A stretch of 36,974 bases of DNA from an uncultured Acidimicrobiales bacterium (GTDB taxonomy: Bacteria; Actinomycetota; Acidimicrobiia; Acidimicrobiales; SHLQ01), in the NCBI GenBank assembly GCA_938040365.1, contig CALHXU010000249.1, positions 1 through 36,974 on the forward strand, given 5' to 3'. This document shows, piece after piece, positions 1-36,974 of this stretch. A program made the translations under genes and the position numbers. The notes under the pieces were generated by a model that worked only from the letters and a program-made list of their open reading frames with translations, searched no databases and was not told the DNA's origin. Positions within the stretch are counted from its first letter, which is position 1, and each line of letters opens with the position of its first letter.

Positions 1-873
1 ATCGGCGCGTTCGAGACCGTCGTTGACGAAGCGGAACTCGGGTGCAACCGCGGCAACACCGGCATACGCGGCATCGACATGGAGCCACGCGACATACTCC
101 TTGCAGACCGCAGCGATCTCGGTGACCGGATCGAACGCTCCCGACGAGGTGGTCCCGGTGGTGGCCTGGACAAAGAACGGTCGGCGTCCTTCAGCGATAT
201 CTGTTCGCATTGCCTCGGCGAGCGCTGCCGGATCCATCGCGAAGTTCTCATCGCAGGAGATCGACCGAACCTGATCTTCGCGTAACCCAGCGATCTTGCA
301 CCCCTTGAGCATCGAAGAATGCGCGTGCTCAGAGCTGTAGGCAACGAGTTCGTCCCATCGAAACTGGCCAGCGGTGCGCTCCCGGGCAGCGAGGATCGCG
401 ACGAGTGCACCCGACGACGCCGAGTCTTGGAGCGAACCGCCACCGGCTCCGGTCGATAAGAAGCGCTCTGGTAACCCGAGAATGTCGACCATCCAGTCGA
501 GCATGTGGGTTTCGAGCTCGGTGCACGCGGGCGATGTCGCCCAAAGCATCCCCTGCACCCCAAGACCAGCCGACATCAGCTCACCCAGCACCGATGGAGG
601 CGACGCGTTTGCCGGGAAGTACGCAAAGAAGTTGGGCGACTGCCAATGGGTAATTCCTGGAACGATCAGTTCATCGACATCGGCCATGATGTCGCTCCAC
701 GGCTCGGGTTCGGTCGGCGCGGTTGGCGGTAACGATGCTCGAAGCGCCCCTGGCTCTACTTGGCTGAGCACCGGAAGCGTCTCCACCCGTTCCCAGTAGT
801 CGGCGATCCAGTCGATGAGTTCGTGGCCGGCGCGACGAAACTCGTCGTTCGACATCGGCGGCTCGTAGGTCAT
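1..873 (-). CDS. Group II PLP-dependent decarboxylase (aromatic-L-amino-acid decarboxylase-like), partial
   Basis: An open frame runs from an ATG at 873 off the left edge (291 codons visible, C-terminus missing). The N-terminal part reads like aromatic amino acid/tryptophan decarboxylases: a helical start with HELIDWIADYW, then THWQSPNFFAYFPAN, then GGGSLQDSASS, and further on an H-x-DAAYAG stretch (WLHVDAAYAG), which is the PLP-pyridine Asp motif of the family. The active-site Lys would lie beyond the edge. Family members remove the carboxyl group of aromatic amino acids such as Trp, Tyr or DOPA in the cytoplasm; the substrate cannot be told here. It starts 4 bases after the NUDIX stop, so it is the distal visible gene of the 3616-to-1 operon. 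Family assignment is secure; substrate is not. Confidence 0.9.
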   Translation of the reverse strand, partial: MTYEPPMSNDEFRRAGHELIDWIADYWERVETLPVLSQVEPGALRASLPPTAPTEPEPWSDIMADVDELIVPGITHWQSPNFFAYFPANASPPSVLGELMSAGLGVQGMLWATSPACTELETHMLDWMVDILGLPERFLSTGAGGGSLQDSASSGALVAILAARERTAGQFRWDELVAYSSEHAHSSMLKGCKIAGLREDQVRSISCDENFAMDPAALAEAMRTDIAEGRRPFFVQATTGTTSSGAFDPVTEIAAVCKEYVAWLHVDAAYAGVAAVAPEFRFVNDGLERAD

Positions 874-877
874 GGAG

Positions 878-1570
878 TCACCGCTGTTGTGCGCTCGCCA
901 AAGTTTCGAGCAGGTTGTGCAACATGAGCGCTGTAGCTCCCCACACCGTGTCCCCCACAAGTTCGAAGAAATGCATCGGGACCCAGGTGCCCTCCCAGAA
1001 CCAGTCCTCGCATCGGTAGACGCCTGCTGAAACGAGTTCTCGAATCGGCACGGTCAAGATCACATCAACCTCATCGGGCGACGCGACGAGTCGAGGAATG
1101 TCTTTGAGTGTCGCCACGATCGGCTGCACCAACGAGTAGCTCGCTCCGGTGACAAACGAGTCGAGGTCACCAGCGCGGACCGGTAGCGACGGGTCGAGCC
1201 CAACCTCTTCGTGGGCTTCGCGAAGCGCAGTGTCCCAGAGTGTTGCGTCTTCATCGTCGTGAGAACCTCCTGGGAAGGCGACCTCGCCTGCGTGCTTGCG
1301 CATGTGCAATGGCCGTCGTGTGAGAATCGTCGCCGGGCCATCGGCTCCGTCGAACATGGCAACGAGCACGGCTGACTTTCGGCCGAGCTCCGCTGGCTTC
1401 GACACGGCAGGGCCGCGGACAACTTCTGACGGCGTATAGGACCCGAGCGTGCTCCGGATCTCATCGATCGATTTAGGCCCGGAGTAGTCGAGCCAACTCG
1501 GTGGTTCACCAACTCGGGTGAGTTCGGGCCGCGGGATCTTCTGCGGTCCTCCGCGTTGGGCGACCGCCAC
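878..1570 (-). CDS. NUDIX hydrolase, CoA pyrophosphatase-like (NudL type)
   Basis: 230 aa from a GTG start. The Nudix box lies at about residues 102-125: it begins GGSHDD, and the catalytic core REAHEEVGL (117-125) carries the metal-binding glutamates. Just before it, LTRRPLHMRKHAGEVAFPGG matches the signature of the CoA/acyl-CoA pyrophosphatase subgroup. These enzymes cleave CoA derivatives to phosphopantetheine and 3',5'-ADP. The gene sits between a 93-aa unknown and a PLP decarboxylase with gaps of 3-4 bases, so co-transcription is very likely. The first 60 residues precede the fold and could be trimmed if an internal start is used. Family is sure; the CoA substrate is inferred from the subgroup motif. 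Confidence 0.88.
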   Translation of the reverse strand: MAVAQRGGPQKIPRPELTRVGEPPSWLDYSGPKSIDEIRSTLGSYTPSEVVRGPAVSKPAELGRKSAVLVAMFDGADGPATILTRRPLHMRKHAGEVAFPGGSHDDEDATLWDTALREAHEEVGLDPSLPVRAGDLDSFVTGASYSLVQPIVATLKDIPRLVASPDEVDVILTVPIRELVSAGVYRCEDWFWEGTWVPMHFFELVGDTVWGATALMLHNLLETLASAQQR

Positions 1571-1573
1571 GAT

Positions 1574-1855
1574 CTACTCGGCCAGCCCAGCGAGGAGATC
1601 GGCAATGCCCTCATCTTTGAGAACCGCAAGGACGACCTCAGGACGAGTCTTGCCCTTCTCCCAACCGTGCCAAGATTCGATCATGGCAGCGACGTTGTCG
1701 CCCTCTTGCTCGGCGAGCACCTCGGGCAAGAATCCGGTCTTGAGATACGACATTGTCCGCCCAGGCATCTCGGTTTCCTCGACCCAGTCGTTGAACTGGG
1801 CGGCGAGCTTGGCCGGCGATGGCTCTGGGCGTTCCTGATTCTGTTCCACGGTCAT
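1574..1855 (-). CDS. Small conserved hypothetical protein (93 aa)
   Basis: A 93-residue acidic, mostly helical protein starting with ATG, 4 bases after the aminotransferase stop and 3 bases before the NUDIX gene. It has Pro-rich N-terminal residues, a KLAAQFNDWVEE helix, and a C-terminal stretch (RPEVVLAVLKDEGIADLLAGL) that looks like an amphipathic helix pair. There is no signal peptide, membrane segment, cysteine or recognisable catalytic motif. The tight operon position and codon pattern support a real gene. I do not recognise the family and assign no function. Confidence 0.7.
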   Translation of the reverse strand: MTVEQNQERPEPSPAKLAAQFNDWVEETEMPGRTMSYLKTGFLPEVLAEQEGDNVAAMIESWHGWEKGKTRPEVVLAVLKDEGIADLLAGLAE

Positions 1856-1859
1856 CAGG

Positions 1860-2711
1860 CTACAAGGTGGAGCGATCGATCTCTGACCCGGTGCGTGTTT
1901 GCATTGCGTGTCGAAGCGCGAGCGTATGTGGCCCCGGTGTAAAGGTTCGATCGCCTACAGCCGTCACACCGATCGTGTCTCGAAGCGTCGAGAAGACGAA
2001 GAACTCGAGGGCATCGTCGAGACGGTCGAGGCCGACCTCTACTTCGCGAAACGTCAGGCCCGAGTCCGCTGCAGCATCGAGTGCGAGCTGTCTCGTTATT
2101 GAATCGAGGATGCCGAGGCTCATCGCCGGCGTTTCATAGACGATGGCGCCGTTCTCTTCTACGGCCCAGCCAACGCTGTAGGTCGGGCCCTCGAGAATGT
2201 TTCCCGACCGGCCAATGAGCAGCGCATTGTCGAAACCATGGATTCTTGCCTGCCGGATAGCGCCGTAGTTGTTGCCATAGGACAGGGTCTTGCCTCGCAG
2301 GAGTTCCCAGTCGGCTCCATCGGAATGCCATGGCGCAGGAAGGGCGCACAAGCGCATTTCTGAAAGCTGGGTTGGTGGTTCTTCAGACGTCACTACGACG
2401 CGGGGAGTGCCATCGAAGAGGTCGTCGCCTGCGGTGACCATGATTCGGACGACGCACTCGTCGAAGCCGTGCGCGGCTCGATTGCACCACGTCGTCAGAT
2501 CATTGGCTGACGGGAGGTCGATGCCGAACATCGCCGCACTACGTCCAAGCCGCTCGATGTGTTCGATCAATCGAAAGTTCACACCCGAATAGGCACGTAT
2601 GACTTCGAAGACGCCAACGCCTCGGACGAATCCAAGGTCGGTAACCGGTATTGCCGCCGTTTTTGGGTCGAGCATTTCTCCGTCGATCTGGACGGTGTAG
2701 TAGCCGCTCAT
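1860..2711 (-). CDS. Class IV aminotransferase (BCAT/ADC-lyase family)
   Basis: 283 aa, fold-type IV PLP enzyme. The N-terminal segment IPVTDLGFVRGVGVFEVIRAY, the likely PLP Lys at K141 (RGKTLSYGNNYGA) and the E-G motif NILEGPTYS are characteristic of branched-chain aminotransferases, D-amino acid aminotransferases and 4-amino-4-deoxychorismate lyases. The sequence does not decide among these: the lyase-like length (about 280 aa) and the absence of pab genes nearby leave both roles open. The ATG overlaps the upstream glycosylase stop by 4 bases (ATGA), and the 93-aa gene follows after 4 bases. Cytoplasmic. The family call is firm and the reaction is not. Confidence 0.85.
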   Translation of the reverse strand: MSGYYTVQIDGEMLDPKTAAIPVTDLGFVRGVGVFEVIRAYSGVNFRLIEHIERLGRSAAMFGIDLPSANDLTTWCNRAAHGFDECVVRIMVTAGDDLFDGTPRVVVTSEEPPTQLSEMRLCALPAPWHSDGADWELLRGKTLSYGNNYGAIRQARIHGFDNALLIGRSGNILEGPTYSVGWAVEENGAIVYETPAMSLGILDSITRQLALDAAADSGLTFREVEVGLDRLDDALEFFVFSTLRDTIGVTAVGDRTFTPGPHTLALRHAMQTRTGSEIDRSTL

Positions 2712-3616
2712 CTTCGTGCTGTTCTCTCCATGTTGAGTCCATCGCCGGTGAGCGAAAGACGAGGGCCACGCTTGGGCGCGGATCCATTTGACTTTGCGAG
2801 CCGAAGAACTCGCCAGCGATGCCCTTCCCAGGGCTCGAGCAATTCGAGCATTCGAGCGTCGTCACCTCGCTCCTCGCCCGCCAAGTGCCAGGCAACGGTG
2901 TTGGGCAAGTGAAAGTCGCCAACCGGAACTGCGTCGGCATTACCCATGGCGGTGGCAGTGATCATTGCCGTGGTCCACGGACCGATCCCTCGAAGTCGTT
3001 CGAGGCGAGCTGCGACCTGTTCGGGGGTGCGCTCAGTAAGCCGGTCGAGGCGAGGCATTTCTCGTGCTGCTCGAAGGATGATCTCGGCACGTTTGCGTTC
3101 AACACCACAGGGATGCAGGTCGCTGTAGCCCATCTCTGCCACTCGTTCTGGTGACGGGAGAATCCATCCGCCGTCGGGGCCCGGCGCAACGTCGCCATAC
3201 CGCCTCGCCATCATTCTCCGCGATGCATACGCGTTCTTCGCCTGTACTTTCTGGCCGAGAATGCCGCCGATCAACGAGTCCCAAAGGCGATCGGTCCTTC
3301 CCAAGAGAAATGGTTGACGGTTCCATGTGTCGGCGAGACGACCGGGCGGCGGAGCGAACCCGGAGAGGTCATCGGCAGCGCCGAGCAACTTCGGCGCTTG
3401 GGCCATCATCCACTCAGCACCGGGACCCCAGGCCTGCGCCTCAACCGTCGTTGGACCGGTACGACGAAGTCGGAGCGAGCCGACGCCATCGGGGGTTCTG
3501 GTGTTCCATTTCGTCTCGCTCGGACCCACCAAAATTGGATCCCGCGCGCCCCGAACGGTCGACGCGAGTTCGATCCAGTTCGGAATTTCGATCGTGTGGC
3601 TCACGGCCTCGAACAC
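2708..3616 (-). CDS. HhH-GPD DNA glycosylase, AlkA-like
   Basis: 302 aa from a GTG at 3616; a second GTG 12 bases downstream is an alternative start. The C-terminal half holds the helix-hairpin-helix and Gly/Pro-Asp loop: RGIGPWTTAMI at about 209-219 and VPVGDFHLPN with the expected catalytic Asp at about 234. The N-terminal half corresponds to the AlkA-type domain. Such enzymes excise alkylated bases (3-methyladenine and relatives) in base-excision repair. It is the first gene of a minus-strand operon overlapping the aminotransferase by 4 bases. The upstream region faces a doubtful plus-strand small ORF. No other repair gene is adjacent, so the cellular role is inferred from the family only. 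Confidence 0.85.
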   Translation of the reverse strand: MFEAVSHTIEIPNWIELASTVRGARDPILVGPSETKWNTRTPDGVGSLRLRRTGPTTVEAQAWGPGAEWMMAQAPKLLGAADDLSGFAPPPGRLADTWNRQPFLLGRTDRLWDSLIGGILGQKVQAKNAYASRRMMARRYGDVAPGPDGGWILPSPERVAEMGYSDLHPCGVERKRAEIILRAAREMPRLDRLTERTPEQVAARLERLRGIGPWTTAMITATAMGNADAVPVGDFHLPNTVAWHLAGEERGDDARMLELLEPWEGHRWRVLRLAKSNGSAPKRGPRLSLTGDGLNMERTARR

Positions 3617-3662
3617 TATCGATTGCGCCGTTATCGACCAGCAACGGCGAAAGTGAAGCGTT

Positions 3663-3878
3663 TTGGCCGAGATCGACCAAATTTGGGGTGCCTACCCAGC
3701 GGGCTTCACCACACCAACAACATGTGCCACACTGGTCACTGTGGGAACAGTAATTGTGCGATCGCTCGTCGCTGTATATGAAGAGTGGCTCGAAGCTCCG
3801 TGGTTTGTCCTGTACGTCATCGCCATCGCCGCGATCCTCAGCCAACTCGCCTTCGACTTGGTCAACCTCCCCTTCTAA
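3663..3878 (+). CDS. Possible small membrane protein (doubtful)
   Basis: An open frame of 71 codons from TTG, or 45 codons from an in-frame GTG at 3741. The product has a hydrophobic stretch near residues 20-37 and a stronger C-terminal one (WFVLYVIAIAAILSQLAF, about 47-64) ending in a short Pro-Phe tail. This is consistent with a one- or two-span membrane peptide. There is no good ribosome binding site, no TANNNT at -12 and no recognised family. It lies in the divergent region upstream of the glycosylase operon. It could be a chance ORF. Confidence 0.3.
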   Translation: MAEIDQIWGAYPAGFTTPTTCATLVTVGTVIVRSLVAVYEEWLEAPWFVLYVIAIAAILSQLAFDLVNLPF

Positions 3879-4105
3879 CGAGCTCCCCCTCTAGCGAGCG
3901 CCCCTTCAAGCGACCCCACACCTCCAAACGCGCACCCTCCCGCGCCCCCTACAGGATTTGTCCCCCGTTTGATACCGCATAGGTTCCAAACAAGGGACAA
4001 ATCCTTTGACTGGGGTCCCGGACTGCCGTTCCTGTGTAGAGGAAAGCTGTGGTCCGCCAACGGAACCGTTCCCGAAAACAGACCACAGAACGCCGAAAAC
4101 GGAGG

Positions 4106-4132
4106 CAGCCCGGGCCAGAATGACCCGGGCTG
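4106..4132 (+). terminator. Hairpin in repeat copy 1, possible terminator
   Basis: A perfect 9-bp GC stem (CAGCCCGGG / CCCGGGCTG) encloses a 9-base loop and is followed by TTCGATTAG, so there is no strong U-tract. It lies just past the 3' end of the minus-strand Nit1C operon (4229), where a terminator would be expected. A related hairpin with the same outer bases follows the palindrome in copy 2. It could be part of the repeat element instead of, or as well as, a terminator. Confidence 0.5.
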
Positions 4133-4157
4133 TTCGATTAGCTCTGTTCGATTAGCT
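4130..4157 (+). repeat. 14-bp perfect tandem duplication
   Basis: The unit CTGTTCGATTAGCT is present twice head to tail (4130-4143, 4144-4157), starting inside the right arm of the preceding hairpin. A different 14-base unit is duplicated at the equivalent place in repeat copy 2 (27259-27286). Confidence 0.85.
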
Positions 4158-4228
4158 CTGTACCGACGTCGAAGAAACCGAGCCGTGAAGGACCGTTTGA
4201 CTTCAGTCTTCGGTGTAGGCGGTGATCG

Positions 4229-4717
4229 CTAGACGGTCCACGTGGTAATGACGAGTGCCTTGTCACGCCATGCTTGGATCGTTGCGTCCAACACATCGAG
4301 CGGATTGAACGGCGTTACGCCTGGCATGATGTCGTCCTCGCGCATGCCATAGAGCGCTCCCATTGCAAATCGGCACGCATATACCGTTGCACCCTCATCC
4401 ATCAGGGTCTGCAGCTGCCGGTTGAACCCGAGGTTTCCTGGGAACGCATCAGAACCAACCGCGGGATAGCCGCGGGTCGCCGATGCCATGAGTACACCAG
4501 GTCCATAGAGAACAAAGGTCAACTCAAAGCCCTTCCGCTGAAGGCGGGTAGCGGTGAGCATGTTGACCAAGCCGACTGACCCTTCGAACGGAACCGTATG
4601 CATGAATACATAGGCCTTGTCGCCTGGTTCGGCCTGATGATCGGGGAACACCTTCTCTTCGACGTTGAAGAGGACGTCGCCCTCTTTAGGAGCATCGATG
4701 GTAACTGTCTTGGGCAT
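4229..4717 (-). CDS. MSMEG_0572/Sll0783 family nitrogen starvation response protein (Nit1C component)
   Basis: 162 aa, DsrE-like. Runs such as HTVPFEGSVGLVNMLTATRL, LYGPGVLMASATRGYP, YACRFAMGALYG and TPFNPLDVLDA are diagnostic of the MSMEG_0572/Sll0783 family. This family is otherwise found next to the Nit1 nitrilase in the Nit1C cluster, which has been linked to cyanide assimilation. A single conserved Cys (in YACRF) occupies the usual DsrE position. The biochemical role is unknown; in the DsrE superfamily a persulfide- or thiol-binding role would be plausible (inference). The start has a clear ribosome site (GAGG, about 9 bases upstream). It is the last gene of the minus-strand group that also contains the flavoprotein and nitrile hydratase. 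Confidence 0.9.
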   Translation of the reverse strand: MPKTVTIDAPKEGDVLFNVEEKVFPDHQAEPGDKAYVFMHTVPFEGSVGLVNMLTATRLQRKGFELTFVLYGPGVLMASATRGYPAVGSDAFPGNLGFNRQLQTLMDEGATVYACRFAMGALYGMREDDIMPGVTPFNPLDVLDATIQAWRDKALVITTWTV

Positions 4718-4749
4718 TGTAATTTCCTCACTCTTTGGTTGGTTGTTTG

Positions 4750-4766
4750 CTTGTCTTAACTACAGG
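4750..4766. promoter_or_regulatory. Weak match to the nitrile hydratase/cbtBA shared motif
   Basis: CTTGTCTTAACTACAGG on the plus strand resembles CTTGTCAACTATAGG of the cbtB upstream site if a one- to two-base insertion is allowed. It lies 33 bases upstream of the MSMEG_0572-family start, in the same orientation relative to its gene as the site in front of nitrile hydratase beta. It needs an indel to align and could be chance. Confidence 0.3.
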
Positions 4767-4798
4767 GAGATCAGGGTCCAGTTCGTCGTTCTTCACGG

Positions 4799-5083
4799 TC
4801 AGATCGCCGGACTGTGCGGTTCATCGTCCTCGAGAGGCGGCCACTCTTGGCGATGACTCCCGGGGAGCGCGTTGATCGTCCGGCGACGCACATCCCAAGG
4901 CAGCTTCCGATAGACCGGGGCAAAGACCTGTCGAAAGAAGCGAGCCTTGAGCGTCTTTGGTTCAGCCGGACCAGCAATGCCGGTCTTGGCGGCCATACGA
5001 GCTTGACTGTCTTGGAGCAGGTAAAACTCTGAATTCGAACGGAGCCACTGCGGGAACGACGCCGCCTTTCTCGCGAGACTCAT
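4799..5083 (-). CDS. Unknown 94-aa protein in the nitrile hydratase/Nit1C group
   Basis: 94 aa. The ATG overlaps the flavoprotein stop by 4 bases, so translation is probably coupled. The protein is basic in the middle (RFFRQVFAPVYRKLPWDVRRR), has no cysteine, signal peptide or membrane segment, and ends in an acidic proline-rich tail. I do not recognise the family. Coupling to a disulfide-reductase-like flavoprotein and proximity to the MSMEG_0572 gene suggest a partner or small subunit (inference). It is not the MSMEG_0570-type small protein of classical Nit1C clusters as I know that sequence. Confidence 0.75.
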   Translation of the reverse strand: MSLARKAASFPQWLRSNSEFYLLQDSQARMAAKTGIAGPAEPKTLKARFFRQVFAPVYRKLPWDVRRRTINALPGSHRQEWPPLEDDEPHSPAI

Positions 5084-6402
5084 AGCTTCGCCAGCAGGTT
5101 TTGGGCCGCCACAGCGATTGGTTCGTTAAGCGCTCCAATCGCCGGGGAATATACGTTCTCCATTGTTGCGATCTGATCGACCCGGATACCGGTGCGGGTC
5201 ATCATGCCGAGGAAGTCTGCGCGTTCTTTGATTCCTTCGCCACCGACCATCTGTCCACCGATCAGCTTTCGCGACGCCGGATCAGCAAGGAGCTTGACCG
5301 TGATTGGCTTCACCCCTGGGTAATAGCGGGCCCGGGTGATCCCGTTGGCGGTTCCGGTCACAAACTCCAGTCCGAGTGCCGAAGCCGTGACCTCACCAAA
5401 CGACACACCGCCGAGCATCCACTCTCCGGCCAACATGCCCCACGGGACATAGACCGAGCGATACTCTCGTTCTGCGCCGCCGGCGTTCACTCCAGCGGTC
5501 TTGCCCTGGGCGTAGGCGTGGCTCCCCGAGAGTCCTTGGAGCGGTACGTTCGAGACACCGTGCGGGATCTCGGTACAATCGCCCGCAGCAAAGACACCAT
5601 CGACAGAGGTCCGCATGTGGGAGTCGACGATGATGCCTCCGGTCGTTCCGACCTTGATGCCAGCAGCTTCAGCGAGCGCGTTGTTCGGCGTCTTGTGTGT
5701 GCCAATGATCGCAATGTCTGCTTCGACGTCACCATTATCGGTCTCGACATGAGTGAGCTTCCCGTTGCCTCGATATGCAGTGACGTTGTTACCCCACTGG
5801 AGATCGACTCCCATGTCCTCCCATTGCTGTCGCACCGGTTCAACAATTTCGGGGTCGGCAACATCGGACATTGGATACGGGCCCGGATCGACGAGCGTTA
5901 CGTCCAGGCCGCGATGACGAAGTGCTGAAGTCATCTCCATCGCAATAAACCCGGACTCGACGATGACCGCCGACTTCGACTGCTCGATGACCTTGTCCCA
6001 TTCCATTGCGGCCCGAATGTCCTTGACTCGGTAGAGGCCCTCGAGGTCGCTGCCAGCAAGACCGGGATCGGAGTACAACCAGCCGGTCGCGAGAACGAGA
6101 CGGTCGTAGTTCACTTCGCCTTCACCCTCGACAGAGATTGTTCGAGCATCGGTGTCGATCGAAGTGACCGTCGTCTCGTAGTGGACGTCGATTCCGGTCT
6201 GTACGTATTGCTCCTTCGTCGCCAAGAAAAGCGTCTCGAAAGACTCGATCTCATTGCCGTGGACAAATGGTATGCCGCAGGGGCTGTAGGCGACATCGGC
6301 AAACTCGGTGTAGACCACGATTTCGGCGTTCGGGTTTGCACCCTTGGCCGCTCCTGCGGCTCCGAGGCCGGCGGCCCCGCCACCGATGACGACGATTTTC
6401 AC
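5080..6402 (-). CDS. FAD-dependent pyridine nucleotide-disulfide oxidoreductase, CoA-disulfide reductase/NADH oxidase-like
   Basis: 440 aa from GTG with GGAG 9 bases upstream. The N-terminal FAD motif is VVIGGGAAGLGAA (about 4-16). The single redox Cys is C42 in YSPCGIP, the hallmark of CoA-disulfide reductase, NADH oxidase and persulfide reductase enzymes rather than of the CxxxxC glutathione-reductase type. The second FAD motif, TSVDGVFAAGDC, is intact. The central NAD(P) motif is unusual: residues 149-156 read ESGFIAME, so two of the glycines of GxGxxG are replaced. The family reduces CoA disulfide, O2 or polysulfide with NAD(P)H. In this cluster a coenzyme M disulfide or mixed-disulfide substrate is an attractive inference. 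The 133 bases upstream separate it from the nitrile hydratase activator and could hold its own promoter. Confidence 0.88.
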   Translation of the reverse strand: MKIVVIGGGAAGLGAAGAAKGANPNAEIVVYTEFADVAYSPCGIPFVHGNEIESFETLFLATKEQYVQTGIDVHYETTVTSIDTDARTISVEGEGEVNYDRLVLATGWLYSDPGLAGSDLEGLYRVKDIRAAMEWDKVIEQSKSAVIVESGFIAMEMTSALRHRGLDVTLVDPGPYPMSDVADPEIVEPVRQQWEDMGVDLQWGNNVTAYRGNGKLTHVETDNGDVEADIAIIGTHKTPNNALAEAAGIKVGTTGGIIVDSHMRTSVDGVFAAGDCTEIPHGVSNVPLQGLSGSHAYAQGKTAGVNAGGAEREYRSVYVPWGMLAGEWMLGGVSFGEVTASALGLEFVTGTANGITRARYYPGVKPITVKLLADPASRKLIGGQMVGGEGIKERADFLGMMTRTGIRVDQIATMENVYSPAIGALNEPIAVAAQNLLAKL

Positions 6403-6535
6403 TTTCTACTCCTTCGTTGAACTGCTGTTGCTAAGTGGCCCCAAACGCTTACGACGACCGGTTTCGGTAATGGCAAACCACGTTGTTTAGGGGTTGTGGT
6501 CTTCGGCGAAATCCAGCCCTCGCTCGAATCTCGAG

Positions 6536-6925
6536 TCAGTGATCGTGATGATGATCGTGATCGTGATCGTGATCGTGACCAGCGGGTCGCTCGAGAAATT
6601 CCTTGGAACGTTGGTCGACGTCGGTGATTTGCACGCCGGTGCTTCGGGCGACCAAGCGCTCAAGAGCGACGAGCCAGCATTCGTAGTAGCGATAGTCCTC
6701 GTTTGACTTGCCCAACGCCTCCCATTCGGCGATCGCTGTGATCAGTTCACCCTGAAAGTCCTCGAGGGTAAACAAACCGTTCTCGACAAGTGCGAGCGCC
6801 AGACCAAAGGCGCGACCTTCCCACGGCGAATCAAAAATCAGTTCACCATTGGACCGTGGAGCGGCTGCGGGACCATCGAGGTCGAGATCTTCGATGAGGA
6901 CGTTCTCGTACGTTTCTTGGGTCAT
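6536..6925 (-). CDS. Nitrile hydratase accessory (activator) protein with His-Asp metal tail
   Basis: 129 aa; ATG overlaps the alpha-subunit stop (ATGA). The body resembles the N-terminal part of nitrile hydratase beta (FDSPWEGRAFGLALALVENG, and YYECWLVALERLV), as in the small activator/cobalt-chaperone proteins encoded after Co-type nitrile hydratases. Residues 117-129 are an alternating His/Asp tail (13 residues, 8 His), a likely cobalt-binding segment. Its DNA is a run of GATCGT-type hexamers prone to slippage. The role is inferred as loading cobalt or exchanging alpha subunits during maturation. Confidence 0.85.
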   Translation of the reverse strand: MTQETYENVLIEDLDLDGPAAAPRSNGELIFDSPWEGRAFGLALALVENGLFTLEDFQGELITAIAEWEALGKSNEDYRYYECWLVALERLVARSTGVQITDVDQRSKEFLERPAGHDHDHDHDHHHDH

Positions 6926-7524
6926 GTCGGAGAACCAACTACAGCAACACCGACCATTGCTTCACGGGTGACTAACTCTGCGAGTTCTTCCTCGGACATG
7001 TCTTCGGTTCCTGAAGGTCGTTCAGGCAGGATGAAATACCTGTTCTCTGCGCTTGAGTCCCAAACCGTGACTTCGACATCTTCAGCGAGGTTGAGGCCCA
7101 TCTCGGAAAGGACGACGCGAGGTTCTCGAACGACCCTCGCCCGGTACGCCGGGTCCTTGTACCAGTCGGGTGGCAGCCCAAGTAGTGGCCAGGGGTAGCA
7201 CGAACATAACGTGCAGACCACCACGTTGTGGTTCTTGGCATCGTTGGGCACAACGACGATGTGCTCGCCCTGAGGTCCCGCAAAACCAAACTCGCCGACT
7301 GCGGCGGTGCCATCTTCGAGTAAGCGCTCGCGGTACTCTGGATCGGTCCACGCTCGAGCGACCACAGTCGCGCCATTCATCGGCCCAACATCATTAACAA
7401 ACCGATTGATCAATCCGTTGAGGCCGTCAGCGTTTACCAGTCCTTTCTCCGTGAGCAACGCCTCGAGGGCTTCGGCGCGAATCGGGGCTGGTGCTCGGTC
7501 ATCAGGATGAGGTTTTGCGGTCAT
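6922..7524 (-). CDS. nthA: Nitrile hydratase alpha subunit, cobalt type
   Basis: 200 aa using the ATG at 7524, which overlaps the beta stop (ATGA); a longer upstream frame is the shadow of beta. The metal site is C104-T-L-C107-S-C109 within VVCTLCSCYPWPLLG. A Thr after the first Cys marks the cobalt form (Ser marks iron), and the two later Cys are normally oxidised to sulfinic/sulfenic acids. Flanking family segments WTDPEYRERLL, PPDWYKDPAYRARVV and EPRVVLSEMG are intact. The enzyme hydrates nitriles to amides as an alpha-beta complex in the cytoplasm. Thiocyanate hydrolase belongs to the same Co family, so the substrate may be a thiocyanate-like C-N group. Gene order beta-alpha-activator is the usual Co-type order. 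Confidence 0.95.
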   Translation of the reverse strand: MTAKPHPDDRAPAPIRAEALEALLTEKGLVNADGLNGLINRFVNDVGPMNGATVVARAWTDPEYRERLLEDGTAAVGEFGFAGPQGEHIVVVPNDAKNHNVVVCTLCSCYPWPLLGLPPDWYKDPAYRARVVREPRVVLSEMGLNLAEDVEVTVWDSSAENRYFILPERPSGTEDMSEEELAELVTREAMVGVAVVGSPT

Positions 7525-8183
7525 GAGGTGGGCTCCATGTAGCTCTCGAATAGGTCGATGTTGAGGGTGTACGGCTCGGCGGTTGACCCCCACAGGTCGG
7601 TCGATGAGAAGGCGACGGTGTAGACGTGCTGAGCATCTTCGGCAGTGAAGTGGGCGGTGGAATCGGGGAGAACGGCAGCTGGCCGCAATGCAACGACGGT
7701 CCCGGTGTGTCCCCGTATGTAGGCGGGCATTCGATGGTGACCTTCGCGATGCATGTTGCGAGCCAACACGCGATCGCCGACGGCAAAGCCATGAGGGTCC
7801 TCGATCGAACGAATCGATCCCGAACCGTTTCGTTCGTACTGCGGTTTCTCACCTGACGTCTCGGTCGGTTCGGAGACCTCGTTGCCAAGCAGATTTTGGG
7901 CTCGGGCGTCTACAGCCCCTGCGGGCAGCACTCCGTGGTCGACGAGCAACAGCTCGGCGCATGCGAGCCAACGGCCGTAGTAGCCATCGGCGAGGTACTC
8001 GAGTGGGTGCAACCGTTCGAGCGCATGGCGAAATGCGTCGAGGTTCGTCCCCGACAATCCCGCCGACATTGCCCCCATCGCAAAAGCCCGTGCCTCCCAG
8101 TCCGATGCGAAGACCTTCTCATCGGGGTCGATAGCGACCGACCCCCATCCGTGCTGGCCACCCATGTCGTGAATTCCGTCCAC
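7521..8183 (-). CDS. nthB: Nitrile hydratase beta subunit
   Basis: 220 aa. I choose the GTG at 8183 because the family begins with the segment read here as VDGIHDMGGQHGWG and a GAGGGGGG ribosome site lies 5 bases upstream; the frame stays open further upstream to an ATG at 8285. Conserved arginines that contact the oxidised cysteines of alpha are visible in DWEARAF (R32) and HRMPAYIRG (R151, R158). The C-terminal SH3-like barrel is present (HVYTVAFSSTDLWG). It is the first gene of the operon beta-alpha-activator. Upstream is a 281-base divergent region shared with the XRE-cupin gene and carrying the motif also found before cbtB. Confidence 0.95.
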   Translation of the reverse strand: MDGIHDMGGQHGWGSVAIDPDEKVFASDWEARAFAMGAMSAGLSGTNLDAFRHALERLHPLEYLADGYYGRWLACAELLLVDHGVLPAGAVDARAQNLLGNEVSEPTETSGEKPQYERNGSGSIRSIEDPHGFAVGDRVLARNMHREGHHRMPAYIRGHTGTVVALRPAAVLPDSTAHFTAEDAQHVYTVAFSSTDLWGSTAEPYTLNIDLFESYMEPTS

Positions 8184-8276
8184 CGATTCCCCCCTCGTGA
8201 GATCACCCAAGCAGCTCGTCGAAATCCCCACATAGGAAAGTCCGAACCGCATGGTGAGTCTTTCGCGCCTTTTACG

Positions 8277-8318
8277 ACTTGTCAACTATGAGAGATGTAT
8301 GACTCCTAAAGGACATAT
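8277..8318. promoter_or_regulatory. Bipartite motif in the nitrile hydratase/XRE-cupin divergent region
   Basis: Two blocks, ACTTGTCAACTAT (8277-8289) and AGGACATAT (8310-8318), both recur exactly upstream of cbtB at 27009-27030. There they are fused without the 20 bases that separate them here. Read on the minus strand the first block contains TTGACA, a good -35 for nitrile hydratase. The remaining divergent region 8184-8464 shows no other clear element. Its likely ligand is the adjacent XRE-cupin regulator (inference). Confidence 0.6.
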
Positions 8319-8464
8319 TCAGTTCACCTGTGGAGAGCTAAAGACCTGCCCATGACAACTACGGTTGCAGCCTCGGTATGCTCAGACATCATGAGTCTTG
8401 ACCTTACTTTTCGTTCGCGCGCGGGCGACCCGAACGCCAACGATGGCGAGAGCGTCTCCTCGCT

Positions 8465-9043
8465 ATGACCGACAACCAACTCGAAGAAGTCATCAGCTCG
8501 ATCGGGCCGAAGGTCAAAGAACTGCGAGACATGCGCGGTTATTCGCTACAGCAGTTATCAAATCGCTCAGCAGTTTCTCCCGCGGCGATTCACAAGGTTG
8601 AGCAAGGAAACATGGTCCCGACCATCACGACGCTGCTGAAGCTGGCCGCGGCGCTCGATCGACCGGTGTCCTATTTCGTCGAGGAAGAAGACTCCCCGCC
8701 TGCAGAACTCGTCTACACACCCGCCGACGGCCGCCGCCCCGTCTATACCTCTCACACCGGTATTGACCTGCAGGCAATCTCTGGCCCCTACGGTCGCTTC
8801 TTTGTCGCCGGGGCAGTCGCCGTCCTCGAGCCAGGTGCAACGAGCGGCGAGCAGGCCCTGCGTCACGCCGGTGAGGAACTGATCTTCGTCCTTTCCGGCT
8901 CGATGGAAGTCGACGTTGGCGAACAGAGCGTTCGACTCGGCGCTGGCGACTCGATTCACTTTCGCAGCGATCGCGACCACCGCTGGCGCAATCCAACAAA
9001 GAAATCGACAAAGGCGCTGTGGATGGCGCTTCGCCCAACCTAG
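8465..9043 (+). CDS. XRE-family transcriptional regulator with C-terminal cupin domain
   Basis: 192 aa. The HTH_3 domain is at about residues 10-65 (VKELRDMRGYSLQQLSNRSAVS, then AAIHKVEQGNMVPTI). The cupin domain is at about 100-190 (HAGEELIFVLSGSMEVDVGEQSV, then GDSIHFRSDRDHRW). Regulators of this architecture sense small molecules, often amino-acid-, sulfur- or nitrogen-related. It is divergent from nitrile hydratase and convergent with the coenzyme M operon (53 bases between stops), so it sits between the two modules and could control both. The ribosome site before the ATG is weak. Confidence 0.9.
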   Translation: MTDNQLEEVISSIGPKVKELRDMRGYSLQQLSNRSAVSPAAIHKVEQGNMVPTITTLLKLAAALDRPVSYFVEEEDSPPAELVYTPADGRRPVYTSHTGIDLQAISGPYGRFFVAGAVAVLEPGATSGEQALRHAGEELIFVLSGSMEVDVGEQSVRLGAGDSIHFRSDRDHRWRNPTKKSTKALWMALRPT

Positions 9044-9096
9044 GCGTACCCCGAAAGTGACCTAGCTATACCCCGAAGGCGAAGGGCGCTGGCTCT

Positions 9097-10635
9097 CTAG
9101 CCTTGGTGCTCTGCAACGAGCGATCGGGCCTTCGCTACCAGCGCATCCTCGGCTCGCAGAAAGTGTTCCCGATGGCCTTGTCCCTCCTCGATCATCTCCG
9201 CGGCTTGGGCGCCAAAGCGATCGGCCATCTCGCACACCACATCGATTGCAGCACCGCCTGTTGCTGTGCGGGTCTCGACAATATTCACCGGATCGAGAAC
9301 AGCTGCCAGTTGATCAACGTCGAGTGAGAGCCCAAAGCCACAGATTTCTTCGGCGGCCTCATCGATCATCTCGGAAGTGATATCGAGGCCCCGTAGCTTG
9401 GCGTTGCTCGCCGACCGAACTACCTGGCCAACGACGCGGTACGCGCTTCGGTAATCGACATCGGTGGCCAACATGATGAACTCGGCAAGATCGGTCGCCT
9501 GGCTAAAGCCACCCTGAAGCTCTTCCCACATTCGATCGCTATTCACACTCAGCGTCCCGACCACTCCCGTCATCAGAGCACTGATTCGTGTCGAGAGCTC
9601 CAAGGCTCGAGGAATCTCGCCGTAGGCAAAGATCAGGTTGTCGCTTCGAGCAGACGGGCTCTTCACGACGGCGAGGAAGCCGGTAAGCCGCCCAATGAGC
9701 ACGCCACCAGCGCCGCGCACAATCGTGAGCGCATACGGATTCCGCTTTTGTGGCATGAGGACCGACGCACGAGTGTAGGGCCCGGCGAGGTCAACATAAT
9801 CAAACTCTTGACTCGCCCAAATCTCAAGGTCCTCGGCGAGCTTGGACTGATTCGAGATAAGGCTCGTGCTCGTTGCGAGTAGGTCGATGAAGGTATCGGT
9901 TTGCCACATTGCATCGCGCGTGTGGTCGATGACGTCGCTAAAACCCAACAGGTCAGCGATTGTCATACGGTCTTCGAGCAAACGACTCCCGTTGACGCAA
10001 CCCGCTCCACCCGGACTGAGGTTTACCTGTTCCATCGCAGACAGCAGCCGACCACCGTCACGAAGCGCTGGAGGGACAAAGGCCAGAATGTAATGGCCAA
10101 ATGTTGAGGGTTGGGCCTGTTGCAAATACGTCTGATCTGGCATCAGCACACCGCTGTTTTTCCGGGCGACATCGGCGGTCTCTTTTGCAAAACGCCCGGC
10201 CTCGATCACGAGTCCAGCGGTCTGCTCGCGTAGCAGAATTCGCAACGCAACTCGTGCCGCCTCGCGCCGCGGGCGACCTGCGTGAAGCCATCCCGCCGTA
10301 TTTCCTAAACGCTCGGCAAAGAGACGTTCGCGCGAGTTGTAGGGCTCACCGAACTGCGCGTCGTAGGGAAACTCTTCAGCGGGCGTCGAGTAGGCGATCA
10401 GCAATTCTGCAAGCAAATCTGCAGCGGGGCGGTCCGGAATGATACCCCTCTGATGCAGATCGAGAACATGTCCGAGGTCGGCGAGGTTAAGTCCGCCGTG
10501 GAGAAGCGGAGCATCGGCAATCTCCCACGCAAACCCCGCATCGATCAGCTCTTGAGCGGGAGCTGCTGACGATGGTCCTGCAATCCGCGAGCTTGCGGTA
10601 TCGGTTGGCTTCGCAGGTGGGACTGCTTTGGTCAT
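9097..10635 (-). CDS. Aspartase/fumarase-superfamily lyase, argininosuccinate-lyase-like (XcbD1-like, coenzyme M operon)
   Basis: 512 aa. Family landmarks are GNTAGWLHAGRPRRE (about 111-125), QAQPSTFGHYILAF (about 173-186), SPGGAGCVNGSRLL (207-220) and the signature ASVLMPQKRNP (290-300) with the expected catalytic Ser at 291. Genuine argininosuccinate lyases have a GSSLMPQKKNP-type signature and a nearby argG; none is present. Last of five overlapping genes with ComA, a second lyase and a PLP desulfhydrase-like enzyme, as in the Xanthobacter xcb genes for bacterial coenzyme M synthesis. There an ASL-like protein is thought to act on sulfoacrylate after phosphate elimination. The exact step is inferred. 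Confidence 0.8.
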   Translation of the reverse strand: MTKAVPPAKPTDTASSRIAGPSSAAPAQELIDAGFAWEIADAPLLHGGLNLADLGHVLDLHQRGIIPDRPAADLLAELLIAYSTPAEEFPYDAQFGEPYNSRERLFAERLGNTAGWLHAGRPRREAARVALRILLREQTAGLVIEAGRFAKETADVARKNSGVLMPDQTYLQQAQPSTFGHYILAFVPPALRDGGRLLSAMEQVNLSPGGAGCVNGSRLLEDRMTIADLLGFSDVIDHTRDAMWQTDTFIDLLATSTSLISNQSKLAEDLEIWASQEFDYVDLAGPYTRASVLMPQKRNPYALTIVRGAGGVLIGRLTGFLAVVKSPSARSDNLIFAYGEIPRALELSTRISALMTGVVGTLSVNSDRMWEELQGGFSQATDLAEFIMLATDVDYRSAYRVVGQVVRSASNAKLRGLDITSEMIDEAAEEICGFGLSLDVDQLAAVLDPVNIVETRTATGGAAIDVVCEMADRFGAQAAEMIEEGQGHREHFLRAEDALVAKARSLVAEHQG

Positions 10636-11645
10636 GTCGTCGACTTCCTTCCAAGAGCGCCCATGTGGTCGATCGCGCCGAGCGCGCCGCCGGTATTCCA
10701 GTAAAGAACTGGAAGGCTACTGAAGGTTCCTGCGCGAAACGCCGCCTTCAGCCAGGCCAGTGCCTTTGCGTTATATGTCGGGTCTACCGGCAAGCCGGTC
10801 GCTGAAGTAACTTCTGCCATGAGCGACCGTTGCTCGCTCGATACCTTGCCAAATCCCGGGTCGCGTCCGTCGCAGACTTCGAGGCGGGAACTCACCTCGG
10901 CTGGATCGATCGACTTACCGTGAAGACCTGCGCATGCAATTGCCGTCTCGATAATGGTGTCTTCGATGCCCGTCGGATCGCGCGAAACAGAGATCGCATA
11001 TACCCGCCACGGTCGCGTGGACGAGCAGAATCCGGCGACTAAACCTGCGGTGCTCCCTCCCGATCCAAGAGGAAGGACGATCGTGGTAGGGAGATCGACG
11101 TGGGCTTGCCCATCGAGTTCTTCGGCTGCGGCGTAGAACCCAAGAGCGCCAACCGGTGATGCCCCACCCCTCGGAATTCGATAGGGACGAGCGCCCGCGA
11201 TCGTGGCTTCAGCGCAGTAGCGTTCGGCAGCGATGTCCATCATCGAGCGATCGTTCGACCCTGTGAAGATGACTCGGGCGCCCATACTTCGCCCAAACAT
11301 CAGACCAGCGACAAACCCATTGGGCTCGACGCCGTAGCTGAATTGTTGCACGCTCAAGCCAACCGTTCGAGCAGCAGCGGCCATCAGCGCAGCAAAGTTC
11401 GACGAAGGGCCACCCGCGAGAACAATGTCGGTCGCATTCTCAGCGAGCGCTGCTCCAAGGAGAAACTCGATGCTTCGAACTTTGTTGCCGCCCCACGAGA
11501 ATCCCGAGAGATCGTCGCGCTTTAACCAGAGCTGACCATCGCTCGCTCCAAGAACACTCCCAAGCTGATCGTCGCGGTGCACCGCGGTAGGCCACAGTCC
11601 GAGCTGAACCCGAGGATGAGCTCCTCGATCTTCAATCACCTGCAC
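10632..11645 (-). CDS. PLP-dependent D-cysteine desulfhydrase/ACC-deaminase-like enzyme (XcbE1-like)
   Basis: 337 aa from GTG, 3 bases after the upstream lyase and overlapping the next lyase by 4. Fold type II PLP enzyme. The likely Schiff-base Lys is K55 in WLKRDDLSGFSWGGNKVRSIEFLL (residues 40-63). A phosphate-binding glycine loop is at PLGSGGSTAGL, and YWNTGGALG near the end matches the family C-terminal motif. Relatives cleave C-S or ring bonds of cysteine analogues. In a coenzyme M operon the proposed job is to release the thiol from a cysteine adduct. The reaction here is inferred from context. Confidence 0.8.
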   Translation of the reverse strand: MQVIEDRGAHPRVQLGLWPTAVHRDDQLGSVLGASDGQLWLKRDDLSGFSWGGNKVRSIEFLLGAALAENATDIVLAGGPSSNFAALMAAAARTVGLSVQQFSYGVEPNGFVAGLMFGRSMGARVIFTGSNDRSMMDIAAERYCAEATIAGARPYRIPRGGASPVGALGFYAAAEELDGQAHVDLPTTIVLPLGSGGSTAGLVAGFCSSTRPWRVYAISVSRDPTGIEDTIIETAIACAGLHGKSIDPAEVSSRLEVCDGRDPGFGKVSSEQRSLMAEVTSATGLPVDPTYNAKALAWLKAAFRAGTFSSLPVLYWNTGGALGAIDHMGALGRKSTT

Positions 11646-11648
11646 TGA

Positions 11649-13034
11649 TCACAAGCCCCACACATCTGATTCGTTGGACCGCCGTGCTCGCAATGAAGCC
11701 AGCACGCTGGCGACCATCTCTTCGGACGAAGCGCTGTTTGGCGCGTGCGTAATCGGTAGTTCGATGTCTGCGATCTCGGCCGGAAGCCGCTTTCGTACTT
11801 CGGTGGAAAAATCTCCGCCACGAGCCTTCGAAAGGTACGCCTGATGAAGGAGATCCTGGGCTTGGTGTTTGCCCAAGTGCGGAGTCAGAAACGAGAGCAT
11901 CTCCTCTGATTCTGCACTTCCGTTAGCGAGGTTCGCGAGCATCTGGTCAGCGTCGACCTCGATCCCATCGATCAGTGCTCTGGCCATTGCCGTCGCAGCG
12001 CACGCGTAGTTGCACAGCTCTGGGAAGACCGCCCATTCAGCCTTCCAGCCGCGAGCATCGCGCTCGTGCTCTTGGACCATCGTGTCGAGCAATGTCGCTG
12101 CACCGGAGCGGACAAGTCGCGCAAGCACAACGATTTGTTCGCTCGACTCAGGGTTTCGCTTATGTGGCATCGTGATACTGCCGACCACCGAGTCGCTTGT
12201 GGCTTCACAAAGCTCGCCGATCTCGGCGCGCTGTAGCGAGTAGACCTCGTTGGCTATCCGAGCAAGACCGGTCGTCGACATTGCAAGCACCGATGCAAAC
12301 TCTGCAACCCGATCACGTGCGGTCAGCCACGAGATGTCTGGTTCGCCCAAGCCAAGCTCGGTCGCGAATGCTGCCCGCAGCTCCAGCGCCTGCCCACCAA
12401 AGAACCCGAGTGACCCAACCGCTCCCCCGAGTTGGCACACCAATGCCCGGGATTGCAGTGATTGCAGACGCTCGAGCGAACGACCAATCTCGTCAGCCCA
12501 CGACGCTACCTTGAAGCCAAAGGTGATCGGAGCTCCGGGTTGGCCGTGCGTCCGGCCGACCATTGGAGTTGCTGCATGTGTACTCGCCAAAGCACAGAGC
12601 GCCCGCTCTGTTTCGCGAAGGTCCGCCCAGATCAGGTTCCCGATTTCGGCCATCTCCATCGACATCGAGGTATCGGTTACATCTTGAACCGTGATGCCGA
12701 CATAGATGTGGTCGCGGGCCGCTTCGGAGAGCATTTCTCTCAGGATGCGAATTAGCCCGAGCGTCGAATGCGATGTCGCTCGAGTCTGTTCGGCAACCGC
12801 TTCGAGCGGAATTTCACGACCGACCAGCGAGCCTATCTCGTCTGCTGCCGACCTAGGAATGATGTTCAGCGAGGCTTGCGCACGGGCCAGCGCCGCAAGG
12901 ATCTCGACCCACCGCTGCATCCGTCGTTGTTCTGAGAAGACGCTCCGCGACTCCGGCGTTGCCCAGGAATGGCCAAAGATGACCGAGTCGATCATGTGTG
13001 CGCCGAGCGCCTCGTCGCTCAAACTGGGCTCCAC
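11649..13034 (-). CDS. Aspartase/fumarase-superfamily lyase, adenylosuccinate-lyase/CMLE-like (XcbC1-like)
   Basis: 461 aa from GTG at 13034; an in-frame ATG at 12995 begins MIDSVIFGHSWATPE, which is close to where family members start, and is a good alternative. Motifs are TSMSMEMAE with VGRTHGQPGAP (about 123-169), then GSITMPHKRNPESSE (about 285-299), the superfamily signature with catalytic Ser. No pur genes are near. In Xanthobacter a functionally distinct member of this family eliminates phosphate from phosphosulfolactate to give sulfoacrylate; this gene, beside comA, is the best candidate for that step. It overlaps the preceding orphan gene by 16 bases with the long start. Confidence 0.8.
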   Translation of the reverse strand: MEPSLSDEALGAHMIDSVIFGHSWATPESRSVFSEQRRMQRWVEILAALARAQASLNIIPRSAADEIGSLVGREIPLEAVAEQTRATSHSTLGLIRILREMLSEAARDHIYVGITVQDVTDTSMSMEMAEIGNLIWADLRETERALCALASTHAATPMVGRTHGQPGAPITFGFKVASWADEIGRSLERLQSLQSRALVCQLGGAVGSLGFFGGQALELRAAFATELGLGEPDISWLTARDRVAEFASVLAMSTTGLARIANEVYSLQRAEIGELCEATSDSVVGSITMPHKRNPESSEQIVVLARLVRSGAATLLDTMVQEHERDARGWKAEWAVFPELCNYACAATAMARALIDGIEVDADQMLANLANGSAESEEMLSFLTPHLGKHQAQDLLHQAYLSKARGGDFSTEVRKRLPAEIADIELPITHAPNSASSEEMVASVLASLRARRSNESDVWGL

Positions 13035-13963
13035 GAAAACTCGGCAGATTCGACGATCGCCTCAATTCCAGCTCGCACTTCAGCGAGCGTCGAACCCCAC
13101 GGCACGAGAACGGTCTGACCTTGCTGTTCCATCCCTTCTTGGAGCATGCAACAACGTGTGAGCATGGCGTCCTCGCTAGTGTTGTCCAAGAACTGTTTTG
13201 GGCAGGTGTCGACCGAGGGTGCGTCGTCGTCGTAGAACCAACCGTGAATTTGTCTGGTTCGTTCGCATCCAAGAATGGTCCAGTCCGCCTTCGTTGGACG
13301 CCCGTCGAGGAACGCCACGTCGGTCTCTCCAAAGTCAACCCCGGTTGCTCGACATGGCAGCAAGATTTGATCGTTGTGCGCTCCTTGCTCCTCGAGCAAG
13401 GTCCGGCTGTCGATCGCCGACGAAGCGAACATGATCGGGGGTAGATCTTCGCCAACGTCGAGAACACGTTGTGCTTGGTCCATCAACTTGGATGGCTCAG
13501 GCGGCACGATGTCGAGCACCATGATCCCGAGCGCGGCCGGGTTGAGGATGAAACTGACGTGGGAGTACAACCCCTCCACGAATACACACCTCGCAGCGGG
13601 CTCGGTCGCTGCGACGCGAGCGAGCACCGATGGCACGCCGACATCGGCGTTTGGGTCACGAATGAACGCGCACTCGGTTGGGTCTGCGAGCAATCGAAGC
13701 GCCACGATCTCGGCAAAGAGTTCGCCGGTCTCGGCCTTGGCAACTTCGACAAGAGCCACTTCTGCTTCGTTGTCAACGATGATGAAGCGCGTGGTCATAT
13801 ACGCTTCCCGACCAACGAAGTGATCCCGCAGTAGCGTTTCGGTGAGCGCGAAGTCCACTGTTGCCATCGCTACTTTCCGGTACTTGATCGGGACGATGTT
13901 CGGCGCAGTCGGGTCGAGGTCGAACGGGCTCATTTGCGTGTCGACCGCTCGAGCATCTGACAT
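13019..13963 (-). CDS. Unrecognised protein in the coenzyme M operon (314 aa)
   Basis: Starts at ATG 13963, overlapping the comA TGA by one base (TGATG); a TTG one codon earlier is also possible. The soluble protein has several cysteines and histidines: LLPCRATGVD, ILGCERTRQIHGWFYDDD, DTCPKQF and LTRCCMLQEG. The HGWFYDDD segment with Cys on both sides could bind a metal (inference). The N-terminal half reads VPIKYRKVAM and then a region repeating ALVEVAKAE-type strands. No signal peptide or membrane span. I do not recognise a family. Because it is translationally coupled between comA and the lyase it probably performs a pathway step, for example the decarboxylation that a C3-sulfonate-to-coenzyme-M route needs. 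Confidence 0.85.
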   Translation of the reverse strand: MSDARAVDTQMSPFDLDPTAPNIVPIKYRKVAMATVDFALTETLLRDHFVGREAYMTTRFIIVDNEAEVALVEVAKAETGELFAEIVALRLLADPTECAFIRDPNADVGVPSVLARVAATEPAARCVFVEGLYSHVSFILNPAALGIMVLDIVPPEPSKLMDQAQRVLDVGEDLPPIMFASSAIDSRTLLEEQGAHNDQILLPCRATGVDFGETDVAFLDGRPTKADWTILGCERTRQIHGWFYDDDAPSVDTCPKQFLDNTSEDAMLTRCCMLQEGMEQQGQTVLVPWGSTLAEVRAGIEAIVESAEFSWSPV

Positions 13964-14751
13964 CAACTAATCCCGATAGTGGTCGAAAGACCGAGCGTGT
14001 CGGCGCGTAGCCCGAACCGGAGTGTGTCGACGGCGAGGACTTCTGCAGGCGCAATATTTCCGAGATTCACGCGGGGCCCAACCCGCTGGATGTGGGCGGC
14101 CTGTTGAGCGCGATAGGGGGCTTCGTAAATAATCTTGTCGCGGTCAACCCGAGATTCGATGGTGTCGACGATGTAGTCCCGAAGGGTTCCGTCGGCGTTG
14201 TACAACCCAACGGTTCCACTTTCCCGACCCTCAGCGACGACCCAGCGGGCTCCGGCGGCAAGATCTCCTTCGACTTCGTCGGCCCACTCCGTTGCATCGA
14301 CCGGTGCGTTTGGGTCCTTGCTGCCGACCTCGGAGAGCACGATGCGTCCTCGTTCGAGCGCCGTGGCCATGAGTTGGCGTTTCGCACTAATCGGCAGGCC
14401 CGTGGCCCCGTTGCTGACCTCGACACAGTCGATCCCGACGGCGACAACCCAGTCGAAGAACTCTTGGGTTCGTCCTTGGATCCACGCAATCTCGAGCAAC
14501 GTGCCGCCCGTGCACGAGAGCACAGATGCAGCGGTGAGCAATTCGAGCTTCTGATCGAGTTCTTTGTCGAGGTAGGAAGTTCCCCAACCGAACTTCCAGA
14601 TGTCGATGCTCGTAGAAACAGCTTTGAGCGTTGCTCGTGTTGCAGCGGCGGTGAGACCACGGTCGATCACATGGGAGACACCAGACGCGCGCGGTTTCGA
14701 TGGCCGGGATGGAAGAGCCAAGAAGTCCGGCTGGCCGGTGTTGGCGTCCAT
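13963..14751 (-). CDS. comA: Phosphosulfolactate synthase (ComA)
   Basis: 262 aa with AAAGGA 8 bases before the ATG. Family motifs in order: SHVIDRGL (26-33), DIWKFGWGTSYL (50-61), GGTLLEIAW, EVSNGATGLP, VLSEVGSKDP, VVAEGRESGTVGLYNADG, IIYEAPYRAQQAAHIQRVG, NLGNIAPAEVLAVDTLRFGLRADT (given as separate short runs in the family order). ComA adds sulfite to phosphoenolpyruvate to make (R)-phosphosulfolactate, the first committed step to coenzyme M. First of a five-gene operon. Upstream, a TACGAT hexamer inside an ATACGATACGA repeat may be its -10. Spore-forming bacteria also use a ComA homologue for sulfolactate, but the lyases and PLP enzyme here point to coenzyme M. Confidence 0.93.
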   Translation of the reverse strand: MDANTGQPDFLALPSRPSKPRASGVSHVIDRGLTAAATRATLKAVSTSIDIWKFGWGTSYLDKELDQKLELLTAASVLSCTGGTLLEIAWIQGRTQEFFDWVVAVGIDCVEVSNGATGLPISAKRQLMATALERGRIVLSEVGSKDPNAPVDATEWADEVEGDLAAGARWVVAEGRESGTVGLYNADGTLRDYIVDTIESRVDRDKIIYEAPYRAQQAAHIQRVGPRVNLGNIAPAEVLAVDTLRFGLRADTLGLSTTIGIS

Positions 14752-14809
14752 TGCGTCCTTTCGAGGTCGAGGTGCAGAACGTCAAAACGTCCCGGCACTG
14801 GAACACCAA

Positions 14810-14820
14810 TCGTATCGTAT
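14810..14820 (-). promoter_or_regulatory. Promoter-region 11-mer upstream of comA
   Basis: On the minus strand the sequence reads ATACGATACGA, 59-69 bases upstream of the comA ATG. It contains TACGAT, a good actinobacterial -10 hexamer. The identical 11-mer lies directly in front of the AIR-synthase-like gene at 17757-17767, where it acts as a leaderless -10. It may be only a promoter hexamer or may also be a regulator site. A TSS about 50 bases upstream of the start would be predicted. Confidence 0.45.
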
Positions 14821-14865
14821 CCGACACAGAGACGGGCAAGGCCGGACCGGACAGCTCGACCAAAG

Positions 14866-15270
14866 TTAGCTTCCGTGCGCCGTCCCTGAAAACGACAGAT
14901 CGACTCCCCCGGCGATGGTGTTGGTCACGTAACACACCTTCCGGGCCTCCGCGATCAGTGGTTCAACCATCTCTGGTGCGCAACCAATTTCGGCTTCGAT
15001 GTGGATCGACGAGAACTTGGGGCCGTCGTAAGTGCCGGTGACGTCAACCAGAAGATGTGCAAGCTCGACGTCGAGCTTTCTCGCTGACCACGACAGCGCC
15101 AGCGTAAAGCAAGAAGCTACCGATCCAAGCAATACCGACGTTGGGTTCGGGCCTTGATTCGTTCCCCCAGGTACCGACTCAGGTTCATCGACCAACATGT
15201 CGAACTCACCCATCGAGACCTCACTGAGCCATGCTCCCCGCGACACGCTATGCACGGTCTTTTGTCCCAT
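14866..15270 (-). CDS. OsmC/Ohr-family protein
   Basis: 134 aa using the ATG at 15270, which has GGAGGGG 5-6 bases upstream; the upstream 42-codon extension is not needed. Motifs: GGTNQGPNPTSVLLGSVASCF (the first Cys near the helix), and the second conserved Cys in ARKVCYVTNTI. Two-Cys OsmC/Ohr proteins reduce organic hydroperoxides or bind thiols and persulfides. It lies upstream of comA on the same strand (114 bases) and downstream of the AllH gene. A thiol-protection role in the cluster is inference. Confidence 0.85.
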   Translation of the reverse strand: MGQKTVHSVSRGAWLSEVSMGEFDMLVDEPESVPGGTNQGPNPTSVLLGSVASCFTLALSWSARKLDVELAHLLVDVTGTYDGPKFSSIHIEAEIGCAPEMVEPLIAEARKVCYVTNTIAGGVDLSFSGTAHGS

Positions 15271-15473
15271 CCTTGCCCCTCCTCGCTCTTCAACGTTGCT
15301 TGTTGACTTGTCTGCTTTGCTCGTTCTCAGGCGCTCTTTGCCACATGCACTTATCGTCCAACGTTCGACGCCTGATCCGCGTATCGATGATGGCAACCTT
15401 AACCGATATCAGCGGCCAATATTCACTATCGGAGATGAGCGAGCAGTATCGGATCGTCTTCGCTAGATCACCA

Positions 15474-16271
15474 TCAGAGCACCGACAAAGCCAGTTCGGA
15501 TTCAATTCCGAACACCAGACCAGCGAGCAGCGCCCGACCCGAAGAACCTCCGATAGCACAAAGTTCCTCCACCGCGCGACAGAACCCGAGAGTCTGTGTC
15601 TCAGCTGAAGTATCGACGAGACGGTGGACCGGAGCGATGCTCTGCCCACGCGCCGCCCATCTCAGAAAACTCTCACTTAATCGGGTCGTCTCCATTTTCT
15701 CGATCAGCTGGACCCGCGCCTCTGTTGCGACAAGTGACGGGCGTTCCCAAGCGTCTATAAGCATCAATCCAGCGATGACATCGTCACCGCTCGGCGTCAA
15801 TCCCTCACCTCTCCCCATCAACAGACGAAGAACTCTCGTGGGTTGCGCGTTTCGACCAGCGCTTCGAACGTCGTCCCAAACATCGATGAGATCGGATCCG
15901 ATCAAGGTCTCGGCGTCGAGCTCCCGACAACGCTTTCGAAAGTCATCGAGTCCGCCTTCGGTGGGCAGCGGAGGCGACCACCGAGTCGACGTCTGAAGAT
16001 CGATCGAAACGTCAATCTCCGCGTTCGAGCGCCTCATCGACCCGACGATGGACCTCTCGACGTCCTCGGCCGACGATGAATCGATCACGATATGGAGCGG
16101 TCCCGGAGGGATTGCTCCGAGGGCGAGCACTCGTTCGCCAAACCGCAGGTAGCAGCCCGAAGAGAAGACATCCACGACTGAACCGCAGAGCCTCGTCTCT
16201 CCTCGAGTGCGTAACTCCTCTGCGGCCATGCCATGAGATGCAGCGGCTAGGCAATTTTCGAAGGCACTCAC
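15474..16271 (-). CDS. allH: AllH-like oxamate carbamoyltransferase subunit (DUF2877)
   Basis: 265 aa. I use the GTG at 16271, which overlaps the AllG stop (GTGA); a longer frame reaches 16313. The family hallmark MGRGEGLTPSGDDVIAG is at about 156-172, followed by a helical C-terminus. In E. coli, AllF, AllG and AllH (formerly FdrA, YlbE, YlbF) together form the enzyme that splits oxalurate to oxamate and carbamoyl phosphate at the end of anaerobic allantoin use. AllF and carbamate kinase are at 21339-23871 on the other strand. No allantoin genes are present, so the carbamoyl donor may be different. Confidence 0.85.
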   Translation of the reverse strand: MSAFENCLAAASHGMAAEELRTRGETRLCGSVVDVFSSGCYLRFGERVLALGAIPPGPLHIVIDSSSAEDVERSIVGSMRRSNAEIDVSIDLQTSTRWSPPLPTEGGLDDFRKRCRELDAETLIGSDLIDVWDDVRSAGRNAQPTRVLRLLMGRGEGLTPSGDDVIAGLMLIDAWERPSLVATEARVQLIEKMETTRLSESFLRWAARGQSIAPVHRLVDTSAETQTLGFCRAVEELCAIGGSSGRALLAGLVFGIESELALSVL

Positions 16272-17692
16272 CCCAAGCGGGCGTCGAGGTCGGCGACGGC
16301 CTGAACAAAGCACTCCATCGGCGCGTAGGCAACGCCTGCACCGACTTGGCCGGATCCGTCAGAGATATGCACGATGCCGGTGTTGACCGCCGGAGTGATG
16401 CCCTGCTCGACGACACGACGAACGTCAACACCGACCGGGGTTCCGACGAAGTCGAGAATAGGAAGCCGGAACCTGCTCGACTCGCCTACGCAGATCTGCT
16501 CCATGTTGCGTGTAGCTGCAATGGCATCGGACATTCGACCTCCGAGGAACCCGGCCACCGCCGGAGAGTTCGCAGCTGCCGGGCCGCCTAGGCCAACAAG
16601 TTCGAGAACGGCGCTGTCTCCAATGTCAGGAGCACTCGTGTCGGGGGCTTGCCCGGGGTAGTAGAGCGCATCCTTCACTGGCGGTGACGGCGCGAGGAAC
16701 CACCGATCGTCGTGGCCGGGAAGCCTGATGCCGTAAGTCGTTCCGTTGCGCGACATCGTGGTCACAACGCTCGAGTTCTGCACCTCCCCCGCCCACATGA
16801 CAAGCGATTTCGCCGCGGCCATTGCAATGTTGAGAAACATGAGGTGGTTGCCGCTCAGAAAGAACCCGACATCGGCAGCGTCGTCATGAGTAGAGGCAAC
16901 GAGCGGCCCCAACAAATCTCGCAGGAACAAGTTGGTGGTGGCTTGGACTCTCATGTGAACGTCGTCGCCCATCGCGACGCCCTGGGCGGCTAGGGAGAAG
17001 ATATCGATCGGCCCCTTGGACTCGATCGCCTCCCCCAGGACCGGCCCGACCGAATCGTTCAGAAAGCGAAGTCGCTCGATAGCACTATCGGAATCAACAC
17101 CAAACCACGGCACGTCACCAGAGCCCTGATTCACCGTCGAATACGCAACGGTAGAACCAGCCTCGTTCGAGACGATATACACCGGCGCTGAAGGGCCGAC
17201 CGCAGTTGCCATAGGCACAACCGTCGAATATTCGTTCGCCGCCAAGAGGGTGACCTCCCCCGACGCTGCCATCTGAGCAGCGTCAGAAACGTTCTGCGCC
17301 CAACCTTCAGAAACGATGACCGCTTGGATCGAGCGTTGGAGCGGATTTACCATGTTCTCCCACGCAATCGCTGGTCCGCAGTGCAAGATCTGTCGACCTG
17401 AGAAGTTTGGGATCACCGCACCCGCACGATCGACAGAGGTGAGCATGGGCACCCCCTCGTTCAACCGACGCACGACCTCAGAATTCGCATCGTCGATCGT
17501 TTTTCCGTGGGGTCCGAACAGACGGCCGAGCGAGTCCACGACGTTCGCGTCGCCACCCCCGGGAATTCGCCAGTCGACCTGGACTGCGTTGGCACCCTGG
17601 TCGAGTACCGAGTCCTTGAATAGCGGTAGACCAACGTTGATCACATTAACCTCGGTTGGGAGGGTCACGGTTGGACTCGTCGTGGACGTCAT
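16268..17692 (-). CDS. allG: AllG-like oxamate carbamoyltransferase subunit (DUF1116)
   Basis: 474 aa from ATG 17692 with AGGCGACA as a short ribosome site; the frame remains open to 17803, but that would cross the divergent promoter. Recognisable DUF1116 segments: VINVGLPLFKDSVLDQG near the N-terminus, VDWRIPGGGD, MGDDVHMRVQATTNLFLRDL, FLSGNHLMFLNIAMAAAKS, and SRNGTTYGIRLPG. Partner of AllH with a 4-base overlap. In the E. coli complex the division of labour among subunits is not fully defined. Divergent from the AIR-synthase-like gene with 77 bases between starts. Confidence 0.88.
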   Translation of the reverse strand: MTSTTSPTVTLPTEVNVINVGLPLFKDSVLDQGANAVQVDWRIPGGGDANVVDSLGRLFGPHGKTIDDANSEVVRRLNEGVPMLTSVDRAGAVIPNFSGRQILHCGPAIAWENMVNPLQRSIQAVIVSEGWAQNVSDAAQMAASGEVTLLAANEYSTVVPMATAVGPSAPVYIVSNEAGSTVAYSTVNQGSGDVPWFGVDSDSAIERLRFLNDSVGPVLGEAIESKGPIDIFSLAAQGVAMGDDVHMRVQATTNLFLRDLLGPLVASTHDDAADVGFFLSGNHLMFLNIAMAAAKSLVMWAGEVQNSSVVTTMSRNGTTYGIRLPGHDDRWFLAPSPPVKDALYYPGQAPDTSAPDIGDSAVLELVGLGGPAAANSPAVAGFLGGRMSDAIAATRNMEQICVGESSRFRLPILDFVGTPVGVDVRRVVEQGITPAVNTGIVHISDGSGQVGAGVAYAPMECFVQAVADLDARLG

Positions 17693-17756
17693 TGTCGCCT
17701 GCCATTTCTTCGAATCGGTGCGACAGTCACAACTACCGCTGCCGCGAATGTTTACT

Positions 17757-17769
17757 ATACGATACGACG
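17757..17769 (+). promoter_or_regulatory. Leaderless -10 element of the AIR-synthase-like gene
   Basis: TACGAT at 17758-17763 occupies -12 to -7 relative to the A of the ATG at 17770, so the predicted transcript starts at the start codon. It is embedded in ATACGATACGA (17757-17767), the same 11-mer found before comA. No clear -35. The motif also lies 65-75 bases upstream of allG on the opposite strand. Confidence 0.6.
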
Positions 17770-18741
17770 ATGGGAAGCGCTTCAGAAGTACACGGCTACT
17801 CACTCGACACGATTGTGGACAAGGTCCGCCAGTACGCGGGCTTTACGAACAAATTGGCCATTTCTCAGGTCCGCGATCACTTCGATCCGTCGGACCCGGT
17901 CGCGGGGCCAGGCGACGACGGTGCGATCGTCAACGCGGGTGGACAAAATGTGGTGGTCTGTGGTGAAGCACTATCGCCTCCCTTTGTTGGGCAAGACCCT
18001 CACGGAGCTGGAATCGCTGCAGTCCTCGCAAATGTCAACGACGTTGCAGCGATGGGCGGTACGCCTCTCGGCATTGTAAACACCGTGGTTGGCCCCGAGG
18101 AAACGACCGCCGAAGTGATGCGGGGCATGGTCGATGCATCGAAGATGTACGACGTTCCGATCGTCGGCGGTCACACAACCCAACAAGATGGCCCAACATC
18201 GGTTTCGGCCTTTGCCGTCGGCCATGCCGAGCGCGTGCTGTCGATGGCCAACGTCGCCCCAGGCCAAACCATATTGTTCGCAGCCTTTCTCGACGGTGTG
18301 ATGCGCGAGGACTTCCCGTTCTTTACCTCTATCGACAACCAGGCAAATCGATTTGCTCGCGACGTTCGGGTGCCAGCAAAGGTTGCGGCAGCGGGTGCTG
18401 CAGTGTCTGCAAAGGATGTCTCGATGGCCGGCGCCCTCGGTTCGCTCGCCATGCTGCTCGAATTTCGCGGGCACGGTGCGGTTATCGACCTCGGCCTGCT
18501 CCCAGCTCCAGCGAACACCGACTTTCTGTCGTGGCTGATCAGCTTTCCGAGCTACGCGTTCTGGTTCACAGCAGAATCTGATCGCGCCCAGTCATGCATC
18601 GACATCTTCGAAGACAATGACCTGATATGTACTGCGGTTGGTTCGGTCACGAACGATTCGGTCCTTGCGATCACCCACGGGGGTGACCGCGCCCAACTGA
18701 TCGATTTCGCGACCGAGGCGGTGACCGGACTCTGGGCCTAA
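17770..18741 (+). CDS. AIR synthase-like PurM-fold protein, Sll0787 family (Nit1C component)
   Basis: 323 aa from the ATG at 17770; the frame runs open to 17656 but MGSASEVHGYSLDTIVDKVR fits family starts and a -10 lies exactly at -12. PurM/SelD-fold ATP-binding motifs are visible: GPGDDGAIV, then AAVLANVNDVAAMGGTPLG and VGGHTTQQDGPT. This is the AIR-synthase-related protein of Nit1C clusters rather than a purine enzyme. It probably makes an acyl- or phosphoryl-activated intermediate with ATP (inference from fold). Convergent with the GNAT gene 12 bases away. Confidence 0.88.
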   Translation: MGSASEVHGYSLDTIVDKVRQYAGFTNKLAISQVRDHFDPSDPVAGPGDDGAIVNAGGQNVVVCGEALSPPFVGQDPHGAGIAAVLANVNDVAAMGGTPLGIVNTVVGPEETTAEVMRGMVDASKMYDVPIVGGHTTQQDGPTSVSAFAVGHAERVLSMANVAPGQTILFAAFLDGVMREDFPFFTSIDNQANRFARDVRVPAKVAAAGAAVSAKDVSMAGALGSLAMLLEFRGHGAVIDLGLLPAPANTDFLSWLISFPSYAFWFTAESDRAQSCIDIFEDNDLICTAVGSVTNDSVLAITHGGDRAQLIDFATEAVTGLWA

Positions 18742-18753
18742 CCTTCGCTCGGT

Positions 18754-19287
18754 CTACGCGCAGATGAGCAGAGAGCTATCGGACATGTCAACGCTCGGCA
18801 GTCGGAGGAGCGCTTGTGCGGTCGGCTGTGAAGCTATCGGCGCAACATTTGAAAGGCTGATGACCATCGGTTGGTGCGGCTCGCCATAGTAGGGACGAAC
18901 ATCACCATCTCGACTCCAACCAAGACGCTCAAAGAACCGAGTGTTTCGGGCTTGAACAGTGGCTTCCATAATCGAGCCACCCGCCTCTGCTGCGGTTGCG
19001 ACGGCGTACCGTACCAGGTCTGCCCCAACCGTCGAGAGTCGATGTCCTTTGAGAACCGCCAAACGGTCGCCCTTCCAGATTCTGTCACTCACTGCATAGA
19101 CCCGGACCGTTCCCGCAATCTCGGTACCCCGCGCAGCGAGAATGTTTTTGGTCTCTGGGTCGCGATCCCACTCGTCCACATCGGTGAGCACCATGAGTCG
19201 CTGCTCGGCAACAAAGACCTGGTGACGAATACTGAGGTGCGCCGAATTCGTCGCATCGGTATTGGTCCAAACAGAGACGCCCGCCAT
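18754..19287 (-). CDS. GNAT N-acetyltransferase, MSMEG_0567/Sll0786 family (Nit1C component)
   Basis: 177 aa using the ATG at 19287, 8 bases after the radical SAM stop; the upstream 96 codons of open frame are the shadow of that gene. The GNAT fold shows in LSIRHQVFVAEQRLM, AGTVRVYAV, GDRLAVLKGHRL, and a C-terminal VQARNTRFFERLGW with the usual acceptor-side phrase FFERLGW. Found adjacent to radical SAM and AIR-synthase-like genes in Nit1C clusters, so an acyl transfer step on an unknown Nit1C intermediate is expected. The acyl-CoA donor is not known. Confidence 0.87.
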   Translation of the reverse strand: MAGVSVWTNTDATNSAHLSIRHQVFVAEQRLMVLTDVDEWDRDPETKNILAARGTEIAGTVRVYAVSDRIWKGDRLAVLKGHRLSTVGADLVRYAVATAAEAGGSIMEATVQARNTRFFERLGWSRDGDVRPYYGEPHQPMVISLSNVAPIASQPTAQALLRLPSVDMSDSSLLICA

Positions 19288-19295
19288 TGGATCTG

Positions 19296-20468
19296 TCAGC
19301 TTCCTGCGACTGGAATGAGCTTGCGACCCGAAGTACTCGACAGCTGAATCGATTGTTCGATCGAGCCGAGCGGCGAGCACGCTTGGCAGCGAGCACAACC
19401 TGCGAGCACTTTGTCGGCGGTGAGTCCACGCTCGACCAGATACGGCGCGACTTGGCGGGCAATACGTTCGGTGTACTCCGACGTTGGTGGCGTAACGTCG
19501 GCCATGAGGCTTCCCGGGACCGGGCGCAGAGGAACAATAAATGGGTACACGCCCATGTCGATCGCTCGTTTGCATCCGTCGATGATCAGCTCAGGGTCCT
19601 CGCCCATGCCCAAAATGACATAGGTGGTGACTTGGCCCTCCCCGAATCGTTTCACCGCATGCTCCCAGGCTTCGAAATAGCGTTCGATACCTGTACGGGC
19701 TTTCGGCGGAGCGATTCGTTCGAGTACCGCTGGATCGAAGGTCTCGACGTGGATACCGAGCGAGTCAACGCCCATGTCATGGACTCGGTCGATCACCGAC
19801 AGATCTTCGGGCGGCTCGAACTGCACCTCGACTGGCAATCCAGAAGCATCTTTCATTGCCTTAGCGCATTTGCCAACGTAGAGCGCTCCGCGATCTCGCC
19901 CGTAGGTCGAACCTGTCGTGAGGGTAATGTCGACCGCTCCATCGTACTTTTTGGCAGCGACCGCAACCTCGGCGAGCTGCTCGGGGCGCTTCACTTTGAT
20001 CGTGCTTCCCGAATCGAGCGAGACACCGATGCCGCAGAACTTGCACTGATCATCGTTGCCCCAATACGCACATGTCTGCAACACGGTGCTCGCGAGCGAA
20101 TCGAGATGCATGAGCGCAATGTGCCAATAGGGCGTGCCGTCGGCGGTGGTCATGTCGTAGTAGCGAGGTCGATTCGACGGTGTAGCCGAGGCGACCCGGA
20201 CGCCCTCATCGTAAATTCCAAAGCCAACATCTTCAGCTTCGAGCGTGAATGGCGTACTTGCGACAAAGTCAGCATCGACGGGCACCGTGAGCGGCGTTCC
20301 CTCCACCCAGATCATTCCGGCATCGGAAGGACCAGCGCCACCGGGACGTCGCTCGAAGTCGGCGTTTATCTTGAGGCCCTTCGCCTGTAGTTCGATCACC
20401 AGCGCCGAGATCCGCTCGCCATCCTCGGACGTTGAAATCGGTGATCGGACTTCGTCAGGAGACGGCAT
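19296..20468 (-). CDS. Radical SAM protein, MSMEG_0568 family (Nit1C component)
   Basis: 390 aa. The cluster-binding cysteines are C133, C142 and C145 (TCAYWGNDDQCKFCGIG), a C-x8-C-x2-C spacing typical of this family instead of C-x3-C-x2-C. Three more cysteines near the end, C358, C361 and C364 (GCARCQACSP), suggest an auxiliary Fe-S cluster. The start has GGAAAG about 9 bases upstream. Reaction unknown. The enzyme is a constant part of Nit1C and probably builds or rearranges the molecule that carries the nitrile. First gene of a two-gene unit with the GNAT. 146 bases upstream hold its promoter. Confidence 0.92.
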   Translation of the reverse strand: MPSPDEVRSPISTSEDGERISALVIELQAKGLKINADFERRPGGAGPSDAGMIWVEGTPLTVPVDADFVASTPFTLEAEDVGFGIYDEGVRVASATPSNRPRYYDMTTADGTPYWHIALMHLDSLASTVLQTCAYWGNDDQCKFCGIGVSLDSGSTIKVKRPEQLAEVAVAAKKYDGAVDITLTTGSTYGRDRGALYVGKCAKAMKDASGLPVEVQFEPPEDLSVIDRVHDMGVDSLGIHVETFDPAVLERIAPPKARTGIERYFEAWEHAVKRFGEGQVTTYVILGMGEDPELIIDGCKRAIDMGVYPFIVPLRPVPGSLMADVTPPTSEYTERIARQVAPYLVERGLTADKVLAGCARCQACSPLGSIEQSIQLSSTSGRKLIPVAGS

Positions 20469-20614
20469 TGGTCTTTCTTTCCGGTTGGGGAACCGACGGC
20501 GGTGTATTTGGTGTGTTGAGAGTCACACCCGTTCTATCACGGAACGTCTACCAAAGGAAATTTTCTTGTGGTCGCACCACCCGGCGTTACGAAGCGGTTT
20601 CAACCGCGCAGGGC

Positions 20615-21256
20615 TTACATCGAGTCAATGAAACTCGTGAGTTGATCGCGCGCCGAAAGGAATTTCTGCGGATCGGAAAACTCTTGAACCTCGGCGATTC
20701 CAGGGTCGATGTCGACCGGCTCACCCGTCTCTGGATTCATCAGAATCACGGTCAGCACATGGTTTGGTCGCCCCGTCATTGGGTCTGACTCGACAGCCGC
20801 AACGATCGCCGCACCGGAACTCAAGTGCAGGTCGATGGTCTGGTAAGGCGAAGCAAGACCACTCGCAAGCTCACCAGTTTCGTGAAGGCGAGCCCATGTA
20901 TTTCCGTCTGCCCGTGCCTGCTCGACGATCGAACGCTGCTCTTCTTGATGAGCGTTGGCGCGGAGTTCAGCGTCGCGTAGCGCAAAACCTACCCCGGCGA
21001 GGTCGTCGACCGGAAGGTCCGAAAGGGAAAGGCCAAGCGCTGTCGCAGCCTGCTCGACAAGGTCTCGACTCTCCGGCCACGCAGCATCAAGCTGTTTCGC
21101 GTTCTGCGCGTTCGAAAGATCATCGGCAAGACGACGAGCGACCCGAACCACACGCTCGTATCGCTCAGGTGCTGTTGTCGCCAATGGGTACAACCGGCGC
21201 TCGGATTCTCTCCAGAGAGCTCGGATTGCATTACCGCTCTCGTCAGTGTTTTTCAT
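20615..21256 (-). CDS. Unknown protein of the Nit1C-like cluster (213 aa)
   Basis: 213 aa starting at ATG 21256 (AGGAA about 11 bases upstream). The N-terminal 100 residues are helical and charged (ESERRLYPLATTAPERYERV, VRVARRLADDL). The C-terminal half reads as strands with a dipeptide-rich DPMTGRPNHVLTVILMNPETG segment. No cysteine, signal peptide or membrane span. Divergent from carbamate kinase (82 bases) and upstream of the radical SAM gene on the same strand (146 bases). I do not recognise the family; position suggests a cluster component. Confidence 0.75.
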   Translation of the reverse strand: MKNTDESGNAIRALWRESERRLYPLATTAPERYERVVRVARRLADDLSNAQNAKQLDAAWPESRDLVEQAATALGLSLSDLPVDDLAGVGFALRDAELRANAHQEEQRSIVEQARADGNTWARLHETGELASGLASPYQTIDLHLSSGAAIVAAVESDPMTGRPNHVLTVILMNPETGEPVDIDPGIAEVQEFSDPQKFLSARDQLTSFIDSM

Positions 21257-21338
21257 TCTCGCGGGTTCCTATCTAGATTGTTGGCGCAGCGCGCGTCTAC
21301 TATCGGAGAAGGGCATTACCTATGAGAAGGGAGCCCAG

Positions 21339-22346
21339 GTGGATAGTACAGCCGTACTCGCACTCGGTGGAAACGCGCTTACCCGCGAAGATGAGCGCGG
21401 AACAATCGAAGAGCAGTATCAAAACGCGCTGGCAATGGCGAAATCAGTCCGATCACTCATTCGAAAGAAGTGGGGGATCGTCATCGTCCATGGAAACGGA
21501 CCACAGGTCGGCAATCTTGCGATCCAACACGAGGAGAGTTCAGCGCTCGTCCCCGCGCAACCGCTGTTCGTACTCGGTGCAATGACCCAAGGCGCGCTCG
21601 GAAGTCTGATCTGCCTCGCCCTACACGAGGTGTGCCAAGGCGAGATCAGCGGCGCCGTCTCGGTGATCACCCACGTGCCGGTCGATCCCGACGATCCGGC
21701 CTTCGACAGCCCGACGAAACCAATCGGGCCGTTCTATTCTGCCGATGAAGCCGCAGAACTCAGCACATCACGAGGCTGGGAAATGGCCGAAGACTCAGGG
21801 CGTGGATACCGGCGAGTAGTTGCATCGCCCGCTCCGATGGCCCCGGTCGAGGCCGATGCGATTCGTACGTTAATCAAGTCCGGATATGTCGTTGTTGCGG
21901 CCGGTGGCGGCGGAATTCCCGTCGTGAAAGACAACTTCACCTATCGCGGAGTCGACGCCGTGATCGACAAGGATTTCGCTGCCGAACGCCTCGCCGAAGC
22001 CGCGAACGCAAAAGCCCTTGTCATGGTTACCGGTGTTGCAAACGTCAAACTCGACTTCGGAAAACCCACCGAACGCGACGTCTTCAACCTGACGCCGAAC
22101 CAAGTCGAAGAGCACACTGCGGACGGCCAGTTTCCAGCTGGCAGTATGGGACCCAAGATGGAAGCCGCAGCGACTTTCGTCCGCGCTTCGACAACCGAAC
22201 ATCCGCGACTCGCCGCAATCACGACGCCCGAACTGGTCTACGCGACCCTCGACAACGCCCATGGCGTCATCCAAGGGCACCGCGGAACGTTGATCAAACC
22301 CACGAAGACTGCGAGCGCAAGTAAGGACGCCAAAAATGAACCATGA
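21339..22346 (+). CDS. arcC: Carbamate kinase
   Basis: 335 aa from GTG 21339, with GGGAG 6 bases upstream; the open frame extends far upstream (20955) but that part is antisense to the 213-aa gene. Motifs: VLALGGNALTRE at the start, VIVHGNGPQVG, VVAAGGGGIPVV and GVDAVIDKDFAAERLA. The enzyme makes ATP from carbamoyl phosphate and ADP, releasing carbamate that falls to CO2 and ammonia. Its stop overlaps the AllF-like start by 11 bases, as expected if carbamoyl phosphate comes from the AllFGH complex. Could be called allK by analogy. Confidence 0.93.
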   Translation: MDSTAVLALGGNALTREDERGTIEEQYQNALAMAKSVRSLIRKKWGIVIVHGNGPQVGNLAIQHEESSALVPAQPLFVLGAMTQGALGSLICLALHEVCQGEISGAVSVITHVPVDPDDPAFDSPTKPIGPFYSADEAAELSTSRGWEMAEDSGRGYRRVVASPAPMAPVEADAIRTLIKSGYVVVAAGGGGIPVVKDNFTYRGVDAVIDKDFAAERLAEAANAKALVMVTGVANVKLDFGKPTERDVFNLTPNQVEEHTADGQFPAGSMGPKMEAAATFVRASTTEHPRLAAITTPELVYATLDNAHGVIQGHRGTLIKPTKTASASKDAKNEP

Positions 22347-23871
22347 AATCACGGTCCTCAAGGACTCGTACAAGGACAGTGTCCGTCTTCTCGAAGCGAC
22401 TCGGGCGATCCAAGCGATCGACGGTGTCGACTACGGCTGGACCGTCATGGCAACCACCACCAATATTGACACCCTAAGCGGCGAAGGTTTCGAAGACTTT
22501 GGCGAGACCACAGCGAACGACCTGATCATTGCACTTCGCACCGATGACACCGACACCGCAACGGTGGCACGCGATACGGCCAAGGAGATTCTCTTTGGCG
22601 CAGTCAACTCATCGAACGACGAAATCGTGGAATCGATCGACAGTTTGCACAGCGCAATCGACGCGCTCGATGGCGCCAACGTCGCAATCATTTCGGTCCC
22701 GGGAGCGTACGCCGCACTCGAGACCCAGAAGGCACTCACCGCAGGCCTCGACGTGTTGTTGTTCAGCGACAACGTCGATGTAGAACAGGAGATAGAACTG
22801 AAGCGCCGCGCCCGATCGCTTGGACGTTTGGTCATGGGCCCAGGGGCTGGCACTGCGATGCTGGCCGGAACTGGGCTCGGCTTTGCGAACAGGGTGAGTC
22901 CGGGTCCTGTCGGAGTGGTCGCAGCTGCGGGCACCGGTGCACAAGAAGTCATGAGTCTTCTCGATCGATGGGGCATCGGCATCACCCACGTCATTGGGTT
23001 AGGAGGTCGTGATCTGAGCATCGACGTTGGGGGACTGATGGCAGTTTCTGCGATCGAGGCCTTGGAGGCCCACGAGCAAACCGAAGCGATTCTCTTCGTC
23101 TCGAAACCCCCAGATCCAGAAGTGGCCCAACGTCTGCTCGGTTCGGCAAGATCGAAACCAATAATCGCCGCCATGATCGGCCTTCGGGAAGAACTCGATG
23201 GTCTGGCAAATGGAGTGGTGGTGTGCAACACGCTCGAACAAGGCGCAGTCCTCACCGGCGAAGCGCTCGGGAGGCCAATACCCGATCTGCTCGGCGACAC
23301 CCCGAACGAAGTTGCCAGCAAGATGATGGAGCTGGATCAGAGCCGACGTCGGTTCGTTGGATTGTTCAGTGGCGGCACCCTCGCATACGAAGCAATGACG
23401 ATTGCGGTCCCCCATATTGGGCCCATCTATTCGAACACTCCGCTCGAGAAAGATTGGGCTCTTCCCGCGCCTGACGGAGGCCACGTCTGCCTCGATTTGG
23501 GTGAAGAGGAGTACACGGTTGGTCGCCCTCACCCTATGATCGATCCCGAAGCCCGCATCGACTGGATGGCCAAACAGGTAAAGGATCGGTCGGTCGCTGT
23601 CGTGCTGATCGACGTGGTGATCGGCGACGGCGCCCACCCCAACCCGGCGGGACTATTGGCTCCAGCAGCGCGTGAGATCGTCGAGTCCGGCGCTGTTGTT
23701 GTGGCCTATGTACTCGGCACACACTCGGACCCTCAACAGTTCGAAGTGCAACGCCAAACGCTCCGCGATGCTGGCTGCATTGTTCCTGAGACGGCGGCGC
23801 GCGCAGCGCTTGCTGCGAGTGCGCTTGTCAATCGCGACCCCGCTCTGGTGATGAGTAAGGTGGACGAGTGA
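22336..23871 (+). CDS. allF: AllF/FdrA-like oxamate carbamoyltransferase subunit
   Basis: 511 aa. It has the acyl-CoA-synthetase-like fold of FdrA: an N-terminal domain, then GPGAGTAMLAGTGLGFAN, the Rossmann segment VGVVAAAGTGAQEVMSLLD, GLGGRDLSIDVGGLM and FSGGTLAYEAM. E. coli FdrA (AllF) is a subunit of oxamate carbamoyltransferase. The other two subunits are at 15474-17692 on the minus strand, so the trio is split over two transcription units 4-6 kb apart. Coupled by overlap both with carbamate kinase and with the glycosyltransferase (GTGA). Confidence 0.88.
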   Translation: MNHEITVLKDSYKDSVRLLEATRAIQAIDGVDYGWTVMATTTNIDTLSGEGFEDFGETTANDLIIALRTDDTDTATVARDTAKEILFGAVNSSNDEIVESIDSLHSAIDALDGANVAIISVPGAYAALETQKALTAGLDVLLFSDNVDVEQEIELKRRARSLGRLVMGPGAGTAMLAGTGLGFANRVSPGPVGVVAAAGTGAQEVMSLLDRWGIGITHVIGLGGRDLSIDVGGLMAVSAIEALEAHEQTEAILFVSKPPDPEVAQRLLGSARSKPIIAAMIGLREELDGLANGVVVCNTLEQGAVLTGEALGRPIPDLLGDTPNEVASKMMELDQSRRRFVGLFSGGTLAYEAMTIAVPHIGPIYSNTPLEKDWALPAPDGGHVCLDLGEEEYTVGRPHPMIDPEARIDWMAKQVKDRSVAVVLIDVVIGDGAHPNPAGLLAPAAREIVESGAVVVAYVLGTHSDPQQFEVQRQTLRDAGCIVPETAARAALAASALVNRDPALVMSKVDE

Positions 23872-25010
23872 GCCAGCGAATCGCTCTTGCCACCTATTCG
23901 GTCAAGCCACGCGGCGGTGTCGTCCATACCCTCGAGCTGGCCGAAGCGCTCAAAGCACAGGGGGCCGACGTCACCGTTATCGCAATGGGCGACCCTGAGG
24001 TTGGATTCTTTCGACCGGTCGATGTACCGGTAATCATCATCCCAGCGCCAGAGTGGGGCGAGACACTCGACGAGCGAGTCTTCCGCTGGATCGACGCGCT
24101 GACGAACGGAATCGACGCGGTTCACGACCGATTCGACATTGTGCACAGCCAAGACTGTATTTCTGCACGCGCTGCGGCACGCGTTCGCGATGCCGGCGCC
24201 GACTTTCGTGTAATTCGCACGGTCCATCACGTCGATGACTTCACGACTCAGGCGCTTATCGACTGCCAGATCGCGGCGATCAAAGAACCCGACGAGGTGC
24301 TCGTCGTCTCCGAACTCTGGCGCCGTCAGCTGCTTGAGGACTACGGCGTTGCCGCCACGGTCGTGACTAACGGGGTGAATATGGATCGCTTTTCCGGTGC
24401 GATCTCGCCCGAACGAAGGCGCGAACTCAGAGGCTCGATCGGCGCCGAAGGATCATTCTTGTTTCTTTCCGTGGGTGGCATCGAGCCGCGCAAGGGTTCG
24501 GAGTTCCTCGTCGAGGCCTTGGGCAAGATCAAGGCCGAGTTCGGCGAAACCGCGATCCGGCTTGCCGTGGTAGGCGGTCACTCCTTCCAGGACTACCGGG
24601 CATATCGCGAGCGTGTTCTTGGTTCGCTCAAGGACCATGACCTCGCCATCGATGAAGATCTCATTCTCCTCGGGACCGTGTCAAACGATGCTCTGTCCGA
24701 GTGGTTTCAAGCAGCTGACGCGTTCGTGTTTCCCTCTCTGAAGGAGGGTTGGGGTCTTGTCATTCTCGAAGCCATGAGCGCTCGACTGCCCGTCGTCACG
24801 TCAGACATTGCGGTATTTCACGAGTTTCTCAAACATGACGAGAACGCGGTGATGACCACGACCGGAGACGCCGAATTGCTCGCAGCGGGTATGAGCCGGC
24901 TCGTCGAAGACCCGGACCTTGCCTCGCGTCTCGCCGACGTTGGGCCCAAAGTCGCCGCGCGCTTCTCGTGGGAAGAGACCGCCCGCCAACACTTGGCGAT
25001 CTACAGCTGA
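23868..25010 (+). CDS. GT4 glycosyltransferase, MSMEG_0565 family (Nit1C-associated)
   Basis: 380 aa from GTG. Rossmann N-terminus with RIALATYSVKPRGGVVHTLEL, substrate loop TVHHVDDFTT, and in the C-terminal domain GGIEPRKGSEFLVEAL and the E-x7-E motif EGWGLVILE at 293-301. It matches the glycosyltransferase that accompanies Nit1C genes in mycobacteria. Its presence argues that the pathway product or an intermediate is glycosylated. Donor and acceptor unknown. In operon with carbamate kinase and AllF-like genes upstream and the siderophore-interacting protein 6 bases downstream. Confidence 0.88.
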   Translation: MSQRIALATYSVKPRGGVVHTLELAEALKAQGADVTVIAMGDPEVGFFRPVDVPVIIIPAPEWGETLDERVFRWIDALTNGIDAVHDRFDIVHSQDCISARAAARVRDAGADFRVIRTVHHVDDFTTQALIDCQIAAIKEPDEVLVVSELWRRQLLEDYGVAATVVTNGVNMDRFSGAISPERRRELRGSIGAEGSFLFLSVGGIEPRKGSEFLVEALGKIKAEFGETAIRLAVVGGHSFQDYRAYRERVLGSLKDHDLAIDEDLILLGTVSNDALSEWFQAADAFVFPSLKEGWGLVILEAMSARLPVVTSDIAVFHEFLKHDENAVMTTTGDAELLAAGMSRLVEDPDLASRLADVGPKVAARFSWEETARQHLAIYS

Positions 25011-25016
25011 CGAGAC

Positions 25017-25994
25017 ATGACGTCGAACGATGATCTGGACGACATTGCAACGCTGCTCAACCGCGACCACGCCGATTCGCTACTGGTCATTGGTCGGGGC
25101 CTAATCTCGGCGGAGACGAGCTCAGCGGAGTTGGTCGAGGTCACCTACGACCATTGTCGGCTTCTCGTGGTTTGCAATGGTCTCACCAATGAGCATCGCC
25201 TCGACTTTTCCGACGCTCAATCGACTCTCGACGGCGTTCGCGGCGAGTTGTTCGAGCTTGTGCGGTCGGCTCGGCGAAGCTCCCCCGGCCTTGGTCACAC
25301 CGCACTCGAAAAGATCGTGGCAGACGCTGAACGACTCGATGAACGTGAGGCGCGAGTGGTTGCTCGATGCGATCTCTCGCCGGGGCTCGTCGAGCTCACA
25401 TTTGCGGGATTGGATGAGCACCAAGATCTTGGTGGCGATGAGTACGTCCGACTTTCTGCCCATGGGACTTCGGCCTTCTTTACGGTTCGTCGGCGACGAT
25501 GTCTTCGTGGCGAGGTGGATGTGTGGTTCGTCGTTGGCACCGGTGGGGCGTGGTCCACGTGGGCGGCTCAAGCCATGGTTGGTGAACGCGTGTTGATCTC
25601 GGCGCCTCGGGCCACGTTCGATCCGAACACTGATGCAAACCACATCCTTGCGCTCGTCGACGCATCGGGGCTTGCAGCGAGTGCTCGCATCCTCGAGGAG
25701 GCAGCATCGGCGAGCGCGGTATCTGTCGTTGCGTCGGTCGATGAACCGACAGCGACGGCGATCTTTGGAGCGGAACGGAGCTCAAGGGTCCGGGTCGTGG
25801 ATCCAAGGCGTCGCTACGGACTCCTCAACGCCCTCGAGGAATACGGCGAGCTCTCCGTGGATGAACATCGAACTGTCGTCTTTGGCGCTGGCGAGAGTTC
25901 AGAGATGCGCGCAATACGAGAACATCTGCGCGTTCACCATCATCTTGCACGCGAACGGTATTCGGTGCACGGCTATTGGCGCCACCGATACTGA
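25017..25994 (+). CDS. Siderophore-interacting protein (FAD/NAD(P)H ferric-chelate reductase-like) with DUF2470-like N-terminus
   Basis: 325 aa. Residues 1-85 resemble DUF2470 (LLNRDHADSLL, later DAQSTLDGVRGEL). About 105-325 is a ViuB-type module: YVRLSAHGTSAFFTVRRRR, VVGTGGAWSTWAAQAMVGERV (flavin/phosphate region), then ending in the family phrase HGYWRHRY. The RxYTxR FAD motif is degenerate (FFTVRR). Relatives reduce ferric siderophores or bind flavin. Last gene of the carbamate kinase operon. Why an iron or flavin reductase belongs here is unclear; it may feed electrons to the radical SAM enzyme or reduce a metal complex (inference). Confidence 0.8.
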   Translation: MTSNDDLDDIATLLNRDHADSLLVIGRGLISAETSSAELVEVTYDHCRLLVVCNGLTNEHRLDFSDAQSTLDGVRGELFELVRSARRSSPGLGHTALEKIVADAERLDEREARVVARCDLSPGLVELTFAGLDEHQDLGGDEYVRLSAHGTSAFFTVRRRRCLRGEVDVWFVVGTGGAWSTWAAQAMVGERVLISAPRATFDPNTDANHILALVDASGLAASARILEEAASASAVSVVASVDEPTATAIFGAERSSRVRVVDPRRRYGLLNALEEYGELSVDEHRTVVFGAGESSEMRAIREHLRVHHHLARERYSVHGYWRHRY

Positions 25995-26009
25995 GCTAGC
26001 AACCTGGAA

Positions 26010-26747
26010 TCAGCGAGCTGCTGCGGGGACCCTGATGGGTTGAGACGCTTCGCTTTCGCGGCGGGCGAACATCGTGAGAAGCGAACCCGACATAAGTGAG
26101 AGGACGAGCCAGCCACTTGCGAGCGCCCCAAGCGAAGCCAATCTGAACTGCCACACCAAATCGGTGGGTGCCTCGACTACATCGGGTGAGGCTGGCAGTA
26201 CGAAGCCTATTGCCAAGAGACCGACGAAATACAGCGCTGCCGCTACCCATGCCCGCCGAGACTCCGAGCCAGCGATGAGCGAACTGATCTTCCACACGGC
26301 CACCGTGAGCACTATGGAAAACACGACGACTATCGCGTACTGAATCGTGCGTTCATCGACCGTGTCGGGGTCGCCAACAGCGGGAGGGTTAGCCGGATAC
26401 TTCGCGAACGGCACGACGACGACGGTGAAGAACCCAATCGCGCCGAGCTGCAAGGTCGACAGCATCATTGTCTTGGCTGGCAGCTGCGGCGCCACCTTGC
26501 CCCACACGATCATGAAGATCACGCTCAATGCAATGCCGAAGATGATCAGGCCGAGAAAGCCACCCGCTTCCTGGGTGCCGCGGCTGATGAGGCTTTCATG
26601 ACCAACTCCGCCGTGGTCGTGGTCGAGCGACTCCTCGAGTAAAAGGGCCGCGTTCAGCGGCGCGCGACCAACGGTGACCGAGAAGATCGCCATCGCAAGG
26701 CCAGCGAAGATACCGCTGATAATCGCTACTCGAAAGAGCCGTTCCAT
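26010..26747 (-). CDS. cbtA: Cobalt transporter subunit CbtA
   Basis: 245 aa with five to six hydrophobic segments (for example about 8-27, 65-83, 98-115, 140-160, 170-190, 205-230). A periplasmic/exposed loop LDHDHGGVGHES is His-rich, typical of CbtA. Follows cbtB (gap 20 bases) with a GAGGCGGG ribosome site. CbtAB imports cobalt, usually under cobalamin riboswitch control; here no riboswitch fits upstream, and the shared motif with nitrile hydratase suggests cobalt for that enzyme. Convergent with the siderophore-interacting gene 15 bases away. Confidence 0.88.
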   Translation of the reverse strand: MERLFRVAIISGIFAGLAMAIFSVTVGRAPLNAALLLEESLDHDHGGVGHESLISRGTQEAGGFLGLIIFGIALSVIFMIVWGKVAPQLPAKTMMLSTLQLGAIGFFTVVVVPFAKYPANPPAVGDPDTVDERTIQYAIVVVFSIVLTVAVWKISSLIAGSESRRAWVAAALYFVGLLAIGFVLPASPDVVEAPTDLVWQFRLASLGALASGWLVLSLMSGSLLTMFARRESEASQPIRVPAAAR

Positions 26748-26767
26748 TTGTCAACCCGCCTCGCAGC

Positions 26768-26992
26768 TCAGTGGCAGGGGACGCCGGAGAAGTGTCGCCC
26801 GTCGTGGAAGAACTCGTGCACCACAGCCGCTGTTGAACCAAGTGCAGCACCGTTCTCCATCGTCACGAAATAAACGACAAGCGCAGCGAGCAAGACCACG
26901 CCCCACGCCCATTTCGGAACATCCACGGTGAGCATTGGGATGGCTTCATCGGACACGAGCAGTGGGTCAATTTGCAAGGCTGTCGAGTTCAT
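26768..26992 (-). CDS. cbtB: Cobalt transporter subunit CbtB
   Basis: 74 aa, one membrane span (WAWGVVLLAALVVYFVTM, about 28-45) and the C-terminal metal-binding signature VHEFFHDGRHFSGVPCH of CbtB. First gene of cbtBA. The leader is short: the shared motif ends 16 bases before the ATG, leaving no room for a cobalamin riboswitch (which needs about 200 bases between a promoter and the gene). Confidence 0.9.
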   Translation of the reverse strand: MNSTALQIDPLLVSDEAIPMLTVDVPKWAWGVVLLAALVVYFVTMENGAALGSTAAVVHEFFHDGRHFSGVPCH

Positions 26993-27008
26993 TCCGTTAG
27001 TGTTTCAC

Positions 27009-27030
27009 ATATGTCCTATAGTTGACAAGT
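27009..27030. promoter_or_regulatory. Shared motif upstream of cbtBA
   Basis: On the minus strand: ACTTGTCAACTAT immediately followed by AGGACATAT. Both blocks (13 and 9 bases) are identical to those at 8277-8318. TATAGG within it could serve as a -10 for cbtB. TGTC and GACA at the two ends of TGTCAACTATAGGACA form a weak dyad, consistent with a repressor or activator site. Confidence 0.6.
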
Positions 27031-27114
27031 GGAAATCAAGCTCCACCACAAGCTGAACGGGGTCAGAGCATTACGGCGGTCCTGACAGACCTTCGCAAAC
27101 CATCCCTTGCCCAC

Positions 27115-27286
27115 AGCAAAACGCCCACCCCGAAACGCCCACCATCCCGCACCCTTCCGGGATTTGTCCCCCGTTTGATACCGCATAGGTTCCAAACGGG
27201 GGACAAATCCTTGGTTGGACGCGAAACAGCCCGGACCCAAAGGCCCGGACTGTTCGTAATTCTTTGGACACCATTCTTTGGACACC
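27115..27286 (+). repeat. Palindromic dispersed repeat, copy 2
   Basis: The core 27160-27210 is a palindrome with perfect 18-bp arms (GGATTTGTCCCCCGTTTG and its complement) around a 15-base loop identical to that of copy 1 (3953-4005). The C-rich upstream flank (about 27115-27159) aligns with that of copy 1. Downstream come a hairpin (27225-27254) and a 14-bp tandem duplication (27259-27286, unit ATTCTTTGGACACC). The whole gene-free stretch 26993-27407 holds the cbtB motif, this element and further short GC hairpins (for example CGAACCC-GAA-GGGTTCG near 27353); no gene is visible in it. Confidence 0.8.
27225..27254 (+). terminator. Hairpin in repeat copy 2, possible terminator
   Basis: AACAG and CTGTT pair at the base, then CCGG with CCGG and CC with GG, with two single mismatches and a CAAA loop. 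It shares CAGCCCGG and CTGTTCG with the hairpin of copy 1. No U-tract. Possibly a structural part of the repeat rather than a terminator. Confidence 0.4.
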
Positions 27287-27407
27287 AGACGCCGTCTCCG
27301 ACGTTCGGCCTCCGTGGCATCGAGTGCTCCCACCGCCTCAGGCGTACAGCCCCGAACCCGAAGGGTTCGCCGTGGCCGAATGAACGCTCCCCGAAGGGGA
27401 TGGCGGT

Positions 27408-29124
<1,717 letters not shown>

Positions 29125-29128
29125 CTAG

Positions 29129-29419
29129 TTACGAAACGATCGCAAGAACGTCGCGTGCGTTGAGGATGAGTAGGTCTTCGCCGCCCGAGCTGATCTCGGT
29201 GCCGCCGTACTTTGAATACACGACGGTGTCGCCTACAGATACGTCCATTGCGATTACTTCGCCGGTTGCATCTGAGCGCTTCCCGGGCCCTGCAGCGAGG
29301 ACTTCACCCTGCTGTGGTTTTTCGGTTGCTGAATCTGGGATGACCAGACCGCTCGCGGTTGTCTGTTCCGGTACAGCCGGACGGACCACGATGCGGTCCT
29401 CAAGTGGCTTCAAGTTCAT
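29129..29419 (-). CDS. groS: Co-chaperonin GroES
   Basis: 96 aa. [37 protein letters not shown] and [10 protein letters not shown] are characteristic, including the mobile loop. The ATG follows AGGAGG by 6 bases. First gene of groESL with a CIRCE site upstream. Confidence 0.98.
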
Positions 29420-29485
29420 TAACGCCTCCTAAGGCGAACTCAAGGGATTTGCTGAAATATCAAAGGAGAGGCCGAGATTTCCTCG

Positions 29486-29512
29486 TTAGCACTCTCCCAT
29501 GACGAGTGCTAA
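29486..29512. promoter_or_regulatory. CIRCE operator (HrcA binding site)
   Basis: Perfect inverted repeat TTAGCACTC-N9-GAGTGCTAA, the consensus CIRCE element, 67 bases upstream of the groES start. HrcA represses groESL through it except under heat stress. The hrcA gene is not in the window. Confidence 0.97.
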
Positions 29513-29569
29513 CGATAGGGAGTGGGAGGGAACCGCGCAACTTCAACTGGGTGTGACATTTTAAATGGT

Positions 29570-29575
29570 TAACCT
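29570..29575 (+). promoter_or_regulatory. Leaderless -10 of the 235-aa gene
   Basis: TAACCT at -12 to -7 relative to the ATG at 29582; no ribosome site precedes that ATG. This fits a leaderless transcript. Confidence 0.5.
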
Positions 29576-29581
29576 CAGGCC

Positions 29582-30289
29582 ATGAGCAGTGCGGTTATCA
29601 CCCACATCAAGCGGTCAAAGCAGGGACTTTTCGATGTCGCAGGTCCCGGAAAAATCGCGCAGACCGGCGCCATGGTCCTCGACGAGAACTTCGCGCTCCC
29701 AGACCTCAACAACCTCGGACTGACCCTCCCCTCGATCGAGACCTTCGTGGTTTCGACTACGGGCGCCGTGTCAGCAACGGGTTCAAACGATGCGCTCAAC
29801 GGTGCATGGCTGTCGACCGTCGAACGGCTCGCGAGGCTCGTGCAACGTTGGGCAACAGCGGCCGAGATCGACCTCGTTGGCGATTCTTTCATCACTGCCT
29901 CGGTGACTCGGGCGAGCGAAGTGAACGGCGATGCACACTTCGACGACGATCAGTTCGTTCCAGCAGCAGGTGCGGGTTTGGTGGCGATCGTTGGCGATCG
30001 GGGCGGACCACGTGTTGCGGCCGAAGCGATTGACCACGACGAGATTGCACCACCGCATCCGGTCGTTGCAACAGATGAGCTCGTCTCCAATTTCGCAAAT
30101 GGCGACCTCGAACGGGTCGACTATGGTCCGAATGAACTCGTTGTCCTCCCCCAATTCGCCCAGCTACACGCCGGCCCCGGGCCGTGCGGTGGCGCCGATG
30201 AAGTCCGCCACCTGTTGGTGATGCGGGCAGCGACGTCACCTGAAGATGGCGAGGCTCCTCGACGGCCGACTCGTCGGCGTTCGCGCTAA
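29582..30289 (+). CDS. Conserved hypothetical protein (235 aa)
   Basis: 235 aa, divergent from groESL. It starts MSSAVITHIKRSKQGLFDVA and has alternating strands (AGAGLVAIVGDRGGPRVAAEA) and a C-terminal LPQFAQLHAGPGPCGGADEVRHLLVMR, followed by a basic tail. No signal sequence or membrane span. The H-A-G-P-G-P-C stretch with single Cys stands out but is not a motif I know. Function unknown. It starts 70 bases beyond CIRCE, so heat control of both directions is possible. Confidence 0.75.
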   Translation: MSSAVITHIKRSKQGLFDVAGPGKIAQTGAMVLDENFALPDLNNLGLTLPSIETFVVSTTGAVSATGSNDALNGAWLSTVERLARLVQRWATAAEIDLVGDSFITASVTRASEVNGDAHFDDDQFVPAAGAGLVAIVGDRGGPRVAAEAIDHDEIAPPHPVVATDELVSNFANGDLERVDYGPNELVVLPQFAQLHAGPGPCGGADEVRHLLVMRAATSPEDGEAPRRPTRRRSR

Positions 30290-30352
30290 CCCCAGCCTTC
30301 GCACTACGCCGAAGCAGTCCAAGTTGTGCAGACAAGGGAGGCGTATCAAACA

Positions 30353-30368
30353 TGACCTAAATGGGTCA
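30353..30368. promoter_or_regulatory. Inverted repeat upstream of lipoprotein 1
   Basis: TGACC-N6-GGTCA (TGACCTAAATGGGTCA) lies about 85 bases before the lipoprotein ATG. A 17-base motif GTGGGCCAAATGGCTCA follows at 30383-30399 and is repeated before the paralogous gene at 31371-31387 (14 of 17 identical). Together these look like regulatory sites for the lipoprotein pair. Confidence 0.4.
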
Positions 30369-30453
30369 ATCAGCTGAAGAAAGTGGGCCAAATGGCTCAG
30401 TCCACGGCGCGTTTGGCCGATTGAGGACGTGCACTCAACAGGAGCACGAAACC

Positions 30454-31320
30454 ATGTCAAACAAATCTCCCCGTCACCTCGCACTCGCCGCTGCAGCAGC
30501 ACTGTCGCTCATCGCAGGGGCCTGCGGAAGCAGCGCAATCAACGACCTCGTCAGCGATCAAATCCCTGAGGCCAAAGAGGCTGAGTCGACTACCGCGGAC
30601 GGCGAGACCACCGATCTTGCGACCGAGCCTGCCCAGGCCGAGGTGCTTGGTGAGACCGAAGAAGCAGCTGATACCGATGCCGAAGCAGGTGCTGCAGATG
30701 AAACCGCAGAAGAGGGACCGGCAGAAGAGGAATCAGCAGCCGAAGATGCCGAGGCTGATTCGACGTTGAGCGACCTGATCTCGGCGATCGAATCTTCAGA
30801 ACCAGTTCAAGGTGACGCAGGCCTCAGCGAAGAGGACTCGCTCACGCTCGGAACAGACCTTGGCGACGCTGAAGGCGTTCGCTATGCGATCGTCGGCGTC
30901 GACCGTGGCCTCAACGTCCGCGCCAGCGCAAGTGTCAACAGCGACCTCGTCTACCAAGTAGAACGCGACCGCGTCCTCACCGGCACCGGAAACGAAGACG
31001 GCGCCTGGGCCGAGGTCACCATCGATGGCTTCACCGGCTTTGTGCCTCGTCAATACCTCGCCGAGACCGACGCAGTAGATCCCGTAGTAACCACTACGAC
31101 GACCGCAGCACCAAGCACTACCCCGGCCACCTTCACGGTCGTCAACGTCGAAGCTGGCGTGAACTTGCGTAGCGGGCCTGGCGTCGGCAACGCCATCGTC
31201 GGTGGCGCAGCGCTCGGCGAAATCGTGACCGCAACCGGAAACGTCGCCGACGGATGGACCGAGGTCACCCACGACGGAACGACCGGTTGGGCGAGCAGCG
31301 ACCGTCTGGCGGCCAACTAG
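30454..31320 (+). CDS. SH3-domain lipoprotein 1
   Basis: 288 aa using the ATG at 30454 (GGAG 10 bases upstream). Type II signal peptide with lipobox LIAGAC, lipidated Cys at 24, then an acidic Ala/Glu/Thr linker (about 30-130) and two bacterial SH3 (SH3_3) repeats at about 145-207 and 225-288. Both repeats have the GLNVR/GVNLR-SGPG and W-AEV/W-TEV core. Such proteins bind cell wall or other proteins outside the membrane. Paralogous to the next gene, with duplicated upstream DNA. Confidence 0.85.
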   Translation: MSNKSPRHLALAAAAALSLIAGACGSSAINDLVSDQIPEAKEAESTTADGETTDLATEPAQAEVLGETEEAADTDAEAGAADETAEEGPAEEESAAEDAEADSTLSDLISAIESSEPVQGDAGLSEEDSLTLGTDLGDAEGVRYAIVGVDRGLNVRASASVNSDLVYQVERDRVLTGTGNEDGAWAEVTIDGFTGFVPRQYLAETDAVDPVVTTTTTAAPSTTPATFTVVNVEAGVNLRSGPGVGNAIVGGAALGEIVTATGNVADGWTEVTHDGTTGWASSDRLAAN

Positions 31321-31449
31321 CCAGATCCGCAGCACTGGCGTGCCACGTCCGGGCCGTTGGGCCTAGGGAAGTAGGTCAAACGGCTCACTTCTCGAAGGGC
31401 GCCGCCGATTGGGAGACCAACCATCTCGGGCACCCCAGGAGCACAACCA

Positions 31450-32412
31450 ATGTCCACCAATTCGCCTCGCCTCCTCGCCGCAACCGCTGTGGCGGCGGTC
31501 GCTCTGATCGCGAGCGCATGCAGTACCGGTGCAACTGAGACAACCGCGGTACAAGACGCGGTCAACGGAACGGCTGTAGTAGACGTTGAAAGTCCTGACG
31601 CCCCCGAGCAACTCACGACGGCGCTGTCCGAAGTCGAAGCGGTGCCCGAGGTTCTCGGCGAGACCGAAGACCTCGCCGACGTACCGACCGAGGAATTGGT
31701 GGAGCCGGAGGTACGGCGCATCGACGAGGCTGCGTCTAAAGCGGCGGGCGAGCGGAACGCTGCCCGAGCCGGCGAAGTCTTGGCAAGAATGATCGCGCTC
31801 ATCGAGTCGACCGAACCCATCCCGATCATCGACCCTGCCGACCTTGTCGATGATTACGCAAACGTGGAGATCGAAGCGGTTCGCTACGCGATTCGTGGCG
31901 TCGACTGGGGGCTCAACGTTCGAAGCGGTGCGAGCGCCGACACCGAACTCGTTACCCAGGTTGAAAAAGACCGCATCCTGACCGGAACCGGTCTCCAAAA
32001 TGCCGAGTGGGTCGAGATCGACGTCGATGGAGCCGTTGGCTGGGTCCGCCTCGAATTCCTCGTCGAGACCAATGCCGTCGAAGCCGTCGATCCAACTCCG
32101 GCTGAACCAACACCGGAAACTCCGGCACCCGAGGACACTGCCGAAGAACCGAGCACGCCCGACAGCTCACCATCGGAACCCGAACGCTCCGAGAGCGCGC
32201 CAGACAACGCCGCGCCAGCCACCCTTGTGGTGGTCGATGTGACGACTCGACTAAACCTTCGCAACGGCCCCGGCGCACAAAGCGACGTCGTGGGCGGGAT
32301 CCCGCTCGGCGCGACGGTCGTCGCGACTGGAAACGCGACAAACGTATGGACCGAAGTGACCTACGACGGACTGACCGGCTGGGCCAGAAGCGATCGCCTT
32401 CGAGCGAACTAG
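31450..32412 (+). CDS. SH3-domain lipoprotein 2 (paralogue)
   Basis: 320 aa with GGAG 9 bases before the ATG. Lipobox LIASAC with Cys at 24. Two SH3_3 repeats (about 145-205 and 257-320), joined by a Pro/Glu-rich linker. Same architecture and start as lipoprotein 1 but with a different linker, so an old tandem duplication. Ends 16 bases before a bidirectional terminator. Confidence 0.85.
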   Translation: MSTNSPRLLAATAVAAVALIASACSTGATETTAVQDAVNGTAVVDVESPDAPEQLTTALSEVEAVPEVLGETEDLADVPTEELVEPEVRRIDEAASKAAGERNAARAGEVLARMIALIESTEPIPIIDPADLVDDYANVEIEAVRYAIRGVDWGLNVRSGASADTELVTQVEKDRILTGTGLQNAEWVEIDVDGAVGWVRLEFLVETNAVEAVDPTPAEPTPETPAPEDTAEEPSTPDSSPSEPERSESAPDNAAPATLVVVDVTTRLNLRNGPGAQSDVVGGIPLGATVVATGNATNVWTEVTYDGLTGWARSDRLRAN

Positions 32413-32427
32413 ACAGGTTCGTTTCGT

Positions 32428-32449
32428 CGACGAGGTGATCTCCTCGTCG
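32428..32449. terminator. Bidirectional terminator between lipoprotein 2 and the GH4 gene
   Basis: CGACGAGG / CCTCGTCG, an 8-bp perfect stem with loop TGATCT, lies exactly between two convergent stop codons. No long T run. Confidence 0.7.
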
Positions 32450-33814
32450 TTACTGTGTCGACCGCAATTCCTCGGGGATGTAGTCACCATGGGCTTCCAT
32501 CAGATCATCGACGAGCGCCCAGATCTGATCGAGGTCGAGTTCGGCCGCAGTGTGCGGATCGAACATTGCGGCGTGATACACGTGCTCACGATTACCGGTG
32601 AGGATCGCCTCGACGGTGAGCGAATGCACGTTGATGTTCGTCTGCATCAAAGCGGCCAACTGCGGCGGCAACGCACCCACCTTGGTTGGTTGGATCCCGT
32701 TGTGGTCGACCAGGCAGGGAACCTCTACGACGCATTCTTGGGGAAGGTTGTCGATGCTGCCGTCGTTGCGAACGTTGCCGTAAATGACGCACGGTTCGCC
32801 GGTCTCGATCGAATGGATGATGGACGATCCGTACTCGACAGTGGGCGTGACGTCGATCATCGATGAGGGGTCTTCCATCTCTGCTTTGAGTTCATGCCAG
32901 CCTTCGATCTGGCGCTCGCATCGTCGGGGGTACTCGTCGAGGGGAACGCCAAAGCGCTCGATCAGGTCCGCTCGGCCTTCCTTGATGAACCACGGCACGT
33001 ACTCGGCAAAGTGTTCACTCGACTCGGTCACGAAGTAGCCGAGGCGATCAAACATCTCGTATCGGACTGCATCGGACAAGTTGATCGTGCCCCCGTCGGA
33101 GCGGTCGGCGTGACCACGATCGGGAATCTCACCCCTCGCAGCAAACTCGCGTAGCGCGGGATAGAGGTCGACGAGTCCGGTTGGCGTCTGACGCTCGAAT
33201 TGGAGGTAGAAGGCCATGTGGTTGATGCCAGCGCACAAGTACTTCACCTCGTCGGCCGGGACGCCGAGGTCTTCGGCGAGCTGTTCTGATGTGTGCTGAA
33301 CGCTGTGGCAAAGCCCGACGGACTTGATCGACGTGGCCTGGTTGACCGCCCACATATTGACCGACATTGGATTCACATACTGGAGCAGGGTTGCGTCGCC
33401 GCACACCTCTTCCATATCCCGGCAAACGTCTAACAACACCGGGACGGTTCGCAGGCTGCGCATGATGCCTCCAATGCCGAGCGTGTCGGCGATTGTTTGG
33501 CGCAGCCCGTACTTCTTGGGCACCTCGAAGTCGACGACGGTCGACGGTTCATAACCGCCAACCTGAAACATGGTGATCACGTGGTCGGCGCCTTCGAGTG
33601 CCGCTTTTCGATCGGTGGTCGCCTCAATCGTTGGAGCAGCGCCGACTGCCGCTGCGGTTTTTCCCGCCACGATCTCAGAGGTGATAAGCCGCTCTTCGTC
33701 GATATCGAACAGCGAGATGTGCGACTCGGCGAGCTCGCGTCGACTGAGAATGTCGCCGAGAAGATTCTTTGCAAATACGGTGCTGCCAGCACCGACGAAA
33801 ACGATCTTTGCCAT
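32450..33814 (-). CDS. Glycoside hydrolase family 4 (alpha-galactosidase/alpha-glucosidase-like)
   Basis: 454 aa from the ATG at 33814 (GGGAGGG about 8 bases upstream); the frame is open to 34048 but that is antisense to the P450 start. NAD(H)-binding VGAGSTVFAKN at the N-terminus, QYVNPMSVN, the metal-ligand region GLCHSVQHT and the GINHMAF motif are all present. GH4 enzymes use NAD+ and Mn2+ to cleave alpha-glycosides by oxidation-elimination. Substrate not decided: LacA/MelA-like and alpha-glucuronidase-like members share these motifs. Divergent from P450. No transporter is adjacent. Confidence 0.88.
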   Translation of the reverse strand: MAKIVFVGAGSTVFAKNLLGDILSRRELAESHISLFDIDEERLITSEIVAGKTAAAVGAAPTIEATTDRKAALEGADHVITMFQVGGYEPSTVVDFEVPKKYGLRQTIADTLGIGGIMRSLRTVPVLLDVCRDMEEVCGDATLLQYVNPMSVNMWAVNQATSIKSVGLCHSVQHTSEQLAEDLGVPADEVKYLCAGINHMAFYLQFERQTPTGLVDLYPALREFAARGEIPDRGHADRSDGGTINLSDAVRYEMFDRLGYFVTESSEHFAEYVPWFIKEGRADLIERFGVPLDEYPRRCERQIEGWHELKAEMEDPSSMIDVTPTVEYGSSIIHSIETGEPCVIYGNVRNDGSIDNLPQECVVEVPCLVDHNGIQPTKVGALPPQLAALMQTNINVHSLTVEAILTGNREHVYHAAMFDPHTAAELDLDQIWALVDDLMEAHGDYIPEELRSTQ

Positions 33815-33877
33815 CTGTTGGACCCTCCCAAGTGAGCCTGCGAAGCCGCGACGCTGTTGGCGTCGAGCACGAGTTAC

Positions 33878-33900
33878 AAACCCGAAAGTTACTTGGGTTT
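33878..33900. promoter_or_regulatory. Inverted repeat between GH4 and P450
   Basis: AAACCC-N11-GGGTTT, with an inner AGT/ACT pair, in the 193-base divergent region. A possible operator for one or both genes; not matched to a known regulator. Confidence 0.35.
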
Positions 33901-33958
33901 CACCGTCGGAGCTGCACCCGCGGGTTAGCTGGCCAACCCAATCAAGAGAAGCTGAGCT

Positions 33959-34001
33959 ATCTAAAGAACCGAAGCAATCTAGAGAACCCCGGCAATACAG
34001 T
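33959..34001 (+). promoter_or_regulatory. Direct repeat and leaderless -10 before P450
   Basis: Two head-to-tail 18-base units (33959-33976 and 33977-33994; 14 of 18 positions equal, starting ATCTAAAGAACC and ATCTAGAGAACC). They are followed directly by TACAGT (33996-34001), which is at -12 to -7 of the GTG at 34008. The repeat overlaps where a -35 would be and could be an operator. Confidence 0.5.
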
Positions 34002-34007
34002 GACGGG

Positions 34008-35201
34008 GTGGATCGAGCTGAACAATTCCCCATCGGTGCGGAAGTCACCGTTGACGAGTTGACCGAAACTCCCTACGAGGTTTTGGATCGACTGCGTTTG
34101 CACGAGCCGGTGTCCTTCCTCCCCGCGCTCAACGCATGGTGGATCACTCGTCGAGACCTGGCGCTCGAGGCTATGACCAATGCCGAGACCTTCACCGTCG
34201 ACGACGACCGATTCACCACGGCACGCATTCTCGGCACATCGATGCTGAACCTCGACGGTCCCGAACACGTTCGGCACCGTTCGGCATTTGTTGCACCGTT
34301 CCGTCCAAAGTTCGTTCGGGAGGTTCTCGAAGCCCAGATCACAACCGCGGCGACACGGCTCTGGAACGAGACCGTGTCGGGGTCAGGCGAGATCCGAACC
34401 GGAATTGCCGGACCACTCGCAGTCGAGACCATTCTCGATCTGATGGGCCTCGACGATGTCGACTCCACCGAAGTCCTGAGTTGGTACTCGGCCTTTGGCG
34501 AGGCGATCACGTCATTGACCGTGGGTGCAGCGGTCCCTCCCGAAATCGATTCAACGCTGGCTCGACTGAAGTCATATGTTGAGACGGCGATGTCGATCGA
34601 CGATGCCGGTGTCATCACCGACCTCGTGACGAACGGCGTTCTGCGACGAGATGAAATCCCGGCTGCTGTTGCAGTGGTTCTCTTCGGGGCGATCGAAACG
34701 TCCGAGGCCATGACCACGAACGCGTTCTGGCATCTCCTAACCCACCCAGAATCGTGGCACCGGCTTCGTAGCGACCGCTCGCTCATTCCCCACGCGATCA
34801 ACGAGTCGTTACGTCTCGAACCCGCAGCCACGTGGGTCGACCGCTACACCACGACAAACGTCGAGCTCGGCAGCGTCATGATCCCGTCGGGTGAGTTGGT
34901 TTCGATCTCGCTCCTCGGCGCCAACCGCGACCCCGACGCGTTCGACAACCCTGGCGCCTTCGATATCGACCGACCCAACCTGGCCCAACACGTCACCTTC
35001 GTGAAAGGCCCACACGCCTGCCTCGGCCTCCACGTCGCCCGGGCAGAAACTCAAGCAGCTATCGAGGCCGCGCTTACTTGGGAGGCCGAAACGGGTCAGG
35101 CGATTGCACTCGAACACGAGCGGGCCCAATCACCGCACGGATTGATCTTCCGACGTCCAGAGCACCTGCACATCACCTCCGGCGAACGCCGGGGTTATTG
35201 A
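34008..35201 (+). CDS. Cytochrome P450
   Basis: 397 aa from GTG 34008, the start supported by the -10 at -12 and by P450-like length; the frame is open much further upstream. The heme-binding loop FVKGPHACLG places the axial Cys at 338. The K-helix ExxR is E266-S-L-R269 (NESLRLEP). The I-helix reads LFGAIETSE near 224-232, where the usual acid-alcohol pair (D/E-T) appears as ET within GAIETSE instead of AGxDTT. Soluble bacterial class; its ferredoxin partner is not nearby. Substrate unknown. Its end overlaps the convergent FMN reductase by 7 bases. Confidence 0.93.
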   Translation: MDRAEQFPIGAEVTVDELTETPYEVLDRLRLHEPVSFLPALNAWWITRRDLALEAMTNAETFTVDDDRFTTARILGTSMLNLDGPEHVRHRSAFVAPFRPKFVREVLEAQITTAATRLWNETVSGSGEIRTGIAGPLAVETILDLMGLDDVDSTEVLSWYSAFGEAITSLTVGAAVPPEIDSTLARLKSYVETAMSIDDAGVITDLVTNGVLRRDEIPAAVAVVLFGAIETSEAMTTNAFWHLLTHPESWHRLRSDRSLIPHAINESLRLEPAATWVDRYTTTNVELGSVMIPSGELVSISLLGANRDPDAFDNPGAFDIDRPNLAQHVTFVKGPHACLGLHVARAETQAAIEAALTWEAETGQAIALEHERAQSPHGLIFRRPEHLHITSGERRGY

Positions 35202-35737
35202 CCGGCGAACTCGGCAAACCCGACGAGCCACTCAGCGAGCGCCGTGCGAGTTTCCTCGTCGGTGAGCTCGGGAACGTCGCTGAACTTCTCGTAGTAGCGG
35301 CCAATACCGAACGACTCAAAGCGCGGATACTCGGCCAGCATGTGATCGAAGATCTGCTCAAAATGCCCGAGCACTCCAGCGCCTGCGCGCGATCCTGGGG
35401 TCGTTGCGACTCCAGCGAGTGGCTTACCCTCGAGGCTGTTCGGTTCTCGTGAAAGCCAGTCGATGATGTTCTTGCCAACCGCCGGCAACGAACCGTTGTA
35501 CTCGGGAAGAAAGAACAGCACGGCGTCGGCAGCGGCGACGGCTCGGTGCAGCTCGACGACCGAGTCGGGTGCGCCGCTCTCCTCGAGATCTTCGTTGAAG
35601 AGTGGGATGTCGGCAATTGGATGAATTGTGATCGCCATTGCTTCGGGGGCGAGCTCGATGGCTGCGCGAGCGGTCGCGGCGTTGACCGAACCGGAACGAA
35701 GACTTCCGACGAATGCGAGCACCTCTGTATCTGTCAT
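35195..35737 (-). CDS. NADPH-dependent FMN reductase (flavodoxin-fold)
   Basis: 180 aa from the ATG at 35737; the frame is open to 36001 but that part is antisense to the PhyH gene. The phosphate/FMN loop is FVGSLRSGSVNAA (GSxRxxSxN), and LPEYNGSLPAVGKNIIDWLSR and TTPGSRAGAG are family motifs. Reduces FMN or quinones with NAD(P)H. Divergent from the PhyH gene (83 bases) and convergent with P450, to which it might donate reduced flavin only indirectly. Confidence 0.9.
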   Translation of the reverse strand: MTDTEVLAFVGSLRSGSVNAATARAAIELAPEAMAITIHPIADIPLFNEDLEESGAPDSVVELHRAVAAADAVLFFLPEYNGSLPAVGKNIIDWLSREPNSLEGKPLAGVATTPGSRAGAGVLGHFEQIFDHMLAEYPRFESFGIGRYYEKFSDVPELTDEETRTALAEWLVGFAEFAGQ

Positions 35738-35808
35738 GGTCCAATCCAACCACGGATCAAGCAGCGTATGAGGACCTGGGCGAATGTTCCTTCGAACAGC
35801 CGACGAGT

Positions 35809-35814
35809 TATTCT
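35809..35814 (+). promoter_or_regulatory. Leaderless -10 of the PhyH gene
   Basis: TATTCT at -12 to -7 of the ATG at 35821; no ribosome site. Predicts TSS at the start codon. Confidence 0.5.
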
Positions 35815-35820
35815 TCCGTG

Positions 35821-36630
35821 ATGGAACCCCGCAGTGACCGCCTCGCTCTGACCGAGACGTATTGGCAGAATGGATTCGTTCATGGTGTGCCGGCGCTGTC
35901 GCCAGCACAGGCGGCAGAACATCGAAGGCTCCTCGAAGAAGCTGAAGAACGCTTTGGCTCGCTCCACTACCGAGACAAAGTCCACACGGCGCTCCGCTCA
36001 CCGTATGAACTCGCCACGATGCCAGCCGTCCTCGATGTCGTCGAAGCGCTAATCGGACCTGACATCTTGCTCTACAACTCCACGTTTATCATCAAAGAAC
36101 CTGGCACCGAGACGAAGGTGAATTGGCACCAAGACCTCACCTACTGGGGGCTCGCCGATGCCGATGCACAGGTGTCGATGTGGCTCGCTCTCGCCCCCGC
36201 AACTGCCGAATCGGGAGCGATGATGATGCTTCCCGGCAGTCATGTGAATGGAGCGGTCGAACACCAGACCGGAAGTGACGACGGAAACCTTCTCCTTCTC
36301 GGCCAACAAATCGTCGACCTCGATACGTCGACGAGTTCGCTGTGTGCGCTCGAGCCGGGTGAGGCGTCGTTCCACCACGGCTGGACGATCCATAGTTCGC
36401 AACCCAATACGAGCAACGATCGACGCATCGGCCTCAATGTGCAGTATCTCGCGGCGCATAACGCAATGGCGTTGGATGTTCCAGCGAGCGCAATGGTTGT
36501 TCGCGGAACCGACACACACCGAAACTTCGCGGTCGACGAGCCCCCACCGCTAACGCTCGACGATGACACCGTCATTCGGTGGCGTGAGGGAGACGAACAG
36601 ATGAAAGCGAACTTCACTCAAGACGGATAG
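35821..36630 (+). CDS. Phytanoyl-CoA dioxygenase (PhyH) family protein
   Basis: 269 aa. Fe(II)/2-oxoglutarate dioxygenase: the HxD pair is H103-D105 (NWHQDLTYWG) and the distal His is H191 in TIHSSQPNTSNDRR, followed by Arg residues for the oxoglutarate carboxylate. The double-stranded beta-helix is complete. PhyH proteins hydroxylate varied small molecules. No pathway neighbour tells the substrate. Monocistronic, with a leaderless-type promoter. Confidence 0.9.
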   Translation: MEPRSDRLALTETYWQNGFVHGVPALSPAQAAEHRRLLEEAEERFGSLHYRDKVHTALRSPYELATMPAVLDVVEALIGPDILLYNSTFIIKEPGTETKVNWHQDLTYWGLADADAQVSMWLALAPATAESGAMMMLPGSHVNGAVEHQTGSDDGNLLLLGQQIVDLDTSTSSLCALEPGEASFHHGWTIHSSQPNTSNDRRIGLNVQYLAAHNAMALDVPASAMVVRGTDTHRNFAVDEPPPLTLDDDTVIRWREGDEQMKANFTQDG

Positions 36631-36702
36631 TCGCCAGTTGCACTCTGCGCGGTCTCCCTCGCGAGCCATTCGATCGAGACCAAGCTCGGTGGCAGGGCAA
36701 AC

Positions 36703-36708
36703 TAGGGT
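36703..36708 (+). promoter_or_regulatory. Leaderless -10 of the partial dienelactone hydrolase gene
   Basis: TAGGGT at -12 to -7 relative to the ATG at 36715. Confidence 0.4.
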
Positions 36709-36714
36709 GGGCTG

Positions 36715-36974
36715 ATGGAGACGATGGAACGCACGGTCGAAGCAGCCACGAACGATGGGGACATGGTGGTTGTGGTGACCGAACCGGTCAACGCACCCGA
36801 AGGCGGTGGCGACTGGCCCACGGTGCTCTATTTCATTGATGCCCCTGGGCTTCGTCCGGCGACTCGGGACTCGATGGCTCGGCTCGCGAGCAACGGGTAC
36901 CGGGTGGTCACGCCCGATCTTCATCACCGGATTGGTCGTCTCTTATTCAAAGAGCCGAAGGACATGGGAGCTCC
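36715..36974 (+). CDS. Dienelactone hydrolase family protein, partial (N-terminus)
   Basis: 86 codons from the ATG at 36715 to the right edge. The visible part (PTVLYFIDAPGLRPATRDSM, then LASNGYRVVTPDLHHR) is the first strands of an alpha/beta hydrolase of the dienelactone hydrolase family, with the oxyanion-region FIDAPG. The nucleophile Cys, Asp and His are beyond the edge. Monocistronic so far; substrate unknown. Confidence 0.8.
   Translation, partial: METMERTVEAATNDGDMVVVVTEPVNAPEGGGDWPTVLYFIDAPGLRPATRDSMARLASNGYRVVTPDLHHRIGRLLFKEPKDMGA

What the first reader, a model, noticed from the sequence alone, without database searches (positions are those of the whole stretch)
9097..14751. Complete-looking bacterial coenzyme M biosynthesis operon in an actinobacterium without an alkene/epoxide module
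Five overlapping genes encode ComA, an unrecognised protein, two aspartase/fumarase-family lyases and a PLP desulfhydrase-like enzyme. The same set of families forms the xcb coenzyme M genes of Xanthobacter, where coenzyme M serves epoxide carboxylation. Here no alkene monooxygenase or epoxyalkane:coenzyme M transferase is in the window; nitrile hydratase and Nit1C genes are. This suggests a new use for coenzyme M or a related sulfonate thiol.
Basis: partly seen in the sequence, partly recalled or inferred. Interest (0 to 1): 0.88.

Follow-up and report, generated by a model that had tools for sequence, protein, structure and literature searches.

The report
Coenzyme M genes in nitrile cluster
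A set of bacterial genes that makes coenzyme M, so far tied in bacteria to growth on alkenes, sits here inside a conserved gene cluster for nitriles and nitrogen recovery, which points to an unknown use of this small sulfur cofactor.

Summary
Confirmed and extended. Window 9097-14751 (-) is an intact five-gene Xcb-type coenzyme M (CoM) operon: ComA/XcbB, XcbA, XcbD, XcbE, XcbC. XcbC, XcbD and XcbE group with Xcb enzymes, apart from ArgH, PurB/PcaB and D-cysteine desulfhydrase outgroups. No epoxyalkane:CoM transferase (EaCoMT) ortholog was found in the 90.7%-complete own genome.
Of 86 xcb loci or records examined, 20 (Actinomycetota, Alphaproteobacteria) share one conserved cluster: Nit1C genes, one nitrile-type hydrolase (nitrile hydratase, nitrilase or amidohydrolase), AllF/G/H/K, a disulfide-reductase-family enzyme, OsmC and an XRE-cupin regulator. 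Their first-read neighbourhoods hold no EaCoMT; 51 others carry epoxide-module genes and none of 12 cluster markers. AllG orthologs: 20 of 20 cluster-type against 1 of 22 alkene-type genomes.
CoM, or a close sulfonate thiol, most likely serves nitrile/cyanide nitrogen recovery. Proposed, untested: CoM-SCN to S-carbamoyl-CoM to carbamoyl phosphate to ATP, NH3 and CO2. Against: five cluster genomes lack XcbE; xcb-less relatives exist; one plasmid holds an EaCoMT remnant.

The parts
13963..14751 (-). ComA / XcbB, phosphosulfolactate synthase
   Evidence: Pfam ComA 247 bits, NCBIfam arch_ComA 241 (cut-off 280); 38-50% identical to 6 ComA copies of 5 plasmid records
13019..13966 (-). XcbA (DUF7714), role in CoM synthesis not assigned here
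   Evidence: NCBIfam XcbA family 306 bits over cut-off 150; AlphaFold model pLDDT 93.1 with no convincing fold match in the PDB
11649..13034 (-). XcbD, aspartase/fumarase-family lyase (3-sulfopropionylcysteine synthase by NCBIfam name)
   Evidence: XcbD 517 bits, cut-off 600; in the cluster-type XcbD clade, 99; GSITMPHK and HST signatures
10632..11645 (-). XcbE, PLP enzyme of the CoM pathway
   Evidence: XcbE 203 bits, cut-off 450; cluster-type XcbE one clade (100) inside Xcb, apart from 6 D-cysteine desulfhydrase/ACC deaminase outgroups; GGNK motif kept
9097..10635 (-). XcbC, phosphate-eliminating ArgH-like lyase
   Evidence: XcbC 424 bits, cut-off 575; tree; TYLQ, RxSxxxPQKRNP and RRE signatures shared with Xanthobacter XcbC
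8465..9043 (+). XRE-cupin regulator of the cluster
   Evidence: HTH_3 + Cupin_2; in 24 of 29 cluster genomes or records read
7521..8285 (-). nitrile hydratase beta subunit
   Evidence: NHase_beta N and C domains
6922..7593 (-). nitrile hydratase alpha subunit, cobalt-type motif CTLCSC
   Evidence: TIGR01323 292 bits over cut-off 250; the three cysteines kept in 13 of 13 cluster alpha subunits, the full CTLCSC in 12 of 13; that this motif marks the cobalt type is recalled
6536..6925 (-). nitrile hydratase accessory protein
   Evidence: TIGR03889 71.7 bits over cut-off 46
5080..6402 (-). FAD/NAD(P) disulfide-reductase-family enzyme (CoA-disulfide/persulfide reductase and NADH oxidase family), candidate CoM-disulfide reductase
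   Evidence: CoA-disulfide reductase models 253-254 bits, below cut-offs 458 and 579; SPCGIP with Cys42 in 18 of 18; PDB relatives NADH oxidase, CoA-persulfide and CoA-disulfide reductase
4799..5083 (-). 94-aa conserved protein, unknown
   Evidence: found beside the reductase in 18 of 20 first-set genomes or records
4229..4717 (-). MSMEG_0572/Sll0783 nitrogen-starvation protein (Nit1C)
   Evidence: TIGR04044 212 bits over cut-off 110; Cys115 in 17 of 17
14866..15396 (-). OsmC-family protein
   Evidence: Pfam OsmC; Cys96 and Cys155 in 19 of 19
15474..16313 (-). AllH, carbamoyltransferase subunit
   Evidence: Pfam AllH 78 bits
16268..17803 (-). AllG (DUF1116), carbamoyltransferase subunit
   Evidence: Pfam AllG 221 bits; ortholog in 20 of 20 cluster-type genomes or records, own included
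17656..18741 (+). AIR-synthase-like protein, sll0787 family (Nit1C NitF); overlaps the 5' end of the AllG ORF, so its true start is probably further in
   Evidence: TIGR04049 251 bits, cut-off 321, match from residue 51
18754..19575 (-). GNAT N-acetyltransferase (Nit1C NitE)
   Evidence: TIGR04045 88 bits over cut-off 68
19296..20468 (-). radical SAM protein (Nit1C NitD)
   Evidence: TIGR04043 372 bits over cut-off 304
20618..21256 (-). 213-aa protein of the cluster, unknown
   Evidence: no Pfam family; in 14 of 29 cluster genomes or records read
20955..22346 (+). carbamate kinase (AllK/ArcC); the match begins at residue 132, so the true start is probably near 21345
   Evidence: TIGR00746 331 bits (cut-off 358) and NF009007 293 bits over cut-off 266
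22336..23871 (+). FdrA/AllF, carbamoyltransferase subunit
   Evidence: FdrA model 410 bits, cut-off 433; Ligase_CoA
23868..25010 (+). MSMEG_0565-family glycosyltransferase (Nit1C-associated)
   Evidence: TIGR04047 370 bits over cut-off 260
26010..26747 (-). CbtA cobalt transporter, possible cobalt supply for the nitrile hydratase
   Evidence: Pfam CbtA; similar proteins (30-37%) beside the cluster in G003, G143 and G207

Best explanation
The five genes are an Xcb-type coenzyme M (2-mercaptoethanesulfonate) operon that belongs to a conserved cluster of about 20 genes for recovering nitrogen from a nitrile or cyanide, not to epoxide metabolism. Shown from sequence: the operon is intact, of Xcb type, without an EaCoMT found in the genome, and tied to the same partners across two phyla. 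Inferred: the cell makes CoM to carry or activate the nitrile-level C-N unit. The mechanism I think most likely (about 0.2 on its own): cyanide attacks oxidised CoM (disulfide or sulfenate, made with OsmC or O2) to give CoM-SCN, which cannot cyclise because CoM has no amino group. The nitrile hydratase (nitrilase or an amidohydrolase in other lineages) hydrates it to the thiocarbamate CoM-S-CONH2. AllF/G/H then move the carbamoyl group to phosphate, freeing CoM-SH; AllK turns carbamoyl phosphate into ATP, NH3 and CO2; and the CoA-disulfide-reductase-like enzyme returns CoM disulfide to the thiol. The radical SAM/GNAT/AIRS part is unexplained. The confidence given is for the general claim: CoM or a close sulfonate thiol, made for the nitrile/carbamoyl nitrogen module.
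For: Operon and family signatures. Of 86 xcb loci or records examined (80 kept of 120 matches, 5 plasmid loci, the window), 20 are cluster-type, 51 alkene-type, 15 unassigned. The 20 cluster-type loci have no EaCoMT, CoA-transferase or alkene monooxygenase hit in the first-read stretch, and 2-KPCC gives only 22-26% cross-hits on the reductase gene; none of the 51 alkene-type loci has any of 12 cluster markers. Cluster-type XcbA, XcbD and XcbE form clades (98, 99, 100), with one XcbA exception, L045. AllG at 52% or more in 20 of 20 cluster-type genomes or records against 1 of 22 alkene-type genomes tested of the 51. In an even draw of 396 genomes of the own phylum, AllG (52% or more, E up to 1e-100) occurs in 9 and XcbA (E up to 1e-20) in 10; 8 have both (hypergeometric 2.9e-14, or 3.9e-11 without the own genome and G229, not corrected for kinship). 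Gene order is reshuffled between genomes while the set stays together. In 25 of 29 cluster genomes or records exactly one of nitrile hydratase (16), nitrilase (3), amidohydrolase (6) was found; in 4, read only in part, none. The reductase and the 94-aa gene were not found in the stretches read of the related xcb-less clusters of G118, G183 and G369. Chemistry: AllFGH is a transcarbamylase, with the carbamate kinase gene allK in the operon, in E. coli (PMC11326118, passages); Nit1C is linked to cyanide assimilation in Pseudomonas (PMC11049912, passages); HCN reacts with MESNA, the sodium salt of CoM, and cyanide most likely cleaves cystamine to 2-aminoethylthiocyanate, which cyclises (PMC12447481, passages). 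A Methylocystis plasmid carries cytochrome bd-type oxidase genes beside the cluster.
Against: No experiment; neither CoM nor any intermediate was measured. XcbE was not found (E up to 1e-10) in G013, G132, G164, G207 and G293, five of seven genomes searched for it and chosen because their clusters lacked it; CoM may not be the end product there, or another PLP enzyme acts. Ten of 19 genomes with MSMEG_0572 in the draw of 396 have no XcbA match (one of these, G143, has XcbC at a contig end), so Nit1C as such does not need CoM; three of them (G118, G183, G369) also have AllG at 40-42%, AllK and an amidohydrolase without xcb. In the canonical Nit1C stretches of G254 and G414 an amidohydrolase (66-69%) stands near a distant nitrilase match (26-32%), so the amidohydrolase is not always a stand-in for the nitrile enzyme. 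AllH and AllK were not found in the Methylocystis clusters, nor AllK in Nitrobacter, which weakens the carbamoyl phosphate step for the nitrilase variants. The Methylocystis iwaonis plasmid holds a short, frame-broken EaCoMT remnant about 19 kb from its xcb genes (L007 about 12031-12368; hidden before by my length filter), and Methylocystis sp. Sn-Cys has a true EaCoMT with a second xcb locus, so in Methylocystis an epoxide link is not excluded. AllFGH activity is shown, in the passages seen, only with oxamate/oxalurate. NCBIfam cut-offs for XcbC, XcbD and XcbE are not reached. CoM-SCN and S-carbamoyl-CoM have no support beyond gene content and analogous chemistry.
Confidence: 0.65

Rival explanations
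1. CoM still serves an epoxide or other electrophile: an unrecognised, non-homologous CoM transferase takes the place of EaCoMT, and the nitrile genes are neighbours by habitat only.
For: A 2024 paper states that CoM genes were known only from methanogens and aerobic alkene users (PMC11507031, passages). Nine cluster-type genomes have EaCoMT-like matches at 27-48%, several over parts of the query only; the own genome has one protein at 29%; the Methylocystis iwaonis plasmid has an EaCoMT remnant.
Against: No CoA-transferase or intact EaCoMT in any of the 20 cluster-type loci, and only 22-31% cross-hits of 2-KPCC; 8 of 18 other cluster-type genomes and the own genome have no EaCoMT match at E up to 1e-5; 0 of 51 alkene-type loci have any of 12 cluster markers, so chance neighbourhood does not explain the set.
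Confidence: 0.12
2. The cluster builds a product: CoM, or a sulfonate intermediate, is a building block that the radical SAM, N-acetyltransferase, AIRS, carbamoyltransferase and glycosyltransferase enzymes turn into a larger thiol cofactor or metabolite; the nitrile enzyme is a tailoring step.
For: GT, GNAT, radical SAM and carbamoyltransferase together look biosynthetic (inference); the GT scores weakly with MshA and BshA, enzymes of mycothiol and bacillithiol synthesis; XcbE is missing in five genomes.
Against: A carbamate kinase of AllK/ArcC type and nitrile hydratase point to nitrogen release; Nit1C is linked to cyanide assimilation in Pseudomonas (PMC11049912, passages); radical SAM, GNAT and AIRS genes occur in canonical Nit1C without xcb, in most with the GT.
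Confidence: 0.15
3. CoM is only a protective low-molecular-weight thiol here, a redox or cyanide buffer kept reduced by the CoA-disulfide-reductase-like enzyme and used by OsmC, not a carrier in catalysis. (This overlaps with the general claim above, so the odds do not add to one.)
For: The reductase and OsmC are cluster members with conserved cysteines; in methanogens raising CoM protects from oxidative stress (PMC12713407, title and start of abstract in a search listing).
Against: Actinobacteria already have mycothiol (recalled); a general buffer would not need to stay linked with AllFGHK and a nitrile-type hydrolase in so many genomes.
Confidence: 0.15

Closest known systems
xcb coenzyme M operons of alkene degraders (Xanthobacter autotrophicus Py2 pXAUT01, Nocardioides sp. 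JS614 pNOCA01, Mycolicibacterium chubuense NBB4)
   Same: Same five families; ComA-XcbA-XcbD-XcbE-XcbC order as in JS614 and NBB4; XcbC/XcbD signature residues shared; a reductase homologous to the window's (about 30%) nearby in both (29 of 51 alkene-type loci, JS614 itself included, have a protein at least 38% identical to the JS614 one)
   Different: XcbA 34-41% and ComA 38-48% identical; separate XcbA, XcbD and XcbE clades; no EaCoMT, CoA-transferases or monooxygenase near the window operon; instead nitrile, Nit1C and carbamoyl genes
Nit1C cluster (nitBCDEFGH of Pseudomonas; MSMEG_0565-0572; sll0783-sll0787)
   Same: Radical SAM MSMEG_0568, GNAT MSMEG_0567, AIRS sll0787, MSMEG_0572 and GT MSMEG_0565 families
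   Different: Nitrile hydratase instead of nitrilase in the window; adds xcb, AllFGHK, a disulfide-reductase-family enzyme, OsmC and XRE-cupin; five canonical Nit1C genomes inspected show none of the xcb genes in the 20 kb read
allFGHK of Escherichia coli (oxamic transcarbamylase and carbamate kinase; PMC11326118, passages)
   Same: AllF, AllG, AllH and AllK families all present
   Different: No allantoin-pathway genes were recognised among the window ORFs scanned; substrate here unknown
Methylocystis iwaonis SD4 plasmid NZ_CP143315 cluster
   Same: Same cluster with xcb, OsmC, XRE, AllG, AllF, reductase, 94-aa protein, MSMEG_0572, radical SAM, GNAT, AIRS, GT
   Different: Nit6803-type nitrilase instead of nitrile hydratase; AllH and AllK not found; cytochrome bd-type oxidase genes next door; a broken EaCoMT remnant about 19 kb away

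Membership tests
Bacterial (Xcb) coenzyme M operon | ComA plus XcbA, XcbC, XcbD, XcbE families together | tested here: met
   XcbA over its cut-off, the other Xcb families best-scoring but under NCBIfam cut-offs, ComA under the archaeal ComA cut-off but far over Pfam's
Bacterial (Xcb) coenzyme M operon | Lyases and PLP enzyme fall in the Xcb clades, not with ArgH, PurB/PcaB, D-cysteine desulfhydrase | tested here: met
   (quick trees, SH-aLRT only; outgroups of 4, 5 and 6 sequences)
Bacterial (Xcb) coenzyme M operon | Xcb-specific residues (TYLQ, R-S-PQKRNP in XcbC; GSITMPHK in XcbD) | tested here: met
Bacterial (Xcb) coenzyme M operon | Makes coenzyme M | not testable with these tools
   needs LC-MS or enzyme assay
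Alkene/epoxide CoM cluster | Epoxyalkane:CoM transferase in the genome | tested here: not met
   genome 90.7% complete
Alkene/epoxide CoM cluster | 2-KPCC and CoA-transferases beside xcb | tested here: not met
   (window: 26% cross-hit of 2-KPCC on the reductase, no CoA-transferase hit)
Alkene/epoxide CoM cluster | Alkene monooxygenase in the genome | tested here: inconclusive
   PF02332 no match, but controls rang nowhere
Nit1C cluster | MSMEG_0572, radical SAM MSMEG_0568, GNAT MSMEG_0567 families | tested here: met
   all three over curated cut-offs
Nit1C cluster | sll0787-type AIRS protein | tested here: inconclusive
   best-scoring family but 251 bits under cut-off 321
Nit1C cluster | Nitrilase NitC | tested here: not met
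   no hit of the Methylocystis nitrilase in the window; nitrile hydratase instead. So it is not filed as a canonical Nit1C cluster
AllFGHK carbamoyltransferase/carbamate kinase | AllF, AllG, AllH and carbamate kinase all present | tested here: met
   (AllF 410 bits, cut-off 433; carbamate kinase model NF009007 over cut-off)
AllFGHK carbamoyltransferase/carbamate kinase | Acts on oxalurate/oxamate | not testable with these tools
   needs enzyme assay
Cobalt-type nitrile hydratase | Alpha subunit CTLCSC motif, beta subunit and activator | tested here: met
   (meaning of the motif recalled)
Thiocyanate hydrolase | Gamma subunit scores over its family cut-off | tested here: not met
   186 bits, cut-off 291

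The most novel reading that the evidence does not exclude
Coenzyme M is a covalent carrier of cyanide-level nitrogen: cyanide is captured as CoM-thiocyanate, hydrated by nitrile hydratase to S-carbamoyl-CoM, and the carbamoyl group is passed by AllFGH to phosphate, so that an ATP-yielding cyanide or nitrile assimilation pathway runs on a cofactor known from methanogenesis. It would be a CoM function outside methyl and epoxide chemistry.
Probability: 0.2. Interest if true: 0.95.

Novelty: new variant of a known kind. Interest (0 to 1): 0.82.

Why it matters
[quoted passage not shown] The conserved clusters described here weaken that inference: xcb genes do not by themselves mark alkene users. 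They also offer a second bacterial role for CoM that can be tested in species available as strains (Nocardioides, Kribbella, Terrabacter, Pseudonocardia, Methylocystis), and a new handle on Nit1C, for which, in the passages seen, only the nitrilase has an assigned reaction in cyanide use (PMC11049912).

Tried and rejected
Rejected: the lyases as ArgH/PurB. Rejected: the own-genome PF01717 protein (L001:985-2127) as EaCoMT; it is 29% identical to the Nocardioides enzyme and nearest, among plasmid records, to methionine-synthase-II-family proteins. Rejected: natural complementation in G026. Its cluster shows ComA and XcbC only and its alkene-type locus L033 has ComA, XcbA, XcbD, XcbE, which looked complementary, but a second XcbC lies elsewhere in the genome, so I make no use of it. 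Rejected: that the cluster hydratase of Pseudonocardia thermophila is the crystallised enzyme of that species; its match to 1ire/1ugp is weaker than to other Co-type hydratases (that 1ire is the P. thermophila enzyme is recalled). Led nowhere: PDB fold search with the XcbA model (TM-scores by query length at most 0.22 in the 50 rows listed); the second aligner was not available; PF02332 search without a ringing control; intergenic stretches were printed but no operator-site analysis was done. The original CoM pathway papers (Wu 2022, Partovi 2018) are not held, so their content is recalled or second-hand from passages of PMC8727900 and PMC11507031. Literature searches for a link of CoM with nitriles, cyanide or Nit1C found none in the rows listed (open-licence PMC papers only, capped lists in 28 and 51).

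Rows dropped or placed by hand: L022 was unclassified by the marker rule (contig end, only OsmC) and was counted as cluster-type because of the XcbA tree and the AllG contig of the same genome. G229 in the draw of 396 appears to be the genome G013 (same contig coordinates). The second Xanthobacter copy (L002b) was added to the trees of XcbA, XcbC and XcbD, not of XcbE. L041, L048 and L071 were dropped between the first try and the later XcbA alignments. The second Methylocystis iwaonis record (NZ_AP027143) was not read. Fifteen xcb loci stay unassigned.

Full report
Observation. By Pfam and NCBIfam they are ComA (13963-14751), XcbA/DUF7714 (13019-13966, 306 bits over a cut-off of 150), XcbD (11649-13034), XcbE (10632-11645) and XcbC (9097-10635); Xcb models beat all others for the two lyases and the PLP enzyme, though below NCBIfam's strict cut-offs. 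Neighbours overlap or are 3 bases apart, as in a translationally coupled operon.

Are the lyases really Xcb enzymes? Trees were built with 4 ArgH, 5 PurB/PcaB/ASL-family and 6 D-cysteine desulfhydrase/ACC deaminase outgroups fetched from plasmid records. XcbC: 70 Xcb rows against 4 outgroups, separated with SH-aLRT 100. XcbD: 71 rows against 5, 93. XcbE: 66 rows against 6, 98. These are quick trees without bootstrap. The window XcbC has Tyr in 'TYLQ' where ArgH has His, 'RxSxxxPQKRNP' and 'RRE', shared with the Xanthobacter copies; XcbD has 'GSITMPHKRNPE' and 'HST'. The GGNK motif of XcbE is kept.

Is there an epoxide module elsewhere? The window lies in a 3.63-Mb assembly of 277 contigs, 90.7% complete. 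Its only PF01717 match is a 380-aa protein on another contig, 29% identical to the Nocardioides EaCoMT, with nearest plasmid relatives (57%) annotated as cobalamin-independent methionine synthase II family in Ruegeria. The Xanthobacter EaCoMT finds only a 31% match over 108 residues of that same protein, and the Nocardioides EaCoMT finds nothing at E up to 1e-5. The genome is actinobacterial: the phylum draw around it contains what appears to be the genome of 'Actinobacteria bacterium RYN_267' (G229 = G013, same contig coordinates), and its GroEL is nearest to a '60 kDa chaperonin 2' (that this is the M. tuberculosis protein is recalled).

Discovery of the conserved cluster. A tblastn of XcbA against plasmids hit six records. 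Four are alkene-type by their neighbours. Of the two Methylocystis iwaonis records I read one, NZ_CP143315: the operon stands beside a complete Nit1C set with nitrilase, AllG/AllF genes and cytochrome bd oxidase genes. A scan of genome contigs with an alignment of 7 XcbA proteins gave 120 relatives, of which the best 80 were kept. With 5 plasmid loci and the window that makes 86. By neighbours, 51 are alkene-type (35 with EaCoMT at 42% or more; the rest by 2-KPCC or CoA-transferases), 20 cluster-type (including L022, placed by hand), 15 unassigned, many of them short contigs. In the first-read stretches no cluster-type locus has an EaCoMT, CoA-transferase or alkene monooxygenase hit; 2-KPCC gives 22-26% cross-hits on the reductase gene in four of them. 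No alkene-type locus has any of 12 cluster markers. In the longer stretches read later one hit breaks the pattern: the Methylocystis iwaonis plasmid has a short remnant of EaCoMT in two frames at L007 about 12031-12368, some 19 kb from its xcb genes. My coverage filter had hidden it. A 31% match to 2-KPCC lies near the cluster of G004.

Kinship. Nineteen of the 20 cluster-type XcbA form one group (98); the exception, L045, has an alkene-like XcbA apart from an otherwise cluster-type operon. Cluster-type XcbD (99) and XcbE (100) form clades; XcbC needs two changes. The window's nearest relatives are Kribbella and Nocardioides and the alphaproteobacterial Methylocystis and Nitrobacter, so the cluster has probably crossed phyla.

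Whole-genome tests. EaCoMT was searched in 24 genomes: of 19 cluster-type genomes only Methylocystis sp. Sn-Cys (G001) has a true one (50%), and that genome has a separate alkene-type xcb locus (L081); eight others and the own genome have none, nine have partial or distant matches (27-48%). Of five alkene-type controls four rang at 51-87%, one at 32%. AllG of the window has an ortholog (52-68% in the 19 others) in 20 of 20 cluster-type genomes or records, against 1 of 22 alkene-type genomes at 50% or more, two at 38-40% and 19 without (22 of the 51 were tested); the one exception, G026, turned out to carry the cluster as well.

Independent draw. In 396 genomes drawn evenly from the own phylum, AllG at 52% or more occurs in 9, XcbA in 10, both in 8 (hypergeometric p 2.9e-14; 3.9e-11 without the own genome and G229; no correction for kinship). 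The ninth AllG genome (G143) has XcbC at a contig end; of the two remaining XcbA genomes, G164 is a fragment of the same cluster and G110 a 3.4-kb contig. MSMEG_0572 occurs in 19, of which 9 also have XcbA; of the 10 others one is G143 and nine show no xcb gene in the stretch read. Five of those nine are canonical Nit1C genomes, one (G140) was cut by a contig end, and three (G118, G183, G369) have an AllG-containing relative of the cluster without xcb, the reductase and the 94-aa gene in the stretches read.

Content. Over 29 cluster genomes or records read (20 first found, 8 from the draw, G026), many cut by contig ends, the counts are: XcbC 28, AllG 28, XcbD 27, OsmC 27, XcbA 26, GT 26, AllF 25, ComA 24, XRE-cupin 24, reductase 23, 94-aa protein 23, MSMEG_0572 22, XcbE 21, GNAT 20, AIRS 20, AllK 19, AllH 17, radical SAM 16. 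The nitrile-type step is nitrile hydratase in 16, nitrilase in 3, an Amidohydro_2 protein in 6, none found in 4 that were read only in part, never two. The order of the modules differs between genomes. Residues: the three cysteines of the hydratase alpha subunit in 13 of 13 and the full CTLCSC in 12 of 13, SPCGIP with one conserved Cys in 18 of 18 reductases, two cysteines in 19 of 19 OsmC, one in 17 of 17 MSMEG_0572.

Reading. The set contains a thiol (CoM), enzymes that could oxidise and reduce it (OsmC, CoA-disulfide-reductase family), a nitrile-type hydrolase, a carbamoyl transferase and a carbamate kinase. A chain that uses them all is CoM disulfide + HCN to CoM-SCN, hydration to S-carbamoyl-CoM, transfer to phosphate, and ATP + NH3 + CO2 by carbamate kinase. 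[quoted passage not shown] coli, with allK in the operon (PMC11326118, passages); MESNA reacts with HCN, and cyanide most likely splits cystamine to a thiocyanate that cyclises through its amino group (PMC12447481, passages), which CoM lacks. The thiocarbamate/thiocyanate pair and AIRS-superfamily proteins recall HypF/HypE (recalled; the window AIRS protein scores only 24 bits with HypE). None of the chain is shown; I give it 0.2, and 0.65 to the broader claim.

Against. XcbE is missing from five genomes; AllK and AllH were not found in the Methylocystis clusters; xcb-less relatives with AllG and an amidohydrolase exist, with an alkanesulfonate-monooxygenase-like protein (two genomes and a partial third) and a PLP enzyme instead; in two canonical Nit1C stretches (G254, G414) an amidohydrolase stands near a distant nitrilase match, so it need not be a stand-in; an EaCoMT remnant and, in a relative, a true EaCoMT occur in Methylocystis; no product has been measured.

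Place among known things. The operon is a member of the Xcb family by sequence; the whole is not a canonical Nit1C cluster, since its nitrilase is replaced. No paper linking CoM with nitriles, cyanide or Nit1C was found in the rows listed by four searches of the open library, and PMC11507031 states that CoM genes were known only from methanogens and aerobic alkene users (passages). XcbA gives a confident model (pLDDT 93.1) with no convincing PDB match.

A further context seen in passing: in four Chloroflexota loci the xcb genes run together with MtaA-like CoM methyltransferase homologs, a corrinoid-activation protein and, in three of the four, MtrH, which hints at a third use of CoM in bacteria.

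Noticed in passing
L086:1541-17003, L066:1276-12865, L075:405-7818, L053:1455-9035: Four Chloroflexota xcb loci without EaCoMT or nitrile-cluster hits carry MtaA/CmuA-family (URO-D) methylcobamide:CoM methyltransferase homologs, a RACo/AcsV-type corrinoid activation protein and (in L066, L075, L086) an MtrH-family gene, which in L086 lies between ComA and XcbC. L086 XcbC and XcbD pass the strict NCBIfam cut-offs, XcbE does not. Suggests CoM-dependent corrinoid methyl transfer in bacteria.
   Followed up: partly
L142, L144, L146 (G118, G369, G183): Related nitrogen clusters with MSMEG_0572 (64-70%), radical SAM, GNAT, AIRS, amidohydrolase, AllG (40-42%) and AllK but no xcb, disulfide reductase or 94-aa gene in the stretch read; they hold an alkanesulfonate-monooxygenase-like protein (partial in G118) and a PLP aminotransferase-like enzyme instead.
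   Followed up: partly
G013, G132, G164, G207, G293: XcbE is not found in these genomes (E up to 1e-10) although XcbC/XcbD and other cluster genes are there; the last step or the product may differ.
   Followed up: no
L007 about 12031-12368: Short remnant of EaCoMT in two frames (51% over 71 and 66% over 41 residues to the Xanthobacter enzyme) on the Methylocystis iwaonis plasmid, about 5 kb from the reductase end of the cluster and 19 kb from xcb; perhaps a relic of an alkene module.
   Followed up: no
window 13019-13966 and other XcbA: XcbA/DUF7714 gives a confident AlphaFold model (pLDDT 93.1) without a convincing fold match in the PDB; Cys205, Cys234, Cys255, Cys272, Cys273, His136 and His241, invariant in 28 aligned proteins, could form a metal site.
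   Followed up: partly
L007:14406-16841: cydA/cydB cytochrome bd-type oxidase genes stand next to the cluster on the Methylocystis plasmid and in G001, perhaps a cyanide-insensitive oxidase.
   Followed up: no
G018/L045:156-1010: An alkene-type XcbA beside an otherwise cluster-type operon, as if one XcbA had replaced the other, which would fit a shared reaction.
   Followed up: no
L102:10136-12016 and L106:5160-7028: Corrinoid-activation-protein-like genes (31% to the Chloroflexota one) lie near two Pseudonocardia cluster stretches.
   Followed up: no
window 30361-31320 and 31450-32412: Two neighbouring SH3-domain proteins of nearly equal length, probably a tandem duplication.
   Followed up: no
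window 33570-35201 (+) and 32450-34048 (-): A cytochrome P450 match on the + strand ORF overlaps a GH4 glycosidase ORF on the - strand at its 5' end; the P450 start is probably further in.
   Followed up: no
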